Assembly (NCBI RefSeq): GCF_000166395.1
Contig: NC_014655.1
Span: 186,001 to 250,000, forward strand
Source: Leadbetterella byssophila DSM 17132
GTDB taxonomy: Bacteria; Bacteroidota; Bacteroidia; Cytophagales; Spirosomataceae
DNA: 64,000 nucleotides
Reading direction: 5' to 3'
Shown: piece by piece, positions 1 to 64,000 of the stretch
Position numbering within the stretch: the stretch's first letter is position 1
Layout: each line of letters begins with the position of its first letter
Position numbers and translations under genes: made by a program
The notes under the pieces: model-generated
The model's input: the letters and a program-made list of their open reading frames with translations, nothing else
Told to the model about the DNA's origin: nothing
The model's database searches: none

Positions 1-312
1 GCATCGGGAATGTCCAATAAAGCGAAGTTTATCATTTACCTGCTGTTCAGTAAGGAAATGAAATCGGTTAAGATTGACAAAGGAACAGTTGATTTTTATA
101 TGCGACTGACTTCGTTTCACAGTCAATTTCGCTCCGTAGGCGTGAATTATAACCAGATTGTAAAGCTGCTGTACAAGCATTTCTCCGAGAAAAAAGCGGC
201 AGCATTTCTATACAAATTGGAAAAACAGACGGCTGAAATGGCGATGCTATGCCAAAAAATCATCCAGCTAACGGAAGAATTTGAAGCGAAACACCTGAAA
301 AAACAGCCTTAG
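1..312 (+). CDS. mobA: MobA-like mobilization accessory protein, 5' end outside window
   Basis: This is the C-terminal part of a small relaxosome accessory protein. The frame is already open at base 1 (it reads A-S-G before the first Met at position 10), so the gene begins upstream and that Met is internal. The visible 'SGMSNKAKF' segment matches the end of a ribbon-helix-helix DNA-binding domain as found in MobA/MobC proteins of Bacteroidota conjugative elements. It is followed by a helical, lysine-rich tail. It lies 2 bases upstream of the relaxase gene, as expected of a mobA-mobB operon. Such proteins bind oriT and help the relaxase. The assignment rests on this context and the RHH-like segment. 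Confidence 0.75.
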   Translation, partial: ASGMSNKAKFIIYLLFSKEMKSVKIDKGTVDFYMRLTSFHSQFRSVGVNYNQIVKLLYKHFSEKKAAAFLYKLEKQTAEMAMLCQKIIQLTEEFEAKHLKKQP

Positions 313-314
313 AA

Positions 315-1616
315 ATGATAGCGAAAATTGGCAGAAGCGGAAATTTGTATGGAGCATTGGCGTACAATCAGCTCAAAGTGGAACATGAAAATGGGCAGAT
401 TTTGTTTACCAATAGGATAATTGAAACCACTAATGGTCATTACTCCGTTGCACAATTAGCCCAATCTTTTGCTCCTTACCTCATCGCCAATCGCAATACT
501 GAAAAGCATACGTTGCATATTTCGCTCAATCCCGACCCGAATGATAAAGTTAGCGATGACAAGTTTCGGGAAATGGCAGAACAGTATATGCGGGAAATGG
601 GCTACGGGGAACAACCTTTTGTAGTATTCAAGCATACCGACATTGGCCGCAGCCATATCCATATCGTATCGGTTTGTGTGGACGAAGAGGGTAAAAAGAT
701 TTCGGATAAGTTCGAGAAAATGCGGTCTATGAATGTATGCCGTGAACTTGAACGGCAACACGGATTGATACCTGCAACTGATAAGGAGCATAAGCAGAAC
801 GAGAAGATTTTCCGTCCGGTAGATTATCGTGCAGGCGATGTAAAGAGCCAGATTGCTTCAGTAGTTCGCCACCTGCCGAATTACTACCAATACCAGACGT
901 TGGGAGAATACAATGCTCTGCTTTCCCTTTTCAACGTTACCACCGAAAAAGTGGAGGGCGAATTGCATGGCAAGATGCAGCGGGGGTTACTGTATATCCC
1001 GTTAAATGAAAAGAGCGAAAGAGCCGGACATCCGTTCAAGGCTTCTTTGTTCGGAAAGAATGCAGGGCTTCCGGCTTTGGAATTGCATTTTGCTAAAAGT
1101 AAAGAGGCTTTAAAAGACCACCCTACAAAGCCAACAATTAAGGCTGCCATTACCATTGCTCTGAAAACTACCAGCGATGAATTGAGCTTTAAAAAACAGT
1201 TGGCAGAACAGGGCATTAACGTAGTAGTACGCAGGAATGATGCAGGGCGTATTTATGGAATGACATTTATAGACCACAATTCCAAAACCGTTTGGAACGG
1301 TTCCCGTTTAGCAAAGGAACTTTCAGCCAACATTTTCAATGACTACTGGAATAACAATATTCAACCGGAAGTAAAAGAGCCTCCCGAGCTTCAATCAAAA
1401 ATCTCTCACGCAAAAGATATCGAAGATCTGCCTTTGGAAAAACCACATCATTTATTCGACTTCCTCAATACAGAGCCTATCCCTGAGAAATATGAAGGTG
1501 GTTTGATTGAGGCATTGGGTGGTTTGCTTCCCGAAGCCCAGGGCGAAGATTACGAAGAACAGGATTTTGCCAACAAGATGAAGAAGAAAAGAAAGCGCCA
1601 AAGAGGTCAGAAATAA
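315..1616 (+). CDS. mobB: MobB relaxase (MobP-type mobilization nuclease)
   Basis: A 433-residue relaxase that should nick oriT and pilot the transferred strand during conjugation. The N-terminal 160 residues carry the relaxase/mobilization nuclease fold. The three-histidine metal motif is visible as 'HTDIGRSHIH', with H107, H114 and H116. A likely catalytic Tyr near the N-terminus is Y12 or Y17. The C-terminus is charged and ends in a Lys/Arg-rich tail. It follows mobA by 2 bases and lies upstream of the coupling protein gene, the usual mobA-mobB-mobC order in Bacteroidota ICEs. Length is normal for the family. The ATG start is set by the close mobA stop. Confidence 0.9.
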   Translation: MIAKIGRSGNLYGALAYNQLKVEHENGQILFTNRIIETTNGHYSVAQLAQSFAPYLIANRNTEKHTLHISLNPDPNDKVSDDKFREMAEQYMREMGYGEQPFVVFKHTDIGRSHIHIVSVCVDEEGKKISDKFEKMRSMNVCRELERQHGLIPATDKEHKQNEKIFRPVDYRAGDVKSQIASVVRHLPNYYQYQTLGEYNALLSLFNVTTEKVEGELHGKMQRGLLYIPLNEKSERAGHPFKASLFGKNAGLPALELHFAKSKEALKDHPTKPTIKAAITIALKTTSDELSFKKQLAEQGINVVVRRNDAGRIYGMTFIDHNSKTVWNGSRLAKELSANIFNDYWNNNIQPEVKEPPELQSKISHAKDIEDLPLEKPHHLFDFLNTEPIPEKYEGGLIEALGGLLPEAQGEDYEEQDFANKMKKKRKRQRGQK

Positions 1617-1688
1617 TCTTGTAACATAAAAGCAATCTTATTCTTGTTTTATACTTATATTTGTCAAACGCTTACAACGGAAGCGTGC

Positions 1689-1780
1689 CACTCATCTGAG
1701 CAAAACTGTGTCAGTACCGTTAATTATTTTTCGTCGATTATCGAAACAAATTTCTCGTTTCGGAAGATGGTAGATGAGTG
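1689..1780. repeat. Long-range inverted repeat with nested hairpin downstream of mobB
   Basis: The intergenic DNA after mobB holds a perfect 9-bp inverted repeat, CACTCATCT (1689-1697) and AGATGAGTG (1772-1780). Inside it is a second perfect palindrome, CGAAAC (1742-1747) with GTTTCG (1757-1762). There is no T-run, so it is not an ordinary terminator. It could be a protein-binding or structural site controlling the next gene. Function is inferred only. Confidence 0.45.
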
Positions 1781-1808
1781 ACATTTTTTAGCGGGATTTT
1801 TTTTAGAT

Positions 1809-2513
1809 ATGAAACGCAAAAGCAATGGGCATACTGATGACTACTTAAAACGTCAGGCCAAAGACATCCAAAAACAAGAGAATATCTCTTATCTCCAAGC
1901 ATTAGAAAAAGCCGCAAAAAATGCTGGCTTCAACAATTGGAACCATTTTGTCAATTCCTCCAAAAGCGGTGTTACCCCATCAAAAGAAAAGGTCGAAAAA
2001 TTAAAGGTCGATCATCTCAATCAGCCTGATTATGATGAATCGAAAGCAATTAATCCGTACCGTAATCTTCTTGTGGCAGCAATCAATGAAGTATTGGATA
2101 AAAACCTCATCACGTTAAATGCTACAACACCGCCCCAACAGGACGGACACGTATTTGTTGACCTATTTGGTTTTCCTTCCGTTGTACTATGGCAAGACAT
2201 AGGATTTGAAGAATTAAGAATATCCGTTTGGTGGAAATACAACCATAGTAAACATCCGCAGGCAAATCTTACAGGAAATGCACGTGAGAACTTTAACGGT
2301 TCAAGCCCATTGGCAAATCGAAATCACTACAAAAACTTTGTAGGTGTTGTCATAAGCGGATGGTTAGAAAGAAAAACAGGAAAGTATATCCAGGGTAAAA
2401 ATAATGAGTCCATCTTCGACCGCTATATCCGCAAAGGAGAAAAAGCTGAATTGGAAAAGCTCCCCTTACAGAAGACAAAGGGATTTAAAACAGAAGGTAA
2501 GTTTCATTTTTAA
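1809..2513 (+). CDS. Unknown 234-residue protein with Glyoxalase_8-like N-terminal segment
   Basis: I do not recognise the whole protein. Residues about 10-48 read 'YLKRQAKDIQ...ISYLQALEKAAKNAGFNNWNHF'-like, which resembles the short helical segment (KRQAK, IS-QALE, GF-W) found at the N-terminus of proteins annotated as glyoxalase superfamily in Proteobacteria. The rest (residues 70-234) has an aromatic-rich core with 'WWKYN' and a basic C-terminus and shows no motif I can name. It sits between mobB and the coupling protein gene, on the same strand but 192 and 152 bases from its neighbours, so it is probably an accessory gene of the element. No signal peptide or membrane segment is visible. 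Confidence 0.6.
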   Translation: MKRKSNGHTDDYLKRQAKDIQKQENISYLQALEKAAKNAGFNNWNHFVNSSKSGVTPSKEKVEKLKVDHLNQPDYDESKAINPYRNLLVAAINEVLDKNLITLNATTPPQQDGHVFVDLFGFPSVVLWQDIGFEELRISVWWKYNHSKHPQANLTGNARENFNGSSPLANRNHYKNFVGVVISGWLERKTGKYIQGKNNESIFDRYIRKGEKAELEKLPLQKTKGFKTEGKFHF

Positions 2514-2665
2514 TATTACTACCATTATGGGTACAGCTAAGGTTGTACCCATTTTTCTTGCTCTACTAAGCCAAATAGTGCCTTTCACCGCCATCTAAAG
2601 ACAGATCCTGCCAACTGCTTCCGATTGCCTCTAAATTCACTTGCAAAAATTCAATTTATTGAAAT

Positions 2666-4669
2666 ATGCAAGGAGAAGACGATTTAAGAGGTTTAGCCAA
2701 GATTATGGCTTTTATGAGGGCTGTAAGCATCCTTTTGATGCTGATGCACTTTTACTGGTTCTGTTACGGGTTCTTTTTAGACCGTGGCTGGACACTGGAG
2801 ATCATCAATAAAATATTGGGAAATTTTGAACGGACGGCCAGCCTGTTCTCCCACACCCTTTACACCAAAATATTTGCTTTGGTTTTGCTGGCGTTAAGCT
2901 GTTTGGGAACCAAAGGGGTAAAAAATGAAAAGATTACCTGGCCCAAGATTTACACAGCTTTAGCTATAGGTTTCGTTCTGTTTTTCCTTAGCTCACCATT
3001 GCTCCAATTGTCAGCGGGGCTTGCAACTTCTCTATACATCCTGACCAGCTCATTAGGATACATTGCCCTGATGATGGCCGGTGTATGGATCACCCGCCTG
3101 CTGCGCACCAATCTCATGGAGGACGTTTTCAATAACGAAAACGAAAGCTTCATGCAGGAAACCAAGTTGATGGAAAACGAATACTCCGTCAACCTGCCTA
3201 CCAAATTTTGGTACAATAAGAAGGAGCATAAAGGCTGGATCAATATTGTAAACCCCTTCAGGGCAACGATTGTATTGGGAACTCCCGGATCAGGTAAATC
3301 TTACGCAATAGTTAACAGCTATATCAAACAGCAGATAGAAAAGGGTTTTTCAATGTATATCTATGATTTCAAGTTCGATGACCTTTCTACCATTGCTTAT
3401 AATCACTTGCTGAAGCATAGAGACAAGTACAAAGTAAAACCGAAATTCTACGTTATCAATTTTGACGACCCACGCAAGAGCCACCGGTGCAATCCTATTA
3501 ACCCCGATTTCATGACTGATATATCCGATGCCTACGAATCGGCTTATACCATCATGCTGAATCTTAACAGGTCGTGGATACAGAAGCAGGGCGATTTCTT
3601 CGTGGAATCCCCAATTATCTTACTGGCTGCTATTATTTGGTTTCTAAAAATCTATGACAACGGAAAATATTGCACGTTTCCACACGCCATTGAATTACTG
3701 AACAAAAAATATTCAGATGTATTTACAATTCTGACTTCTTATCCCGATCTGGAGAACTATCTTTCTCCATTCATGGATGCCTGGCAAGGCGGCGCCCAAG
3801 ACCAATTGCAGGGACAGATTGCATCGGCAAAAATTCCATTGTCAAGAATGATTAGCCCGCAGTTGTATTGGGTAATGACCGGGGATGATTTCACGCTCGA
3901 CATCAACAACCCTAAAGAGCCTAAGATCTTATGCGTGGGTAACAATCCCGACCGCCAAAATATTTACTCTGCTGCATTGGGCTTGTACAATTCAAGGATT
4001 GTAAAACTCATCAACAAAAAGGGACAATTAAAGAGTTCGGTTATTATAGATGAGCTGCCCACGATTTATTTTAGAGGACTGGACAACCTTATCGCAACTG
4101 CCAGAAGTAACAAAGTTGCAGTTTGCTTAGGCTTCCAGGATTACTCACAATTAATCCGGGATTATGGCGACAAGGAAAGTAAAGTAATTCAAAACACGGT
4201 TGGGAATATTTTTAGTGGCCAGGTTGTCGGAGAAACAGCAAAGAACCTGTCGGAACGCTTTGGCAAGGTACTACAGAAACGACAAAGCCTTACCATCAAC
4301 CGGAATGATAAGTCCACCTCAATCTCTACCCAATTGGATAGTCTTATTCCTGCTTCTAAAATTTCTACCCTAACACAAGGCATGTTCGTTGGGGCAGTAT
4401 CGGACAATTTTGATGAACGAATTGAACAAAAAATATTCCATGCTGAAATTGTGGTGGACAATGAAAGAGTTGCTGCTGAAACTAAAGCCTATAAAAAAAT
4501 ACCGGAAATCTTATCGTTTACTGATGAACACGGTACTGATAATATGAAGCAGGAAATAGAAACTAATTACCGGCAGATAAAAAAAGACATCGTACAAGTT
4601 ATCGAAGCGGAGCTTGAACGCATCAAAAATGACCCCGATCTACAACATTTGGTTCAACAGGGTAATTAA
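2666..4669 (+). CDS. mobC: MobC/TraG-like type IV coupling protein
   Basis: A 667-residue VirD4/TraG-family ATPase that should connect the relaxosome to the mating-pore channel at the inner membrane. The N-terminus has the YWFCY motif (residues 30-34) typical of Bacteroidota conjugation proteins. Hydrophobic segments follow near residues 20-40, 65-80, 98-115 and 120-145. The Walker A motif 'GTPGSGKS' lies near residue 205, and the Walker B-like 'SSVIIDELPTIY' is near residues 453-464. The C-terminal half includes 'GFQDYSQL', as in TraG-type motor domains. It is transcribed with mobA/mobB and ends just before a strong terminator. The length is usual for this family. Confidence 0.9.
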   Translation: MQGEDDLRGLAKIMAFMRAVSILLMLMHFYWFCYGFFLDRGWTLEIINKILGNFERTASLFSHTLYTKIFALVLLALSCLGTKGVKNEKITWPKIYTALAIGFVLFFLSSPLLQLSAGLATSLYILTSSLGYIALMMAGVWITRLLRTNLMEDVFNNENESFMQETKLMENEYSVNLPTKFWYNKKEHKGWINIVNPFRATIVLGTPGSGKSYAIVNSYIKQQIEKGFSMYIYDFKFDDLSTIAYNHLLKHRDKYKVKPKFYVINFDDPRKSHRCNPINPDFMTDISDAYESAYTIMLNLNRSWIQKQGDFFVESPIILLAAIIWFLKIYDNGKYCTFPHAIELLNKKYSDVFTILTSYPDLENYLSPFMDAWQGGAQDQLQGQIASAKIPLSRMISPQLYWVMTGDDFTLDINNPKEPKILCVGNNPDRQNIYSAALGLYNSRIVKLINKKGQLKSSVIIDELPTIYFRGLDNLIATARSNKVAVCLGFQDYSQLIRDYGDKESKVIQNTVGNIFSGQVVGETAKNLSERFGKVLQKRQSLTINRNDKSTSISTQLDSLIPASKISTLTQGMFVGAVSDNFDERIEQKIFHAEIVVDNERVAAETKAYKKIPEILSFTDEHGTDNMKQEIETNYRQIKKDIVQVIEAELERIKNDPDLQHLVQQGN

Positions 4670-4697
4670 AAAAAGGGCTTTGAAAAAAGCCCTTTTT
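4670..4697. terminator. Bidirectional rho-independent terminator
   Basis: A perfect 11-bp stem, AAAAAGGGCTT (4670-4680) with AAGCCCTTTTT (4687-4697) and a 6-base loop, lies between the convergent coupling-protein and methylase-helicase genes. A and T tracts on both sides let it work in both directions. Confidence 0.9.
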
Positions 4698-4718
4698 AGT
4701 TCTCACTATCAATACCCA

Positions 4719-7700
4719 CTACAATACACCACGTGGCAAATGAATACCTTTAGTCCGTACAATACTTTCTGAAACCGTCGGGGCTTCTTTTGGTTTTTCA
4801 ATCTGTACAACTGGTTCATCTTTAGGCTCCGGTGTTATGGATAGTTGTATTTTCCGTTCAACGGCAGCCAATTCCGTTTTCAGTTCAATTAGCTTGCTTT
4901 CCTTTGCCCATGTACCATTAACCACCTCCTGAAGCACGGGGAGGTCTTTTTGAAGTTCGGCTATCTTCTTTTGTTCCTGCTCAATATAACCCGGCAGCTT
5001 TTCCAGTGCTTTCAAAAAATTCATTGCTGCCGTTTCAGGATCTTTAGCCATAATGCCGTTGTTGTATGTGTATTTTATGTTACCCTCTCCCTGTACCAAG
5101 AAACGATTTACACGAATGTCCACACCTTCTTTTTCCGACACTTCTGTTTTTACCAATAACTGAAATCCATACAGGCTACCTATTTCCTGATAGTCACCTC
5201 CGGTACGGGCAGTGTCCGCAATCTGGTTAAGTTTGGCTCCTATCTGTTTTACATCTGAGTTTGAGGATAAGCCATCGAGCTGTAATGGATTTGCAATAGT
5301 ACCATCCGAACGCTTTTGTATGCGCCCTTGTAAGTTATCCCAATCAAGATTAAACTTGTCCAGACGGGAACCGGCACTTTCAAGCATTGCGGTAGTGTCT
5401 TCCAGTTTGTATTTGGAACTGAATTTGGAACGGTTGAAAGCCTGCTTTTCGCTTTCCAGTCCTGCAATCTGTTTTTCCAGCTTCGCTTTATCCAAAAGGT
5501 CGGTATTCCCTGAAAGGATTGCCACGTATTCCGAAAAGTTCATGCCTGATTTTTCATCCATGCTTCCCTCATCAATGGTTCGCTTTCCGAGATTATTAGA
5601 TTTTAGCTGGTCTATGAAGAGTTGCTTATTATACAACAGGTTAAACTTGTAGCTATCCAATGATTTTTCTACCGCATAGATGATGATGTCCACTTTGTTG
5701 TCTGCAAAGAACTTCACTATTTCATTTCCTTTTCGGATTGCCCTTCCATCACGTTGGGCAAGATCGCTTGGCCGCCACGGTGTATCCAGGTGATGAACAG
5801 CTACGGCTCTTTTCTGTGCGTTTACACCAGTGCCGAGCATACTCGTAGAGCCGAACAGCACTCGTATTTTTCCCTCGTTCATCCCGTTGATAAGCTCCTT
5901 ACGTTGCTTATCATTTTTGGCTTCCTGTATAAAGCGGACTTCATGAGCCGGAACGCCGTGGTCTTCCACGAGCTTTCGCTTTATTTCGGAGTACACATTC
6001 CATTCACCGGGCTTGTATGTTCCCAAATCAGAGAAAACGAACTGTGTGCCTTTCTGTGCCTTGTATTGGTTGTAATACTTGGCAATATTGGCAGCACAAT
6101 GGGAGGCTTTGTTATCGGGGTGGTCTTCATACCTTCCGCTTACCATTCGCATATCGAGTGACATCTTACGGGCATAATCCGTAGCGATGAGCATCTTTGC
6201 TTTTTCCTCTCGGTCTGTTAGTGGAGGTCTGCCTAAGAGTTCTGCATTTCCTGTTTTGGCAAAATCCATTAGCTTTTTGATAAATACATCCTGATCCGGT
6301 GTGGGAGGTATGTTGTACAATACCTCATTTTTATTAGGACGGTCTATACCTATATCCTTTGCCGTCCGGTAGTCTGTGATTTCTGAGTAGAACTGTGCCA
6401 GTTCCGGCACTTTAATAAAGTATCGGAAACGCTCTTTAGCTACGATGTTGTTAGCCACCGAAAACTCATAATCGGTGGTTTTCCTTGCATAGATGGCTGC
6501 CCAGGCATCAAAAGAGTTGATACCCTGTTTTTCCATTGCCCGTGGGCGCAGGTATTTGAAGAGAAGATATAGCTCCGTTAAAGAATTGCTGATCGTTGTT
6601 CCCGAAAGAAACGTTGCTCCCATATCGGCATTGATACGTTCCTGAATAGTACGGATAGCAAAAAGCAGGTTCATTGCCTTCAGGCTTCCGTCCACATTGC
6701 CTAATCCTGCAACCCGTGTGTGCCTTGTATTGAACATCAGGTTTTTGAACTGGTGGCTTTCGTCCACAAACAAGTGGTCTATCCCCATCATCTTAAAATC
6801 CACGACATCATCCTTGCGGTTCTCAATATCGTGTTGCAGCGTTTTGAGCTTTACTTCGAGGTTTTCTTTCCGCTTGATTACTCCGGCAAGCATACCCCTT
6901 GTAACTTCCTTGCCCTGGGATTGCATGGCATCAAGGTTACGCTCCACGCTGTCCAGTTCTATTTCGAGTATTTCCTTTTGTATTTCGGGCGACTGCGGTA
7001 TCATTCCGAACTGGTCATGCGTGAGGATTACACAGTCCCAATCATTGTTTTTAATATCACCGAAAATCCGTAGCCGTTTTTTGGGAGTGAAGTCTTCCTT
7101 ACCCGGATACAGAATCTTGGCGTGTGGGTAGGCAGTCCGGTAGGCTTCGGCTATTTCGTGAACGTTGCTTTTTAACCCGATAATCATAGGCTTATGGGCT
7201 AAGCCCAACCGCTTCATTTCCTGTGCTGCGGTACACATTACCAATGTTTTTCCTGCACCTACTTCGTGGTCGCAGATAGCACCGTTGTTCAGTTTTATCA
7301 TCCATACGGTGTCCTTTTGGCTGGAATACAGGTCTTGAATGTTCAAGCCTTTTCTGTCCAGTCCGGGAAACTCCTGATGGCTTCCATCATAGTTCGGACG
7401 CACAAAGCAATTAAAGGTATCGTTATACTGGTCGGTCAGCCGCTGCTTAAACTCATCGTTCTGTCCGTGAAGCCAGTCGCTGAAGGCTGTGCGAATTTCA
7501 TCAATCTTGGTATTTGCCATTTGTATGGCTTCCATATCCCGTACCTTGACCTCCTGATCGCCAACCATCACTTTTTTGGTAATATCCGGTGTGGTATTAA
7601 CCAGTGCGTGTTTAAGCAGTGCAATTCCGTCAAACGTCCGGCTTTCGGCTTTGACGGAATACTTATCCCATATATGCACATTCTTCTGATCGCATTTTAC

Positions 7701-10136
7701 AGAAAAGTCATCGGAGCTTTCAGAGTAATGAACCAGTACATCGGTATCGAAAAGGTGCGAAGCAAAACGGGCATAAATGCCTGTAGGTATCCAGCGTTCA
7801 CCCAGGTTGAAATCCAGCTCTTCAAATTCGATGCGCCCCGGTCTGGCTTCTTCCAGGACCGTAAGGCTTTCTTTGGCTTGCACATCATCCGGATTGCTTA
7901 CAATATAGGCTCTGACTTCCTCCGCCTTTTCTACTACGTTACCCGAAATCCAACGTTCGGATATTTCGTATTCCTTTTGCAGTGGATTGTAGAAAATGCG
8001 CCCGTGCAATGCTTCTCTCAAAGCATCGTCAGTCATACCGCTGATTTCGGATATATAGCTCAAATCAACGCTTCCGTATTTGTTGAGCGAAGCCGCTAAC
8101 GCTTCTTCAGGATTGTCGGTTGCGATGGTTACGGTAGAAAAACTTACGGGATGGCTGAAAATATCCGCTTTATGAACCACGCCTCCAATAACACGTTCCA
8201 GATAAGGGATTTCTTTACCGGCACTATCCGTTTTTATTAGCTTGATATTATCAGCGCTATTGAGATTGCCATACCTTTTGACAAAGGCATCGTATAAGCG
8301 GTTAAGGGTTTCCCGTTCTTCTTTGTATTCGGTCTGAAAGGTTGCCTCTTTGTTGTAAAGCCCCTGGTAATTATCACGCACAGCAATGTACGCCTCGGCT
8401 CTTGCTTTTTGTAAAGGTGGTAATTGCAAAGGATGGAAAACAGCCGTACCACCTGATGTATCTACATCTTGCAAATGACCAATCCAACCATTGTCTATCA
8501 CAAGACAATCGTTCCGGTGGAATGATTGCAGTTCACCACCATACGGAGCAGGTTCGGGAATAGTATTCAGGAGGGCAGGTTGAGCAGCCTGGCCATTATC
8601 ATTGATACCCGAAAACAGGTCGCCGATAGCTTCCTGTTTTATGCCGTTCGCTGATGTATTTTGATTGTCAGCCCTATTGGAAACCGGAGGCGTATAAGGT
8701 TGCTGCATCGCACTGAACAGATCGGTTTGGCGACCTATCGCACGGCGGTTTGCTTTAGCGCTTTGCCTTTTGGGTTGCGTCGTTCTTTTGGGTGGAGCAA
8801 GAACCGCTACCGGTTCATCTATATTTTCAAACAGATCGAAAATGCTTAACTGCTTTAATTCCTGTTGACTTTCCTGAATAATTGTTGGTGTAGCTAATGA
8901 CTGTCGTTCCTGATTGATTACAATAGGTTCTACAACCGGCGGTTGCGGTATTATGGGAATTTGTATAACAGATTCATCGTTCCGCTCTCCTTTATATAAA
9001 TTGAAATCCAAATGCTTTCCAAAGTCTTCCGATAGCATCCGTTGCAGGTCTCTTGCAATTCCGGCCACTCCGTCTTTATGCGTGTAGATTAAGGCAGGCT
9101 GCCCATAAGGGTCGGTATCTAATTTGCGGTCGGTATGCACAATCCTTGTGCTATCCTGAAAGAGTGCATTGCCCGGAGTATTATATTCTGTTTGCCTGCT
9201 TTGGCAAAACAGTTCTTCAGCTTCGGTCAAACCTTTTTTTGCCGTATTCTTTTGAAGGATAATCAGGTCGCTGCCAACCTCTGTGCCTGCGTATTCCGTA
9301 AAGAGGTTGTTCGGTAAGCGAACAACTGAAACCAAATTGTTATCCTGCATCAACGCCCTGCGTATCGGTTCATTTTTCGGACTATTAAGAATGCCCTGTG
9401 AAGTGATATACGCCAGTAAGCCACCCTCACGGAGCATATCAGTACCTTTCAGGAAGAAGTAATTATGTATGCTTCGGGTAGCCTGTACTTTGGCTGTTTC
9501 TTTGCTTCGGGAATAAGAAAGGTCAAATACGGATGTGTCACCGAACGGTATGTTACTGGCGACAACATCGTAGCTGTTATGTTCCTTTTCGGAAATTTCC
9601 TCGAAACCGCTTACACGGACATTGCTTTCGGGATACAGTTGTTTTAAAACTTTGCCTGTGAGCAGATCCTTTTCATAAGCGGTAGTGCTTGCTTTCTGGT
9701 TTTCTGAAAAGGATTGTATGAATGAGCCGATACCTGCGGAGGGTTCAAGGAATTTCTGAATGTCCAGGCCGTTTTCACGCAAGGTTGCGGAAACAGCATC
9801 TATGATTTGTGGTGGCGTATAAAAGGCCGTCAGTACGGAGCTTTTCATACTATCCACATACCTGCGGTATTGTTTATCGTTTTCGGAATTTTCTTTGAGT
9901 AGTGTGTGGAGTTCCTGCGTGAGCGGAAACAGGTCGTGTTCTGTCTTTCTCCAGTGATTGATGTCTATTGCATTCTCTATGGGGTTCAGCACGAATTTAA
10001 GACCGCCAAATCCGCTGTATTGCATCATTAGCAGTCTTTCGCCTACGGTGGCTTGTCGTTTCTCCTTTTCCAGTTTAAAAGCAATTCGTAAGGCATCAAT
10101 ATTCAGTTGGAGATGTTGGCGTTTACTGAAGCCCAT
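4719..10136 (-). CDS. Giant N6-adenine methylase fused to SNF2-type helicase
   Basis: An 1805-residue fusion. The N-terminal part has a SAM-binding motif 'EPSAGIGSF' (residues 131-139) and an adenine-methylase motif IV variant 'NIPF' (195-198, where most enzymes have N/D-P-P-Y/F). A proline-rich linker lies near residues 400-560. The second half is a superfamily 2 helicase: Walker A 'GAGKT' near 958, a 'DESH' box near 1124, motif III-like 'SGTT' near 1180, and motif VI 'QRDGRAIR' near 1462. A coiled-coil, Lys/Glu-rich C-terminus follows. Homologues are standard in Bacteroidota ICEs and resemble phage methylase-helicases of the P1 DarB type, so protection of the incoming element from restriction is a reasonable inference. 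It overlaps the DUF1896 gene by 14 bases. Confidence 0.88.
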
Positions 10137-10560
10137 TTTCCTCTATCCAGATTGCGATGGTTCCGGTCAGTTCCGTATAGAGCAGGTCATACGCTGTGCT
10201 ATAGGCGAAGTTATCTGTTAGCACATATCCTTCAAATACAGGCCCGCAAACAGGTAGCATTTTCAAAGCGAATGGTCGTAGTTCTTCATCGGCCATTATG
10301 GTGTCAAACTCATTGCATACGACCTGAAAAACTGTGTCGAACCTGGAGAAGTGTAAGCCTTCAAACAGGATGTAGTTAGCGATCTCATCGCATTGGTCGA
10401 TGGAGTTTCCTGAGCGAAAAGCACCTTCATAGGCATTGGCCGCCCACGATGAACGTTGTTCTATAAACTTGTTGTCGTATGCCTTTTCGGGAAAGCTGGT
10501 ATGTAGTAGTTCCTGTAATCGTAATCTGAAATACGATAAGTCTTTTTGCTGTGTATCCAT
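10123..10560 (-). CDS. DUF1896 family protein
   Basis: A 145-residue acidic soluble protein that fits the DUF1896 family, whose members accompany the methylase-helicase gene in Bacteroidota conjugative elements. Its C-terminus overlaps the methylase-helicase start by 14 bases, suggesting translational coupling and a shared transcript. No catalytic motif, signal peptide or membrane segment is visible. The function is unknown. A role in support of the methylase-helicase is inferred from constant pairing only. Confidence 0.8.
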
Positions 10561-10696
10561 ATAGAATTTTATTTAGAATTTTTGCCTGAACCATAAATTT
10601 AGAGAAGGTGGCAAAAGCATTTACGGAAGTGGAATGGATTGGCGTTAAGTGGCGGTGTTTGGCACGAGTACCTCAAATAGAGGAAGATTTAATTTG

Positions 10697-10704
10697 TATT
10701 TTTG
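10697..10704 (+). promoter_or_regulatory. -7 box (TATTTTTG) ahead of the cargo pair
   Basis: TATTTTTG matches the Bacteroidota -7 consensus TAnnTTTG. No TTG is found at the usual 19-20 base distance upstream. Transcription would start near 10711, which favours the ATG at 10762 over the GTG at 10717 as start of the next gene. Confidence 0.45.
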
Positions 10705-10761
10705 AACTGAGAATCTGTGTATATATCAGAGCAATGCTTAAAACCGAACAACATAACGATC

Positions 10762-12045
10762 ATGTTTGAAATTAGTCATAGAACAGAAGTAGTAAAATGT
10801 CCGAACCCTTCGTGTACAAGAAATATCCAATTGTCAATTGGTAAAGTACCGGGCGGTGTTAACGATAGTGGAGGGTGGATATTGCAGTGTGATAATTGCA
10901 GTACAAAGTTTCCTTATAAGGTAAAGAATCCGGACGATTATTCTTCTGTGAAATCAGGAGCAACGATTTTAGATTCATGGGACAATGATGTTCCGGAGTC
11001 AAAAATGATGGCGTTAAAAAAACATGACTTAGATAGTTTCCCTGAAGATTTTAGTTTCGACAACTTACTATTTGTTCAAACGGGAGAACCTGAAAAACCT
11101 ACTTTTAGCGATATTGAAGAAAATATCTTTTTCTGTCCAGGATGCAAAACACACCTTGAACCAATCTTGTATGCTCAACTTTCTGATAAGCTACCCTCGA
11201 TAAACAAGTCTATAAATTCATACTTAAACTATTACCTCAAAGGAAGAGCTGGAAACCCGGACAGTATCATTGTTGTAGTAGATTATAAATGCGCTTGCGG
11301 ATTTAACACGAAAGGAGTTCTATATAAGGACTTTAAAGAAAGGGAATTGCCTATAGAGGAAGAGCATGAACTAATATTGATAGATGTGATAGGTGCAGAT
11401 TTGGAGTTCACAATAGATGGCGTTTACGATAGGGATGATTGCCTGTCAATTCTTCAGAAGCTATTAATAAGATGGCAGGTTTACTACAATAAAGTTTTCT
11501 TAGCAGTTCCATTTATTGGTTTTGACTTTAAGAATAGCGAAGCACAACGTGTTGAGCTTTGGAATTGGATACTAAAAAACACAATTCCGCATAAAACAAC
11601 TTTGCTAACGAGAAAAGCGACCCTTACATCTTTCCTTGAAGGTTCGGCTAATACTGGTATGGACATTAATGTTCTTAAAGATTACGGACTTTTAAATCCA
11701 ACTGTAGATGAACTAACTGATAAGAAGGCTTTGTTCAAACGTGATTTTCATGCAAAATTCTATGCGGGTTTTGATAGAAAAACCGCTGAGGTATTAGTAG
11801 GTTCCTTTAATATCCACGAGGGAACCTATGTTGAGAACATTCACTTTAAGTCGTATGATTTTGGTGACTTTTTCAAAAAGTATATTCTCAAAATGAATAT
11901 TATTTTCGATCCGAGAATTATAGACGAGGAAGGTGAATTTCTATTGATTAACGAACATGAGGATGGAAAAGAATTTATTGCGAAAGTCGAAAAATATACA
12001 ACTTCGAGGCGTGAAAAGATTTATGAATTGATTACTCCAAAGTGA
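10762..12045 (+). CDS. Zinc-ribbon protein with C-terminal PLD-like nuclease domain
   Basis: A 427-residue protein (442 if the GTG at 10717 is used; the ATG is preferred because a -7 box lies just upstream). The N-terminal half carries cysteine pairs that look like two zinc ribbons: CPNPSC with CDNC, and CPGC with CAC. The C-terminal part has a PLD-like signature: His330 and Lys332 in 'HAKFY', then 'GSFN' at 347-350 and 'EGTYVENIHF'. Only one HKD-like half is seen, so it may act as a dimer, as single-motif PLD nucleases do. The gene interrupts the ICE core and is followed 44 bases later by another unknown gene. DNA binding and cleavage are inferred; a defence role is only a hypothesis. Confidence 0.6.
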   Translation: MFEISHRTEVVKCPNPSCTRNIQLSIGKVPGGVNDSGGWILQCDNCSTKFPYKVKNPDDYSSVKSGATILDSWDNDVPESKMMALKKHDLDSFPEDFSFDNLLFVQTGEPEKPTFSDIEENIFFCPGCKTHLEPILYAQLSDKLPSINKSINSYLNYYLKGRAGNPDSIIVVVDYKCACGFNTKGVLYKDFKERELPIEEEHELILIDVIGADLEFTIDGVYDRDDCLSILQKLLIRWQVYYNKVFLAVPFIGFDFKNSEAQRVELWNWILKNTIPHKTTLLTRKATLTSFLEGSANTGMDINVLKDYGLLNPTVDELTDKKALFKRDFHAKFYAGFDRKTAEVLVGSFNIHEGTYVENIHFKSYDFGDFFKKYILKMNIIFDPRIIDEEGEFLLINEHEDGKEFIAKVEKYTTSRREKIYELITPK

Positions 12046-12089
12046 ATTCAGAAGACAATAAGAACAACTAACAAATAAATTGAGAAAAT

Positions 12090-13427
12090 ATGTACGGAAT
12101 AAACCATAAAATAAATGATCCCGGACTTTATCTACTTAGTGATATTGTCGAGGAACAGTTGAATGTGTATGTAAAGGCATTGGCTGATACTCCGGCTGAG
12201 GATAAAGAAAGAATTGTTCAACTGGAACATGCCATTTCGATATACCAGGGCGAACTGGACAAATTCAAACAGGAAATTGAGGATCAGAAAAAGGAACGGT
12301 TTCAATTCTCTGTTGAAGAGATTTATGCCATGTATGGTCAATACGAACGGAAATTTATCAGTATTGAGTTTCACAAATACAGTGAATCAGCGCAGAAATA
12401 CGGTCGTAATATTTCGGGCATTATATTGTATGGAAAGGCAGAACGTGAAGCGTTGGAGCAAGTCATTCAATCAGGAAATGTACCCCGAACAAATGGCCTT
12501 GTAAAATTTGAGTCCACAGATGAGTATTTATCAAAAGAACAGCAAGAACAACTAAAAAATGAGGGATTCGTTAGCGGTGATATTTATGAAGTTTTAGCCA
12601 CGAATCTTCCTGCCCCAAAAGCCTTTGGACAAGTCGGCAAGAAAGAAATACCAAACACAATTGAAATAAAAATGGATCCTACAGGATTTGATGTTAACCG
12701 ATCAAATCATTGGCTGTTGGGACAAAAGATTAAAAGTGGTTATCCCCTAACTGATGATGAATGGGCTAAGTTTTGTGGTTTATCATTTTATTTGGAACCT
12801 GAATCTGTAAACTTCGACGTTATACAGAATAAAGGGTTTTCGGAAGACGGAAAGAAAACCTCTTTGTCACGTTTTTTTGAATTGGAAGCTAAATTATACG
12901 CCAAAGATATTTCTGCGGAAGAAATGCAGGAGTTCAATGAATTTTTGAAGGAGCGTAAAGCAGTGCGAATTGAAGCTATCGTTAAAGAAATCAAGCGTTC
13001 TACCAATAAGACTTTAGACAAGTTCAAAGAAGAATACCCGGAAATTTACAAGGCTCTTGAAATTTCCAGGATTGAGTTTGACAATGAAACTTTGGCTTAT
13101 CATAACGTTGTTAAGCCTATCTATTGGGATTACGAAGGGTTCCTTCATATCTATCTGCGTCATTGTGATGAATTAGCCATAGAAGGCCACTTTGAGAATA
13201 AAACGAAGTTTCAGTATTCTTATAAGGACATAAGGCGTATTCTAAAAATCGCAATTGAGAACCTCTTACCACAAATAAACGACAGGCTATCGCAAGGAAA
13301 GGATTTCAGAATTTACGGCGACAAATCGCTGTACTTTAACGGCAATCACTATTCCTTGCATGTTTTGGAAAATGGCAGGATTGCAGCTTTTCATCCATTG
13401 GAAAATCCCCAAGACGAGGCTAAGTAA
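12090..13427 (+). CDS. Unknown 445-residue protein with possible BECR-type nuclease C-terminus
   Basis: I do not recognise the full protein. Residues 35-75 form a predicted coiled coil (QLEHAISIYQ to EDQKKERF). The middle is charged and helical. The last 100 residues contain 'HIYLRHCDELAIEGHF', a helix with 'YSYKDIRRIL', then strands with 'YGDKSLYFNG'. This arrangement of conserved His/Arg followed by a helix and short strands resembles Barnase-EndoU-ColicinE5/D-RelE (BECR) nuclease domains of phage and toxin proteins. That reading is tentative. The gene is 44 bases after the PLD-like gene on the same strand and probably shares its promoter, so the two likely work together. It converges on the ORF6N-PLD gene with only 6 bases between stops. 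Confidence 0.5.
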   Translation: MYGINHKINDPGLYLLSDIVEEQLNVYVKALADTPAEDKERIVQLEHAISIYQGELDKFKQEIEDQKKERFQFSVEEIYAMYGQYERKFISIEFHKYSESAQKYGRNISGIILYGKAEREALEQVIQSGNVPRTNGLVKFESTDEYLSKEQQEQLKNEGFVSGDIYEVLATNLPAPKAFGQVGKKEIPNTIEIKMDPTGFDVNRSNHWLLGQKIKSGYPLTDDEWAKFCGLSFYLEPESVNFDVIQNKGFSEDGKKTSLSRFFELEAKLYAKDISAEEMQEFNEFLKERKAVRIEAIVKEIKRSTNKTLDKFKEEYPEIYKALEISRIEFDNETLAYHNVVKPIYWDYEGFLHIYLRHCDELAIEGHFENKTKFQYSYKDIRRILKIAIENLLPQINDRLSQGKDFRIYGDKSLYFNGNHYSLHVLENGRIAAFHPLENPQDEAK

Positions 13428-13433
13428 ACTAAT

Positions 13434-14315
13434 TTATAAACCGTTCAAAAATTGTAACATCTTAGCGACCTCAATATCCATTCTTGAAAAAGCAAACCAC
13501 TTTTTGCCCAAATCTTTGAGTGATGCCCCGATATGGTACAGCTCGGTTCCGTCAATGATAAGAAAGCGATCGTGTGCCTGGGCGAATGTGTGTATATCGA
13601 CAGATGGGTATTGGCTATTGTAGCGTTGCAGATCAAGTTGTAATTGGTTACTGATGTTTTTGGTATAAATCGTGGCAGTCACCGACTGCCCACGTTTCCC
13701 AAGCAATGTGAGTACCGTATCGTCAACGTAATTGTCAATGAGTATAATTGAACGTCCGGCATTTCTTATGATGTCGGCAACGAACGTATAAGCATCAAAA
13801 ATCTGCCCATCGTAAAAAACACCTTTTTCGCTGTGAATTTTGTCGCTTTCCAGTGCCTTAAATATTTCTTCAAATTTCTGGTCGGCTTCCAGTTGTTTAA
13901 GCTCTATTTTGTCCAGACGGCTAAACAGCGAGGCATTGCTGATAAGGATTCTTCGCATCTCTACAAAGGCTTCCATAATTTCAACGCTAACCTTAATGGC
14001 AATTTCAGACCGGAGAACGGCTGAAGCCATTGCGACCCCCGATTCTGAAAAAACCATTGGCAAATAACGTCTTCCACCGTGGTTTAAACTTGAGGTGCCA
14101 AATTGGAACCTCAAGTTTTCGACTTCCTCTTCGGTCAATTGAAAACAGAATGATTCGGGAAACCTTTCAATATTTCTTTTTACAGCACGGTTAAGGTTCT
14201 TTGTTTCCACCTGATATAAAGAGGCCAGGTCACTATCCAGCATCACCTGTTTGCCACGTATGCTGTATATAAGTTTCCTGATTTCCTCGTGGCTAATGAT
14301 AGATTTATTATCCAT
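13434..14315 (-). CDS. ORF6N-domain protein with C-terminal PLD-like domain
   Basis: A 293-residue two-domain protein. Residues 8-95 form an ORF6N/KilA-N-like DNA-binding domain ('IRGKQVMLDSDLASLYQVETKNLNRAVKRN' region, with 'FPESFCFQLT' following). A coiled stretch follows. Residues 175-293 are PLD-like: 'HDRFLIID' with H248, R250 and D255, then 'HIGAS' and 'GKKWFAF'. Arg replaces the usual HKD lysine, a change common in this ORF6N-linked group. Its ATG overlaps the topB stop (TAATG), so it is translated with topB. The protein is frequent in Bacteroidota mobile elements; the target is unknown. Confidence 0.8.
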   Translation of the reverse strand: MDNKSIISHEEIRKLIYSIRGKQVMLDSDLASLYQVETKNLNRAVKRNIERFPESFCFQLTEEEVENLRFQFGTSSLNHGGRRYLPMVFSESGVAMASAVLRSEIAIKVSVEIMEAFVEMRRILISNASLFSRLDKIELKQLEADQKFEEIFKALESDKIHSEKGVFYDGQIFDAYTFVADIIRNAGRSIILIDNYVDDTVLTLLGKRGQSVTATIYTKNISNQLQLDLQRYNSQYPSVDIHTFAQAHDRFLIIDGTELYHIGASLKDLGKKWFAFSRMDIEVAKMLQFLNGL

Positions 14316-16399
14316 TATTTTTTGTGGCTTTTATTTTTCTCAAATTCAAACGAGCTTTCTGCTTTTTCATTCAGTACGATATAGGCATCGAACTTTTTAC
14401 CGGCCTTGCTTTTCATCCCTTTAATGAGTGCGGTTATCCGCTTGGTGATGAGGCTTTCTATATCGGCTATACTGAGTTGCACCTCACAAACATTGCGGAA
14501 CTGTACCCAATTGCAAGCCTCATCAGGGCATTTTACAATCTTATCCCTGATAATTAATTGATGGCTTTTACATTTCGGGCAAGTGAGCTTGGGAAGGTTA
14601 GTTTGGGCAATGGAAGTTTGTAGCAGTTCCTGGGTAATGGTAGTGGCATAAGTTTCAATGTCCATCTGAAAAGTCCCTGCATTGCTTTCACCTGTTTCAA
14701 TCTTTTGCAAAGCAAGTTCCCATTCGGCGGTCATTGCAACATCTGCGATTTTCTTATCTTTTACCAGCTTATATACCTGCAATCCTTTTTCCGTAGGAAC
14801 CAAAGATTTCTTTTCTCTTTGGATATAGTTACGGGTAAACAAGGTTTCAATTATTGCAGCTCTTGTAGCAGGAGTGCCTATACCAATGTTTTGTAATGCC
14901 TTTCGTTCATCTTCATTCTCGATTTCCTTTCCGGCGGTTTCCATAGCCGATAAAAGACCGGCTTCAGTATAGAGTACAGGCGGCTTTGTCTTTTTTTCCA
15001 GAACAGAGGCTTCCTTTATTTTGAGTTCATCGCCTTTTTTAAGTTCGGGGAGATCCTGCACGGGTTCTATATCATCATCGGAGAAGCTGCCTTTAATAGA
15101 ACGCCAGCCTGGTTCCAATATCTTAACCCCTTTCGCAGTAAAATCGTAATGAAGTGCCAGTAAACTTACATCCGTTACTTCTTTAATGCAGGCTTGTGAT
15201 AGGGCTTCCAGTAACCTAAAGGCAATCATGTCATAAACTGAATTTTCCTTTGCGGATAATGCGGATGGTATTTTATCCGTAATGAGCAAGCCATGATGGT
15301 CGGTAACCCGCAGGTCATTGACAATACGTTTATTGAACCGTCCCCATTTCATTTTGGTTACGGCTTGCTTGCAGCTTTCCCTATCTTGTAAGGCTCTCAC
15401 AAGATTGGGGATCTCTGCCCACATATCTTCGGGTATGTACTTGCTTCCGGTTCGGGGATACGTGATAAACTTTTTCTCATACAGGCTTTGAGCAATATTC
15501 AGGGTTTCTTCGGCTGAAAGGTTCAGCTTCTTGTTCGCTTCTTTTTGCAATCCTGTGAGGTCAAACAGTGAAGGGGGTTGCTCCGTAGTGCTTTTACTTT
15601 CCACTGATGTAACGGTAACGCTTGTAGCTCTTTCAATAGATTTCAACGTATCTTCTGCCAGCTTCTGATCGTCCCATTTGTTTTTAGAAAGGCTGTTAAA
15701 ATCAATAAACTCTTTGTTATGGAGCAATTGTATCTGCCAATACTTCTTTACTTTGTAGTCTTTATTTTCCAGATAACGCCTGCATATCAAAGCCAGCGTA
15801 GGTGTTTGCACTCTTCCGAGTGAATATATCCCGTTACCGGCGGCTATGCTTAGTGCCTGGGTAGCGTTGATGCCCACAATCCAGTCAGCACGGCTTCTTC
15901 CTTGCGCCGCCTGATACAACCCGTTAAACTCATTTCCGGATTTAAGATTATCAAGGCCCTGCTTGATTGCTTTTTCTGTAAGTGAGCTGATCCAAAGCCG
16001 TTCAAAAGGTTTCTTGCATTTCAGGTATTCATAAATGTAGCGGAATATCAATTCGCCCTCACGCCCCGCATCTGTAGCCACGATAATGCTATCTGAACGG
16101 TTAAATACCTGTTCAATTACTTTCAGTTGCTTTAGCGCCCCCGGATCTGCGGTGTAGCCCTTGTCCTTTTTTACTTTACGAACAGTAAGCAAAAAGGGAT
16201 TTGGAAGTATCGGTAAAGATGCTTTATCAAATCCCGTAATACCATAATCTTCAGGCATGCCTAATCCAACCAGATGCCCGAATGCCCAGGTAACAAAATA
16301 GCCATTGCCTGTCAGGTAACCATCCTTTTTTTCGGAAGCACCCAACAAGCTGGCTATTTCCCTTGCTACGCTTGGCTTTTCTGCAATCACTACTTTCAT
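14315..16399 (-). CDS. topB: Type IA DNA topoisomerase (TopB-like)
   Basis: A 694-residue topoisomerase III homologue that passes single strands through a transient break. The Toprim domain starts with 'MKVVIAEKPSVA' and contains D110 and 'GREGEL' (112-117). The active-site tyrosine is Y314 in 'FITYPRTGSKYI'. A C-terminal zinc-finger-like segment has CPKC followed by CPDEAC. Topoisomerase genes of this kind are a fixed part of CTnDOT-like elements, probably for processing DNA at excision or transfer. It lies 19 bases after the DUF3945 gene and overlaps the ORF6N-PLD gene by one base, so all three form an operon. Confidence 0.93.
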   Translation of the reverse strand: MKVVIAEKPSVAREIASLLGASEKKDGYLTGNGYFVTWAFGHLVGLGMPEDYGITGFDKASLPILPNPFLLTVRKVKKDKGYTADPGALKQLKVIEQVFNRSDSIIVATDAGREGELIFRYIYEYLKCKKPFERLWISSLTEKAIKQGLDNLKSGNEFNGLYQAAQGRSRADWIVGINATQALSIAAGNGIYSLGRVQTPTLALICRRYLENKDYKVKKYWQIQLLHNKEFIDFNSLSKNKWDDQKLAEDTLKSIERATSVTVTSVESKSTTEQPPSLFDLTGLQKEANKKLNLSAEETLNIAQSLYEKKFITYPRTGSKYIPEDMWAEIPNLVRALQDRESCKQAVTKMKWGRFNKRIVNDLRVTDHHGLLITDKIPSALSAKENSVYDMIAFRLLEALSQACIKEVTDVSLLALHYDFTAKGVKILEPGWRSIKGSFSDDDIEPVQDLPELKKGDELKIKEASVLEKKTKPPVLYTEAGLLSAMETAGKEIENEDERKALQNIGIGTPATRAAIIETLFTRNYIQREKKSLVPTEKGLQVYKLVKDKKIADVAMTAEWELALQKIETGESNAGTFQMDIETYATTITQELLQTSIAQTNLPKLTCPKCKSHQLIIRDKIVKCPDEACNWVQFRNVCEVQLSIADIESLITKRITALIKGMKSKAGKKFDAYIVLNEKAESSFEFEKNKSHKK

Positions 16400-16418
16400 A
16401 TCATTCTGTTTTTAGTGA

Positions 16419-17882
16419 TTACCTTTTTACGCCTTTTGACTTAGCAGGGGCTTTTGGTTTTTCCTGTTGTTCCTGCTGCTTTTTACTGTCGGGATTTTTC
16501 TGTCCAGATTTCAAAGGCTCTTTAATATTTTTTGTCGCTTCGTTGGTTTTACCTTCCGAATTAACCGCAGTTTGCGTTTTGTGGGCTTCGGTAGGTTTTA
16601 CCTGCTCTTTTAGCTTATTCGGGTTTTGGAAAGAGAAATCCGTTTTGCCCGTTTCCTTATTGAGCGTGATATAACCGTTGTATTCCTTTCCTTTCTTGTC
16701 AACCAACCCGGTTAAATAAACAGTCTGACCATCTTTGAACTTATTGTATTGCTCATTATCCAAATCTTTGCCCCTGAATGTTCTCGGTGCTTCCTGCGAT
16801 TGGCTTTGCTGATTACTCTGGCCGTTGCTTTGAGCTTGTTGATTGGTGTTGCTTCTGTCGAAAAGAAACTCGACGTAACGCTTATCGGCATTGAACTGTA
16901 CAGTGGCGTTGAACTCGGCACCTTTTTTAGAAATCATGCCTTCGATGTAAAGGGGTTTGCCTTCCGCTAAAGTTTGTTTTTGTGCATCATCAAGTTTCAC
17001 ACCCTTAATTTCATCAGGGACTTTAATTCTATCCGTTCGCAATGCTACCAATTCATTAGTAAGCCTGTCCACACTAATAATAGATGGGATTGTTTCACCC
17101 GTTTTAGGGTTGGTCAGATTAACCACACGCCCCATATTTCCGGTTTGAAGCAGGTTATTTTTATCTTCTTCGTTGAACTTGTGTCCAAAAAACTCAAAGT
17201 TCAGGTTCGGCTCTCTTCGGATACCATGAATGGCAACCACTACCTGCCCGTCCTCATTGGCTTGCAGGGATAGCCGGGCATCCATGCGGGTAACAGCAGT
17301 ACCAAGATTAAGGCTTACGGGTACAAGCTCATTGGTTTTATAGCCTTTCAATAAAGGATCAAGGAGGTTCATTTTTTCAAGTTTCTCTTTGTTTAATCCG
17401 AGATTGTTCATTGTTTCCCAATCAATCTGTTCCGGCTTATAGCGGTATTCGCCAGTTTCCGGTGTTGCTTGTGTTGTTTCCATATTATTTTGATTTACTT
17501 GTTTTTGATCCTGCTGTGGTTCGGCTTTGACTTCGTGCTTTTTCATCAGTTGCTCTCCTTCAGGAGTTGGATTGTTTACCTGCTTCTGCATTTCGTTTGC
17601 AGTGTCAATAGCCAGTGGTGCAGGCACTTTGAAAAAGGAAAAATTTGTGGGGTTCTTTAGCTGGCTGAAAAAATTGGAAAAGAAATTGGAGAAGAAATCA
17701 CCACCCTTATCCACACGCATAAACTGGTTCTGGTTTTTCCTCGTAGGATCAACCGTTTCCATTTTCCCGTTTTCGTCGATACTTTTTACTGCCTGAATTT
17801 TCTTTTTGTCTTTATCAAGCACCAATAATATTTCTGATAATTGATCGGGAGTTTCCTGTTTATCTAAAGTTTGTTCACTCAT
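16419..17882 (-). CDS. DUF3945/DUF4099-type ICE protein
   Basis: A 487-residue low-complexity hydrophilic protein of the DUF3945 type found next to topB in Bacteroidota ICEs. Two repeated C-terminal units are visible, around residues 300-350 and 375-425. Each has 'G..LYIEGMISKKGAEFNATVQ' or 'GQTVYLTGLVDKKGKEYNGYI'-like sequence ending in a 'F.F' strand. The N-terminus has a repeated 'FFSNF' patch, and the tail is rich in Gln, Lys and Pro. No catalytic motif is evident. It leads the DUF3945-topB-ORF6N operon. The function is unknown. Confidence 0.8.
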   Translation of the reverse strand: MSEQTLDKQETPDQLSEILLVLDKDKKKIQAVKSIDENGKMETVDPTRKNQNQFMRVDKGGDFFSNFFSNFFSQLKNPTNFSFFKVPAPLAIDTANEMQKQVNNPTPEGEQLMKKHEVKAEPQQDQKQVNQNNMETTQATPETGEYRYKPEQIDWETMNNLGLNKEKLEKMNLLDPLLKGYKTNELVPVSLNLGTAVTRMDARLSLQANEDGQVVVAIHGIRREPNLNFEFFGHKFNEEDKNNLLQTGNMGRVVNLTNPKTGETIPSIISVDRLTNELVALRTDRIKVPDEIKGVKLDDAQKQTLAEGKPLYIEGMISKKGAEFNATVQFNADKRYVEFLFDRSNTNQQAQSNGQSNQQSQSQEAPRTFRGKDLDNEQYNKFKDGQTVYLTGLVDKKGKEYNGYITLNKETGKTDFSFQNPNKLKEQVKPTEAHKTQTAVNSEGKTNEATKNIKEPLKSGQKNPDSKKQQEQQEKPKAPAKSKGVKR

Positions 17883-17942
17883 AATCTGAAGATTTTATAA
17901 TTCAAAGCCGAATGTAAAAGAAGCATTCATCATTTTGCCTTA

Positions 17943-17982
17943 GTTGGCGTTCAAAGGCAGCATTTGTCACTTGTTGGCGTTC
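17943..17982. repeat. Paired 10-bp direct repeat upstream of the DUF3945 gene
   Basis: GTTGGCGTTC occurs exactly at 17943-17952 and 17973-17982, 30 bases apart, about three helical turns. The second copy lies inside the last codons of the HTH gene. A regulatory site for the DUF3945-topB operon is possible but only inferred. Confidence 0.35.
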
Positions 17983-18275
17983 GTTTTGGGAAGGGGCGCA
18001 GTAAAACTCTCTCTTATGAACTGGTGAACATCAGATAGTTTATAGTACAGCTTGCCGCTGATAGTATAGTAAGGTAGCTTGCCGATAGAACGATACCGTT
18101 GTAAGGATCGGTTACTTATTTTCAGCATTTGAAGCAAATCCTGGTTGTCCAATAATTCTTCACCATCAATGCTGTTACGCTTCTTTTGCAAATCATCTAT
18201 ATGGTCGCCAAGAATATCAAGGCGGTCCATAATGCGCTCCATCCACGCTATAAATTCCATTCGATCAATGTTCAT
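17967..18275 (-). CDS. Excisionase-like helix-turn-helix protein (102 aa)
   Basis: A small DNA-binding protein. Residues 40-92 form a MerR/excisionase-type winged helix: 'LLDNQDLLQMLKISNRSLQRYRSIGKLPYYTISGKLYYKLSDV'-like order of helix, turn, helix and wing. An N-terminal helical stretch precedes it. Such pairs of small HTH proteins sit upstream of the topB block in CTnDOT-type elements, where Xis-type factors aid excision. It lies 27 bases after the next HTH gene on the same strand. Roles in excision or in control of the mobilization operon are both possible. Confidence 0.8.
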   Translation of the reverse strand: MNIDRMEFIAWMERIMDRLDILGDHIDDLQKKRNSIDGEELLDNQDLLQMLKISNRSLQRYRSIGKLPYYTISGKLYYKLSDVHQFIRESFTAPLPKTNANK

Positions 18276-18302
18276 ACAGATATACTTTTACGGAGTTCAT
18301 AC

Positions 18303-18656
18303 TTAATTTTTATCGGACTTTAGCCTTCTGCCTTTTTCTATATAGCTTTTGCCTTTTTCCATCAGCTCTTTCACGTACTCATCACTGGTCTGTACCGCAT
18401 TAGCATTTAGCATATCCTTAATGGCTCCAATGGTGTAGAAATATTGTCCATAGATTTTTGAATAGGCCAGGTCGCCATTATTCCGCATCCGCCATAATGT
18501 CTTTTCACTGATATGCAGATATTGGCATACCTCGTGGTTATTGAGCCATAAGCTATCGTAGCTGGTATCCTCCAACTTCAGGACATACTCATTGATAGAC
18601 TTTATCCGCTCGTTGAGTTGTTTCCATGCTTCTTCTTCAATAGTTATGATATTCAT
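18303..18656 (-). CDS. Excisionase-like helix-turn-helix protein (117 aa)
   Basis: A second small HTH protein. Residues 35-85 show the excisionase-type winged helix ('LWLNNHEVCQYLHIS', 'TLWRMRNNGDLAYSKIYGQYFY'). A basic tail ends the protein. It is the first gene of the - strand block running through the second HTH gene towards DUF3945 and topB, so its promoter should lie in 18657-18860, where repeated TGTCTA motifs occur. By analogy with CTnDOT, where RteC drives the excision genes, the adjacent rteC product is the likely activator of this promoter. Confidence 0.8.
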   Translation of the reverse strand: MNIITIEEEAWKQLNERIKSINEYVLKLEDTSYDSLWLNNHEVCQYLHISEKTLWRMRNNGDLAYSKIYGQYFYTIGAIKDMLNANAVQTSDEYVKELMEKGKSYIEKGRRLKSDKN

Positions 18657-18721
18657 TGTACAGCTATTAAATGTTTACCATACAAAATTGGAGTGTTTAA
18701 CGGGGTCTGTCTTCCGATACG

Positions 18722-18839
18722 TGTCTATCAAAAAGGCACTTTTTTTATTCTTTATCGGCAGCATAGAATGTTGTGTAATAGTAGTTTTTTGCTCTTTTCG
18801 GTAATAAACTGCTGTCTAATCAAAGAGAGTGTCTATATA
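18722..18839. repeat. TGTCTA motifs upstream of the HTH/excision operon
   Basis: Three related copies lie between rteC and the HTH operon: TGTCTATCAAA (18722-18732), TGTCTAATCAAA (18813-18824) and TGTCTATATA (18830-18839). They could be binding sites for RteC or for the HTH proteins. This is inference from position and repetition. Confidence 0.35.
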
Positions 18840-18862
18840 CATATATAGGCTAAGAGCAAAAA

Positions 18863-18892
18863 AAAGGAACAGCACGACAATGCTGTTCCTTT
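18863..18892 (-). terminator. Rho-independent terminator after rteC
   Basis: A perfect 12-bp stem, AAAGGAACAGCA (18863-18874) and TGCTGTTCCTTT (18881-18892) with a 6-base loop, is followed on the - strand by a run of T. It ends the rteC transcript. Confidence 0.9.
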
Positions 18893-18918
18893 ATATGAAA
18901 TACCAAAGGGGGAGATTA

Positions 18919-19764
18919 TCAACTGTCTTCCTTGTCCATATAGTCGTCCAGACTTGATTTCAACTGATCTATAAATAACGTCCGTGAACCGGAGCGGGTT
19001 TTCATGCGATGGAAGCTGTTATGAATATCGTTGAGTGAAACACGAAATAATATCTGAAATACCATGCTTATTTTCCGAATGCCTATTTTACCGTGCGAAA
19101 TGGCTCCCGACGCATGAAGTGCATAAATCAATTCAATAAGGGCATTCTTTGAATGTGTCCAGAAAATATCTTTTGTTTCATCATTCTGTAATAGAATGTC
19201 GGGCTGTTGTTCAGGATTTATCTTTGTAGTAAGATAAGTATAAATTAGTTCGTTGCCGATTATTTTTGAGACCTTATAATCAAAGTACGTGGAAAATTTC
19301 GGGTCTATTTCAAATACAAAGCTGTTTAAGCCGTCGTGATAATTGATGTTTCCCAACATAAAATACTGTTCGTCCCGGTCGGTTCTGCCGGAACGGTAAT
19401 ACCTGTAAAAATCCGAGTTACAGACATGCTCCATATACTCCTGTTTCAATATCCGTAAGTGCATGGCAAAATAGCTTTGGTACATATTTCCGTTATTTGC
19501 GGGACAGGCCGTCTCTATTCGGAAGACTTTGTTGTAATAAATCAGTTTCCCGAGAATATTGGGTTTTATCTGTTTAAAGAAAAGCATTTCTTCTTCTCTA
19601 TTTGAAAAGCCCTCTCTAATAACATCCTCTTTGACAGTACGTAGTAACTCCTGGAGATATACCGTCATTTTAAAAGCCTCATCAATAAAGCTGGATGTTT
19701 CAGCAGACAATTTTCTTTCCTCCTTCTGGATGTCAGAAACGATTTTGTTTAGTGGGTGCCTCAT
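18919..19764 (-). CDS. rteC: RteC-family regulator (copy 1)
   Basis: A 281-residue homologue of RteC, the CTnDOT activator that binds upstream of the excision genes. Family features are a helical N-terminal half with 'EEMLFFKQIKPNILGKLIYYNKVFRIE' and a C-terminal half with 'WTHSKNALIELIYALHASGAI' and 'IRKISMVFQILF', which forms the winged-helix-like DNA-binding part. The full usual length is present. It is transcribed towards the HTH/topB block but separated from it by a strong terminator, so control is likely in trans. A divergent homologue lies at 39982-40821. Confidence 0.88.
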   Translation of the reverse strand: MRHPLNKIVSDIQKEERKLSAETSSFIDEAFKMTVYLQELLRTVKEDVIREGFSNREEEMLFFKQIKPNILGKLIYYNKVFRIETACPANNGNMYQSYFAMHLRILKQEYMEHVCNSDFYRYYRSGRTDRDEQYFMLGNINYHDGLNSFVFEIDPKFSTYFDYKVSKIIGNELIYTYLTTKINPEQQPDILLQNDETKDIFWTHSKNALIELIYALHASGAISHGKIGIRKISMVFQILFRVSLNDIHNSFHRMKTRSGSRTLFIDQLKSSLDDYMDKEDS

Positions 19765-19990
19765 AATTAAACTTTGTTTTCATTGGATGAGTACAAAGTT
19801 TATCCTTATCCATGACTTTGCTTCCCAAGTTGAACCCAACTTGGGAAAGATTTTCTCACTTTTCAGGTTTTTCTCACTTTTGGGTACCTTGTAATTTTTT
19901 CTTACGATATGCTTGAATAATGAACAATCATTCAACGAAAAACATATCAACCAACGATTAAATTCGTAAATTTAAACCCAAATCTAAGTA

Positions 19991-20923
19991 ATGGCAAATG
20001 GTAACATAAATGCTCGAACGTTGCATGAGCTGTATCAGCAGCTTGGCCTTTCTACCGATTCCCTGCAAAAAGAATCGGGCTTTACCATACATTACCTCGA
20101 AGACACCTTTAAAAATTTGCCATTCCGTTCGGAACCATTTCGCCCGAACTATTTCAGCTTCCTTTTTATCAAAAGTGCCTTTGGACATTACACAATCGAC
20201 GACCAGCGGTTTGAAGTGACCTCAAACACAGTTTACTTTACCAATCCAGGGAACTATAGGATATTTGAATGGGAACAATTGGAACATACCTGCCTGATCA
20301 CCTTTGGAGAAGGTTTTTTGAAAGAATATGTACACGATGATGTATATCGTGATTTTTCATTTTTGCTGTCTGAAGTTGTTTCACCCCGTGTTTTGACACA
20401 GCATCAATTTGATCAGGTGGAAGAGTTATGCACCCAGATTCATAAAGAGTATAAAGGCGACGCACTTTACAAGAATAAAATTATCGGCGCGCTTGTTATT
20501 GCTTTGCTATTAAAGATCAAAGAATATTTCTTTCAGGATTACAATCCTATTTATGAAGGGAACCGAAGCTCTCAAATTGTAAAAAATTTCAAACTGAATC
20601 TCGAACGTCACTTCCGGGATTTGATCAGCGGAAAAATAAACACTCAATTAAGGGTTCAGGATTATGCGGATTTGCAGTCGCTACACGTTAACTATCTGTC
20701 GAGCGTTATCAGCAATAAAACGGGAAAACCCATTAGCTCCTGGATAGCCGATAAAACCATCACTGAGGCTAAGGTAATGCTCCAAGACGAGGCGCTTAGC
20801 ATTAAAGAAGTTGCCTTTCGTTTAGGTTTCCTGGAAACACCCCACTTCAGCAATTACTTCAAAAAACACACATCCATCAGCCCCGCTGACTATAGGAAAC
20901 AGTATTTCAATAGCCTTTCTTAG
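19991..20923 (+). CDS. AraC-family transcriptional regulator
   Basis: A 310-residue one-component regulator. Residues 40-150 form a cupin-like sensing domain ('RPNYFSFLFIKSAFGHYTIDDQRF' region). Residues 210-305 hold the AraC double helix-turn-helix with 'ISSWIADKTITEAKVMLQDEALSIKEVAFRLGF' and 'HFSNYFKKHTSISPADYRKQY'. It is the first gene of the redox island and points towards the SDR-DUF1097-SDR genes, 96 bases away, which are its likely targets. The inducer is unknown. Confidence 0.88.
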   Translation: MANGNINARTLHELYQQLGLSTDSLQKESGFTIHYLEDTFKNLPFRSEPFRPNYFSFLFIKSAFGHYTIDDQRFEVTSNTVYFTNPGNYRIFEWEQLEHTCLITFGEGFLKEYVHDDVYRDFSFLLSEVVSPRVLTQHQFDQVEELCTQIHKEYKGDALYKNKIIGALVIALLLKIKEYFFQDYNPIYEGNRSSQIVKNFKLNLERHFRDLISGKINTQLRVQDYADLQSLHVNYLSSVISNKTGKPISSWIADKTITEAKVMLQDEALSIKEVAFRLGFLETPHFSNYFKKHTSISPADYRKQYFNSLS

Positions 20924-21019
20924 ATATTTACAACACCCTCTATGATCTTTGTACGTTAGCAGGGACATGAATGTACCAACTTTGTCTTATCAAATTAACA
21001 ATGATAAAAACAAAGTATT

Positions 21020-21760
21020 ATGAGTACATTAAACAACAAAGTGATCCTTGTGACCGGAGCGTCAAGAGGTATCGGTGCTGAAGTAGCACAAAGGCTGGCT
21101 ACCGCCGGCGCAAAAGTAATCGTAAACTATGCTGGTGGAAAAGATGCCGTCGATCAAGTAGTTTCTTCTATTAAGGAGCAAGGAGGCGATGCTATTGCCT
21201 TACAAGCCGATGTAAGCAATGCCGATGCGGTAAAGCAGCTATTCGACAACGCCATCAATCATTACGGAAGAATTGATGTATTGGTCAACAATGCGGGTAT
21301 TATGATCACCAAACTGATCAAAGACACTACTGACGAAGACTTTTCACGTCAGTTCGACATCAATGTAAAAGGTGTCTTCAATACGCTTCGTGAAGCGTCA
21401 ACACGTTTGGCAGATAACGGTTCAATTATCAATTTTTCAACTTCGGTAAACCGCCTAATGTTACCTACTTATGGCACATACGTAGCTACCAAGTCAGCCG
21501 TAGAGCAACTAACACGTGTATTTGCAAAAGAGGTAGGAAGCAGGGGCATCAATGTCAATTCTGTTTCTCCCGGTCCTACCAATACCGAATTGTTTACGAA
21601 TGGCAAATCACAGGAAGTCATCGACCGATTAGCTTCTTTCTCCGCTTTTAATCGTATCGGCGAACCACAGGATATTGCTAAGGTCATTGTTTTTCTGGCC
21701 AGCGATGAAGCCAAGTGGGTTTCCGCACAGAACATAGGCGTAAATGGTGCTATGGCCTAA
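21020..21760 (+). CDS. Short-chain dehydrogenase/reductase (FabG-like)
   Basis: A 246-residue classical SDR. The cofactor motif 'TGASRGIG' is at residues 12-19, 'NNAG' follows near 90, and the catalytic pair appears as 'YVATK' near residue 153. Arg after the glycine motif suggests NADP(H) use. The length is normal. It sits 96 bases downstream of the AraC gene and starts an apparent operon with the DUF1097 gene and a second SDR. The substrate cannot be told from sequence; reduction of a small carbonyl compound is likely. Confidence 0.9.
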   Translation: MSTLNNKVILVTGASRGIGAEVAQRLATAGAKVIVNYAGGKDAVDQVVSSIKEQGGDAIALQADVSNADAVKQLFDNAINHYGRIDVLVNNAGIMITKLIKDTTDEDFSRQFDINVKGVFNTLREASTRLADNGSIINFSTSVNRLMLPTYGTYVATKSAVEQLTRVFAKEVGSRGINVNSVSPGPTNTELFTNGKSQEVIDRLASFSAFNRIGEPQDIAKVIVFLASDEAKWVSAQNIGVNGAMA

Positions 21761-21794
21761 AAACACTAATAAATAAAATTTAAAAAAATATATC

Positions 21795-22268
21795 ATGAAA
21801 ACTTTACCGATTGCAATAGCTTTTGGCCTGTTTGGGGCAATTGCAGTAACCGTATCCTTCTCTCAACAGTGGCCTACATGGGTAATGTTTGTAGCTTGGG
21901 TTAGCTTCTACCTCTTTGGCAAGACGTGGCAAAGTTCGCTTTGGGTGTTTCTGCAAATCGTATTGGGTATGTGTATGGCTGTATTGATACAGCTAACCGC
22001 TGGATTGTTAGGACAATTGATTGGAGCGTTCGGCTTTGCTGCCTCCGTGTTTCTTTATATTGGATCACTGGCTTATATCGCAAGAACAAGAAAATTAAAC
22101 AATATACCTGCTTGGTTCCTAGGGCTTATCATCCTTTTCGGAGTTCATCCTCCATTGGAGCCGTTGCCAATATTGCAAATCCTTATTCCAATTATTGCAG
22201 GATTTGTATTTGCATGGCTAAACAACCTGGTTGTTGAAAAGATCCATGCTCGCCAATCACAGCAATAA
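21795..22268 (+). CDS. DUF1097 family membrane protein
   Basis: A 157-residue inner-membrane protein with about five hydrophobic segments, near residues 5-23, 28-43, 48-70, 72-92 and 105-145. The sequence ('WPTWVMFVAWVSFYLFG', 'IIAGFVFAW') fits DUF1097, the family of E. coli YcdZ. The function is unknown. It lies 34 bases after one SDR gene and 33 before another, so it is probably co-transcribed with them. It may be a small transporter or membrane helper for the same stress response, but this is inferred. Confidence 0.8.
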   Translation: MKTLPIAIAFGLFGAIAVTVSFSQQWPTWVMFVAWVSFYLFGKTWQSSLWVFLQIVLGMCMAVLIQLTAGLLGQLIGAFGFAASVFLYIGSLAYIARTRKLNNIPAWFLGLIILFGVHPPLEPLPILQILIPIIAGFVFAWLNNLVVEKIHARQSQQ

Positions 22269-22301
22269 TAAATCCACTAAAAAGTTTAAAATTCAAAAAC
22301 A

Positions 22302-23054
22302 ATGAACTCGTTAAAAAACAAAGTAGCCATTATTACCGGCTCAGGAAGAGGCTTGGGAAAAGCCATCGCAGAACGTTATGCCGCTTTAGGTGCAGACGTT
22401 GTACTAAACTACTCTAGGGATAAAGCTTCGGCAGATGAAGTAGAAAGCAATATCAAAGCTATGGGAGCTAAGGTAATTTCAGTACAGGCCGATGTAAGCA
22501 AGGTAGACGATATCAAGCGTCTGTTTGAAGAAGCTAAGAAAGCATTCGGCAAAATAGATATCGTTGTTGCAAATGCAGGTATTGAAATGGTTGAAACACC
22601 CGTTACCGAATTTACGGAAGAGCAATTTGACAGGTTATTTTCCATCAATACCAAAGGCGCTTATTTTACAATGCAGCAAGCTGCACTGAATGTGGAAGAT
22701 AATGGCCGGATCATTTATGTAGCTTCAAGTACCACTGTTTTTCCGGTACCGGGCATGGCTGTCTATGGGGGTAGCAAAACAACTCCCAGATATCTGGTCA
22801 ATGTACTATCCCAAGAGATCGCGCACCGTGGCGTTACGGTCAATACTATTGTTCCTTTTGCTGTGGATCATTCGGGAATTTTTGCCGAAGAAGGAAGTTA
22901 TCCGGAATTGAGAAAATCTTTGATTGATAGCTGTCCGATGGGAAGATTGGCAGAAGTGGAAGATGTGGCCAACATTGCTGAATTCTTCGCCAGTGATCTG
23001 TCTTCTTTTGTAAACGGACAACATTTAGTTGTAAATGGCGGTGCCAATCAATAA
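22302..23054 (+). CDS. Short-chain dehydrogenase/reductase
   Basis: A 250-residue SDR related to the one at 21020. The motif 'TGSGRGLG' (residues 13-20), 'NAG' near 91 and 'YGGSK' (catalytic Tyr and Lys near 156-160) are all present. 'GQHLVVNGG' is the typical C-terminal end. It is the third gene of the operon downstream of the AraC regulator. NADP(H) use is suggested by the Arg after the glycine motif. The substrate is unknown. Confidence 0.9.
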   Translation: MNSLKNKVAIITGSGRGLGKAIAERYAALGADVVLNYSRDKASADEVESNIKAMGAKVISVQADVSKVDDIKRLFEEAKKAFGKIDIVVANAGIEMVETPVTEFTEEQFDRLFSINTKGAYFTMQQAALNVEDNGRIIYVASSTTVFPVPGMAVYGGSKTTPRYLVNVLSQEIAHRGVTVNTIVPFAVDHSGIFAEEGSYPELRKSLIDSCPMGRLAEVEDVANIAEFFASDLSSFVNGQHLVVNGGANQ

Positions 23055-23075
23055 TTACTACCAGTGACTATATTC

Positions 23076-23266
23076 ATGAAAATATTACCGATCCTGCTCC
23101 TGTGCTCGTTACAAGCATGTGGACAGATCGGTAATTATCAATATAAAACAATTGTTATGGACACTTCCATAGTGACACGTGGGGTGATTTTAAAACGTAT
23201 CTTAAATTTCACCTCGATGCCGCAGGCAAGTTTGACAAATTGGAAATTGGTCAGACAAGTTATTAA
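23076..23266 (+). pseudogene. Remnant of an NTF2/SnoaL-like lipoprotein gene (internal deletion and frameshift)
   Basis: The 5' part encodes a lipoprotein signal ('MKILPILLLCSLQAC') and a short mature start. From 23159 a different frame reads 'GHFHSDTWGDFKTYLKFHL' and ends 'KLEIGQTSY' with a stop at 23264-23266. That end closely matches the C-terminus of the intact gene at 31925-32347 ('GKFHSDKWGDFKTYFRFHI', 'ERLDVGQADY'). The middle (roughly 80-90 residues) is missing, and the two parts are in different frames, so the gene is broken. It is the last relic downstream of the SDR operon. Confidence 0.7.
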
Positions 23267-23300
23267 TATTTAAATATTTGCTGCTATGTAAAAAAATGAA

Positions 23301-23343
23301 TGGTATTTTGAACAAAGTAAAGTTGGCATTCTGAACAAACTAA
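23301..23343. promoter_or_regulatory. Tandem AraC-type operator upstream of the 23390 gene
   Basis: Two 20-bp direct repeats match at 17 of 20 positions: TGGTATTTTGAACAAAGTAA (23301-23320) and TGGCATTCTGAACAAACTAA (23324-23343). The 23-bp period is about two helical turns, the usual layout of AraC-family operators. A -7 box follows. The AraC product encoded at 24488 is the nearest candidate binder. Confidence 0.6.
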
Positions 23344-23360
23344 CCCATATTTATCTATGG

Positions 23361-23368
23361 TAAATTTG
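23361..23368 (+). promoter_or_regulatory. -7 box (TAAATTTG) for the 23390 gene
   Basis: TAAATTTG matches TAnnTTTG exactly and lies 21 bases before the ATG. No good TTG -33 box is at the usual spacing, which fits an activator-dependent promoter served by the tandem repeat just upstream. Confidence 0.55.
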
Positions 23369-23389
23369 CTTTCAATAATATGATATATA

Positions 23390-24364
23390 ATGAAAGCAAT
23401 AGTTTTAAAAGAATTTGGATCGGCTGAAAACTTACAGATAGCTGAAATACCAACTCCAGAGATAGCAGGGAATGAAGTATTAATACAAGTAAAAGCATTT
23501 GGTATTAATCCTCTGGATGCACATGTGAGAGCAATACCAGACTGGTGGAAACTGGTTAGCGGTTCAGCGGTTACAGAACCTTATGTAATTCTGGGTTGGG
23601 ATGTATCGGGTGTGGTAACAAAAGTTGGAAAAGCCGTAACTAGGTTTAAGGAAGGAGATGCTGTATATGGTCTGATAAGATTTTTAGGTGCTGGTAATGG
23701 CTATGCTGAGTATGTGTCAGCTCCTGAAACCGATCTGTCTTTAAAGCCCGATAATATCAGCTTCGAGGAAGCTGCGGCAGCAACAATGGCTGTGCAAACA
23801 GCCTGGGTGTCACTTGTTCATTATGGTAAAATTAAAAAAGGCGACAAAGTAGTTATTACGGGAGCTTCAGGTGGTGTTGGCCATTATGCCGTACAGATTG
23901 CAAAAAATTTTGGAGCCTATGTGGTGGCCGTTTCATCTGGAGAAAACAAGGACTGGGTGCTTAGTTTGGGAGCAGATGAATATATAGACTATAAAACTCA
24001 AAATTTTGAAGAAATCATCAAAGATGCGGACCTGGTACATGATGCTGTCTGGAGCGAGGATGAAACCCACCTTGCCCGATCACTGAATGCCCTTAAACCT
24101 GGGGGAACCTTACTTAGCTTAATGGTTTTTCCTAGTGTTGACTTTATTAAGGCTGCAAAAGAGCAGAAAAACATTACCGTAGTTCGTGCCAATTTATCGG
24201 ATACTCCAGATAAGCAGGCAGACATTGAAGCAATTAATGCTTTACTTTCCGCAGGAAAAATAAAATCGCATGTATCCCAGGTTTTTCCTATGGAAGACAC
24301 TTACAAGGCACACCTTCAGATTGAAACCCATAGCACAGTAGGAAAATTAGTTGTTGTTCCATAA
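23390..24364 (+). CDS. NADP-dependent MDR-family oxidoreductase (quinone-reductase-like)
   Basis: A 324-residue medium-chain dehydrogenase/reductase of the zeta-crystallin/quinone reductase type. The GroES-like N-terminal domain ('ENLQIAEIPTPEIAGNEVLIQVKAFGINPLD' region) lacks the catalytic zinc ligands of alcohol dehydrogenases. The Rossmann motif is 'TGASGGVGHYAVQIAK' near residues 160-175. It probably reduces quinones or enones with NADPH. It has its own tandem operator and -7 box and is followed by an AraC gene 123 bases downstream. Confidence 0.88.
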   Translation: MKAIVLKEFGSAENLQIAEIPTPEIAGNEVLIQVKAFGINPLDAHVRAIPDWWKLVSGSAVTEPYVILGWDVSGVVTKVGKAVTRFKEGDAVYGLIRFLGAGNGYAEYVSAPETDLSLKPDNISFEEAAAATMAVQTAWVSLVHYGKIKKGDKVVITGASGGVGHYAVQIAKNFGAYVVAVSSGENKDWVLSLGADEYIDYKTQNFEEIIKDADLVHDAVWSEDETHLARSLNALKPGGTLLSLMVFPSVDFIKAAKEQKNITVVRANLSDTPDKQADIEAINALLSAGKIKSHVSQVFPMEDTYKAHLQIETHSTVGKLVVVP

Positions 24365-24487
24365 AATGAAATTCAAGCAACAGAACAATTATCAGCAGAT
24401 GGTAACTAACCTGCTGATTTATTTGAGAGTGGAATAGTCATTATTAAAGAGCATGTTAGAATTAATGTAAAAAATTTAAGAGCTACT

Positions 24488-25297
24488 ATGGCAGTACAAA
24501 CTAAAAACGACTTCAACGAAATTGTATGTTCCGTTACCGAAGAAAAATATTATAAAGATGATCTTTTTTTTGATTATCATTCTTTTGTAAGGGTTTTGTC
24601 AGGCGAAATGAAAGTAATCCAAGCTGATAAAACCTATGTATTTGGTTCCGGAAGCACTTTCCTTTACCCAAGAAATCAACTCTGCACTGTAATCAAATAT
24701 CCGCTTGATGGAAGGCCATACAGATCAATTGTTATGACATTAAAGCCACAGCGTTTGGAAGATTTTTACAAGAAGCAGAATGTCAAATCGGGCGAATCGT
24801 CATCTCCCAAAATAAAGGAGTTTTACCCCAATCCTTTGCTGGATAGTCTTTTCGACTCTTTATTACCATATTTTCGTTTAAACAATCAATTACCTGAGAA
24901 TTTAACTACATTGAAGATTGAGGAAGCCATTAGTGTACTTCGGGCAATTGACAAAGATGTGGATGGAATACTGGCAGATTTTTCCCAACCAGGTAAAATC
25001 AATTTATTTGATTTTATGCAAAAAAACTATATGTTCAATCTTTCGCTCGAAAAATTCAGCTATCTGACAGGGCGAAGTCTCTCAGCTTTTAACAGGGATT
25101 TCAGATCTACTTTCCATAGTTCTCCTCAAAAGTGGCTCACGCAAAAGCGATTGGAATTAGCACAACAAAGAATAAGAGAGGAAAAAATAAAACCTGTTGA
25201 TGTGTATGTGGAAGTAGGTTTTGAGAATTTATCCCACTTTTCCTATGCCTTTAAAAAACAATTTGGCTATGCTCCAAGTGAAATTCCCTCATTGTAA
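24488..25297 (+). CDS. AraC-family regulator (ExsA-like type)
   Basis: A 269-residue regulator. The N-terminal cupin-like domain spans residues 20-110 ('VRVLSGEMKVIQADKTY', 'TFLYPRNQL'). The C-terminal 100 residues have 'FSYLTGRSLSAFNRDF', 'PQKWLTQKRLELA' and 'VYVEVGFENLSHFSYAFKKQFGYAP', the double HTH. It lies between two genes (23390 and 25519) whose upstream regions share half-sites of the type GAATGGTATTT and CATTCTGAAC, so it may control both. It resembles the truncated regulator at 28485. Confidence 0.88.
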   Translation: MAVQTKNDFNEIVCSVTEEKYYKDDLFFDYHSFVRVLSGEMKVIQADKTYVFGSGSTFLYPRNQLCTVIKYPLDGRPYRSIVMTLKPQRLEDFYKKQNVKSGESSSPKIKEFYPNPLLDSLFDSLLPYFRLNNQLPENLTTLKIEEAISVLRAIDKDVDGILADFSQPGKINLFDFMQKNYMFNLSLEKFSYLTGRSLSAFNRDFRSTFHSSPQKWLTQKRLELAQQRIREEKIKPVDVYVEVGFENLSHFSYAFKKQFGYAPSEIPSL

Positions 25298-25443
25298 TTC
25301 AAAACACATACTTTGATTTAAATAGTTGAACAATACTTTATTCATTAAAATATATAGCTCAGACAATAAATATAAAGATCATAGAACAGCTAAAGGTACC
25401 TAATGGTCCAATCGTCGTAATTTTACAAGATACTTTTCATCAC

Positions 25444-25495
25444 GAATGGTATTTGGATTAATATGTATTTCATCGAAGAACCGACCATTCTGAAC
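25444..25495. promoter_or_regulatory. Half-sites shared with the 23301 operator, upstream of the NmrA-like gene
   Basis: GAATGGTATTT (25444-25454) and CCATTCTGAAC (25485-25495) recur here from the 23298-23343 region, but about 36 bases apart instead of 23. They lie 24-75 bases before the NmrA-like gene. Shared control by one AraC-type protein is inferred. Confidence 0.4.
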
Positions 25496-25518
25496 CCTGG
25501 CATAACCAAAAGTATTTA

Positions 25519-26391
25519 ATGATGAAAAAAATAGCAATTATAGGAGCAACAGGCATGCTAGGTGAGCCTGTAACAAAAGCATTTATCAATGAAGGATTTG
25601 ATGTTTCTCTGCTTGTCCGCAATGTTAATAAGGCCAAACAGATATTCCCTTCAAACGTGCGTTTAGTGCAAGGGGATTTAAGGGACATTGAATCGATAGG
25701 GCAGTTTTTAAGCGAACAGGAAGGTCTTTATTTGAACCTTTCAGTAAAACAAAACAGTGGTAAATCCGATTTTCAACCAGAAAGAGAAGGACTTGATCAT
25801 GTTCTCCAGATTGCAAAAAACAATACAACGGTTACAAGGATAGGATATTTGTCTTCTCTGATTCATCTCTACCAGGGGCAAAATGGTTTTGATTGGTGGG
25901 CATTTGACCTAAAACAAGAAGCTGTTTCTAAAATTAAAAACAGCGGACTTCCATATTCTATTTTTTATCCATCCACCTTCATGGAAAATTATGACAAAGG
26001 CAGTTACAGGCAGGGGAAAAATATTGTACTTGCCGGAACATCCAAATACAAGATGTATTTGATTTCAGGCAATGATTATGCTAGGCAGGTAGTGAAGACC
26101 TTTCAACGTGACAATGGTAATAATGAATATGTGATACAAGGAAAAGAAGGGTTCACTGCCGATGAAGCAGCAAAGGTTTTCGTAGAAAACTATACAAAGG
26201 AGAAATTAAAAATAATGAAAGCTCCAATGGCATTAATGTCGTTTATGGGCTTGTTTTCAAATAAGTTTAATTACGGGGCAAAAATTGTGGATGCGCTTAA
26301 TAATTATCCTGAAAAATTTGAAGCCGAAAAAACCTGGTTGGATCTGGGTGAGCCACAAACGAAATTCATAGATTATATTCAAAACGTTTGA
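25519..26391 (+). CDS. NmrA-like NAD(P)-binding protein
   Basis: A 290-residue atypical SDR of the NmrA/HSCARG group. The N-terminal NAD(P) motif 'IIGATGMLGEPV' (residues 6-17) is followed by 'LLVRNVNKAKQIFP' and 'RLVQGDLRD'. The usual catalytic Tyr-x-x-x-Lys is not clear, as in NmrA proteins that sense redox state instead of catalysing. 'YSIFYPSTFMENYD' is the typical substrate-side segment. It stands alone after the AraC gene and converges on the next AraC gene at 26452. Confidence 0.82.
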   Translation: MMKKIAIIGATGMLGEPVTKAFINEGFDVSLLVRNVNKAKQIFPSNVRLVQGDLRDIESIGQFLSEQEGLYLNLSVKQNSGKSDFQPEREGLDHVLQIAKNNTTVTRIGYLSSLIHLYQGQNGFDWWAFDLKQEAVSKIKNSGLPYSIFYPSTFMENYDKGSYRQGKNIVLAGTSKYKMYLISGNDYARQVVKTFQRDNGNNEYVIQGKEGFTADEAAKVFVENYTKEKLKIMKAPMALMSFMGLFSNKFNYGAKIVDALNNYPEKFEAEKTWLDLGEPQTKFIDYIQNV

Positions 26392-26451
26392 TTGGCAATC
26401 ATGCAGCATGCTACTCCATATAACGTGCAAATGACCCAGTAGACAAGAGGA

Positions 26452-27372
26452 TTAATTAAACGAAGCCCTGTACTCCAGTGGAGAAAGAGTGGTTTTACTT
26501 TTGAACAACCTATTCAGTGACTGCGGCCTTTCAAATCCCAATTGGTAGGCAATTTCAGCAACCGATAAACGGGTGGTAGATAAAAGAGTTTTAGCCATTT
26601 CAATCACTTTATTTTGTATATGATGTTGCGCACTCTGTCCGGTGGATACACGTAACATTTCTCCTAAATAATTTGCCGATAGATGCAGCCTGTTCGCAAA
26701 ATATTGAACTGAAGGCAATCCCTTGACCAAAGCGTCTTCCTTGGAAAAATATTCATCCAGTAGTTGCTCGAAACGAGTTGAAAGATCATCGCTTTGCAGT
26801 TTTCGGGTAATGAACTGACGATTGTAATAGCGATTGCCATATACCAACAGTAAATCAATATAGCTAACGATAGCCTCCTGGCTAAAGCCATCAATGTTTG
26901 TATGATATTCACGTTCAATTCCCGCCATGATTTCACGCATATGCGTCTTTTCATTTTCTGACAAGAAAAGCGCCTCTGTTACACTATAATCAAAGAAGCT
27001 GTATTTCTTAATCTTATTCGATAAAGCAAACGATTGGATAAAGTCCGGGTGAAAGGTCAGCATATAGCCGTCAGTTACATTTTCCGATTGCTCAGCAACA
27101 CTTATTACCTGACCGGGTTTGAAGAAGGACATGACACCTTCATTGAAATCATACGTTTTCGGACCGTATCTCAATACGCAATCGGGTCCTTGCTTTATGG
27201 AAATACAATATAGGTTTAGGATGACCGATGTGCCGGGCATAGGGTTATTATATTTGACTTTTGAAAAATCAATAATGCTTACCATCGGATGCTCAGGCTT
27301 CTCCAGTTGCAGCAATTCATGATAAGCCTTAACGGAATTGACAGTCTGGAATATTTGTTCCTGCTTTTTCAT
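26452..27372 (-). CDS. AraC-family transcriptional regulator
   Basis: A 306-residue AraC regulator with a cupin-like N-terminal domain (residues 25-150, 'PGTSVILNLYCISIKQGPDC') and a C-terminal double HTH ('YFANRLHLSANYLGEMLRVSTGQSAQHHIQNK', 'VAEIAYQLGFERPQSLNRLFKSKTTLSPLEYR' as key stretches). It sits upstream-opposed to the NmrA-like gene and downstream of an aldo/keto reductase gene on the same strand, separated by a terminator-like hairpin. The aldo/keto reductase is a plausible target. Confidence 0.88.
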   Translation of the reverse strand: MKKQEQIFQTVNSVKAYHELLQLEKPEHPMVSIIDFSKVKYNNPMPGTSVILNLYCISIKQGPDCVLRYGPKTYDFNEGVMSFFKPGQVISVAEQSENVTDGYMLTFHPDFIQSFALSNKIKKYSFFDYSVTEALFLSENEKTHMREIMAGIEREYHTNIDGFSQEAIVSYIDLLLVYGNRYYNRQFITRKLQSDDLSTRFEQLLDEYFSKEDALVKGLPSVQYFANRLHLSANYLGEMLRVSTGQSAQHHIQNKVIEMAKTLLSTTRLSVAEIAYQLGFERPQSLNRLFKSKTTLSPLEYRASFN

Positions 27373-27413
27373 TATTTCAAATTTACAGTTTTTTCTAGGA
27401 TGAGTTTAAAAAT

Positions 27414-27451
27414 CAGCTTCCTATTCGCTCTTGTAGAGAAACAGGAAGCTG
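27414..27451 (-). terminator. Terminator-like hairpin after the aldo/keto reductase
   Basis: A 9-bp inverted repeat, CAGCTTCCT (27414-27422) with AGGAAGCTG (27443-27451), has a 20-base loop and is followed on the - strand by ATTTTT. It likely ends the 27471 gene transcript. Confidence 0.6.
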
Positions 27452-27470
27452 CATAGCATTGTGGCGACGT

Positions 27471-28457
27471 CTAAAAGGATTGGTGAATATTCCTGTCTCC
27501 GGTTTCTGCTCCGACAGGAATAATAGCATCTATCCTGTTCATATCATCATCTGTAAGTGAAATCTCCGCGGCAGCGATATTCTGTTCCACATATTTTACC
27601 TTCTTAGTGCCCGGTATGGGCGTAATACCTTTGGCAATGATCCAGGCAATGGCAAGCTGTGTGGAGTTCACACCTTTTTCTGTAGCAAGCTTGTTGATTT
27701 CATTGACCAGCTCTATATTCTTGTAAAACTGCTCGCCCTGAAAACGTGGGATGGAACGTCTGAAATCATCGGCATCAAAGTCATCGGGGCTTTTGATCTG
27801 TCCGGTCAGGAAGCCACGCCCCAACGGAGAATAAGCTACCAATCCAATCCCCAATTCCTTTGTTGTGTCATATACACCATCCTCTTCGGCTGCACGCTCA
27901 AACAGCGAGTATTCATTCTGTACAGCGGTAATCGGAAAAGCTTCATACGCTTTCTTTATTTGTTCAGCAGTTACTTCAGAAATACCAATGTATTTAACTT
28001 TTCCTTCCTTCACCAATTCCCCCATTGTACCGACGGTTTCTTCAATAGGCACTTCAGGATCGGGACGGTGCAAATAATACAGGTCTATATGGTCAGTTCC
28101 TAAATTTTTCAGGGAACGCTCCACTGCTTTTTTTACGTATTCCGGCTTACCGTTAATGCGCCATGTAAGCTGTTCATTATCATCAATCTCAAAACCAAAT
28201 TTGGTGGCGATAATGTATTTATCCCGGTTCCCTTTGATAGCCTTGCCGACCAGTCTTTCGTTTAGCAAAGGGCCATAAAGGTCAGCGGTATCCAAAAAAT
28301 TGCCACCCAGTTCTAATGAGCGGTGGATGGTGGCGATTGATTCCTTTTCATTTGCCCTGCCGTAGGTGTTTACATTAATTGAGGGACTCATACCCATACA
28401 GCCTAATCCCACTAATGGAATTTCAAGCCCCTGTTTTCCTAAGTTTTTTGTTCTCAT
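27471..28457 (-). CDS. Aldo/keto reductase
   Basis: A 328-residue (beta/alpha)8 NADPH-dependent aldo/keto reductase, AKR13-like. Catalytic residues are visible: Asp and Tyr in 'DTADLYGP' (near residues 57-62), Lys in 'IIATKFGF' (near 86) and His in 'YYLHRPDP' (near 129). The C-terminal cofactor segment reads 'ITPIPGTKKVKYVEQN'. It should reduce aldehydes or ketones to alcohols. The gene is divergent from a truncated AraC gene with only 27 bases between them. Confidence 0.92.
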   Translation of the reverse strand: MRTKNLGKQGLEIPLVGLGCMGMSPSINVNTYGRANEKESIATIHRSLELGGNFLDTADLYGPLLNERLVGKAIKGNRDKYIIATKFGFEIDDNEQLTWRINGKPEYVKKAVERSLKNLGTDHIDLYYLHRPDPEVPIEETVGTMGELVKEGKVKYIGISEVTAEQIKKAYEAFPITAVQNEYSLFERAAEEDGVYDTTKELGIGLVAYSPLGRGFLTGQIKSPDDFDADDFRRSIPRFQGEQFYKNIELVNEINKLATEKGVNSTQLAIAWIIAKGITPIPGTKKVKYVEQNIAAAEISLTDDDMNRIDAIIPVGAETGDRNIHQSF

Positions 28458-28484
28458 TGCTTCATTTTTAAAGAGTTAATAAGC

Positions 28485-28994
28485 TTGTTGATCGATAATG
28501 CAAAATTATCAGATCGCATAAGCCGAAATGTTGCTGAATTACCCGGGTTTGTATCCACATTCCGGAATCTTCATAAAAATATTGATGCCGGACTGATAAA
28601 AATTAAGATGCTCGAACTATTATATGACCTTGCCGGAACAGATAAGAACCTCTTGCAGCAATTGCTACAAATGAAACAGCCGGTACGCACAGAGATTCCT
28701 GAAGTAATGGAGAAAAATTATACCAGTCCTGTATCTTTAACCGAGCTTGCTTATCTCTCAGGAAGGAGTTTAGCTAGTTTCAAGCGCGACTTTCAGGCTA
28801 TTTACAATATGGCACCTTCTCAGTGGATTCGCAACAAGAGATTAGATAAGGCAAAGGAAGTACTGGAAAATACTTCCATGGCCGTTTCTGATATCTGCTA
28901 TACGCTGGGTTTTGAAAATCCAGCTCATTTTTCAAGAATATTCAAAGAACATTTTGGCTATCCGCCCTCTAATTTACGCCAACAGCAAGCATAA
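28485..28994 (+). pseudogene. Truncated AraC-family regulator (C-terminal part only)
   Basis: The encoded 169 residues hold a complete AraC double HTH ('LAYLSGRSLASFKRDF', 'PSQWIRNKRLDKA', 'ICYTLGFENPAHFSRIFKEHFGYPP') but lack the N-terminal cupin domain present in the closely similar regulator at 24488. Only TTG starts are available (28485 or 28488), and the frame stays open further upstream without a start. The 5' end was probably lost. It could still make a DNA-binding fragment that competes for operators, but this is not shown. Confidence 0.65.
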
Positions 28995-29008
28995 GAAAAA
29001 TTGTACAA

Positions 29009-29042
29009 AAAAACCGCAGAGTGTAATTTCTGCGGTTTTTTT
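29009..29042. terminator. Rho-independent terminator
   Basis: A perfect 12-bp stem, AAAAACCGCAGA (29009-29020) and TCTGCGGTTTTT (29029-29040), with T-tract, lies between the convergent truncated AraC and ABM genes. It can work in both directions. Confidence 0.9.
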
Positions 29043-29091
29043 ATTACTGAGTTTAATCTTTAAAATCTGTTGAAAACACTATTGTCGATTT

Positions 29092-29814
29092 CTATTTTAT
29101 TTCGGTTATGAAATTCAGGTATTCTTCAATCGGTTGTTCAAGAGCGGATTTGAACATCTCAAACAATTCTTTAGTATAGGGTTGGGCAAAGTGGAAATCA
29201 ATTGCCGCCTGACTTCTCCATCTCTCGTACAATACAAACTTAGTATTGTCACCAGGTACGGTATGAAAGAAAAATTCGATATTTCCCTGCTCAGGTCTGC
29301 TGTTTACAATTGATTTTTGAAACTGGTTAATAAAGGTTTCCTGCATGCCATCTTTTACTTTGAAAATCACAACAAGATCAACTGGTGTATCACTCGAAAG
29401 AGGGTTCTTGATTTCATTTTTTGGCAAAGGAGATACATCATGGAGGTAGAGAATCTGCATTGGTTTTGTTAAGGCCACTTTATTTAATTCCAGTACATCT
29501 TTTGCATATTTCTTTGTAAAATGTTCATCCAAAGATTTTTGGTTATCCCATCTTTCAAATAAATAAAAGGTGTTGGGTTTGTCCTTATGTTCGAATAATT
29601 CCATCGATATGTTCCCCTTCTCATTCAGGGCACCATTTTTATCTGCGATAAGTGCTTTTCTTAACGCTTCTTTCTGTTCCACCTTAACGTTAAAAGTGAC
29701 CAACATGGTTATTCTTTCTTCGCTCACATTTTGAGCAGATGCAATATTAAAATTTGTCATAAACGTAATAATTATGATGGGAATAATTTTATTCCACAAA
29801 TTGCTTTTTTTCAT
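29092..29814 (-). CDS. Exported two-domain antibiotic-biosynthesis-monooxygenase-like protein
   Basis: A 240-residue protein with an N-terminal signal peptide (hydrophobic stretch near residues 10-24, cleavage after 'ASA'). Two ferredoxin-like ABM/YgiN-type domains follow, residues 34-125 and 142-235. Each has the '(F/Y).LYERW.(N/S)Q..(L/I).(E/F)HF' signature ('YLFERWDNQKSLDEHF' and 'VLYERWRSQAAIDFHF'). YgiN relatives act on quinols; the fold is also used for other aromatic substrates. It is the last gene of the - strand run beginning with the SDR at 30722. Periplasmic location is inferred from the signal peptide. Confidence 0.8.
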   Translation of the reverse strand: MKKSNLWNKIIPIIIITFMTNFNIASAQNVSEERITMLVTFNVKVEQKEALRKALIADKNGALNEKGNISMELFEHKDKPNTFYLFERWDNQKSLDEHFTKKYAKDVLELNKVALTKPMQILYLHDVSPLPKNEIKNPLSSDTPVDLVVIFKVKDGMQETFINQFQKSIVNSRPEQGNIEFFFHTVPGDNTKFVLYERWRSQAAIDFHFAQPYTKELFEMFKSALEQPIEEYLNFITEIK

Positions 29815-29873
29815 TTTTTAAATTGTTAGATTGTTAAAAATAAGTGCCTAACCTATATTTAACCATTGATATG

Positions 29874-30722
29874 TTAGGCAACAACATCATCATGGTCTGT
29901 GCCGGTGATCACTTCATGCCAAGCCTCAATATCAGCATTAAACTTATCCATCTTTTCTTTGAAAAGTTGCAGTGTATCTTTTCCCAAAGGCAAGTGTACA
30001 GGAGGTTTTTCAGCATCAGCTATTTTGAGAATGGCTTGTGCCAGTTTCTCTGCACTACCTGGCTGTTTTTGATTTACCTGAGTAGCATAGCTTCGCATAT
30101 CACCAACAGTTTCCGCGTAATCTTCAATGCTATTAGCAGATCTTGTAAGCGATGATTGATCAAGGAAATCCGTACGGAAAAAACCAGGTTCTACCGCTGT
30201 AGCATAAATACCAAGTGGAGCCAGTTCTTTTGATAAGGCTTCGGTTATGCCTTCCACCGCAAACTTAGTGGAACCATAAAGTCCCCATCCTATGATTCCC
30301 GTCAGCCCACCTACAGAAGAGAGATTAATAATATGCCCTTTACGCTCTTTACGCATAAATGGCAATACACCGCGAGTAACATTCAGCAAGCCGAATACAT
30401 TTGCTTCATAATTGGCTTTGACTTCTGTATTGCTTGCTTCTTCTACGGCGCTCAATAATCCAAATCCGGCGTTATTGACCAATACATCGATCCTTCCAAA
30501 TTTCTCCGTGGAAAGATTCGCTACTTCTTTCGCTTGCGGTTCATTTGTAACGTCCAAAACAGTCACAAATAGATTTTCATTATTCAATTGAGCTTGCAGT
30601 TTTTCCGGATTACTGCGTACTGTTGCTACTACTTTATCACCTGCATCAAGAGCAGCTTTGACGATTTCCAACCCGAATCCACGGGAAGCACCGGTAACTA
30701 ACCATACTTTTTGCTTTTTCAT
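29874..30722 (-). CDS. Short-chain dehydrogenase/reductase
   Basis: A 282-residue SDR. 'VTGASRGFGLE' (residues 8-18), 'NNAGFG' near 86-91 and 'YGSTK' near 154-158 are all present. The Arg after the glycine motif suggests NADP(H). The C-terminus is longer than in classical FabG-like SDRs, as in the 'oxidoreductase' group near retinol-type SDRs. It lies 59 bases upstream of the ABM-like gene. Substrate unknown. Confidence 0.9.
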   Translation of the reverse strand: MKKQKVWLVTGASRGFGLEIVKAALDAGDKVVATVRSNPEKLQAQLNNENLFVTVLDVTNEPQAKEVANLSTEKFGRIDVLVNNAGFGLLSAVEEASNTEVKANYEANVFGLLNVTRGVLPFMRKERKGHIINLSSVGGLTGIIGWGLYGSTKFAVEGITEALSKELAPLGIYATAVEPGFFRTDFLDQSSLTRSANSIEDYAETVGDMRSYATQVNQKQPGSAEKLAQAILKIADAEKPPVHLPLGKDTLQLFKEKMDKFNADIEAWHEVITGTDHDDVVA

Positions 30723-30834
30723 TTTATAATATTTTTAAATTAAATTACACTACAAAGGTTGTTCGATTTTTACATTCCTACATTTCTAAACAGCTCAAGC
30801 ATTTTAACTTTATAGCTCATCGTGATTAGTATTG

Positions 30835-31854
30835 CTAAATTCTATATGCACGTTGACTCTGGACCATCCAACCGGGGTATTGAAGCGGCAACGGGCTGAT
30901 AGCGTCTATTTTCTTTAGATCTTCTGCCGATAGATTGATAGTCACCGATTGGATATTGTCCTTCAATTGATTTATTGATTTAGCACCAATGATTGTACTG
31001 GTAATTCCTGGCTGTTGCCTTACCCATGCTAAAGCAACCTGTGCCACCGTAGCATCGTATTGCTGACCGATTTCTTTCATAACATCTACCAGGTCGTATG
31101 CTTTTTCTTTATTAACAGGGGGGAAATCGAAATTGGCCCGACGTGAGCCTTCGCTCGATTGATTTCTTGTGAATTTTCCTGAGAGAAAACCTCCGGCAAG
31201 AGGGCTCCATGGGAAAATTGCCAGATTATGATCCTGGGCCAATGGTACCAGTTCATGTTCAATGTCACGGGTAACAGCTGCATAGTGATATTGAAGTCCG
31301 ATAAATTTATGCCAACCATTATAATGGGCGATAGCCTGAGCTTTTGCCACCATCCATGCAGGCCAGTTGCAGATTGCTATATAACGTACTTTACCTGTTT
31401 CTACAACGTCATTCAAGCTACGGACAATATCTTCAAGATCTGTTTTGAAATCCACCCCATGCACATACAGAATATCTATGTGATCCAGTTGCAGGCGCTT
31501 CAGACTGGCATCAACTGAGTTGAAGATATGATAGCGCGAGAGTCCCCTGCCATTGGGACTATCATCCATAATGCCCATTACTTTTGTGGCTATAACCATC
31601 TGATCTCGTGGTACAGCAAGGTCTTTAAGGGATTGTCCCAGTAATAGCTCTGACTGTCCAAAGGAATACACATTGGCTGTATCAATGAAATTAATACCGG
31701 CTTCAATAACCGATTTCATCAATTCATTGACTTCGTTTTGTTGCAACTTTCCAATATTCTCCCACATACCGGCATTTTGACCGCCGAATGTCATTGTTCC
31801 AAAACACAGTTCTGACACCAGTAGACCTGTGTTACCTACATAATTGTATTTCAT
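30835..31854 (-). CDS. Aldo/keto reductase
   Basis: A 339-residue aldo/keto reductase. Catalytic Asp and Tyr lie in 'IDTANVYSFG', Lys in 'VIATKVMG' and His in 'LYVHGVDF'. The cofactor segment is 'TSTIIGAKSINQLKDN'. It is clearly paralogous to the reductase at 33774: both share 'NTGLLVS', 'SPLAGG.LSGKF' and a C-terminal 'YPGWM'. The shared features point to duplication within the island or its ancestor. It follows the NTF2-like gene on the same strand, after a hairpin. Confidence 0.92.
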   Translation of the reverse strand: MKYNYVGNTGLLVSELCFGTMTFGGQNAGMWENIGKLQQNEVNELMKSVIEAGINFIDTANVYSFGQSELLLGQSLKDLAVPRDQMVIATKVMGIMDDSPNGRGLSRYHIFNSVDASLKRLQLDHIDILYVHGVDFKTDLEDIVRSLNDVVETGKVRYIAICNWPAWMVAKAQAIAHYNGWHKFIGLQYHYAAVTRDIEHELVPLAQDHNLAIFPWSPLAGGFLSGKFTRNQSSEGSRRANFDFPPVNKEKAYDLVDVMKEIGQQYDATVAQVALAWVRQQPGITSTIIGAKSINQLKDNIQSVTINLSAEDLKKIDAISPLPLQYPGWMVQSQRAYRI

Positions 31855-31892
31855 CTGTTTGATTTTATAATTCTTTTAGTATTAATGAACAA

Positions 31893-31915
31893 GCCAAAGG
31901 TTTATGACCTTTGGC
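31893..31915 (-). terminator. Weak hairpin between NTF2-like gene and aldo/keto reductase
   Basis: A perfect 9-bp stem, GCCAAAGGT (31893-31901) and ACCTTTGGC (31907-31915) with a 5-base loop. There is no strong T-tract on either strand, so it may be a partial terminator or an mRNA-stability element. Confidence 0.5.
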
Positions 31916-31924
31916 CAATTCGTT

Positions 31925-32347
31925 TCAATAATCCGCTTGGCCAACATCCAACCGTTCTATCTTGTCCTTATCATTAATATGAAAGCGAAAATAGGTTTTG
32001 AAATCCCCCCATTTGTCACTATGAAATTTTCCATAAACATTTAACCCATTATTCTCGACCTTGTCAATAGAGGTAAACCTCTCATGCCCGATATCAAAGA
32101 ATGTTTTAAAGTCCATTTTATTCCCGTCATCGTAAAGTTCCGCTTCAATGGTGAACATGGAAAACCAGGTTTGTCTGTCAGCGGCCTGCAAAGCATCGAT
32201 CGCTTTTTTTACAATAGTGTTTTTTAAAATTGTAGTATCCATTTTTTCTTTTTTTTGGTTATTTAGGCTTGGTATCATTTTCGTTTGTCCAGTGGCAAAC
32301 AGGAATGTGGTGAGTGATAAAATGCCGGTAATCATTATACGTTTCAT
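31925..32347 (-). CDS. Exported NTF2/SnoaL-like protein
   Basis: A 140-residue protein with a signal peptide ('MKRIMITGILSLTTFLFATGQ') and a small cone-shaped NTF2-like domain from residue 42 onward ('IDALQAADRQTWFSMFT', 'DFKTFFDIGHERFTSIDKV', 'DFKTYFRFHI'). Such domains bind small ligands; catalytic residues are not evident. Its start overlaps the end of the upstream membrane protein gene by 4 bases (ATGA), so the two are translationally coupled. A broken relative lies at 23076-23266. Confidence 0.78.
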   Translation of the reverse strand: MKRIMITGILSLTTFLFATGQTKMIPSLNNQKKEKMDTTILKNTIVKKAIDALQAADRQTWFSMFTIEAELYDDGNKMDFKTFFDIGHERFTSIDKVENNGLNVYGKFHSDKWGDFKTYFRFHINDKDKIERLDVGQADY

Positions 32348-32748
32348 AATAGCAGAGACTTAAAAGGATATTTTAAATAGATGAGCAAGACGTTCAATAG
32401 CAATAAAGGTATTTCAATCATTGCCTTTAGGTATTGATGTATGGATACCTGAAGGATGGCAATAAAAAGGATCATTGTGGCCATTACGCTATTGCCGAGA
32501 CTATATGTTTGAGGAAAAATAATAAGCAGTGAAGACATTATAGTGAGCATGCCATAGACTTGCACATGGGCTGTATCGTAATTAAATTTATTGAACAATG
32601 CCACCATTTCAGGTTGGGCATTCAGCATTGACCATCCTTGCCTGATTCCTATAGCAACTACGAATAACATTGAAATGATTATAAAAATCTTCATAGTGTG
32701 GTTGCATATAAAATTTGCTGCTATCAGTGGAAACGATGTCCTTTTCAT
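32344..32748 (-). CDS. Small membrane protein, DoxX-like
   Basis: A 134-residue protein with four hydrophobic segments, near residues 20-36, 62-80, 87-108 and 112-127. The topology and size resemble DoxX/DUF4267-type small membrane proteins, but no diagnostic motif is seen. Met19 (32694) is an alternative start that would place the first membrane segment at the N-terminus. Coupled by a 4-base overlap to the NTF2-like gene. Function unknown. Confidence 0.65.
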   Translation of the reverse strand: MKRTSFPLIAANFICNHTMKIFIIISMLFVVAIGIRQGWSMLNAQPEMVALFNKFNYDTAHVQVYGMLTIMSSLLIIFPQTYSLGNSVMATMILFIAILQVSIHQYLKAMIEIPLLLLNVLLIYLKYPFKSLLL

Positions 32749-32945
32749 TGCTCTTGACCTTATAATTTAACTATACAAAGGTGAGAAGTATTGAAAGGTT
32801 ATTATTGCGCATATCATAGGTTGTCTTGCAAAAATCTAACTATGGTATTAAATGGTGATACGCCTGTCAGATTTCGGCGATTCATGAAGCATGTTCGCCA
32901 CTGGAACTCAACTCATTTGATTTCACTCTTAATAACTTTACTCTG

Positions 32946-33710
32946 TTAAAGTGTCCAACCTCCGTCGATAAGGAAATCGCTTCCGGTAACAAAAGAACTT
33001 TCATCCGAAACCAGATATCTTACTAGATAAGCTATGTCTTCTGGTTGGCCTAAACGGCCCAGCACAGCATCACGGGCTGCTTGCTCATTCATTTGAGGTG
33101 CGTTTACTGAGATAATATTTGTCTCTACAAATCCAGGCAATACTGCGTTAACCCTGATTTTATATTGCCCCAATTCACTTGCAGCTGTTTTGGTAATACC
33201 TCTGATAGCCCATTTGGTGGAATTGTATATAATACAGCCTGCCAAACCCCTGATGCCACATATAGAAGAAGTGTTGACGATGGAACCACCCGTTTTTTTC
33301 ATTGCTTCCGCAGCGTATTGAATACCCCAAAATGTTCCCTTTTGGTTCACACTAATCTGCCTTTCGAGCGTTTCTTCTGTTACCTCTTCGATTGATCCGG
33401 GCAGATAAATGCCAGCATTATTAACCAGTCCATCTATTCTTCCAAATAGCTTGATTGTTTGCTCAAGCACGTTTTTCCAATCAGAAGGTTTAGTTACATC
33501 GTGATGGAAGTAGACCGCCTTTTTGCCAAATGGTTTTATCGCTTCCTGTCCTTTACTATCGTCAAGATCGGTGAATACAACATTAGCTCCCGAAAGTGCT
33601 AGCAATTCTGCTTCAGCACGGCCTATGCCATTAGCGGCACCTGTTACAATAACAGTTTTACCTTCTACTGTTTTAGCGGTAAATTTTTCCGCAATATTTT
33701 CTGTGTTCAT
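32946..33710 (-). CDS. Short-chain dehydrogenase/reductase (glucose-dehydrogenase-like)
   Basis: A 254-residue classical SDR. 'VTGAANGIGRAEA' (residues 23-35), 'DLDDSKG' (an Asp at the end of the second strand, which favours NAD(H)), 'NNAGIY' and 'YNSTK' (catalytic Tyr/Lys) are visible. The C-terminus reads 'TGSDFLIDGGWTL'. It lies 63 bases downstream of the aldo/keto reductase gene at 33774 on the same strand. The likely reaction is NAD-linked oxidation of an alcohol; the substrate is unknown. Confidence 0.9.
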   Translation of the reverse strand: MNTENIAEKFTAKTVEGKTVIVTGAANGIGRAEAELLALSGANVVFTDLDDSKGQEAIKPFGKKAVYFHHDVTKPSDWKNVLEQTIKLFGRIDGLVNNAGIYLPGSIEEVTEETLERQISVNQKGTFWGIQYAAEAMKKTGGSIVNTSSICGIRGLAGCIIYNSTKWAIRGITKTAASELGQYKIRVNAVLPGFVETNIISVNAPQMNEQAARDAVLGRLGQPEDIAYLVRYLVSDESSFVTGSDFLIDGGWTL

Positions 33711-33773
33711 TTTTATTTATTTTTTAGGTGAATAAAATCTTCCATATTCCATAGCTTAATAAGCTTCCTGTTT

Positions 33774-34823
33774 TTACGAACGATCAGACCAAAGGTCAAC
33801 TTCGCCAAGACGGTCAGCACCTTGTGTAGCTAACATCCATCCGGGATATTCAGCCGGCAGTTCACTTACCGCGTCCAGCTGTTTGATCTCTTCATCTGTT
33901 AGCTTTAGTTTAGTTGCTGCGATGTTATCTTGCAGTTGTTCTTCACGTTTTGCACCAACAATCACAGAAGTTACTACTGGTTTTGAAAGCAGCCAGGCCA
34001 ATGCTACACGTGCCGCACTACAGTTGTATTTTTCGGCAATAGGGAAAATTACATCAAGAATGTTCCATGTACGTTCTTTATCTACAATTGGAAAATCGAA
34101 TGTAGTACGTCTTGATCCTTCCGGCTTTTGGTTTTCCCTGCTGAATTTTCCCGACAACAACCCTCCGGCTAAGGGACTCCATACTAACAGCCCTAGTTTC
34201 TCATTTTCCAGCAGGGGAACAATTTCTCTTTCAAGATCTCTTCCTGCAATGGAGTAATAAGCCTGTAATGATTCAAACCTAACGGTATTCTTTAATGCCG
34301 AAGTACCTAATGATTGTGCTAATTTCCAGGCTTGCCAATTGGAGCAGCCGATGTAACGTACTTTACCCTGTGTGACCAAATCATCCAGCGTACGCAATAT
34401 CTCATCCGTAGGTGTGAGCACATCGTTCGCGTGAATTTGGTAAAGGTCAATATAATCTGTTTGCAGATTTTTAAGGCTTGATTCGATGGCATCCATTATA
34501 TGCTTGCGCGACGCGCCAACGTCGTTGCGACCTGGCCCTATACGGCTGTAAAATTTTGTAGCCAGCACCACATCTTTTCGAAGGATACCAAGATCTTTAA
34601 ACGCCTGACCAAGTGTTTTCTCACTTTCGCCGGATGAATATACATCGGCTGTGTCGAAGAAATTGATGCCCGCCTCTAAAGCTGCTTTTATAAGGTTGTT
34701 TGCGTCCGCTTGTCCAACATCACCTATATGCGAATAGACACCAGAACCTGAACCCATCGTCATTGTTCCCAGACAAAGTTGGGAAACCAATAATCCCGTA
34801 TTACCTAATGCTTTGTATTCCAT
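33774..34823 (-). CDS. Aldo/keto reductase
   Basis: A 349-residue aldo/keto reductase, paralogue of the one at 30835. Catalytic Asp/Tyr are in 'DTADVYSSG', Lys in 'VLATKFYS' and His in 'YQIHANDV'. The cofactor segment reads 'TSVIVGAKREEQLQDN'. It lies 52 bases after the Old Yellow Enzyme gene, on the same strand, so these are probably co-transcribed with the SDR at 32946. Confidence 0.92.
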   Translation of the reverse strand: MEYKALGNTGLLVSQLCLGTMTMGSGSGVYSHIGDVGQADANNLIKAALEAGINFFDTADVYSSGESEKTLGQAFKDLGILRKDVVLATKFYSRIGPGRNDVGASRKHIMDAIESSLKNLQTDYIDLYQIHANDVLTPTDEILRTLDDLVTQGKVRYIGCSNWQAWKLAQSLGTSALKNTVRFESLQAYYSIAGRDLEREIVPLLENEKLGLLVWSPLAGGLLSGKFSRENQKPEGSRRTTFDFPIVDKERTWNILDVIFPIAEKYNCSAARVALAWLLSKPVVTSVIVGAKREEQLQDNIAATKLKLTDEEIKQLDAVSELPAEYPGWMLATQGADRLGEVDLWSDRS

Positions 34824-34875
34824 AATTTTTGATTTTATAAATGAATAAATAAGGTTACTTTATGATAAAAATGGT

Positions 34876-36024
34876 TTATGCGGTTACTTCTTCTGTAGTT
34901 TTGATCCATCCCTTGGCATAATGAACAATCGCCATCAGCTTTTCGGGAATTTTCTTATCAGCCGCACGTTCTGTATCCAGAATCATTGTTATTTGATCCT
35001 CTTTTCCTTCATTGGCCCATTGTGCCCATTTTGGGTTGACTACTATACTTCTTCCGATGGCTACCAGATCCAGTCCCAGGCTTAAGGCTTGATCGGCTTC
35101 GGTGGGTGTGGTTACCTGTCCTGCTGCAATTACGGGTACACGCTTATTAACATAGGAAGTCAATACTTCGGTGATGGTTTTACTGGTATCACTGTCCAAT
35201 GGTTTTTGTGTCAAAACCTGGAATAATGAGAAATGGAGATAATCTACCTGTTCCTGGATCAATCTATCTACCAAAGCCAAACTATCGGGTAACCTTAAAC
35301 CTTCTTTAGGCAATTCTTCTGGAGAAATCCGGAAGCCCAATGCAAATGGACGATTAGCATACTTGGCAATAACACGTCTCACCTCACGAACCACCTCAGT
35401 AGAAAAACGTAGACGGTTATCAATTGAACCACCCCATTGATCGGTACGCTGGTTGAACATCGGAGATAAAAAGTTTTGATTCAGGAAACCATGGGCACCA
35501 TGTATTTCAATACCATCAAATCCTGCTGCTATCGCTCTGCGGGCAGTAGCACCGAAAGCTTTGATAATATCCCAGATCTCATTTTCTTTTAAAGCTCTGG
35601 GAGTCAAAAGATCAGCAGGAGTAAAAGGGGTTACCTCCGATTTTATGGCACTGGCACTTACAACATCCCGGCTAGGGATCAAGTCTGTGACTGCTTTGTT
35701 TCCTGCATGAAAAACTTGCAGTATAGCGGGAGCGCCGCCACTTTTTGCTACATCGGCTAATTTTTTCAGACTAGGGATAAAGCTATCATCATATCCGGCA
35801 AATTCATGGGTAAAACCAATCCCTTCCGGGGTTACATGCGTACAGCCGGTGATAACCAATCCTACACCTTTTACACGTGCTTTATACCATTCGACTTCTT
35901 CATCCGCAATGGTGAAATCATCGTTTCCTGCCCATGTAGTCATAGGGGCCATTGTAATCCTGTTCTTGATTTGTATTCCTTTTGTCAATTGAAAAGGCTC
36001 AAGTAATTTTTTGTACTGTTTCAT
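34876..36024 (-). CDS. NADH:flavin oxidoreductase (Old Yellow Enzyme family)
   Basis: A 382-residue FMN-dependent ene-reductase homologue. 'KNRITMAPMTTW' near residue 22 is the FMN-binding N-terminal segment. 'GFDGIEIHGAHGFLNQNFLSP' carries the substrate-binding His pair, followed by 'NQRTDQWGGSIDNRLRF', the family signature. 'VIAAGQV' and 'LVAIGRSIVVNP' form the phosphate site. The ATG at 36024 is chosen over the one at 36114: a -7 box lies between them, and the upstream residues do not look like family sequence. These enzymes reduce activated alkenes such as enones and nitro compounds. Confidence 0.9.
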   Translation of the reverse strand: MKQYKKLLEPFQLTKGIQIKNRITMAPMTTWAGNDDFTIADEEVEWYKARVKGVGLVITGCTHVTPEGIGFTHEFAGYDDSFIPSLKKLADVAKSGGAPAILQVFHAGNKAVTDLIPSRDVVSASAIKSEVTPFTPADLLTPRALKENEIWDIIKAFGATARRAIAAGFDGIEIHGAHGFLNQNFLSPMFNQRTDQWGGSIDNRLRFSTEVVREVRRVIAKYANRPFALGFRISPEELPKEGLRLPDSLALVDRLIQEQVDYLHFSLFQVLTQKPLDSDTSKTITEVLTSYVNKRVPVIAAGQVTTPTEADQALSLGLDLVAIGRSIVVNPKWAQWANEGKEDQITMILDTERAADKKIPEKLMAIVHYAKGWIKTTEEVTA

Positions 36025-36041
36025 TTTCTTATTGTTTGATA

Positions 36042-36049
36042 CAAAGGTA
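36042..36049 (-). promoter_or_regulatory. -7 box (TACCTTTG) for the Old Yellow Enzyme gene
   Basis: On the - strand TACCTTTG matches TAnnTTTG exactly, 17 bases before the preferred ATG at 36024. It supports this start over the more distant ATG. No clear TTG -33 box is seen. Confidence 0.5.
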
Positions 36050-36173
36050 GATACCACTTCAGAGGTAACGGATGCGCAGATGAAACCAAAAAATGCAAAT
36101 TTCAAACACCCCATCAGATACTAAAATCTCTTCTACTATTGTACTTGAAAATAATTTAGATAGCCTACAAGAA

Positions 36174-36216
36174 AAAAGAAGAGACCGTCTCATAATTGAG
36201 AACAGTCTCTTCTTTT
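36174..36216 (-). terminator. Long terminator hairpin after the flavin-reductase-like gene
   Basis: A 12-bp stem, AAAAGAAGAGAC (36174-36185) and GTCTCTTCTTTT (36205-36216), with a second inner stem TCTCA/TGAGA. A-rich and T-rich flanks allow function on either strand. It separates the 36315 gene from the Old Yellow Enzyme promoter. Confidence 0.8.
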
Positions 36217-36314
36217 ATTATTCAATTAATGAATTTAATCGCTATGTATCAAAGCTTGAGAAACGAGACGCCGTAATTGCTAGAACGCCTTTCATTGATG
36301 AAATGAAAAACGCT

Positions 36315-36866
36315 TTAGTCCTGAAAAATTTTCCATTTTGTCATTCTGTCCTGGAGATTGATAGTTTTACCTTCTACTGAGAATATTCCGTTGCCGTGAT
36401 GATGAAAAGGTTTTATTTTATCTTTGTCAGCGTTTTTCCAGGCAGCTACTGCTTCCAGTACAAAAAGATTATATCGGTCAACGAGTTCGGTATTGACCAC
36501 CTTGCATTCAATATTAAACAGGCAATCCTCGATCATGGGAGCCTGGACAATACTTGCAGGTGTAACGGTTAAGTTAAATTTCTCAAACTTGTTATCGCTA
36601 TCACCAGAACAATTACCTATGTCCACAACTTTTTCAATGATATCAATACCAGGAATAGATAACACACATTCCTTGTTTTTCACGAGCGCCTTATAACTGT
36701 AGTCCCATGGACCAACAATTGCTCCGATCAAAGGAGGGTCGTGCTGTATCATCATTTGAAATCCCATAGTCATAACATTGGGTACACCCTTGTTTTGCGT
36801 ACTTACGAGTAAAACAGATCCTGGCTCTATCTGACGGTAGATCTTATCAACGGGGTAGGTTTCCAT
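36315..36866 (-). CDS. Flavin-reductase-like FMN-binding protein
   Basis: A 183-residue split-barrel flavoprotein of the flavin reductase (DIM6/NTAB) family. 'GSVLLVSTQNKGVPNVMTMGF' is the typical FMN-binding N-terminal part, followed by 'PPLIGAIVGPWDYS' and 'ECVLSIPG'. The start at 36866 (METYPVDK) is preferred to 36884, as it lies next to the conserved part. Such proteins reduce FMN or use it on small substrates. The neighbouring FMN-dependent Old Yellow Enzyme suggests a joint role. Confidence 0.83.
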   Translation of the reverse strand: METYPVDKIYRQIEPGSVLLVSTQNKGVPNVMTMGFQMMIQHDPPLIGAIVGPWDYSYKALVKNKECVLSIPGIDIIEKVVDIGNCSGDSDNKFEKFNLTVTPASIVQAPMIEDCLFNIECKVVNTELVDRYNLFVLEAVAAWKNADKDKIKPFHHHGNGIFSVEGKTINLQDRMTKWKIFQD

Positions 36867-36923
36867 AACTAATTTATTGAACATTGATACCTATTTGGCA
36901 GCCAAAATCTTACTTTGATCAAT

Positions 36924-37934
36924 TTATGAAACCCTGATTACTATTTTCCCGAACGCACCACGATCAAGGTGTTCATAAGCTTTAACTGCATCCTCAAAGT
37001 TATATATAGTGTCTATCACGGGTTTAATGTGATGCTGTGCAAAGGCTTTATTCATTTCTTCAAACGCCGCTCTGTGCCCAACAGCAATACCTTGAATATT
37101 GGTTTGTCGGAATATCACAGGCATCAGATCAAGGTTGGTCTTCTGTCCGGTCAGGAAACCGATAAGTGAGATATGGCCGCCAACTCTTGTGGCCAGAACA
37201 GAATGATTGAGACCTTCACCGCCTACAACTTCGAGTAAATGGTCAGCCCCCTGTCCATTGGTCAGTTTGGTAACCTCAGCCGCCCAATCTGCTGTTTTTA
37301 CATAATTGATAATTTCCTGTGCTCCAAGTTCACGTGCTTTAATTCCTTTTTGATCACTGCTGGTAGTCACAATTACCTTTGCGCCCAAAGCATTGGCTAT
37401 TTGTATCCCGAAAATTGATACGCCTCCAGTACCTTGTATCAGTACTGTTTCTCCGGCCTTCAGATTACCATATGTTACGAGTGAAAACCATGCAGTCAAT
37501 GCCGCAATAGGAAGTGTAGACGCCTCCTCATCTGTCAGGTATGATGGAACATTGACCGCAGATTCTTCGTGGATAAGCATATACTGAGCCAATCCACCCG
37601 GCAGGGGGGCACCAAAGCAGAAATCGGGTTCATTAGGTGCGGGTTGTCCGTCAATCCACTTTGAATATAAGTGAGAGGTGACTCTATCTCCAACCTTGAA
37701 ACGGGTTACATTTGCCCCAATTTCTACCACGGTTCCTGCTGCATCTGATACAGGGATTAGTGGTTTAGGAATCATTTCCGGTTCATAAATGCCATCTACG
37801 ATTGCCTTATCTCTAAAATTAAGAGAAACCGCGCCTACTTTAATTAAGATATCATTAGGTCCCGGTGTTGGAACTGCTACCTCATCAAGTGTCAGGTTCT
37901 CTAAACCGAAAGCATGTAATTGCCACGCTTTCAT
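36924..37934 (-). CDS. MDR-family alcohol dehydrogenase-like oxidoreductase
   Basis: A 336-residue NAD(P)-dependent MDR protein. The GroES-like N-terminal part ('NDILIKVGAVSLNFRDKAI') is followed by the Rossmann motif 'IQGTGGVSIFGIQIANALGA' near residues 165-184. The catalytic zinc Cys is replaced by Asn in 'SLNFRD', as in the zinc-independent group that includes crotonyl-CoA reductase-like and quinone reductase enzymes. The ATG at 37934 is preferred to 37955 because conserved sequence begins there. A palindrome 50-70 bases upstream may be its operator. Confidence 0.87.
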   Translation of the reverse strand: MKAWQLHAFGLENLTLDEVAVPTPGPNDILIKVGAVSLNFRDKAIVDGIYEPEMIPKPLIPVSDAAGTVVEIGANVTRFKVGDRVTSHLYSKWIDGQPAPNEPDFCFGAPLPGGLAQYMLIHEESAVNVPSYLTDEEASTLPIAALTAWFSLVTYGNLKAGETVLIQGTGGVSIFGIQIANALGAKVIVTTSSDQKGIKARELGAQEIINYVKTADWAAEVTKLTNGQGADHLLEVVGGEGLNHSVLATRVGGHISLIGFLTGQKTNLDLMPVIFRQTNIQGIAVGHRAAFEEMNKAFAQHHIKPVIDTIYNFEDAVKAYEHLDRGAFGKIVIRVS

Positions 37935-37982
37935 CGCTATTGATTTTTCTAACATAGTATTAAAATTTTAAAATGTATATCG

Positions 37983-38004
37983 ACCGTATGTCTCTACATA
38001 CAGT
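37983..38004. promoter_or_regulatory. Near-perfect 22-bp palindrome upstream of the 36924 gene
   Basis: GTATGT (37986-37991) and ACATAC (37996-38001) form a perfect inverted repeat around CTCT, and the outer AC/GT pair at 37983-37984 and 38003-38004 extends it with one mismatch. This is typical of a dimeric repressor operator, but no TetR- or MarR-type gene is nearby. Confidence 0.5.
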
Positions 38005-38051
38005 TACTTTTCTTGTTACTGGAGCAAAGCATCGTTTTTGTACCTTGATGT

Positions 38052-38957
38052 CTACAAATGGCTATTACGATAATGTTTGGGTGTGGAAGTCTCCGCCTTT
38101 TTGAAAAAATTAATAAAGTGAGGTAGTTCTTCAAATCCCAGACACCAGGAAATTTCAGAAATATTCCAGTCGGTATGTTGAAGTAAACTTCTGGCTTCCT
38201 GCATTATTCTTTCAGAAATAAATTGCGATGTAGTCTTTCCTGTCACTTTTTTTAATGAGCGGTTCAAATGGTTGACGTGTACAGAAAGATTGTCGGCAAA
38301 CTCAATGGGATGCCTTAACTTAATCTGTTGCCTTGGTGATTCTATTGGAAACTGACGTTCCAATAACTCTGTGAATAATGAAGTTATTCGCAAAGACGCA
38401 TTTGAATCGTCAACAGGATTACTTTTGATAGGGGTTAATTTTAGCGCAAGATGAATAAGCTCAAAAACCAATGCACGTATGGCGTCATATTTGTAAAAAT
38501 AATCTGATTCAATCTCTGCAATCATCTTTTTGAAGATAATACCGATCTGCTCTTCTTGTTCTTCATTTAGTTCAAACAAAGGAATGTTTCCGGGCTTAAA
38601 TACAGGATAATCGTTGATATTGCCGAAATGATTGAAAAAACCTTCTGTAAATACACAGAAATATCCCGTTTGCTCCTCATCCAGCAGTTCCCAGGAATAC
38701 GGGATGTTGGGATTTGAAAATAGAAGCGCACTATCCTTAAATTCTAAGCCTTTATCTGCATAAGAAAATTTTGTACGCCCCTTCAACAAGCTAATCTTAT
38801 AAAATCCTTTTCTGTTGTAAGGCTGACAATTGATCTTATTAGTTGGCGTGCTGTATATAGGGAAAACATTAAACTGACCGATCTCTCTTTGCAGGTGGTC
38901 GGGCATCCAGATTAATTTATCATCAAAAAACTGCTGTGCTTGTGTTACTCTTTCCAT
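38052..38957 (-). CDS. AraC-family transcriptional regulator
   Basis: A 301-residue AraC regulator. An N-terminal cupin-like domain (residues 30-140, 'FYKISLLKGRTKFSYADKGL') precedes the C-terminal double HTH ('FADNLSVHVNHLNRSLKKVTGKTTSQFISERI', 'ISEISWCLGFEELPHFINFFKKAETSTPKHYR' as key stretches). It is 17 bases after an SDR gene on the same strand, so both share the promoter upstream of 39676, where a tandem repeat is present. Autoregulation is likely. Confidence 0.88.
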   Translation of the reverse strand: MERVTQAQQFFDDKLIWMPDHLQREIGQFNVFPIYSTPTNKINCQPYNRKGFYKISLLKGRTKFSYADKGLEFKDSALLFSNPNIPYSWELLDEEQTGYFCVFTEGFFNHFGNINDYPVFKPGNIPLFELNEEQEEQIGIIFKKMIAEIESDYFYKYDAIRALVFELIHLALKLTPIKSNPVDDSNASLRITSLFTELLERQFPIESPRQQIKLRHPIEFADNLSVHVNHLNRSLKKVTGKTTSQFISERIMQEARSLLQHTDWNISEISWCLGFEELPHFINFFKKAETSTPKHYRNSHL

Positions 38958-38974
38958 AAATCTTATCTTTTAAG

Positions 38975-39676
38975 TTACCAGGGGTTAGTAGCCCATACAG
39001 ATGCATCAGGAATAAATCCTATGTCACTCATGCTTAACATATTCACAATTAAATGCGCAATCTCTTTCGGTTTGAGCTTATTGGCTTCATTTGTTATTTC
39101 CCGGCCTTCTTTAATTAGAAAATCAGTGATTACCTCACTTGGATTAATCTGCATGACCCTTACATTGTATGGTCTTAACTCAGCTCGCCAGCATTCTGTT
39201 AGGCCGGATACCGCAAATTTGCTTGCTACATAAGAAGACCCATTTGCATATCCGCGAAGTGAAGCTGTAGAGCCAATATTGATTATGTTTCCATACCGTT
39301 TCTCCATAAAATGCTTTGCAGCTTCTCTTCCAGACAGAAAAAGCCCTCGAACATTTACTTCCCAAACTTTCTGAAAATCTTCTACTGTAGTTTCTACGAG
39401 CGAAGCAAATTTTCCTATTCCCGCATTGTTGATTAATACATTTACCGTTCCCATCGTCTCTTTGGCATAATCAAATAAGGCTACTACCTCTTCCTCTATC
39501 ATTACGTTAGCTTTGAGACCATACACGCCAAGCTCTTTAGACGCTTTATCTACTTTAAACTCGTTTGTGCCACAAATCACTACTTCAGCTCCCAGCTCGT
39601 TTAAAACCTTTGCGGCTTCATATCCAATACCGCTTGTTCCACCTGTAACAACAGCCTTAACATTGTTTAATTCCAT
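38975..39676 (-). CDS. Short-chain dehydrogenase/reductase
   Basis: A 233-residue SDR. 'VTGGTSGIGYEA' (residues 10-21), 'NNAGIG' near 86-91 and 'YVASK' near 149-153 are present. Its C-terminus is short compared with classical SDRs. It is the first gene of an SDR-araC operon with an AraC-type tandem repeat 48-83 bases upstream. Substrate unknown. Confidence 0.9.
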   Translation of the reverse strand: MELNNVKAVVTGGTSGIGYEAAKVLNELGAEVVICGTNEFKVDKASKELGVYGLKANVMIEEEVVALFDYAKETMGTVNVLINNAGIGKFASLVETTVEDFQKVWEVNVRGLFLSGREAAKHFMEKRYGNIINIGSTASLRGYANGSSYVASKFAVSGLTECWRAELRPYNVRVMQINPSEVITDFLIKEGREITNEANKLKPKEIAHLIVNMLSMSDIGFIPDASVWATNPW

Positions 39677-39981
39677 AACAACTTGTTTTTTACAAAATTA
39701 CGGACATCGATATCGAGAGTGTTGCGAAAATCAAATGCTTTGATGCAAAAATCAAACACTAGGGATAGATGCTCATTTATCTCATATCTCGAAACAGATG
39801 CAACTATCACTTCATCAAAATGAGTTCATGTTTTATTTTTGCAGTTTTTGAATTGATTAATGCATCTTGTCGTAGAATAAAACAAGGTAGCTTCGCTAGA
39901 TGATCAATAGTTATCTTCTATGAGAACACGAATAACTATAGCGATTTGAGATCGTATTCGATATCTTATTTCTAGTAAGCC
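39677..39981. other. Regulatory intergenic region between the last SDR and second rteC
   Basis: This 305-base gap between divergent genes has no coding sequence I can support. It contains the tandem AraC-type repeat near the SDR side and, closer to rteC, a perfect 8-bp inverted repeat, ATAGTTAT (39907-39914) and ATAACTAT (39932-39939). The latter may control the second rteC. Confidence 0.5.
39724..39759. promoter_or_regulatory. Tandem AraC-type operator with 21-bp period
   Basis: GCGAAAATCAAATGC (39724-39738) and GCAAAAATCAAACAC (39745-39759) match at 12 of 15 positions, spaced exactly 21 bases, two helical turns. The site lies upstream of the SDR-araC operon that starts at 39676, so binding by the AraC product encoded at 38052 is likely. 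Confidence 0.55.
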
Positions 39982-40821
39982 TTGAAAAATTCACTAAAAA
40001 AAATATTAGCCGATACTGAAAATAAATTACTGGCAATTCACACACAGAATGAGAATGCAGTTAATGTATCTGTTTTATCAATTGAAATAATTACTCAGTC
40101 TCTGATTGAACTCAAGCAATTCGTAATTAATCATGGATTCCGTTCAGAAATAGAAGAGATCAACTTCTTTAAAAATGTAAAACCGTCTTTAGTATCCAAG
40201 TTTATATATTATAACACAATTCTCCATTTTGAAGCAAAAAAGGATAAGCTCACAAATAAATGTTTCAAAAAAAGTCTTCAAAAGGAATTAAAAAGGATTA
40301 AACATTTTTCTATCGATAATTGGGAATTTTATAAATATTACAAAATGAATGATACATTTTATGATAAAGAATATTTCCTTCGGGAAAGCCATAAAGCTGA
40401 CTTTATCTTTTTTGACCATTTTTTTGAAATTGATCAATCATTTTCAACAACTCATGACTACAAAATTTCGAGAATAATTGCAAATGACTTAATTCAGGTC
40501 TATTTGACAGATCAAATACTACGTCTAAAACAATCATCACTGAAAGACAGTGTAGTGGAACAACTAAATTTAGATTGGACAGAAAGCAAAGCGGCATTAA
40601 TTGAGTTAATTTATGCGTTACATTCTCGATCCGTTTTCAATAATGGAAACATTGAGATTAAATGGATAGCCAAATCATTTGAAAAGATGCTAAATATAGA
40701 ACTCGGAGATTTGTATCATACATATTTAGAGATAAGGAATAGGAAAATTAATCAAACCAAATTTCTTGACACATTGAAATATAGTTTGATCAAAAAAATG
40801 GAAGAGCAGGATGAAAAATGA
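39982..40821 (+). CDS. RteC-family regulator (copy 2, divergent)
   Basis: A 279-residue RteC homologue. It shares the family order with copy 1: 'EEINFFKNVKPSLVSKFIYYNTILHFE' in the first half, 'ESKAALIELIYALHSRSVFNNG' and 'IEIKWIAKSFEKML' in the second. It is full length but clearly divergent from copy 1 and richer in A and T. The TTG at 39982 is the only start that aligns its N-terminus with copy 1; an in-frame stop lies just upstream. It faces away from the island and has no excision genes next to it, so it may be a relic of a second or older element. Confidence 0.82.
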   Translation: MKNSLKKILADTENKLLAIHTQNENAVNVSVLSIEIITQSLIELKQFVINHGFRSEIEEINFFKNVKPSLVSKFIYYNTILHFEAKKDKLTNKCFKKSLQKELKRIKHFSIDNWEFYKYYKMNDTFYDKEYFLRESHKADFIFFDHFFEIDQSFSTTHDYKISRIIANDLIQVYLTDQILRLKQSSLKDSVVEQLNLDWTESKAALIELIYALHSRSVFNNGNIEIKWIAKSFEKMLNIELGDLYHTYLEIRNRKINQTKFLDTLKYSLIKKMEEQDEK

Positions 40822-40852
40822 TATAACCCAAATAACCTTGACGTATTTTTTT

Positions 40853-40860
40853 TATATTTG
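40853..40860 (+). promoter_or_regulatory. -7 box (TATATTTG) for a broken gene
   Basis: TATATTTG matches TAnnTTTG exactly. A TTG at 40838-40840 lies only 12 bases upstream, shorter than normal. It would give a short leader to the ATG at 40890. Confidence 0.45.
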
Positions 40861-40889
40861 CTCTTGATTTACAAGGCAATCTAGTAAAA

Positions 40890-40961
40890 ATGAATGCAGT
40901 AAGCACCATTACCAAATCGTTACCTGTACCGATTGTCGCCCTCATAAACTACTCTATATAA
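40890..40961 (+). pseudogene. 5' fragment of an interrupted gene (23 codons)
   Basis: An ATG behind a good -7 box opens a frame of 23 codons ('MNAVSTITKSLPVP' then 'IVALINYSI') that stops where the IS3-family remnant begins. It looks like the first codons of a gene whose body was lost when the insertion sequence arrived or when a deletion next to it occurred. The original product is not recognisable. Confidence 0.4.
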
Positions 40962-41315
40962 GTTGTTTTAGCTTTTTCTAACGTTTTTTCATAAAAAACG
41001 TCTTGCAGCATCTGCTTATCCAGGCTCAGATCCGCAACCAACTTTTTTAATTGAGCATTCTCCTCTTTAAGCTGCCGGAGACGCCGCAGTTCAGCTACCC
41101 CTAAGCCACCACATTTCTTCCAGTTGTAGAAAGTGGCTCCCATTTTGCGGCACACTTCCTCGACGCGTGTACCGGTCTCGGCCTGCTTGATGGCAAAGGC
41201 GATCTGCGCTTCGGTAAACTTTGATTTTTTTCATGGATATTCCTCCCGTTTAAAATTAGTAATTCATAAACGAATTCTCAATTTTTAACTGCTCCAGTTT
41301 TAAGGGGAGAGGTCA
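40949..41315 (-). mobile_element. Degenerate IS3-family remnant (orfA part and one terminal end)
   Basis: On the - strand the orfA-like sequence reads 'FTEAQIAFAIKQAETGTRVE' then 'EVCRKMG', 'ATFYNWKK' and 'LRRLRQLKEENAQLKKLVADL', ending in 'LDKQMLQDV', typical of IS3-family (IS407-like) OrfA. The initiating ATG (41232-41234) is out of frame because of a 7-base A-run, and small gaps occur around 'MGATFYNWKKCGG'. orfB is missing. The sequence TGACCTCTCCCCTTAAAACT, ending at 41315, looks like a terminal inverted repeat of this family, about 80 bases from the orfA start. The element is dead. Confidence 0.75.
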
Positions 41316-41562
41316 GTATTGTAAATACCTCTTAGCGAGTGTTGTATGGATAATGGTAGAGGTGTTTTACCTAGATGTTTATTGGAATTGCCTTTTGTTT
41401 ATATCCCGTTTTTGAAGTAAAAATTCATAGACTAATCCCAAGTTTTAATCATGTGAGGTGCTGGATTGTTGGGAAGATTTGAAAGGGAAATGAGTAGGAT
41501 TTTAAGGGTGGAGGTGAATATTTTTTAATAGAGGAAGTTTTTTTTAACAGCAGTTTGGCCTT

Positions 41563-41593
41563 AAAAAAAATCCCCCAATTAGCTTTGGGGGAT
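41563..41593 (-). terminator. Rho-independent terminator after the S9 peptidase
   Basis: A perfect 9-bp stem, ATCCCCCAA (41570-41578) and TTGGGGGAT (41585-41593), is followed on the - strand by eight T. It ends the peptidase transcript. The 41316-41562 stretch before it holds no gene I can support. Confidence 0.9.
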
Positions 41594-41613
41594 CTGTATT
41601 TACCATCTAGTTA

Positions 41614-43824
41614 TTACTTCCAGGTAGGAGGGGTTTGCCCAAGTAGATGCCTAACAAAAAAGTCCCGGCGCTTCTGCTCCCCATATTTACCTCCCGCCGT
41701 GTGTCCCTGCCCGGGCAGAAGTACAAAGTCGTGATCTTTGTTGGCCTTGATCAGGGCGTCAACCAACTGGTAGGTGGATGCTGGATCAACGTTGTCGTCT
41801 ACTTCTCCTACCATCAGGAGCAGTTTGCCTTCCAACTTATGCGCGTTCACCACATTAGAACACTCTTCGTAATGCGGGCCAATAGGATAGCCCATCCACT
41901 GCTCGTTCCACCAGATCTTGTCCATACGGTTATCGTGGCAACCGCAAGAGGATACCGCTACCTTATAGAATTCTGGATGGAAGATCAAGGCTCCGGCTGC
42001 GTTTTGGCCTCCTGCTGAGGTACCATATATGCCTACCCTGGAAATGTCCATGGCCGGGTATTTCTTCGCTGCCGCCTTTATCCAGGCTATACGATCCGGG
42101 AAACCCGCATCTTTCAAGTTCTTCCAAGCTACATCATGAAAGGCCTTGGATCTGTTTGAAGTTCCCATGCCGTCTATTTGGACCACTATAAAACCCAGTT
42201 CCGCTAATTCCCCCATCCATGAGGGATTTGAACTGAAGCTCTTCGGTACAAAGGAACTATGAGGGCCGGCATAAATGTTTTCTATTATAGGGTATTTTTT
42301 TTTCGGATCGTAATGCGTAGGGAAGGTGATAATGCCCCAGATATCGGTTTTCCCATCTCTTCCTTTTGCTGTAAACACTTCTGATGGTCTCCATCCTGCT
42401 TTTTTCAATTCTGAAATGTCTGCTTTCTCTAGCTCCATGATGACCTTACCTGTGGCAGTTTCGCGCAAAACCGTGATCTGAGGAAGATCTATTCTCGAGT
42501 AAGTATCTACAAGCAGGCTGTGATCCTTATTAAAAAAGGCTTTGTGGTTAGCAGATTCAGGAGTAAGATCTACTAGTCCAGAGCCATCAAGATTTACCTT
42601 ATAATAGTGGATAAGATAAGGGTCTGTATCTTTGCCACTGCCTTCGAAGATGATATACCTTTCCTTTTCATTGACATGCACTACACGTCGTACCACCCAT
42701 TCACCTTTGGTGATCTGGTTTTTGACTTGTCCGCTGGCCCTGTCATACAGATAAAGGTGGTTCCATCCGTCTCTTTCGGAAGCCCAGATGATTTCATTCT
42801 CTAGGTCGTAACGGTATTTCTTACCACTATAATCAATGAAAGTAGGGCTTTCTTCAGTGATCAGTGCACGGGTCAGGCCGGTCTCTGCATGAAGTTCAAA
42901 GACTTGGTATTTTTGGTGACCTCTTTGATTGTATTCAAAGGTGAAGGCTTTGCTGTCTTTCGTCCATTTTGGTCGTGAAAGGCTGTATTGATTAAGTACT
43001 AGATCATAAGGCACGGAGTAAGATTTACCCGTTTCTATGTTAAAAAGTACAGGCTGGTGCTGAGGCAGTGCATCTCCTGGCTTAGGATAGTTACGGGTAT
43101 GCAATATGGGTTGAAGTTGAGTTGCAGGTGAAGACTCTATGAAGTACAATGTGCGGTTTTCTACCTTTCTCACTTTGGTGGCAGCCAGCTTTTTAGCATC
43201 CGGTGACCAAACCAAAAAGGCGGAATAGTATTCTCCAGGTGCACCATCAAAGGAAAGTTGTTGCAATTGTTGAGGCTGTCCGTTAGGGTGTACGTACACA
43301 TTGTTATTTCTGATCAATGCTACGTATTGGCTATCAGGAGAGTAGACGGGTGCTCCCTGGCTGTCGTCGTACCTATTGTTCCAATAGCTTTGAGGGCCTC
43401 TGGACGGTATCTGTCCTTTGTCCGTCAAGTGACCTGTATCGTTGGTATATTCCCATTTCTTCCCGAAGGCTTCAAAGGAGATGAAATCCGGATTTTTGAT
43501 GATTTGGAGGTTAGAGAGCGGTAGAGAATCTGCTTTTACCTTTTGTCCCGTGGCTTTGCTCAGCATGTGTGCTAAAAACTGGTGATCAAAGAGGGTTCTT
43601 TTGCTCTTTTGTTTGGTGTCTACTCTTAGGTATTCTTTACCATTAGGGGTTTGTTGCACATACCAGAACAAGTCTTCGTTCCAAGTGATGTTTTGAGGAG
43701 AGTAGAAGACCTTGTCCTTTATTAGGTTAGGGTATTCGGCTGCTTTTTGGTAATAATGGGCCATAGTTTGCCCCTGCACTGTCCAGTAGGATAGTGCCAG
43801 CATGATCACGAAGAGTCTTTTCAT
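41614..43824 (-). CDS. Exported DPP-IV-like S9 family peptidase
   Basis: A 736-residue serine peptidase with a signal peptide ('MKRLFVIMLALSYWTVQGQ'). A DPP-IV-type beta-propeller (residues 90-490) precedes an alpha/beta-hydrolase domain. The nucleophile is in 'YGTSAGG' near residue 603, the acid in 'VGEVDDNVDP' and the His in 'GQGHTAGG'. It should cleave dipeptides from peptide N-termini in the periplasm. Its start overlaps the end of the upstream AraC gene by 4 bases, so they are translated together and that regulator is its likely controller. Confidence 0.9.
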   Translation of the reverse strand: MKRLFVIMLALSYWTVQGQTMAHYYQKAAEYPNLIKDKVFYSPQNITWNEDLFWYVQQTPNGKEYLRVDTKQKSKRTLFDHQFLAHMLSKATGQKVKADSLPLSNLQIIKNPDFISFEAFGKKWEYTNDTGHLTDKGQIPSRGPQSYWNNRYDDSQGAPVYSPDSQYVALIRNNNVYVHPNGQPQQLQQLSFDGAPGEYYSAFLVWSPDAKKLAATKVRKVENRTLYFIESSPATQLQPILHTRNYPKPGDALPQHQPVLFNIETGKSYSVPYDLVLNQYSLSRPKWTKDSKAFTFEYNQRGHQKYQVFELHAETGLTRALITEESPTFIDYSGKKYRYDLENEIIWASERDGWNHLYLYDRASGQVKNQITKGEWVVRRVVHVNEKERYIIFEGSGKDTDPYLIHYYKVNLDGSGLVDLTPESANHKAFFNKDHSLLVDTYSRIDLPQITVLRETATGKVIMELEKADISELKKAGWRPSEVFTAKGRDGKTDIWGIITFPTHYDPKKKYPIIENIYAGPHSSFVPKSFSSNPSWMGELAELGFIVVQIDGMGTSNRSKAFHDVAWKNLKDAGFPDRIAWIKAAAKKYPAMDISRVGIYGTSAGGQNAAGALIFHPEFYKVAVSSCGCHDNRMDKIWWNEQWMGYPIGPHYEECSNVVNAHKLEGKLLLMVGEVDDNVDPASTYQLVDALIKANKDHDFVLLPGQGHTAGGKYGEQKRRDFFVRHLLGQTPPTWK

Positions 43825-44687
43825 GATACGTTTTTAAGGTATTTGGTTAGGTAATCTTTAGGCGAAGTTCCCGCTACGTTTTTAAATACGCGGTTGAAGT
43901 TAGCTATGCTATTGAAACCGCAACTGTAGGCTACACTTGAGATGTTATCAAATTTACCACTGGTTAGATTCTTGCAAGCTTCTGTCACGCGAAGTTCGTT
44001 TAAGAAGGTCACAAAGGTTACACCAGTGTGTTTTTTGAAATATCTGCAGAACGCTTGAGGGGTCAGGTGGGCTGCTGCTGCCACATCATCAAGCGTGAGT
44101 GGGTTTTTGTAATTCTTGAGAACGTAATTGTAGATTTTGCCCATTCTCAAACCTTCTCCCTCTGAAATGATCTCGTTGTTCAACGGGGCCAATTGCACAG
44201 GCTTTGGTTCCATCTTACAAAAGGCACGTAGGAGATGTAAGAAATGAATGATCTGATCCGTGTGCGTTGCCTTTTGGATCTTAAGCATCCTCTTCGAGAT
44301 ATGGGCTACATGTTCGTGAGGGACTTTAAATCCACCTCTGTATTCCTTTATGAAGCCATGGAAGGGTCTGAGTTCAGGAAGATTCAAAAGGGCATTGAGA
44401 GATCCGTCCGGATCATAAAAGACAGAAAGGGTATGAATACCTTCTTCGGGTTCTCCGGAGTTTGATCTGAAAACGTGCGACTGTTGAGGAGCAATCAAGA
44501 AGATATCTCCATCTGTAAAATCATGGAAGTTATTATCTACTATTAATGTTCCGCTCCCTTTTCTTACCCAGATCAGTTGAGCCTCTTTATGTCTATGAAG
44601 ATAAGGATAGAAATGAGGTATTCTATCTTCTTGGACAAGAACTGATTTATCAGGTGTAACCGGGATGGTAAACTGTAAAGGTTTCAT
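43821..44687 (-). CDS. AraC-family transcriptional regulator
   Basis: A 288-residue regulator with an N-terminal cupin ('FYPYLHRHKEAQLIWVRKGSG', 'DGDIFLIAPQQSHVFRS') and a C-terminal double HTH ('AAAAHLTPQAFCRYFKKHTGVTFVTFLNELRV', 'SVAYSCGFNSIANFNRVFKNVAGTSPKDY' as key stretches). It is the first gene of the araC-peptidase operon. Repeated GTTAAAA motifs 21 bases apart lie about 90-110 bases upstream. Confidence 0.88.
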   Translation of the reverse strand: MKPLQFTIPVTPDKSVLVQEDRIPHFYPYLHRHKEAQLIWVRKGSGTLIVDNNFHDFTDGDIFLIAPQQSHVFRSNSGEPEEGIHTLSVFYDPDGSLNALLNLPELRPFHGFIKEYRGGFKVPHEHVAHISKRMLKIQKATHTDQIIHFLHLLRAFCKMEPKPVQLAPLNNEIISEGEGLRMGKIYNYVLKNYKNPLTLDDVAAAAHLTPQAFCRYFKKHTGVTFVTFLNELRVTEACKNLTSGKFDNISSVAYSCGFNSIANFNRVFKNVAGTSPKDYLTKYLKNVS

Positions 44688-44772
44688 GTTCTTCTATAGT
44701 TAACTACTGAGGATCAAATCTTTACTAAATTTAGCGTATTTTAACATACTTTCAAAATATTGACCCGTGTTT

Positions 44773-44808
44773 GGTTAAAATATGAGCAGTTTTAGTTAAA
44801 AAGAATGC
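44773..44808. promoter_or_regulatory. GTTAAAA direct repeats upstream of the AraC gene
   Basis: GTTAAAA occurs at 44774-44780 and 44795-44801, exactly 21 bases apart, with a looser GTTAAAT at 44818. The period fits an AraC-type operator. Autoregulation is inferred. Confidence 0.4.
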
Positions 44809-44916
44809 TTATTATACGTTAAATTGTGTAAAATTAACGCAAATCTGCTAAAAGATAGTCTATGGAAAGGACTCTGAGCCTAAGAAAATTATAGAAGAGG
44901 CAGGATAAAATCCTGC

Positions 44917-45618
44917 CTAGATTAAACTTAATGCTATTTCCATCATTTCGTTATAGGTTTTTTCCCTCTCTTCCTGGCTGGAAGCCTGTCCGGTTAAAAT
45001 ATTATCACTCACCGTCAATAGGGAAAGCGCATTGACCCCAAATCTGGCGGCCATGGTATAGAGGATTTCAGTTTCCATGTCTATACCTAATACGCCGTGA
45101 GCTTTCCAAACATCCCATCTGTTAGGAACCAGGTCATAGAAGGTGTTAGTACTGAATACTAAACCGGGATGAACCTTGATGTTTTGTTCTTTCGCAGATT
45201 CATGGGCTTTAAGTAGGAGTTCGAAGCTGGCGGTAGGTGCGAAGTGCTGGTTTTGGAATAATATGGAGTTGGCATCTGAATCTCCGCAGGCAGCAGTCAC
45301 CAGCAGGACTTGTCCTAGGTCCAAATTCTCCTGGATAGATCCGCAAGTGCCAACTCTGATCAAGTTCTTGCATTGATAGGTATTGATCAGTTCGTGAATA
45401 TATATTCCGGCACTACCCATTCCCATACCTGTACCTTGGATGGAAACGCGTTCCCCTTTGTACAGTCCGGTAAATCCGAACATGTTTCTCACTTTATTAT
45501 AGCATTTGACCTCTGTCAAATAGTTTTCTGCCACGAATTTTGCTCGTAAAGGATCTCCTGGCAATAAAACGGTTTCCGCTATTTCTCCAACTTCCGCTTC
45601 TAAGTGTATACTTCTCAT
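44917..45618 (-). CDS. deoD: Purine-nucleoside phosphorylase
   Basis: A 233-residue PNP of the trimeric/hexameric DeoD type. 'VLLPGDPLRAKFVAENYL' (phosphate-binding N-terminal part), 'RVGTCGSIQ' and 'GIDMETEILYTMAARFG' (nucleoside-binding Met-Glu) are visible. It splits purine (deoxy)nucleosides with phosphate into base and (deoxy)ribose-1-phosphate. It lies 12 bases after the ALDH16-like gene and is the last gene of the deoC-ALDH-deoD operon. Confidence 0.95.
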   Translation of the reverse strand: MRSIHLEAEVGEIAETVLLPGDPLRAKFVAENYLTEVKCYNKVRNMFGFTGLYKGERVSIQGTGMGMGSAGIYIHELINTYQCKNLIRVGTCGSIQENLDLGQVLLVTAACGDSDANSILFQNQHFAPTASFELLLKAHESAKEQNIKVHPGLVFSTNTFYDLVPNRWDVWKAHGVLGIDMETEILYTMAARFGVNALSLLTVSDNILTGQASSQEEREKTYNEMMEIALSLI

Positions 45619-45630
45619 GTTGTAGTTATT

Positions 45631-47973
45631 TTATGCCCCGTAAGGAATCCAGATGTTCTTCACTTCGGTGGCTTTTCTTAAGAATACTTTTTGTAAAGGA
45701 TTTTGTAGCCAATCGTACTCTGACTCTATCCAGGTTCTCTTCATGGAGTCTGCCGCTAATTTCTCCAAGGTTTCTGCATTCTGTTTATCAGAGAAATACC
45801 AGATACCGTCTACATCAAAGTGTTTGGCTAGTTCTGTAGTTAAGGACTTATGGTCTCCTGTAATTATATTAACGGTACCGCCGGGTACATCAGAGGTGTC
45901 CAGAATCTGATAGAAATCTGTAGTAGACAGAGGAGAGGTTTCAGAAGGGAGCACTATTACTCTGTTGCCCATGGCTATGGCAGGCAGTACCAGGCTAATC
46001 ATACCTAATAATGGGTATTCTTTTGGACACACTACTCCTAGAATACCTACGGGCTCATGCATGGCTATAGTAACGTGTCTGCTTGTAGTGGAGTGTACTC
46101 GTCCGTCAAACTTATCCGCATAAGCTGCATAAGTGAATATCCTTTCTAGGCTTTTCTCGACTTCCAGTTTGGCGTCTTTTCCGGAATAGCCTGAAGCTTC
46201 TACTAGTCTTTGCTCAAACTCCTCCGCTCTTGCACTTAGATTTTCAGCGATGAAATAAAGTACCTGCGCTCTGGCGTGGCCTGTCATGCCGGCCCATCCC
46301 GACTGAGCATGTGCGGCTTCTACTGCGTTTCTGATATCTTTTCGGGTGCCTTCTCCTACTTCTCCTACGGTTTGGCCGGCGGGATTGCTCACCTTAATAC
46401 TATATCCTGAATCAGGGCGAGCCTGTTTCCCTCCTATGTACATCTTAGGAGTTCTGTCTATGTAAGAACGAAGATTCACTTCTTTATTATGGATAGTAAA
46501 TCCGGTGCTAGACTTGATAGATTTAGGTTTGATGTATTCATACAATCCTTCTTTTCCTCCTTCTCTTCCGAAACCGGATTCTCTGTATCCTCCAAATCCT
46601 GAAGCCGCATCAAAGACATTGGTGGTATTGATCCACACCGTTCCAGCTTTGATCTGTGGAGCTACATCTAATGCAAGGTTGATGTTCTCTGTCCAAAGAC
46701 TGGCAGCCAGTCCGTAGCGGGTGTTATTCGCTAATTTGATAGCTTCCTGATGCGATCTAAAGGTCATACCTACGAGTACTGGCCCAAAGATCTCCTCCTG
46801 TGCAATCTCAGAAGCTGGAGATACATAAGGGAATAGGGTAGGAGGAAAGTAACAGCCTTTAGTAGGGCAGTTTTCCACTTGCCAATACTCCAGGCCTTCT
46901 GCCTTTGCTCTTTCCACAAAGCCATTTACGGTATTCCATTGCTCCTCGCTCACCAAGGCTCCCATGTCTATGCCTTTGTCTAGAGGAGAGCCTAGAACCA
47001 ACTTTTGGATCCTGTTCTTGATCTTGGCGTAGAACTTCTCCGCTATGGATTCCTGAACTAATAGTCGGGAACCGGCACAGCAAACCTGCCCCTGATTAAA
47101 CCAGATGGCATCTACTATGCCTTCTACTGTAGAATCTAAATCCGCATCTTCAAACACGATGAACGGTGATTTACCTCCCAGTTCCAAGGATAGTTTTTTA
47201 CTACTGCCGGCGGTATTCCTTCTGATCTTTTTGCCTACTTCCGTAGATCCAGTAAAAGCTATTTTTTGAACATCCGGATGAAGGGTCAAGGCTTCACCTA
47301 CACTTCCGTGTCCTGTAATGATGTTAACTACCCCTTTAGGTAATCCTATTTCTTGACATATCTCAGCAAAAAGTAAGGCGGTTAATGAGGTTTGCTCCGC
47401 GGGTTTTAGAACCAAGGTATTCCCCATAGCTAATGCAGGAGCAATCTTCCATGAAAGCATAAGAAGAGGGAAGTTCCAGGGTACGATTTGCCCTATCACC
47501 CCTATGGATTCAAAGTTAGGAAACTCTTGTTCCATGACCTGCGCCCAGCCCGCGTGGTGATAGAAATGTCTGGCCACTAAAGGAATATCAATATCCCTGG
47601 TTTCGCGAATAGGTTTGCCATTATCTAAGGTTTCCAATACTGCGAAAAGGCGGGAATGTTTTTGTATTTGTCTAGCCAAGGCATAGAGATACTTGGCTCT
47701 TTCATGTCCACTTAATTGGGACCAGGAGGGATATGCGGACTTTGCTGCTGCGACTGCCGCTTCTACTTGTGCCGTACTTGCTTCAGAGATCTGAGCTAAG
47801 GTCTCACCTGTAGCCGGATTCAGAGAAGGGAAATGGTTTTCTCCTTCTGTCCATTCTCCATTGATGAATAGTCCGAAACGACGGTCATGCTGATCCAGGA
47901 ACTCCTGTGCATTTTTGTCGCTCTCAGGAGCAGGGCCATATTCCATAGTAAGAAAGATATCTTTAACGTTCAT
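45631..47973 (-). CDS. Two-domain aldehyde dehydrogenase (ALDH16-like)
   Basis: A 780-residue tandem ALDH. The first domain (residues about 20-500) is complete: 'PWNFPLLMLSWKIAPALAMGNT', 'TGSTEVGK', the general base Glu in 'LELGGKSPF', and the nucleophile Cys in 'GQVCCAGSR' near residue 296. The second domain (about 505-780) starts like an ALDH ('KVSNPAGQTVGEVGEG', 'PVGILGVVCPKEYP') but is shortened and lacks a catalytic Cys motif. This matches the ALDH16 family, whose members have a dead C-terminal domain. It sits between deoC and deoD, 6 and 12 bases from them, so oxidation of acetaldehyde from deoxyribose-5-phosphate cleavage is a natural role. Confidence 0.88.
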   Translation of the reverse strand: MNVKDIFLTMEYGPAPESDKNAQEFLDQHDRRFGLFINGEWTEGENHFPSLNPATGETLAQISEASTAQVEAAVAAAKSAYPSWSQLSGHERAKYLYALARQIQKHSRLFAVLETLDNGKPIRETRDIDIPLVARHFYHHAGWAQVMEQEFPNFESIGVIGQIVPWNFPLLMLSWKIAPALAMGNTLVLKPAEQTSLTALLFAEICQEIGLPKGVVNIITGHGSVGEALTLHPDVQKIAFTGSTEVGKKIRRNTAGSSKKLSLELGGKSPFIVFEDADLDSTVEGIVDAIWFNQGQVCCAGSRLLVQESIAEKFYAKIKNRIQKLVLGSPLDKGIDMGALVSEEQWNTVNGFVERAKAEGLEYWQVENCPTKGCYFPPTLFPYVSPASEIAQEEIFGPVLVGMTFRSHQEAIKLANNTRYGLAASLWTENINLALDVAPQIKAGTVWINTTNVFDAASGFGGYRESGFGREGGKEGLYEYIKPKSIKSSTGFTIHNKEVNLRSYIDRTPKMYIGGKQARPDSGYSIKVSNPAGQTVGEVGEGTRKDIRNAVEAAHAQSGWAGMTGHARAQVLYFIAENLSARAEEFEQRLVEASGYSGKDAKLEVEKSLERIFTYAAYADKFDGRVHSTTSRHVTIAMHEPVGILGVVCPKEYPLLGMISLVLPAIAMGNRVIVLPSETSPLSTTDFYQILDTSDVPGGTVNIITGDHKSLTTELAKHFDVDGIWYFSDKQNAETLEKLAADSMKRTWIESEYDWLQNPLQKVFLRKATEVKNIWIPYGA

Positions 47974-47979
47974 ATTCTA

Positions 47980-48933
47980 TTATGCCATAGCATGGCGATA
48001 AGATGCAGAGTAACTGCCTGTTACATAATGTTCTAATTGTCTCTCGATGTCTCCAAGAAGACTACTAGCTCCGAAGCGGAAGAGCTGATTATTCAGCCAT
48101 TCTACTCCCAGTTCTTCTTTGATTAGTATTAGGAAGTCTAAGGCTTGCTTGGCTTTCTGAATTCCGCCAGCAGGTTTATAACCTACCTTTACACCGGTCA
48201 GTTCGTAAAATTCTCTGATGGCTCTCACCATAACTAAGCTTACTGGTAGAGTAGCATTAACGGCTTCTTTCCCGGTACTGGTCTTTATGAAATCAGAGCC
48301 GGCCATCATACTTACCCAGGAGGCTTTAGCCACTTTCGTCAAAGTAGGAATCTCTCCGGTGGCCAGAATGGTCTTCATGTGAGCTTCACCGCAGGCTTCT
48401 CTACAGGCTTTGACTTCCTCATATAATTCTTCCCATTTATTGTTCAGAACTAATTCTCGGCTAATCACGATGTCAATTTCCGTGGCGCCTGCAGCTACTG
48501 ACGCTTTGATTTCCTGTAGTTTTTGTTCCAACGGAATCTTACCTGCCGGGAAGCCTGTGGACACGGCTGCAATGGGTAAGGAGGATGATCCTAAGGCTTT
48601 TTTAGCGTCTGAAATCATGTTATGATAAACGCAAACCGCACCTACGGTTAGGTCTTCAAAGCCCAATGCCTGAAGTATATCTTGACGAACGGGCTGCAAG
48701 GCCTTTTGGCACAATCTATAAACATTACCGGCCGTATCATCACCGGAAAGCGTAGTAAGGTCTATACAGTTGACAGCTTTTAATAACCAAGCTGCCTGGT
48801 ACTCTTTTTTGACTGTTCTTCTGGCAGGTAGACTGGACGCTCTTCGTTCTACTGCTGACCTGTTGATGTTTATGTGGTCAAAGTATTCAGTGGAATAGGG
48901 TATGCCCTCATTCCTTATATGTTCAGAACTCAT
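47980..48933 (-). CDS. deoC: Deoxyribose-phosphate aldolase
   Basis: A 317-residue class I aldolase of the longer DeoC type. 'CIDLTTLSGDDT' is the N-terminal substrate region, 'ATEIDIVIS' a core strand, and the Schiff-base lysine lies in 'SDFIKTSTGK'. 'GVKPAGGIQ' appears as 'VGYKPAGGIQ'. It cleaves 2-deoxyribose-5-phosphate into glyceraldehyde-3-phosphate and acetaldehyde. It starts the operon with the ALDH16-like gene and deoD. The N-terminus (about 40 residues) is longer than in E. coli DeoC, as is usual in this subgroup. Confidence 0.94.
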   Translation of the reverse strand: MSSEHIRNEGIPYSTEYFDHININRSAVERRASSLPARRTVKKEYQAAWLLKAVNCIDLTTLSGDDTAGNVYRLCQKALQPVRQDILQALGFEDLTVGAVCVYHNMISDAKKALGSSSLPIAAVSTGFPAGKIPLEQKLQEIKASVAAGATEIDIVISRELVLNNKWEELYEEVKACREACGEAHMKTILATGEIPTLTKVAKASWVSMMAGSDFIKTSTGKEAVNATLPVSLVMVRAIREFYELTGVKVGYKPAGGIQKAKQALDFLILIKEELGVEWLNNQLFRFGASSLLGDIERQLEHYVTGSYSASYRHAMA

Positions 48934-49089
48934 ATAAATTTAAAATAAACGGTAATATTGTCAATTCTTTTGGCACTGACAAGGAAAAAAAGCGAAAAAT
49001 GCACAGGATAAATAGGTGAAATTCTATTAAAGTCTTGGAACCAATAAAATCTGTTTCGCTTCCTTTTAATAAATAGTAGTTGATTGTTC

Positions 49090-49120
49090 TTGGTAGTTCA
49101 GCGAAAACTTAGTTGATTTG
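49090..49120 (+). promoter_or_regulatory. Promoter of the outer-membrane protein gene
   Basis: A TTG (49090-49092) is followed after 20 bases by TTGATTTG (49113-49120), one base off the TAnnTTTG consensus. The -33/-7 spacing fits Bacteroidota promoters. It places transcription start after 49120, so the ATG at 49143 is the real start. Confidence 0.55.
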
Positions 49121-49142
49121 CGTACAAATAAATCTTATATCT

Positions 49143-49670
49143 ATGAAAAAAATTATTTCGTCACTACTTTTTGCACTTTTAACTTTTAGTGTATCCACAG
49201 TTTCTGCGCAATTTGAGAAAGGAGACAAACTTTTGAATGCCGGGATTAACCTTGGTGGTACTTACGGCGGCGGCGGTGTCGGTGTAGGTGGTTCATTTGA
49301 GGTGGGTATACACGACTTTATCAGTGTAGGTGGTCAGGCAGACTTCGTAACTTGGAACTATGGATGGACAGGTTATAAGTGGAAGTATAACTTCCTTACT
49401 ATAGCTGCCAGAGGATCGTACCATTTTGGTAAGCACTTCCTTACAATGGATAATCTAGATTTATACGCAGGTCCTTCTCTTGGATATCGCGTTTCTAGTT
49501 ATAAGTCTCCAGATGGTTTCGGTGGAATCTATTCTGATAGCTACGGTAGTGGTGTATTTTTCGGTGTTTTTGCCGGCGCGCGTTACTACTTCAACCCAGG
49601 TATGGGCGTATTTGCTGAGGTAGGTCACAATGCTTCACCTTTAAAAGCAGGTATTACTTTCAAATTCTAA
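49143..49670 (+). CDS. Small outer-membrane beta-barrel protein
   Basis: A 175-residue exported protein. A clear signal peptide ('MKKIISSLLFALLTFSVSTVSAQ') is followed by a Gly/Tyr/Phe-rich sequence with alternating strands and a C-terminal Phe ('AGITFKF'), as in eight-stranded OmpA/OmpX-like barrels. The ATG at 49143 is chosen because of the signal peptide and promoter. Function unknown; membrane stability or small-molecule passage is possible. Confidence 0.8.
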   Translation: MKKIISSLLFALLTFSVSTVSAQFEKGDKLLNAGINLGGTYGGGGVGVGGSFEVGIHDFISVGGQADFVTWNYGWTGYKWKYNFLTIAARGSYHFGKHFLTMDNLDLYAGPSLGYRVSSYKSPDGFGGIYSDSYGSGVFFGVFAGARYYFNPGMGVFAEVGHNASPLKAGITFKF

Positions 49671-49695
49671 CCCCCACTAATTAAGAAACCAATTG

Positions 49696-49729
49696 ACCGG
49701 CAAAGGGTTTATCCTTTTGCCGGTTTTTT
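49696..49729. terminator. Rho-independent terminator
   Basis: ACCGGCAAAGGG (from 49696) pairs with CCTTTTGCCGGT (49713-49724), allowing one G-U pair, followed by TTTTT. It lies between the outer-membrane protein gene and the convergent deoB. Confidence 0.85.
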
Positions 49730-49730
49730 G

Positions 49731-50891
49731 TTATAGCACCTTAGGTAAAAAACTTATTCCTGATGTAGAATAAGGAACTTCTAAATACTCCGCTACCGTG
49801 GCAGCTATATCTGCAAAGCATTCTAGGGTTCCCAAGTGGTTTCCCTTCTTCACGTCTTTACCTACTACTAAAATAGGGATATGTTCTCTGGTATGATCTG
49901 TTCCCGGAGCTGTAGGATCATTTCCATGATCTGCTGTGATAATCAATAAGTCTTCCTCTTTCATGGCACCCATCAAGGCGGGTAAGGCAGCATCAAATTC
50001 CTCTAAGGCTTTTGCATATCCTTGCACATCTCTACGGTGGCCGTATTCCATGTCAAAGTCCACCAGATTAGTGAAGATGAATGCTTCAGATGCAGATTGA
50101 AGAGCTTCTAGGGTTTTTTCTACACCTTCCTGGTTGTTCTTTGTCTTTTGATATCTACTAATCCCCTTGCCCGCAAAGATGTCTACAATCTTACCTATAG
50201 CATACACTCCTTTACCTTCTGTGGAAATGGCATCTAAAACGGTATGCGGAGGTAAGGTAGCATAGTCTTTTCTGTTCTTCGTTCTATAATACTGACCGGA
50301 AGTTCCCAGGAATGGTCTGGCAATTACTCGGCCTACTTCTAATTCTCCGCTCAACATTTCTCTGGCGATGGCACAGATCTCGTATTGTCTTTCTACAGGG
50401 ATGATTTCTTCATGCATGGCTACTTGGAATACGCTGTCTGCAGAAGTATAAACTATAGGAAAACCGGTACGTACGTGCTCGTCACCTAGTTCGTTAATAA
50501 TTGCCGTTCCGGAAGCGGAGTAGTTACCTATGGTTTTTGTCCCAATAGCAGCTTCAAAGGCGTCCATGAAGGCTTTAGGAAACTGCTCAAAAGTAGGGAA
50601 GGGTTTGTCCAGAACACAGCCGGAAATCTCCCAATGTCCCGTGGTTGTATCTTTTCCTGCTGATTTCTCTTTAGCTCGGCCATAGGCTGCCTGTGGCGCG
50701 TCTGTTTTTGGTAAAGCATTTTCAGGTACAATGTTCCCTAAGCCTAAAGCAGTGAGATGAGGAATTTTGATATCCGGGAAACGTTCTACGATGTGCCCCA
50801 AGGTATTTGAACCTGTATCGCCATACAAATGCGCGTCAGGTAACTCACCTATACCTACTGAATCGAGAACGATTAGGATGACACGTTTCAT
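49731..50891 (-). CDS. deoB: Phosphopentomutase
   Basis: A 386-residue DeoB. 'VLDSVGIGELPDA' (metal-binding Asp and start of the fold), 'TTTGHWEISG' (phosphoryl-acceptor Thr region), and 'ITADHGNDPTAPGTDHTREHIPIL' (metal-binding Asp/His) are visible. It interconverts (deoxy)ribose-1-phosphate and -5-phosphate, linking deoD to deoC. The ATG at 50891 is preferred to 50915 because conserved sequence starts there. It stands apart from the deoC operon. Confidence 0.95.
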   Translation of the reverse strand: MKRVILIVLDSVGIGELPDAHLYGDTGSNTLGHIVERFPDIKIPHLTALGLGNIVPENALPKTDAPQAAYGRAKEKSAGKDTTTGHWEISGCVLDKPFPTFEQFPKAFMDAFEAAIGTKTIGNYSASGTAIINELGDEHVRTGFPIVYTSADSVFQVAMHEEIIPVERQYEICAIAREMLSGELEVGRVIARPFLGTSGQYYRTKNRKDYATLPPHTVLDAISTEGKGVYAIGKIVDIFAGKGISRYQKTKNNQEGVEKTLEALQSASEAFIFTNLVDFDMEYGHRRDVQGYAKALEEFDAALPALMGAMKEEDLLIITADHGNDPTAPGTDHTREHIPILVVGKDVKKGNHLGTLECFADIAATVAEYLEVPYSTSGISFLPKVL

Positions 50892-50965
50892 TTTTTTGTT
50901 TGTTTTGATGTTCAAATGTAAGGATTTTTTCAGCAGTTTTGTCTTCTATTCTTAGCAACTGCTCT

Positions 50966-51295
50966 ATGAAGTATTTAATGTATTTTCTTGTCTTGCTATA
51001 TGTCCTATGTGCCATAGTGCAATACAACGACCCAGATCCGCTAGTTTGGATTTTAGCTTATCTTCTTCCTGCTTATCTATGTTTTTATAGATCCAAAGGT
51101 AAGGGTGACGCTACTTTGTATCTGGCCTTAGGTTTACTGTATGTGCTTTGGGCCATCAATCAATTTCCTCCTCAATGGGAAGGATTAATGTTTGAGAACC
51201 TCAGTATGAAAACCATCAATGTGGAGCTGGGAAGAGAATCCTTGGGATTAGGCCTTTGTGCTATAGGAATGTTCCTTTGTGCAATAAAAAAATAA
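50966..51295 (+). CDS. TMEM220-like small membrane protein
   Basis: A 109-residue membrane protein with about four hydrophobic segments. 'CAIVQYNDPDPLVWILAYLLPA' near residues 13-34 is the hallmark of the transmembrane protein 220 family. The ATG at 50966 ('MKYLMYFL') is preferred to 50939. It is divergent from deoB and ends in a bidirectional terminator. Function unknown. Confidence 0.8.
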   Translation: MKYLMYFLVLLYVLCAIVQYNDPDPLVWILAYLLPAYLCFYRSKGKGDATLYLALGLLYVLWAINQFPPQWEGLMFENLSMKTINVELGRESLGLGLCAIGMFLCAIKK

Positions 51296-51317
51296 AGCGG
51301 AGATTTCTCTCCGCTTT
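51294..51317. terminator. Bidirectional rho-independent terminator
   Basis: A perfect 10-bp stem, AAAGCGGAGA (51294-51303) and TCTCCGCTTT (51308-51317), with A and T flanks, lies between the convergent TMEM220-like gene and carB. It overlaps the former's stop codon. Confidence 0.9.
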
Positions 51318-51319
51318 TC

Positions 51320-54163
51320 TTATCTTGATAGATACAGGTTTCTTTCCGCATATACTTTCAAGAAGAAGTCGTCTGTGAGATCTTCTATGAAGTATATTCC
51401 TTCACCCGTACTCTTCATTTCAGGCCCTAATTCCTTGTTTACATTCGGGAATTTATTGAAAGAGAATACCGGGATCTTGATGGCATACCCTTCTTTCACC
51501 GGTTTGAAGTTGAAATCTTTCACCTTCTTTGCTCCTAACATTACCTTAGTTGCATAGTTTACATAAGGTTCCTGATAAGCCTTACAGATGAAAGGTACGG
51601 TTCTGGATGCTCTTGGGTTAGCTTCGATCACATACACCACCTCGTCCTTAATGGCGAACTGGATATTGATCAGACCTTTAGTATCTAATGCTATCGCGAT
51701 TTTCTTCGTATATTCTTCAATTTGTCTAAGTACATTTTCGCTTAGGTCAAATGGAGGTAAGACAGCATAGGAGTCGCCGGAGTGTATACCTGCAGGTTCA
51801 ATATGCTCCATGATTCCTATGATATAGGCATCTTCTCCATCGCAAATTGCATCTGCTTCAGCTTCAATGGCATTCTCTAAGAAGTGATCCAGAAGGATAT
51901 TGTTATCCGGGATATCGTTCAGGATTTTCACTACGTGTTGCTCCAATTCCTCCTCATTGATCACGATCTTCATGCTCTGTCCACCTAATACATAAGAAGG
52001 ACGAACCAGAAGAGGGAATCCTAGTTCTTTGGCCACCTCTGAAGCTTTGTCAGCTGTTCTTACCGTGTCAAACTTAGGATAAGGAATGTTTAGCTCTTGC
52101 AATTTTGTAGAGAATCTACCTCTGTCTTCTGCTAAGTCAAGGGCTTCATATGAGGTACCAATGATCTTAACTCCGTATTTAGTAAGTTTCTCAGCCATCT
52201 TAAGGGCGGTTTGTCCACCCAACTGTACAATTACTCCGTCAGGTTTTTCATATTCGATGATATCAAATACGTTTTCCCAGAATACAGGTTCAAAGTAAAG
52301 TTTGTCAGAAATATCCGGGTCAGTGGATACCGTTTCCGGGTTACAGTTGATCATGATAGTCTCATAACCCGACTCCTTCGCTGCTAATACTCCGTGTACA
52401 CAAGAGTAGTCAAATTCAATACCCTGGCCTATACGGTTAGGGCCGGAACCCAAAACTATCACCTTCTTCTTATCAGAAACTACAGATTCATTATCTGGAT
52501 TCTCATCAGAAAGATTAAAGGTAGAGTAGTAATAAGGAGTGTGCGCCTCAAATTCAGCAGAACATGTGTCTACGCATTTGAATGCCCTCTTGATCCCTAG
52601 TTCTTTTCTTTTAAGAGTCACTTCACTTTCCATGCAGCGTAGCAAGTGGGCCAACTGACGGTCAGCGTAACCCATTTTCTTAGCAGAAAGTAGAAGGTCT
52701 CTAGGGATGCTGTCTAGGTTATATTTTTGGACTTGTCCTTCCAAAATAACCATCTCTTCGATCTGACGTAAGAACCATTTATCAATCTTAGTCAGGTTTT
52801 GAATGGTATTGAAAGACAAGCCAGCTTTGAATGCATCATAGACATGGAATAATCTATCCCAAGATGGATTAGCCAAGCTTTGTTTTAATTTCTCTTGATC
52901 TCTTTCTTCTCTACCGTCAGCTCCTAAACCGTTTCTCTTGATTTCAAGAGATTGACAGGCTTTTTGCAGAGCTTCCTGGAAGTTTCTACCAATACCCATG
53001 GTTTCACCCACAGATTTCATTTGAAGTCCAAGACGTCTGTCAGAACCCGGGAATTTATCGAAGTTCCATCTAGGAACCTTCACGATTACATAATCTATAG
53101 CTGGTTCAAAGAAAGCTGAAGTAGATCCGGTGATAGGGTTAATTAACTCGTCTAAGTTGTAACCTATAGCCATCTTCGCTGCAATCTTCGCGATAGGGTA
53201 TCCTGTAGCCTTAGAAGCTAAGGCAGAAGAGCGGCTAACACGAGGGTTGATTTCGATAGCGATGATATCATCTGTTTCCGGATTCAAGGCAAACTGTACG
53301 TTACATCCACCGGCGAACTGACCAATTCCGTTCATCATGCGGATAGCCATATCACGCATCTTTTGGTAGATGGTATCCGGAAGGGTCATGGCAGGAGCTA
53401 CGGTTATAGAATCTCCTGTATGTACACCCATAGGGTCAAAGTTCTCTATGGTACAGATGATAACAATATTACCGTTATGGTCACGTAGTAATTCTAATTC
53501 GTATTCTTTCCATCCCATGATGGATTGTTCTACCAATACTTCATGTACGGGGGAGGCATGTAAACCGTGATTTAAGGCTGCATCAAATTCTTCAGGGGTG
53601 TTTACGAATCCACCACCTGTACCACCTAAGGTATAAGAAGGACGAATTACTAGAGGGAAGCCAGTCTCCTGCGCTATCTCTTTACCTTCTAAAAAAGACT
53701 TCGCGGTACGACCTTTACATACTCCCACCTTTAACTCAAGCATTTTCTTTCTGAAAAGCTCGCGGTCTTCCGTGGTTTCAATAGCTTTTATGTCTACACC
53801 AATGATTTCTATATTATGTTTTTTCCAAATTCCTGCTTTATCACAATCGATAGCTAGGTTTAGGGCCGTCTGTCCACCCATAGTCGGAAGCACATGTGTG
53901 ATAGGTTTGCCCATTTCCTCATGCTTTTTAAGGATTTCGGAGATGGACTTCTTCTCCAATGGTTTCAGATACACATAATCTGCGTTCATTGGGTCAGTCA
54001 TGATGGTAGCCGGATTAGAGTTAATCAAAGCTACCTCTATTCCTTCCTGACGAATAGAACGTGCGGCCTGAGAGCCAGAATAATCAAATTCACAGGCTTG
54101 GCCGATTACAATGGGGCCTGAACCAATGATTAAAACAGACTTGATACTTGGATTTTTTGGCAT
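51320..54163 (-). CDS. carB: Carbamoyl-phosphate synthase large subunit (short form)
   Basis: A 947-residue CarB. Both ATP-grasp halves are present: 'IGSGPIVIGQACEFDYSG' and 'VEINPRVSRSSALASKATG' in the first, 'LGSGPNRIGQGIEFDYSC' and 'VIEANPRASRTVPF' in the second. The E. coli enzyme has about 1073 residues; this one ends shortly after the second ATP-grasp domain ('KVYAERNLYLSR') and lacks the allosteric MGS-like domain. It makes carbamoyl phosphate for pyrimidine and arginine synthesis. It is monocistronic here, with a -7 box upstream. Confidence 0.94.
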   Translation of the reverse strand: MPKNPSIKSVLIIGSGPIVIGQACEFDYSGSQAARSIRQEGIEVALINSNPATIMTDPMNADYVYLKPLEKKSISEILKKHEEMGKPITHVLPTMGGQTALNLAIDCDKAGIWKKHNIEIIGVDIKAIETTEDRELFRKKMLELKVGVCKGRTAKSFLEGKEIAQETGFPLVIRPSYTLGGTGGGFVNTPEEFDAALNHGLHASPVHEVLVEQSIMGWKEYELELLRDHNGNIVIICTIENFDPMGVHTGDSITVAPAMTLPDTIYQKMRDMAIRMMNGIGQFAGGCNVQFALNPETDDIIAIEINPRVSRSSALASKATGYPIAKIAAKMAIGYNLDELINPITGSTSAFFEPAIDYVIVKVPRWNFDKFPGSDRRLGLQMKSVGETMGIGRNFQEALQKACQSLEIKRNGLGADGREERDQEKLKQSLANPSWDRLFHVYDAFKAGLSFNTIQNLTKIDKWFLRQIEEMVILEGQVQKYNLDSIPRDLLLSAKKMGYADRQLAHLLRCMESEVTLKRKELGIKRAFKCVDTCSAEFEAHTPYYYSTFNLSDENPDNESVVSDKKKVIVLGSGPNRIGQGIEFDYSCVHGVLAAKESGYETIMINCNPETVSTDPDISDKLYFEPVFWENVFDIIEYEKPDGVIVQLGGQTALKMAEKLTKYGVKIIGTSYEALDLAEDRGRFSTKLQELNIPYPKFDTVRTADKASEVAKELGFPLLVRPSYVLGGQSMKIVINEEELEQHVVKILNDIPDNNILLDHFLENAIEAEADAICDGEDAYIIGIMEHIEPAGIHSGDSYAVLPPFDLSENVLRQIEEYTKKIAIALDTKGLINIQFAIKDEVVYVIEANPRASRTVPFICKAYQEPYVNYATKVMLGAKKVKDFNFKPVKEGYAIKIPVFSFNKFPNVNKELGPEMKSTGEGIYFIEDLTDDFFLKVYAERNLYLSR

Positions 54164-54200
54164 GTTAATGCGAGAAGATTTCGATTTGTTTATCGAAGCA

Positions 54201-54208
54201 CAAAGTTA
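54201..54208 (-). promoter_or_regulatory. -7 box (TAACTTTG) for carB
   Basis: On the - strand TAACTTTG matches TAnnTTTG exactly, 37 bases before the carB ATG. No clear TTG -33 box is seen at the normal spacing. Confidence 0.5.
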
Positions 54209-54255
54209 ATACAGTTTGGTGAGATTATGTTAAATTATTTTAGGAAGGTTCTGCC

Positions 54256-55653
54256 TTATACAAAGAATTTGTCTGGGAAATTCACTAGAAATACCTCTTT
54301 CATACCTCTGGTCACTGCAGTGTATAGCCATCTAAGGAATTCCGGGGATTGTGTTTCTTCCCGTAGATAGAATTGATCTATGAACACCGCATCCCACTGT
54401 CCACCTTGTGATTTATGACAGGTCAGTGCATAGGCGAATTTCACCTGTAAGGCGTTCAGGTACTTATCTTCTCGGATCATTTTCTTCCTTTCTTTCGCCG
54501 TCTTCACCCAGGCGTAATCTTCTACTACGCTTTCATAAAGCTTCTTACTGTCTTCCCCAGAAAGGTTAGGTAAAGGAGAAAACAGGGTGTCCAGGAGGAT
54601 TAGGGTGTCAATCTCCGGATCATCGGGGTAGTCCACTAAGGAAAGGGTAACGTTCAGGAATCTGAATCCATGCATCTCCTCTTCACTGCCTATTCTTTTT
54701 ACTTTTACAAACTCGCCGTTAGCCAAGAATCCGGCTTGCGACTCGGAAGGAAGGGTTTGGTAATTGTTTTTTACCACCATTAGCGTGTCGCCATAGTCCA
54801 CCTCCGCTTCGTAATATAGAATTCTGTTTCTAATGAATTGGTTATATTGAACAGCGTTTTTATTGCTTTGAGTTAATACTATAGTATTCTCGAGACCATA
54901 TTTGTCGTAGCAGTATCGTAGCCCGTCTTCCAGTTTTTCTGCCGGCATTCGGTAAAAGTCCTTGAATCCTTTGGTATTGAACTTGACTTCTATTTCTTCG
55001 AGAGGAAGTTGGTCACGAAGTGCTGTAGCATTGACCAGGATTCCGGAGCCTGCGTTTTGTCGCATCACTTCCGTAAGGGTGTGGGAGTATACCTTAGCGT
55101 GATAGTATCCTTCCAGGTGTTGTTTATCCAATGCCGGACTTATAGCCAGATGTACGGGAGGCAACTGTGCCTCATCTCCAATCAGGATAAGTTTGTTTCT
55201 TTCTCCTGAAAAAACATAAGAAATCAGATCTCTTAATAGACCGTTACTTCCTAACTCTCCTAATTCTGAAATCATGGAGGCTTCATCTACGAGATAAACG
55301 GTTTGATTCTCTTTGTTTTTGACCAGACTGAATTGGGGTAAGCCGGAAACGTCTTTTTGTCGGTAGATTTTTCTATGTATGGTAGATGCAAATCTCTTGG
55401 TGTACTGTTGCATCACTTTGGCTGCTCTACCTGTTGGTGCTAGGAGGTTAACCGAGTAGTTTAGGGTAGGAGCTGCTTTCATGAATGATTCCAGTACAGA
55501 GGTTTTCCCTGTACCGGCATATCCTTTAAGCAGGAAAATGGTTCTTTCGTCTTCATCCTCCATGAACTTGCTCAGTTTCCTGAATAGTTCTTTTTGTCCT
55601 TTTGTAGGGCTAAGGTGAAAATTATAATGCAGCTGCTCCTCGAAAAAATCCAT
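54256..55653 (-). CDS. RecD-like superfamily 1 DNA helicase
   Basis: A 465-residue ATPase. Walker A 'GYAGTGKTS' near residues 45-53, Walker B 'YLVDEASM', a sensor-type 'LIGDEAQLPPV', and the C-terminal UvrD_C2 motif 'TCHKSQGGQWDAVFID' with 'YTAVTRGMKEVFLV' are all visible. This is the small RecD2/Dda-like helicase common in Bacteroidota. It is the last gene of the Rrf2-ALDH-membrane protein-helicase run, 14 bases after the preceding gene. A role in DNA repair is inferred. Confidence 0.9.
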   Translation of the reverse strand: MDFFEEQLHYNFHLSPTKGQKELFRKLSKFMEDEDERTIFLLKGYAGTGKTSVLESFMKAAPTLNYSVNLLAPTGRAAKVMQQYTKRFASTIHRKIYRQKDVSGLPQFSLVKNKENQTVYLVDEASMISELGELGSNGLLRDLISYVFSGERNKLILIGDEAQLPPVHLAISPALDKQHLEGYYHAKVYSHTLTEVMRQNAGSGILVNATALRDQLPLEEIEVKFNTKGFKDFYRMPAEKLEDGLRYCYDKYGLENTIVLTQSNKNAVQYNQFIRNRILYYEAEVDYGDTLMVVKNNYQTLPSESQAGFLANGEFVKVKRIGSEEEMHGFRFLNVTLSLVDYPDDPEIDTLILLDTLFSPLPNLSGEDSKKLYESVVEDYAWVKTAKERKKMIREDKYLNALQVKFAYALTCHKSQGGQWDAVFIDQFYLREETQSPEFLRWLYTAVTRGMKEVFLVNFPDKFFV

Positions 55654-55667
55654 TCTCCTGCTCGTTA

Positions 55668-56135
55668 TTAGCTCATATGTTTAAGATTTAATCCGTAGAG
55701 AATGACAAATAAGATACCAAAGAAGGCAGTGCCCATGGCCATAAACGTTCCTCCAATTCCTCCAAAAATGAGCATGGGTGCTAGTATTCCAGCTATGGTT
55801 CCAATCAAGTAAATGTAAAATCCTCTCTTTCTTAAACTCCACATCAGTACTGCACCTACTAGGGTTAGAACGCTAGAGATAGCAGTGGCTAAGCCATTAT
55901 TTTGCAGGTTTTCTGCCGTTAAGCTGCTTAAGAAAGCATCTATGATCTTCTCCATGGATTCAGCGCCTTCTTGTTCTGCAATTCGGTCTTGGATCATTTC
56001 GAATTGGTTTTGTATGATACCTGCATTGACTTCAGAGCTCGTATAATTCCCTATACCCTGAAAGATATTCCATCCACTATTTATGAAGGTCAGGATACAA
56101 AGTATGGTTAAAAAGGTAGGTCTAATGTTTTGCAT
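55668..56135 (-). CDS. Small membrane protein of unknown function
   Basis: A 155-residue protein with about four hydrophobic segments, near residues 9-25, 75-98, 103-124 and 125-150. An acidic, soluble loop of about 45 residues lies between the first two. The layout resembles DUF4064-like proteins, but no motif confirms this. It lies 5 bases after the semialdehyde dehydrogenase gene and 14 before the helicase gene, so it is co-transcribed. Confidence 0.7.
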   Translation of the reverse strand: MQNIRPTFLTILCILTFINSGWNIFQGIGNYTSSEVNAGIIQNQFEMIQDRIAEQEGAESMEKIIDAFLSSLTAENLQNNGLATAISSVLTLVGAVLMWSLRKRGFYIYLIGTIAGILAPMLIFGGIGGTFMAMGTAFFGILFVILYGLNLKHMS

Positions 56136-56140
56136 ATGTT

Positions 56141-57490
56141 TTAGATTTGAATTGCATAGGTTTTAACATTGGCAAATTCCTGGATTCCGTATTTGCCTAA
56201 TTCTCTTCCATATCCGCTTTCTCCAATTCCTCCAAATGGTAAGGCTCCTTCAGATTTAACCATACTGTTTAAGTACACAGATCCGGCTTGAATTTGTCGC
56301 ATCAAACCTGCTGCCTGTTCCATGTTTTGGGCCCATAGGGATGCCCCTAAGCCAAATGGAGTCTCATTAGCTATTTCTATGGCTTCTGTAGTATTCTTAG
56401 CTTTTAGTAAAAAGCCTACTGGACCGAATAATTCTTCTTTATAGTATGCCGAGTGAGATCGGGTGATTTCCAGAATGGTAGGTGAAAGCAAACACCCTTG
56501 ACGTTCTGTAGGAAGTAGGGCCTTCGCTCCATCTGCTATTAGTTTTTTGGTTTCTTTTTCTATACTGATGGCTAGATCCTCTCTTGATACAGGAGCCAAA
56601 GTAGTTTGAGTATCAAATGGATCACCCAATTTCAGTTTAGATACGTGATTAAGAGTGAGTTCTTTGAATTCATCATATATGTCCTCCTCCACAATCCATC
56701 TCTTAGCTGCGATACAGGTTTGGCCAGCATTTTGAAATCTGGATTTTACGGCGGTTTCAGCAGCAAGTTGAATATTAGCGTCTTTTAAAACCACAAAAGG
56801 ATCAGAACCTCCTAGTTCGAGGACGCTTTTCTTTAGGTATTTTCCTGCCAATGAAGCAACGCTTGATCCCGCCGGTCCGCTACCTGTCAGGGTTACCCCT
56901 TTTATTCTGGGATCTGCAATAATTTGTTCCACTTTGTCAGAAGACAGGAACAAGGCTTGAAATGCTCCATCCGGGAAGCCGGCTTCAAGGAAAGCTTCTT
57001 GCATTTTTAGGGCAGAGCCCATGACATTTGATGCATGTTTTAAGACCACAGTGTTCCCTAATAAGAGATTTGGAACGGCACATCTTAAAGCCTGCCAGAA
57101 AGGGAAGTTCCAAGGCATAATAGCCAGAATGGTTCCCATGGGTTCGAAGGAGGTATACGCTCTGGGGAATGAGGATTGCATTACCAGAGGCTGGATATAT
57201 TCCGGTGCATGCTCCGCATAATATCTGGTGGTAATAGCGCACTTTTCCACTTCAGCTAGGGCCTCATTGTAGAGCTTTCCCATCTCTAAGCTGATGATCT
57301 TAGCGTATTCTAATTTTCGATATTCCAGTACTTCCGCAAATCTTACTATAAGTTGCTGCCTTTCTGCTAAGGACTTGTTTTTCCAGGTAGAAAAAACCTG
57401 ATGAGCTTTTTCTACTTTTTGAAGCGGAGCAGCATCTTCTTCATATTCTGCAACTACCTCCCCGCTATAAGGATAAATACTTTTAAACAT
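56141..57490 (-). CDS. NAD(P)-dependent succinate-semialdehyde dehydrogenase-like enzyme
   Basis: A 449-residue ALDH. 'PWNFPFWQALRCAVPNLLLGN', 'TGSGPAGSSVA', the general base Glu in 'LELGGSDPF' and the nucleophile Cys in 'NAGQTCIAAKR' near residue 257 are visible. It is about 30 residues shorter at the N-terminus than GabD, typical of the 'NAD-dependent succinate-semialdehyde dehydrogenase' group of this size. It likely oxidises a short aldehyde to its acid. Its start overlaps the Rrf2 gene by 8 bases, so control by that regulator is likely. Confidence 0.88.
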   Translation of the reverse strand: MFKSIYPYSGEVVAEYEEDAAPLQKVEKAHQVFSTWKNKSLAERQQLIVRFAEVLEYRKLEYAKIISLEMGKLYNEALAEVEKCAITTRYYAEHAPEYIQPLVMQSSFPRAYTSFEPMGTILAIMPWNFPFWQALRCAVPNLLLGNTVVLKHASNVMGSALKMQEAFLEAGFPDGAFQALFLSSDKVEQIIADPRIKGVTLTGSGPAGSSVASLAGKYLKKSVLELGGSDPFVVLKDANIQLAAETAVKSRFQNAGQTCIAAKRWIVEEDIYDEFKELTLNHVSKLKLGDPFDTQTTLAPVSREDLAISIEKETKKLIADGAKALLPTERQGCLLSPTILEITRSHSAYYKEELFGPVGFLLKAKNTTEAIEIANETPFGLGASLWAQNMEQAAGLMRQIQAGSVYLNSMVKSEGALPFGGIGESGYGRELGKYGIQEFANVKTYAIQI

Positions 57491-57902
57491 TATACGTTAA
57501 ATCTTGAAGTGTGGTGTTTTCATACACGGTTAAATTGGCGTCACGAATTTGCTGCATTAAAGGTCTGATTTTGCAGGCTTCTTCGCTTGAGCAGTCTTCA
57601 CATTTGTCGTAAAAATGTAAGGACACACAAAGTAGGGGAGCTATAGGTCCATCTATTACCCTAATGATTCTCGCAATTTTTACTTCAGCCGGAGGTAATT
57701 TCAATAGATATCCTCCTCCCTTTCCTTTTTGGCTTTGAAGTATACCGTTATTCCGTAATTCCAGTAAGATGGCTTCTAGAAACTTTTTAGGTATGTTTTC
57801 TGTTTCTGAAATTTCACTAATCAGTAAAGGTTTTCTGGTTTCATAATTGAGCGTTAGACGCGTCAATGCTTTTAGGGCGTACTTAGCTTTTTTCGAGATC
57901 AT
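57483..57902 (-). CDS. Rrf2-family transcriptional regulator with four clustered cysteines
   Basis: A 139-residue winged-helix regulator. 'KYALKALTRLTL', 'ISEISETENIPKKFLEAILLELRNNGIL' (HTH) and 'SQKGKGGGYLL' (wing) are family hallmarks. C92, C101, C104 and C110 form a C-x8-C-x2-C-x5-C cluster near the C-terminus, at the place where IscR and NsrR bind an Fe-S cluster, although the spacing differs. It leads the operon with the semialdehyde dehydrogenase, membrane protein and helicase genes and may regulate them in response to redox state or nitric oxide. Confidence 0.88.
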   Translation of the reverse strand: MISKKAKYALKALTRLTLNYETRKPLLISEISETENIPKKFLEAILLELRNNGILQSQKGKGGGYLLKLPPAEVKIARIIRVIDGPIAPLLCVSLHFYDKCEDCSSEEACKIRPLMQQIRDANLTVYENTTLQDLTYNV

Positions 57903-58020
57903 ACATTCGCTTTGTTCGGTGAACGGTATTTACAAAATTAGTGGGTTTTACCAAGATAAAAAACCGTTATTTGCTTAAATTGCCAATGTATTTTTTAGGG
58001 CTATAAAGCCCATTTCCATT

Positions 58021-59208
58021 TTGAAGAAGATTAGATTACACAAACCTTTGGTTAGAGGTATCCTGGAAGCCTTACAATCGGCTGAAACCAAAAAAGTAGA
58101 CCACGTATTGCCGGCCTTACTAAAAGCTCAGCCCAAATGGGGGAGCAGAGACCGTAACTTTGTTGCCGAGAACACCTATGAGGTAGTTCGAAATAAGCGC
58201 TTTATCCAATTTTTACTTGGAGGAGACGCTACCCCTTCCAAGATGCTTGGGGCCTGGTTGATCCTCAAAGGACTATATGATCCTGAAGAGGAGATTTTTC
58301 GATATTTAGATCCCGAAGTTATACAAGATAATGCCCGAAGTGATATGCCTCTGGAGATTCGGTTCTCATTGCCGGATGAACTAAGTCAAAGGGCTAAAAG
58401 GGAGTTAGGTGATGACAGGTGGGCGAAGGAAGCCGAAGCTATGCATGGGCAAGCACCAGTTTATCTGCGTGTAAATGAAAGGTGGATTACGCGAGATAAG
58501 TTAGTGAGTGTATTACTAAGCAAAGATATAGCCGTGGAGCCGGTAGCCTCAGTGCCTTCGGCCATAAAAGTCTTGAAGAGGGCCGGGTTAAACCAACTTG
58601 AAGAGTATAAAAAGGGCTTCTTTGAGATCCAGGATGCGGGAAGTCAGGAAATAGCTCATTTTTTGGATCCACAAGCAGGTGAGTTTATTGTAGATACTTG
58701 TGCCGGGGCAGGAGGTAAGACCTTGCATTTGGCGGATTTATCCAGGAATAAGGCTAAGATCCTAGCCCTCGATGTGGAAGAAGGTAAATTAGAAGAATTG
58801 GAAAAGCGAGCAGCAAGGAATCGGGTTTCTCAGGTGGAAACTTCCCTTTGGAACAATGACATTTTAGATCAATATAGAGGACAAGCTGATGCTGTGCTGA
58901 TGGATGTACCCTGTTCCGGATTAGGAGTTTTGAGAAGAAATCCTGACGCGAAGGAATTATTGACTGAAGCATATATTGATAGTATTAGGGATGTGCAGGC
59001 TGAGATTTTGCAGAAATATAGTGCTTTGGTTAGAAAGGGTGGGAGATTGGTCTATGCCACCTGTTCCTTATTGCCTTCTGAAAACGAAGGACAGGTAAAA
59101 AGGTTTTTAGAAAACCATGGGGATTTTGAATTAATTAAAGATAAACAGATATGGCCATCAGAAACTGATTTTGATGGTTTTTACATGGCATTGCTCAGGA
59201 AGAAATGA
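58021..59208 (+). CDS. RsmB/NOP-family RNA (cytosine-5) methyltransferase
   Basis: A 395-residue SAM-dependent methyltransferase. The SAM motif 'VDTCAGAGGKTLHLADL' is near residues 223-239, the motif IV Cys in 'DVPCSGLGVLRRNPD' and the catalytic motif VI Cys in 'YATCSLLPSENEG'. An N-terminal NusB-like helical domain precedes it. It should make m5C in 16S rRNA. The TTG at 58021 is the only good start: conserved sequence begins at once and no in-frame ATG lies nearby upstream. It overlaps the next gene by 4 bases. Confidence 0.9.
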   Translation: MKKIRLHKPLVRGILEALQSAETKKVDHVLPALLKAQPKWGSRDRNFVAENTYEVVRNKRFIQFLLGGDATPSKMLGAWLILKGLYDPEEEIFRYLDPEVIQDNARSDMPLEIRFSLPDELSQRAKRELGDDRWAKEAEAMHGQAPVYLRVNERWITRDKLVSVLLSKDIAVEPVASVPSAIKVLKRAGLNQLEEYKKGFFEIQDAGSQEIAHFLDPQAGEFIVDTCAGAGGKTLHLADLSRNKAKILALDVEEGKLEELEKRAARNRVSQVETSLWNNDILDQYRGQADAVLMDVPCSGLGVLRRNPDAKELLTEAYIDSIRDVQAEILQKYSALVRKGGRLVYATCSLLPSENEGQVKRFLENHGDFELIKDKQIWPSETDFDGFYMALLRKK

Positions 59209-60137
59209 AGATTTTAGTTGTAGATGAGATGCATGAATGCCTTCTGCCCCTTTTGCATAACTTAGGAGCAGAAGTGAGTTACCAGCCAACTTTCGGAAAG
59301 AAGGATGCAGAACAGGTCATACATCAATACGAGGGTTTATTGATTCGTAGCAAGTTTTTCATTGATTCGGCTTTCTTGGATTTAGCTACTTCTTTGAAAT
59401 TTATTGGCAGAGCCGGAGCAGGCTTGGACCTGATAGATCTGGAAGCATGTAAGGAGAGAGGTGTGGAAGTTTTTGGGGCCAATGAAGCGAATAAAGTGGC
59501 GGTAGCTGAACATTTATTGGGTATGATCCTCATGCTTTTTAATAAGCTGAATACCTCACCTCAAGAAATCAGAAACGACCAATGGCTCAGAGAAAAGAAC
59601 CGAGGGGAAGAGTTGATGGGTAAAACGGTGGGTATCATAGGTTATGGGCACAATGGATCTACTGCAGCTGCACGATTTGCAGCTTTTGGTTGCCGGGTAT
59701 TGGCCTACGATAAGTATAAAAAGGGATTTGGTTCCGCAGAGATCGAAGAGGTAGATTTAGAAACCATCTTCACAGAGGCAGATGTTTTTTCCTTTCATGT
59801 GCCCTTGACGGAGGAAACCAGAAAGTGGGCAGATTCCGACTTTTTTTCGAAGTTCAGAAAGCCAATCTACTTCTGCAATGTAGCCCGAGGCGAAATTATG
59901 GTGCAGGAGGCTTTGATCCAGGCATTAGAAAACGGAAAAGTAAAAGGTGCATGTTTGGACGTGTTGGAAAATGAAAAGATTACCGCTTTGACGGATAAGG
60001 GGAGAAAGGAATTTGAATACCTAAGAGCTCATCCAAGGGTGATTCTTTCTCCTCATGTGGCCGGCTGGACCATAGAATCGTATCGCAAGATCAACGAAGT
60101 TCTATGCGAGAAGATCAAGGCTCTTTATAAGCTCTGA
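59205..60137 (+). CDS. D-2-hydroxyacid dehydrogenase
   Basis: A 310-residue NAD-dependent dehydrogenase of the phosphoglycerate dehydrogenase type. The Rossmann motif is 'VGIIGYGHNGSTAA' near residues 143-156. The catalytic Arg is in 'NVARGEI', the Glu in 'LDVLENEKI' and the His in 'LSPHVAGWT'. No ACT domain is present, so it is the short form. The 4-base overlap with the methyltransferase gene shows coupling. The exact substrate is not certain from sequence. Confidence 0.88.
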   Translation: MKILVVDEMHECLLPLLHNLGAEVSYQPTFGKKDAEQVIHQYEGLLIRSKFFIDSAFLDLATSLKFIGRAGAGLDLIDLEACKERGVEVFGANEANKVAVAEHLLGMILMLFNKLNTSPQEIRNDQWLREKNRGEELMGKTVGIIGYGHNGSTAAARFAAFGCRVLAYDKYKKGFGSAEIEEVDLETIFTEADVFSFHVPLTEETRKWADSDFFSKFRKPIYFCNVARGEIMVQEALIQALENGKVKGACLDVLENEKITALTDKGRKEFEYLRAHPRVILSPHVAGWTIESYRKINEVLCEKIKALYKL

Positions 60138-61234
60138 ATGCCTTGAATATAGCGTTTAGCTACTTCTTGGACGGAGAAATCTTTGATAATCTCTAATGAC
60201 TTATTCTCCATCTCTGTTAGATCAGGGGTGGAGATTATTTTTTTCAGGGCAGAGATCAAGGCTGATGCACTATTCGAGGGAATCACAACTCCATTTCCAT
60301 TCACCAAGTCCGTACTACAACCGCAGACATCAGTAACGATAACAGGCAAACCACATACCATGGCCTCATTTACTACTAAGCCCCAAGGTTCCGATGTACT
60401 AGGTAGTACGAAGCAACTAGATCTGGAAAAGAATTTCGGCACCTCCATCCAGTGTACTGGGGGATATTTGTAGATTCTATCCGGCGACTTAGCGATCAAT
60501 TGGTCGATTTCCTGGTCCTTTGGTCCTTTACCCACCAGTATAAGTCCCCATTCCTGTTTATTTAATTTCTGGAAGCATTTGATCAGAAGTTCTACATTCT
60601 TTTCCTCTGCCATTCGCCCTACGTAGATAAAGTTCTTTTGGGTAGTGATCTCAGGGTAAAGCGTTGTTTCTTTGGCCTTGTGATAAACTGAACTAAGTAC
60701 CTTATTATCTACAACAGCTCCCTTATGAACTAAGATTTGCTCCGGTTTTGCCCCCAGATCTAAAACATAATCTTCAGATGTCTTTCCAAAAACTACAAAG
60801 CCTTTGCATGCCTGTACAGCCCATTTCTTGATGCTTTCCTTTAGCCAAGATCTGGTTTTATCCTTTTGAGTAGATTCATTGGACATCACTACCTTGATAC
60901 CTAGCAGTCTGGCAAAAAAGATGGTAGGAAGTGTAGAGAAGGAAGAGGAATAACCAGTGACATTGATAATGTCTGGCTTATATTGAAGGATAAATTGGAA
61001 CACTCTCTGTAATTCCTTCCATTTTGGTACCTCTTCTATAAATCCATCAAAAAGCAGGGTGTAAGGATAGGTATATGTTTTGCCTTCACCCTCCATGCCT
61101 TTCCTTGATACTTCGCTTTTGGCTATCTGTAAGACATGAAATTCTCCCTCAGGAGGGTATTGCTTGGCAATCTCCTCGAAGAGTACAGATTTATAATGCG
61201 CCCATAGGGTGTTATGAATAATTAAGGTCTTCAA
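60125..61234 (-). CDS. Family 4-type glycosyltransferase
   Basis: A 369-residue GT-B glycosyltransferase. The C-terminal domain has 'FIYVGRMAEEKNVELLIKCF' and the donor-binding 'STSEPWGLVVNEAMVCGLPVIVTD', which includes the E-x7-E signature (Glu in 'EPWGLVVNE'). The N-terminal acceptor domain reads 'DIINVTGYSSSFST'. It should add a sugar in cell-surface polysaccharide synthesis. It ends 13 bases inside the convergent dehydrogenase gene and lies 1 base after the O-antigen ligase-like gene, so these two form an operon. Confidence 0.9.
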   Translation of the reverse strand: MKTLIIHNTLWAHYKSVLFEEIAKQYPPEGEFHVLQIAKSEVSRKGMEGEGKTYTYPYTLLFDGFIEEVPKWKELQRVFQFILQYKPDIINVTGYSSSFSTLPTIFFARLLGIKVVMSNESTQKDKTRSWLKESIKKWAVQACKGFVVFGKTSEDYVLDLGAKPEQILVHKGAVVDNKVLSSVYHKAKETTLYPEITTQKNFIYVGRMAEEKNVELLIKCFQKLNKQEWGLILVGKGPKDQEIDQLIAKSPDRIYKYPPVHWMEVPKFFSRSSCFVLPSTSEPWGLVVNEAMVCGLPVIVTDVCGCSTDLVNGNGVVIPSNSASALISALKKIISTPDLTEMENKSLEIIKDFSVQEVAKRYIQGIQSL

Positions 61235-61235
61235 T

Positions 61236-62531
61236 TTATTTCTTTAGGAATCTACAAAATATATAGAAGGAGGCAAAACGGGTATAATCTAGCATTTGAC
61301 CCGAGGTAAAGTTCGCAATAAAAAAGTAAATCATAGCATAGGCTAGGAATTCTGTGCCAATGCTTTCCGGATCCCGCATTTCGCGAACACTCATCAGGAT
61401 GAGTCGGAGGAACAAAATGGTAAATATGGTAAATCCAATCAATCCAAAGGAGTCTATCATCTCCAAATGGGGTATATCCACATACATGAATTTGTAACCC
61501 TGTCCAAATAGAATATAGTGATAGTTTCCTTTATCAAACGACTTTTCTAGACGCTCCATTACACCTTCTACGTGCTGTATACGAGTATTGGCCGAGTCAT
61601 CACCTGTTTCTTTGACCTTTATTTTTTTGGATTCTGAACTTTCCGTCAAAGACTTTTTGATGCCTTCAAAACGGGTGTTGAAATAATTGAAGGCCGGGTT
61701 GAGTAGTCGGGCGTTCTTATTGATTTGATAGCTTAAGGTCATAAAACCTGCTAACACTAGCACCACAATGTACCACTTGGTGAAGAAGAGGCGGAAGGTA
61801 CTTACGGCATTAGAGAAAGAAAGATTGAAGACCAAAAACATCACGGTAAAGCCAAAGGTAGCCAGGAAGGCCAACATGGTTTGGGTCAAGAACAGTATAG
61901 CAATGTTTAATATGATCAGTATTACCGGGAAAATCAGTCCCAATTTGATTTGACGGTAATATTTCAGACTTAATACGCCCAGGATAATACCGAAGTAAGC
62001 CACTTTGGAGTTGATGTGCGGGTTACCTACCCCTACTTCTCCACCATAACCGAAAGCCGCCCTTTGACCTATAACATACAAGGGGTTTTGGCTTACATAA
62101 TACATTAATGATATGGCGCTCAAAGTAGAAAGGAGTATGCAGAGATATATAAATCTGCGATTTATGGCCTCGTTCCGCATAAAAACGGTGGAGAATGCCA
62201 CAAATACAATGATAATATAGGTTAGGATCTCTGTATAAAAGCTGACTGTCAGATAATACCTGTCTTTAAGAAAAAAGTAGGCAAAAAGATAGATCAGAAA
62301 GAAAGTGAGATATGGAAAGGTTACTTTATTCGGTAAATCGAAAAACCTGAAATTCTTAAAAGGTATGGTTAAAGCAAAGGGAAAGAAGATTAAGCCAATG
62401 GAAAACATGGTGTTTCCCGGCGCTACCCCAAGGCCATCTCTTAAATAATAAATAAGCGGTACCCCCGTGAGGAAGATGGCCAATGCCATGGCGTCTCTAT
62501 ACTTTAAGAAGATGTTGACTAAAAACCGCAT
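61236..62531 (-). CDS. O-antigen ligase/polymerase-like membrane protein
   Basis: A 431-residue membrane protein with about ten to eleven hydrophobic segments and a large loop near residues 275-345 that contains 'NTRFEGIKKSL', charged residues and 'DSANTRIQHVEGVMERL'. This topology and the 'R.....W/G' style loop are typical of Wzy polymerases and WaaL ligases, whose long external loop is functional. It is followed by the glycosyltransferase gene, 1 base away. The precise role (polymerase or ligase) cannot be told. Confidence 0.8.
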   Translation of the reverse strand: MRFLVNIFLKYRDAMALAIFLTGVPLIYYLRDGLGVAPGNTMFSIGLIFFPFALTIPFKNFRFFDLPNKVTFPYLTFFLIYLFAYFFLKDRYYLTVSFYTEILTYIIIVFVAFSTVFMRNEAINRRFIYLCILLSTLSAISLMYYVSQNPLYVIGQRAAFGYGGEVGVGNPHINSKVAYFGIILGVLSLKYYRQIKLGLIFPVILIILNIAILFLTQTMLAFLATFGFTVMFLVFNLSFSNAVSTFRLFFTKWYIVVLVLAGFMTLSYQINKNARLLNPAFNYFNTRFEGIKKSLTESSESKKIKVKETGDDSANTRIQHVEGVMERLEKSFDKGNYHYILFGQGYKFMYVDIPHLEMIDSFGLIGFTIFTILFLRLILMSVREMRDPESIGTEFLAYAMIYFFIANFTSGQMLDYTRFASFYIFCRFLKK

Positions 62532-62577
62532 TCAGAAAAAATTTCTCAAAGATAGACGAATGCACATTTAAAACCAA

Positions 62578-62599
62578 AAGAAGGCCCGGAGGCCTTCTT
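62578..62599 (-). terminator. Rho-independent terminator after the DUF2723 gene
   Basis: A perfect 9-bp stem, AAGAAGGCC (62578-62586) and GGCCTTCTT (62591-62599), with a 4-base loop, is followed on the - strand by TTGGTTTT. It ends the DUF2723 transcript before the O-antigen ligase-like gene. Confidence 0.8.
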
Positions 62600-62604
62600 C
62601 TGTA

Positions 62605-64000
62605 TTATTGTAATTTACTCAAATGCTTTTCGTAAATCTGACGGTATCGTGCCGCAGCGTCTTTGTCGTATTGTTCTGCTGCCTGGTAGAGCATCTGAAT
62701 GGTCCGCATATTGGATTGGACAAATTGTCTGATGTTATCATCGCCCCATTGCTTATCACCTGATTTCGCAAATTTAGGTCCGAAGTAGGCTAATTCTTTA
62801 TCAGCTTTATTTACAATCTCGTCAGCCAATTTCGTACCTTTTTCTTTGCTTCCAATCTCGTAGTAGAAGATAGGGAAGTTAGTAACCAACTGGTCATACG
62901 GTACCGAAGCATCCGGCATTATTTCTAAACTTTTGTCCAATACTTCTTCCGCTTCTTTTTTCTTGTTTTCTCTCAGTAGTTCATCGGCTAAACGAAGGAA
63001 AGCATAGCGAGCGGTTATGAATGGAACACGGAATGACTCAGTATCGTAATAAACGTCTGTATTGTTCAGGTTCGTCCACTTCATTTGGGTCATCAGCTTC
63101 TTCTTCAAGATATCTGAATTCACAAAACCATCTTTGGCACCTTCTATTTTGAAAGGCATCAATCTGTAAGCATAACCTTCTAGTTGCATAAACTCTTTTA
63201 GTCCCAAATACTGGTTTTGAGGAAGAGTTCCTCCAAAATAGATAGGACGTTTCCAGTTGTTATTTGAAATGATATCCAAAACGATCAAATCGTTTTTCAA
63301 GATATCTCTTTCCCCGAAACTCCACTCGAATCTGTCCGTGATCAAGGCTTTTTGCTCTTCTCCAATAAATGGCATTTTAGCAATCTCTTCTGCATTTTGA
63401 GAGAAGAAGAAATTAGCAGAAGGCAAGATATTGATCATATCTCCGGTAGAAACCATTCTTTGAATAGCTTGATCTTTCTTACGGATCAAGTTGATGTATT
63501 CACGCAAATCTATACCGGCTTTGATTTGTGGATTTGGATTTGCCACATACGGTATGTGATCATTGATTCCTTTGTAGTAGTTCTCTGAGTTCAAAGTAAT
63601 AGGCAAAGCCTCTGATTCGTAAGTCTTACGTTTCATTTGCTCTATGTACCAGTCGGTACCCAAAAGACTTAGGTTACAAACACGAACGTCTGTACGGAAA
63701 CCTTCTACTTCCTGCACATACCACAGAGGGAAGGTGTCATTGTCTCCACCCGTAAATAGGATGGCGTTCGGTTCACAGGTAGCCAACATATTTCTGGCAA
63801 AGTCTATCTGATGAACGCGTCCTGTACGGTCATGGCCTTCCCAAGACGAAGCACCCATGATCACAGGTACCACCAGACCTAATGCGGAGGCTATACCAGC
63901 TTGGGCCATACGATTCTTTAGGAACTTCAGAACATAGGTATATATGGCCATTACTCCTAATCCTATCCATATAGTGAAGAAATAGAAGGAACCTGCATAG
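62605..64000 (-). CDS. DUF2723 family membrane protein, C-terminal part, 5' end outside window
   Basis: The frame is open to the window edge: codons 5' of the Met at 63951 read 'YAGSFYFFTIWIGLGV', so that Met is internal and the gene continues outside. The visible 460 or so residues begin with membrane segments, then a soluble domain with 'GHDRTGRVHQIDFARNMLATCEPNAILFTGGDNDTFPLWY' key stretches and a C-terminal helical repeat region (TPR-like, residues about 320-430). This is the end of the DUF2723 family, large Bacteroidota proteins related to protein O-mannosyltransferases. Function not proven. Confidence 0.85.
   Translation of the reverse strand, partial: YAGSFYFFTIWIGLGVMAIYTYVLKFLKNRMAQAGIASALGLVVPVIMGASSWEGHDRTGRVHQIDFARNMLATCEPNAILFTGGDNDTFPLWYVQEVEGFRTDVRVCNLSLLGTDWYIEQMKRKTYESEALPITLNSENYYKGINDHIPYVANPNPQIKAGIDLREYINLIRKKDQAIQRMVSTGDMINILPSANFFFSQNAEEIAKMPFIGEEQKALITDRFEWSFGERDILKNDLIVLDIISNNNWKRPIYFGGTLPQNQYLGLKEFMQLEGYAYRLMPFKIEGAKDGFVNSDILKKKLMTQMKWTNLNNTDVYYDTESFRVPFITARYAFLRLADELLRENKKKEAEEVLDKSLEIMPDASVPYDQLVTNFPIFYYEIGSKEKGTKLADEIVNKADKELAYFGPKFAKSGDKQWGDDNIRQFVQSNMRTIQMLYQAAEQYDKDAAARYRQIYEKHLSKLQ

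Follow-up and report, generated by a model that had tools for sequence, protein, structure and literature searches.

The two plus-strand genes at positions 10,762 to 13,427 of the window, the 64,000-nucleotide stretch of Leadbetterella byssophila DSM 17132 analysed here (NC_014655.1, positions 186,001 to 250,000), are read here, with moderate confidence, as two independent single-gene modules in the slot between the DUF1896 gene and the ORF6N/topB block of an ICE, gene 1 being a restriction-like nuclease and gene 2 a separate protein. The initial annotation had described them as a two-gene cargo inside the ICE core. Both reading frames were confirmed at the positions it gave, on the plus strand and 44 bases apart (the stop codon of gene 1 ends at 12045 and the ATG of gene 2 is at 12090), between a minus-strand DUF1896 gene and the minus-strand ORF6N and topB genes, and the placement inside the ICE core holds as well, since related copies have this site enclosed by the same backbone genes. 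The site is laid out as follows:

10123..10560, minus strand: DUF1896 gene, anchoring the cargo slot on the left (Pfam E 3.4e-60)
10665..12071, plus strand: stretch with gene 1 that is absent from the Pedobacter ICE copy L033, which has 74 bases there (blastn)
10697..10704, plus strand: TATTTTTG, fitting TAnnTTTG, presumably the Bacteroidota -7 consensus (same word in L032 and L033)
10762..12045, plus strand: gene 1, candidate nuclease of 427 aa with zinc-ribbon and PLD features (conserved motifs, purifying selection)
12090..13427, plus strand: gene 2, 445 aa, orphan family, putative function only (family alignment, purifying selection)
13434..14315, minus strand: ORF6N gene, right anchor, itself the PADLOC candidate PDC-S05 (Pfam/PADLOC, slots of relatives)
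14315..16399, minus strand: topB, ICE backbone (family match, slots of relatives)

The two families rarely meet. The profile of the other family was found at 1 of 17 and 1 of 18 loci, both times in the Chryseobacterium ICE copy L032, and co-occurrence is confined to this copy and the window ICE. In L033, the Pedobacter copy of the ICE, gene 2 is present and gene 1 missing. Because L033 holds gene 2 alone and the families so seldom coincide, we consider the genes independent; the joint system suggested by the initial annotation finds no support, and the co-occurrence test on homologues that it proposed nearly refutes the pair. The gene-family loci overlap, L016 and L041 being one contig by length and score, and at several gene-2 loci the absence of a partner is weak evidence because one flank is short (the upstream sequence of L035 is 807 bases long, L038 stops shortly past the gene and L027 starts at a contig end).

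Gene 2 is a member of a rare Bacteroidota family of putative function. Two parts of the protein were distinguished:

12126..12296, plus strand: helical hairpin at the N-terminus of gene 2, residues 13-69 (model, alignment)
13065..13412, plus strand: gene 2 C-terminal domain, approximately residues 326-441, with H353, R357, H358, E361 and K371 (alignments, model)

The motifs HIYLRHCDE (353-361), YSYKDIRRIL and YGDKSLYF are present in gene 2 where they had been reported, and the N-terminal coiled coil agrees with two long helices of the structure model (13-33 and 39-69). The hairpin is missing from the short family members of about 375 aa, and the C-terminal domain occurs as a separate short ORF in L044. 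H353, H358, F374 and G429 are found in all 18 members, window included, making the C-terminal motif HxxxxH invariant, and R357 precedes the second His in 17 of the 18. In the model (pLDDT 79.5), helices are followed by strands: within the C-terminal domain, helix 348-358 bears both H353 and H358 and is followed by two more helices, and strands are placed at 406-408, 419-425 and 430-436, together with a bridge of just two residues, 415-416. H353, R357, H358, E361 and K371 would be the likely C-terminal active site, and the protein may be an RNase-type toxin held back by its own N-terminal part.

The initial annotation had tentatively seen a BECR fold in this region. According to PMC5512222, the BECR core consists of an N-terminal helix containing a His followed by four or five strands, and a Ser/Thr on strand 4 is common and not universal. 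Gene 2 resembles these RNases and the PBECR proteins in its predicted order of helices and strands, one strand being just two residues long, and in the His residues of the first helix. Other results count against the fold: the gene 2 model had no Foldseek match in PDB or BFVD at E <= 0.001, no Pfam BECR family matched five gene-2 members at E <= 10, hhalign with one PBECR2 protein gave 0.9%, and the window protein has A433 where Ser/Thr is frequent in BECR enzymes. Position 433 can be read both ways, as it is Ser/Thr in 7 of the 18 members, Ala in the window protein and six others, and Q, D or K in four. Some genomic neighbours favour a BECR-fold RNase that is regulated by its N-terminal part and acts as a toxin or in abortive infection, one homologue adjoining terminase genes in a prophage and another (L034) starting 65 bases after an AbiGi gene. 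Such an identity for gene 2, which is compatible with two independent modules, is a serious possibility that we nevertheless rate below even.

Other matches of gene 2 led to no assignment. A relative fragment (L019) matched AbiGi (PF10899) weakly (E 0.0092), but this was one of five members, below the curated cut-off, and the window protein itself did not match, so membership was dropped. PDB matches to thermonuclease and sigma factors had E 0.13 or worse, and the best PHROGs match had E 0.11. Foldseek against a viral library returned short uncharacterised phage proteins over approximately 50-66 columns, with probability near 1 and E of 0.27 or worse; which part of the model was aligned is not given in the output, and we draw nothing from these matches. 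Searches of plasmids and viral contigs gave no gene-2 match.

Gene 1 has two zinc-ribbon-like sites followed by a single phospholipase-D (HxK...GSxN) site per chain:

10798..10899, plus strand: first Cys4 zinc-ribbon-like site, C13/C18/C43/C46 (C13, C43 and C46 invariant in 12)
11134..11298, plus strand: second Cys4 zinc-ribbon-like site, C125/C128/C177/C179 (C125, C177 and C179 invariant in 12)
11749..11811, plus strand: PLD catalytic motif, H330-x-K332 to G347-S348-x-N350 (invariant in 12)

The Cys pairs, H330/K332 and GSFN at 347-350 were all found as the initial annotation had them. The family extends from Bacteroidota to Enterobacterales and Rhizobiaceae at approximately 25% identity, and was aligned as 12 members including the window protein, to which the ten distant ones are 24-27% identical. 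All 12 share C13, C43, C46, C125, C177 and C179 as well as H330, K332, E343, G347, S348, N350 and E358; C128 is kept at 90% or more among the 12, and C18 is invariant in the 6-sequence alignments. As their residues are invariant or nearly so across the family alignments, the motifs of both genes are beyond chance. The gene-1 family profile also finds other PLD proteins, with the match confined to the motif region. One of them matches PDB 2c1l, a 'restriction endonuclease' that we take to be BfiI (E 2.5e-4), and another exceeds the cut-off of the NgoFVII PLD family; the L028 protein itself has no RE_NgoFVII match. The zinc ribbon and PLD assignment is thus supported at the sequence level by the invariant motif and these profile links. 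Matches in G257 and G287 (L023/L028 and L025/L029) were set aside as other PLD proteins and not family members, and one in G407 as covering 52 profile positions only and containing a stop.

The sequence features lead us to read gene 1 as a putative single-gene, restriction-like PLD nuclease directed against phages or competing elements, the defence side of this reading following from the genomic contexts of its relatives. One relative lies in a P2-like prophage between the portal and replication genes, that is, in the gpQ-gpA interval, which PMC9122126 describes as an anti-phage hotspot of P2. Another adjoins a prophage integrase. Further relatives occur together with SIR2, RES and a type I R gene in an E. 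coli island, in the vicinity of AbiJ_NTD4 and SIR2/HerA-like genes on plasmids of Klebsiella, and next to an AAA_15 ATPase and a UvrD-like helicase in Rhizobium. The relatives on plasmids, in prophages and in the E. coli island are all without gene 2. Others have no recognised defence neighbour, lying in a transfer operon, near repA and a toxin-antitoxin pair, near par genes, or on a Bacteroidota chromosome (L020). Among 5,426 E. coli genomes, the L012 gene was found in 5, with coverage of 80% or more in 2, and the L026 gene in none (L026 and L045 are one contig by length and score). Neither gene matched phage records; in viral contigs, the single-protein query P0001 gave no gene-1 match, and the gene-1 alignments used as queries gave 1 and 4 loci, with one contig in common. 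The defence framing of the initial annotation accordingly carries over to gene 1, through the locations of its relatives only, and not to gene 2.

The same contexts allow a different role, in which gene 1 works on behalf of the mobile element, by exclusion of related elements, in DNA entry or in maintenance, and has no anti-phage function. Gene-1 matches were found on 29 plasmid records, of which 27 were predicted to be conjugative (the context was inspected in 8 of the 29; L064 carries no annotation), and the ICE location, the form within a transfer operon and those adjoining repA agree with such a role. Transfer roles do not fit the prophages and the chromosomal SIR2/restriction island, however, and we find an element-serving function rather unlikely.

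As to the fold, the sequence argument for PLD was not matched by gene 1's own structure model, which was too weak to confirm it (pLDDT 58.8) and had no Foldseek match at E <= 0.001. The 12-member profile found no PLD in PDB, the best hit being a beta-lactamase (E 0.35); Pfam PLD families matched weakly (RE_NgoFVII in 4 of 12 members, best E 0.005), and the best PHROGs match had E 0.27. The canonical HKD Asp between HxK and GSxN, D338 in gene 1, is not conserved among the 12 members; this Asp is a variable position and does not define all PLD nucleases. A model fold without a match and a non-conserved Asp could indicate a degraded or lipid-acting PLD protein that is no nuclease, but HxK, GSxN and E358 are invariant in 12 members and the zinc ribbons, like the profile matches linking the family with PLD restriction enzymes, suggest that the target is nucleic acid, which makes this improbable.

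The restriction-like reading of gene 1 takes its model from BfiI and NgoFVII, which likewise have one HxK...GSxN site per chain and to which the profile links extend over that region. PMC4081073 describes BfiI as a metal-independent homodimer whose single catalytic site lies at the interface. By analogy, two gene-1 chains would pair and share a single HxK/GSxN site, the zinc ribbons would bind nucleic acid, and the enzyme would cleave the DNA of phages or competing elements independently of metal ions. It differs in the two zinc-ribbon-like sites ahead of the PLD part, where the known enzymes have a C-terminal B3-like DNA-binding domain, in the non-conserved HKD Asp, and in the lack of a recognised methyltransferase at the window locus, where none was found among the neighbours (the large ICE backbone gene at 4719-10136 being outside the family-library comparison; neighbours of relatives were judged from annotations only). 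If gene 1 is an immune nuclease, its discrimination of self and foreign DNA without a recognised methyltransferase partner becomes a question. The PLD part also weakly matches ZacB of PADLOC PDLC03829, presumably the Azaca system (9 of 12 members, best E 2.9e-6), but just 73 of 586 profile positions are covered in the window protein, short of a full-length match, and no PADLOC match to ZacA or ZacC was found in gene 2, DUF1896 or ORF6N. Both Azaca and mad3 (2 of 13 members, best E 0.0012) were dropped as weak and partial, and in the searches made here no entry of Pfam, NCBIfam or PADLOC 2023 gave gene 1 a name.

Coding differences from close relatives fall mostly at third codon positions (13/6/30 at positions 1/2/3 for gene 1 against L032; 16/13/80 and 30/16/147 for gene 2 against L032 and L033), and by this measure both genes are under purifying selection. 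The word TATTTTTG recurs in both other ICE copies, preceding gene 1 in L032 and gene 2 in L033; it is likely the promoter of gene 1 and perhaps also of gene 2, TAnnTTTG words occurring at about 0.5 per kb on the plus strand of the window. That the genes form one co-transcribed system, as effector and sensor/regulator or as two nucleases, would agree with their 44-base spacing on the same strand, the lack of a TAnnTTTG word at 12001-12090 and their joint retention in L032 (at 96% identity for gene 1 and 93% for gene 2), but with the corresponding slot of L033 holding gene 2 and no gene 1, and the other family's profile absent from 14 other gene-1 and 17 other gene-2 loci, it has little probability and was dropped.

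The site that the two modules share is a variable cargo slot of the Bacteroidota ICE, as its content changes between copies. Nine other copies were compared, not counting L032 and L033, which came from the gene-2 search; among 6 further genomes of the same family in which DUF1896 had a match, 5 (24-28% identity) stayed outside the set. Five of the nine have no cargo, L055 carries GmrSD and a HEPN-like gene, L058 a methyltransferase, and L056 and L059 other cargo. In being flanked by core genes of a mobile element on both sides and holding changing cargo, including a known restriction type, the slot resembles the P2/P4 hotspots of PMC9122126, and a gene-1 relative itself lies in the P2 gpQ-gpA interval; it differs in belonging to a Bacteroidota ICE, in its DUF1896 and ORF6N/topB anchors, and in having recognised defence cargo in one of the nine other copies. 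A wider reading can be offered tentatively, in which gene 1 represents an undescribed, metal-independent, single-gene zinc-ribbon/PLD immune-nuclease family found on ICEs, conjugative plasmids and P2-like prophages of both Bacteroidota and Proteobacteria, gene 2 a second, unrelated family of single-gene immune proteins or toxins whose HxxxRH active site would be new, and the slot a defence hotspot of Bacteroidota ICEs on a par with those of P2/P4; if gene 1 does work as a single-gene immune nuclease, a compact restriction-like enzyme has spread over very different mobile elements. The P2/P4 hotspots have been used for collecting cargo in E. coli, and the slot offers a similar use, as a constant position in Bacteroidota ICEs from which more cargo, defence genes among it, can be gathered.

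The initial annotation's placement of two + strand ORFs, 44 bases apart, with DUF1896 on one side and ORF6N and topB on the other, all three on the − strand, was confirmed in the window:

10762-12045, + strand: gene 1, 427 aa
12090-13427, + strand: gene 2, 445 aa

Neither ORF received a name from Pfam at curated cut-offs or from NCBIfam. The codon changes separating them from close relatives are mostly synonymous (31 synonymous and 15 nonsynonymous for gene 1 and 74 and 30 for gene 2 against the Chryseobacterium copy of the ICE, L032; 136 and 40 for gene 2 against the Pedobacter copy, L033); both are real genes under selection. Their G+C contents, 35.5% and 37.7%, lie below the 41.3-44.9% of five neighbouring backbone genes and the 40.8% of the window, and their GC3 values, 31.5% and 36.3%, below the 42.6-47.9% of four of those five, as expected of cargo.

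DUF1896 was found in 7 of 222 genomes from the source family and in 8 of 287 from the phylum, the source genome being counted in each. We fetched nine other copies of the ICE. Five of them (L053, L057, L060, L061, and L062) carry no cargo from DUF1896 to ORF6N or topB, L057 and L062 also missing ORF6N; in L056 and L059, other genes follow DUF1896, and topB was not found in the stretch fetched. The L058 site holds a methyltransferase and that of L055 (5640-8546) a GmrSD restriction gene (GmrSD_N E 5.6e-30) with the gene of a HEPN_Swt1-like protein just under the cut-off (E 4.7e-6), both running against the backbone genes. Neither gene 1 nor gene 2 matched any of the nine stretches (tblastn, E <= 1e-5). 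The site is a cargo slot, and one of the other copies fills it with a known restriction type. The window's ORF6N gene itself (13434-14315), broken into two ORFs in L032 (7345-8225), gave E 1.4e-133 with PDC-S05, a PADLOC candidate, and matched the PLD proteins NsnC and DrmC weakly; it is a candidate phage-defence gene within the ICE backbone itself. A + strand run of ORFs at 19991-24364, by eye an AraC-type regulator, two short-chain dehydrogenases, and an alcohol dehydrogenase, is perhaps further cargo.

The two genes had been proposed to form one nuclease-like defence or competition system, a reading that the neighbourhood search did not bear out. While L032 carries both gene 1 (96%) and gene 2 (93%), L033 has gene 2 (91%) without gene 1, 74 bases replacing 1,407. 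Searched by profile, gene 2 turned up in 1 of 17 loci (15 with a full gene-1 member and two other PLD loci) and gene 1 in 1 of 18 gene-2 loci, 17 of them distinct; the hit was L032 in both cases. As a control, each profile recovered its own family throughout its set of loci, scoring low at the two other PLD loci. Among the loci examined, co-occurrence was therefore seen only in this ICE, in the window and in L032. The word TATTTTTG lies upstream of gene 1 in both the window and L032, and in L033 it stands upstream of gene 2. The last 90 bases upstream of gene 2 in the window contain no such word; in the window, transcription of gene 2 may start at the gene-1 promoter.

In an alignment of 12 gene-1 members, six Cys, FHAK.Y, E343, GS.N, and E358 were invariant and C128 was conserved in at least 90%; C18 was invariant in six-member alignments. 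Together they make up two zinc-ribbon-like Cys4 sites plus a single HxK...GSxN site; across the 12 members, the canonical Asp of the HKD type showed no conservation. The gene-1 profile matched the protein of locus L028 at positions 295-387, the motif region (E 2.4e-9; 5.2e-11 with a larger profile), and this protein, which gave no match to RE_NgoFVII, matched PDB chain 2c1l, a "restriction endonuclease" that we take to be BfiI, at E 2.5e-4. The profile also matched the L029 protein (E 2.9e-4), in which RE_NgoFVII is above its cut-off (E 2.0e-5). Both links lend independent support to the PLD reading. Direct matches within the family were weak: to PADLOC ZacB (9 of 12 members, best E 2.9e-6), to RE_NgoFVII (4 of 12, best E 0.005), and to several zinc-ribbon families. 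The zinc-ribbon/PLD assignment of the initial annotation is supported by invariant motifs and profile links. On the other side, the structure model was poor (pLDDT 58.8) with no fold match at E <= 0.001, and direct PDB searches with the protein or family profile found no PLD.

PLD nucleases are known in restriction and defence. With its zinc-ribbon PLD architecture, the gene-1 family matched nothing above cut-off in the searches of Pfam, NCBIfam, PHROGs, and PADLOC 2023, and no description of it was found in the open-access literature searched, the available parts of PMC9519451 and PMC9122126 included. We propose that gene 1 would be a one-gene nuclease acting like the PLD enzymes of the BfiI type. 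The available part of PMC4081073 describes BfiI as a homodimer with one shared site, working metal-free through a covalent histidine intermediate; gene 1 would likewise form a homodimer with one shared catalytic site and cleave without metal via such an intermediate, its zinc ribbons binding nucleic acid. Family membership and location are the grounds for its proposed substrate, choice of target, and effect in defence.

The gene-1 family occurs in 2 of 222 same-family genomes, the source genome counted. Relatives below 30% identity were found in viral contigs and, among 72,556 plasmid records, in 29, of which 27 are predicted conjugative; one E. coli chromosome was located through DNA similarity to one of these relatives, and the Ensifer record (L064) carries no annotation. 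The E. coli CAVP776 relative shares its island with SIR2, RES, sce7725/sce7726, and a type I R gene that is incomplete. Two Klebsiella plasmids opened have AbiJ_NTD4 nearby, one also SIR2 and a HerA-like ATPase, and on a Rhizobium plasmid (L014) the relative adjoins an AAA_15 ATPase and UvrD-like helicase pair (4587-7680), presumably Gabija-like. In three related prophage contigs (L046-L048), it begins one base after the integrase gene (phrog_1, E 5e-77, tested in L047). In another (L026), it lies between portal (phrog_68, E 6.5e-122) and replication (phrog_91, E 4.1e-190) genes, an interval that is the gpQ-gpA hotspot of P2-like phages, anti-phage according to the available part of PMC9122126. 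No recognised defence gene adjoined the relatives in a transfer operon, near repA and a toxin-antitoxin pair, near par genes, or, as read by eye, on a Bacteroidota chromosome (L020).

Searches for the gene-2 family hit 5 of 222 same-family genomes and, across the phylum, 2 of the 296 genomes sampled, the source genome counted in both. A set of 84,980 species yielded 13 loci, and plasmid and phage records none. All 18 members, the window's included, have H353, H358, F374, and G429; R357 and Y421 each occur in 17, and E361 and K371 each in 16. The AlphaFold2 model (13 sequences; pLDDT 79.5, pTM 0.52) opens with a helical hairpin (13-69), continues with an alpha/beta part (75-170), a segment of poor prediction (172-199), and a helical middle, and ends in a C-terminal domain with helices at 348-358, 378-391, and 393-401 and strands at 406-408, 415-416 (two residues), 419-425, and 430-436. 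The BECR fold suggested for this region is possible, as the modelled element order and the His on a helix agree with the core described in the available part of PMC5512222. However, gene 2 gave no fold match at E <= 0.001 in PDB or BFVD and 0.9% with one PBECR2 protein by hhalign, and position 433 is Ala in the window protein (Ser/Thr in 7 of 18 members). Gene 2 is read as a separate protein with a likely C-terminal active site; a BECR-like RNase is the leading candidate, though with low confidence.

A full-length gene-2 relative starts 65 bases after an AbiGi gene (L034, 4136-6297). In L018, a PDDEXK_4 gene follows a relative at a distance of 41 bases, and in L038 the surrounding locus includes a type ISP methyltransferase. 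In L019 (8520-10227), an ORF with a DpnII-MboI domain precedes a probably decayed relative, which lacks the N-terminal half and whose matched frame is interrupted by a stop. By eye, we noticed no defence gene in L037, L042, and L043. A prophage relative (L016, 7229-9324; same contig as L041) lies immediately 5' of terminase genes. In L044, the gene-2 C-terminal domain forms a stand-alone 195 aa ORF (5911-6498); the ORF that it overlaps by 4 bases matched nothing in Pfam at E 0.1.
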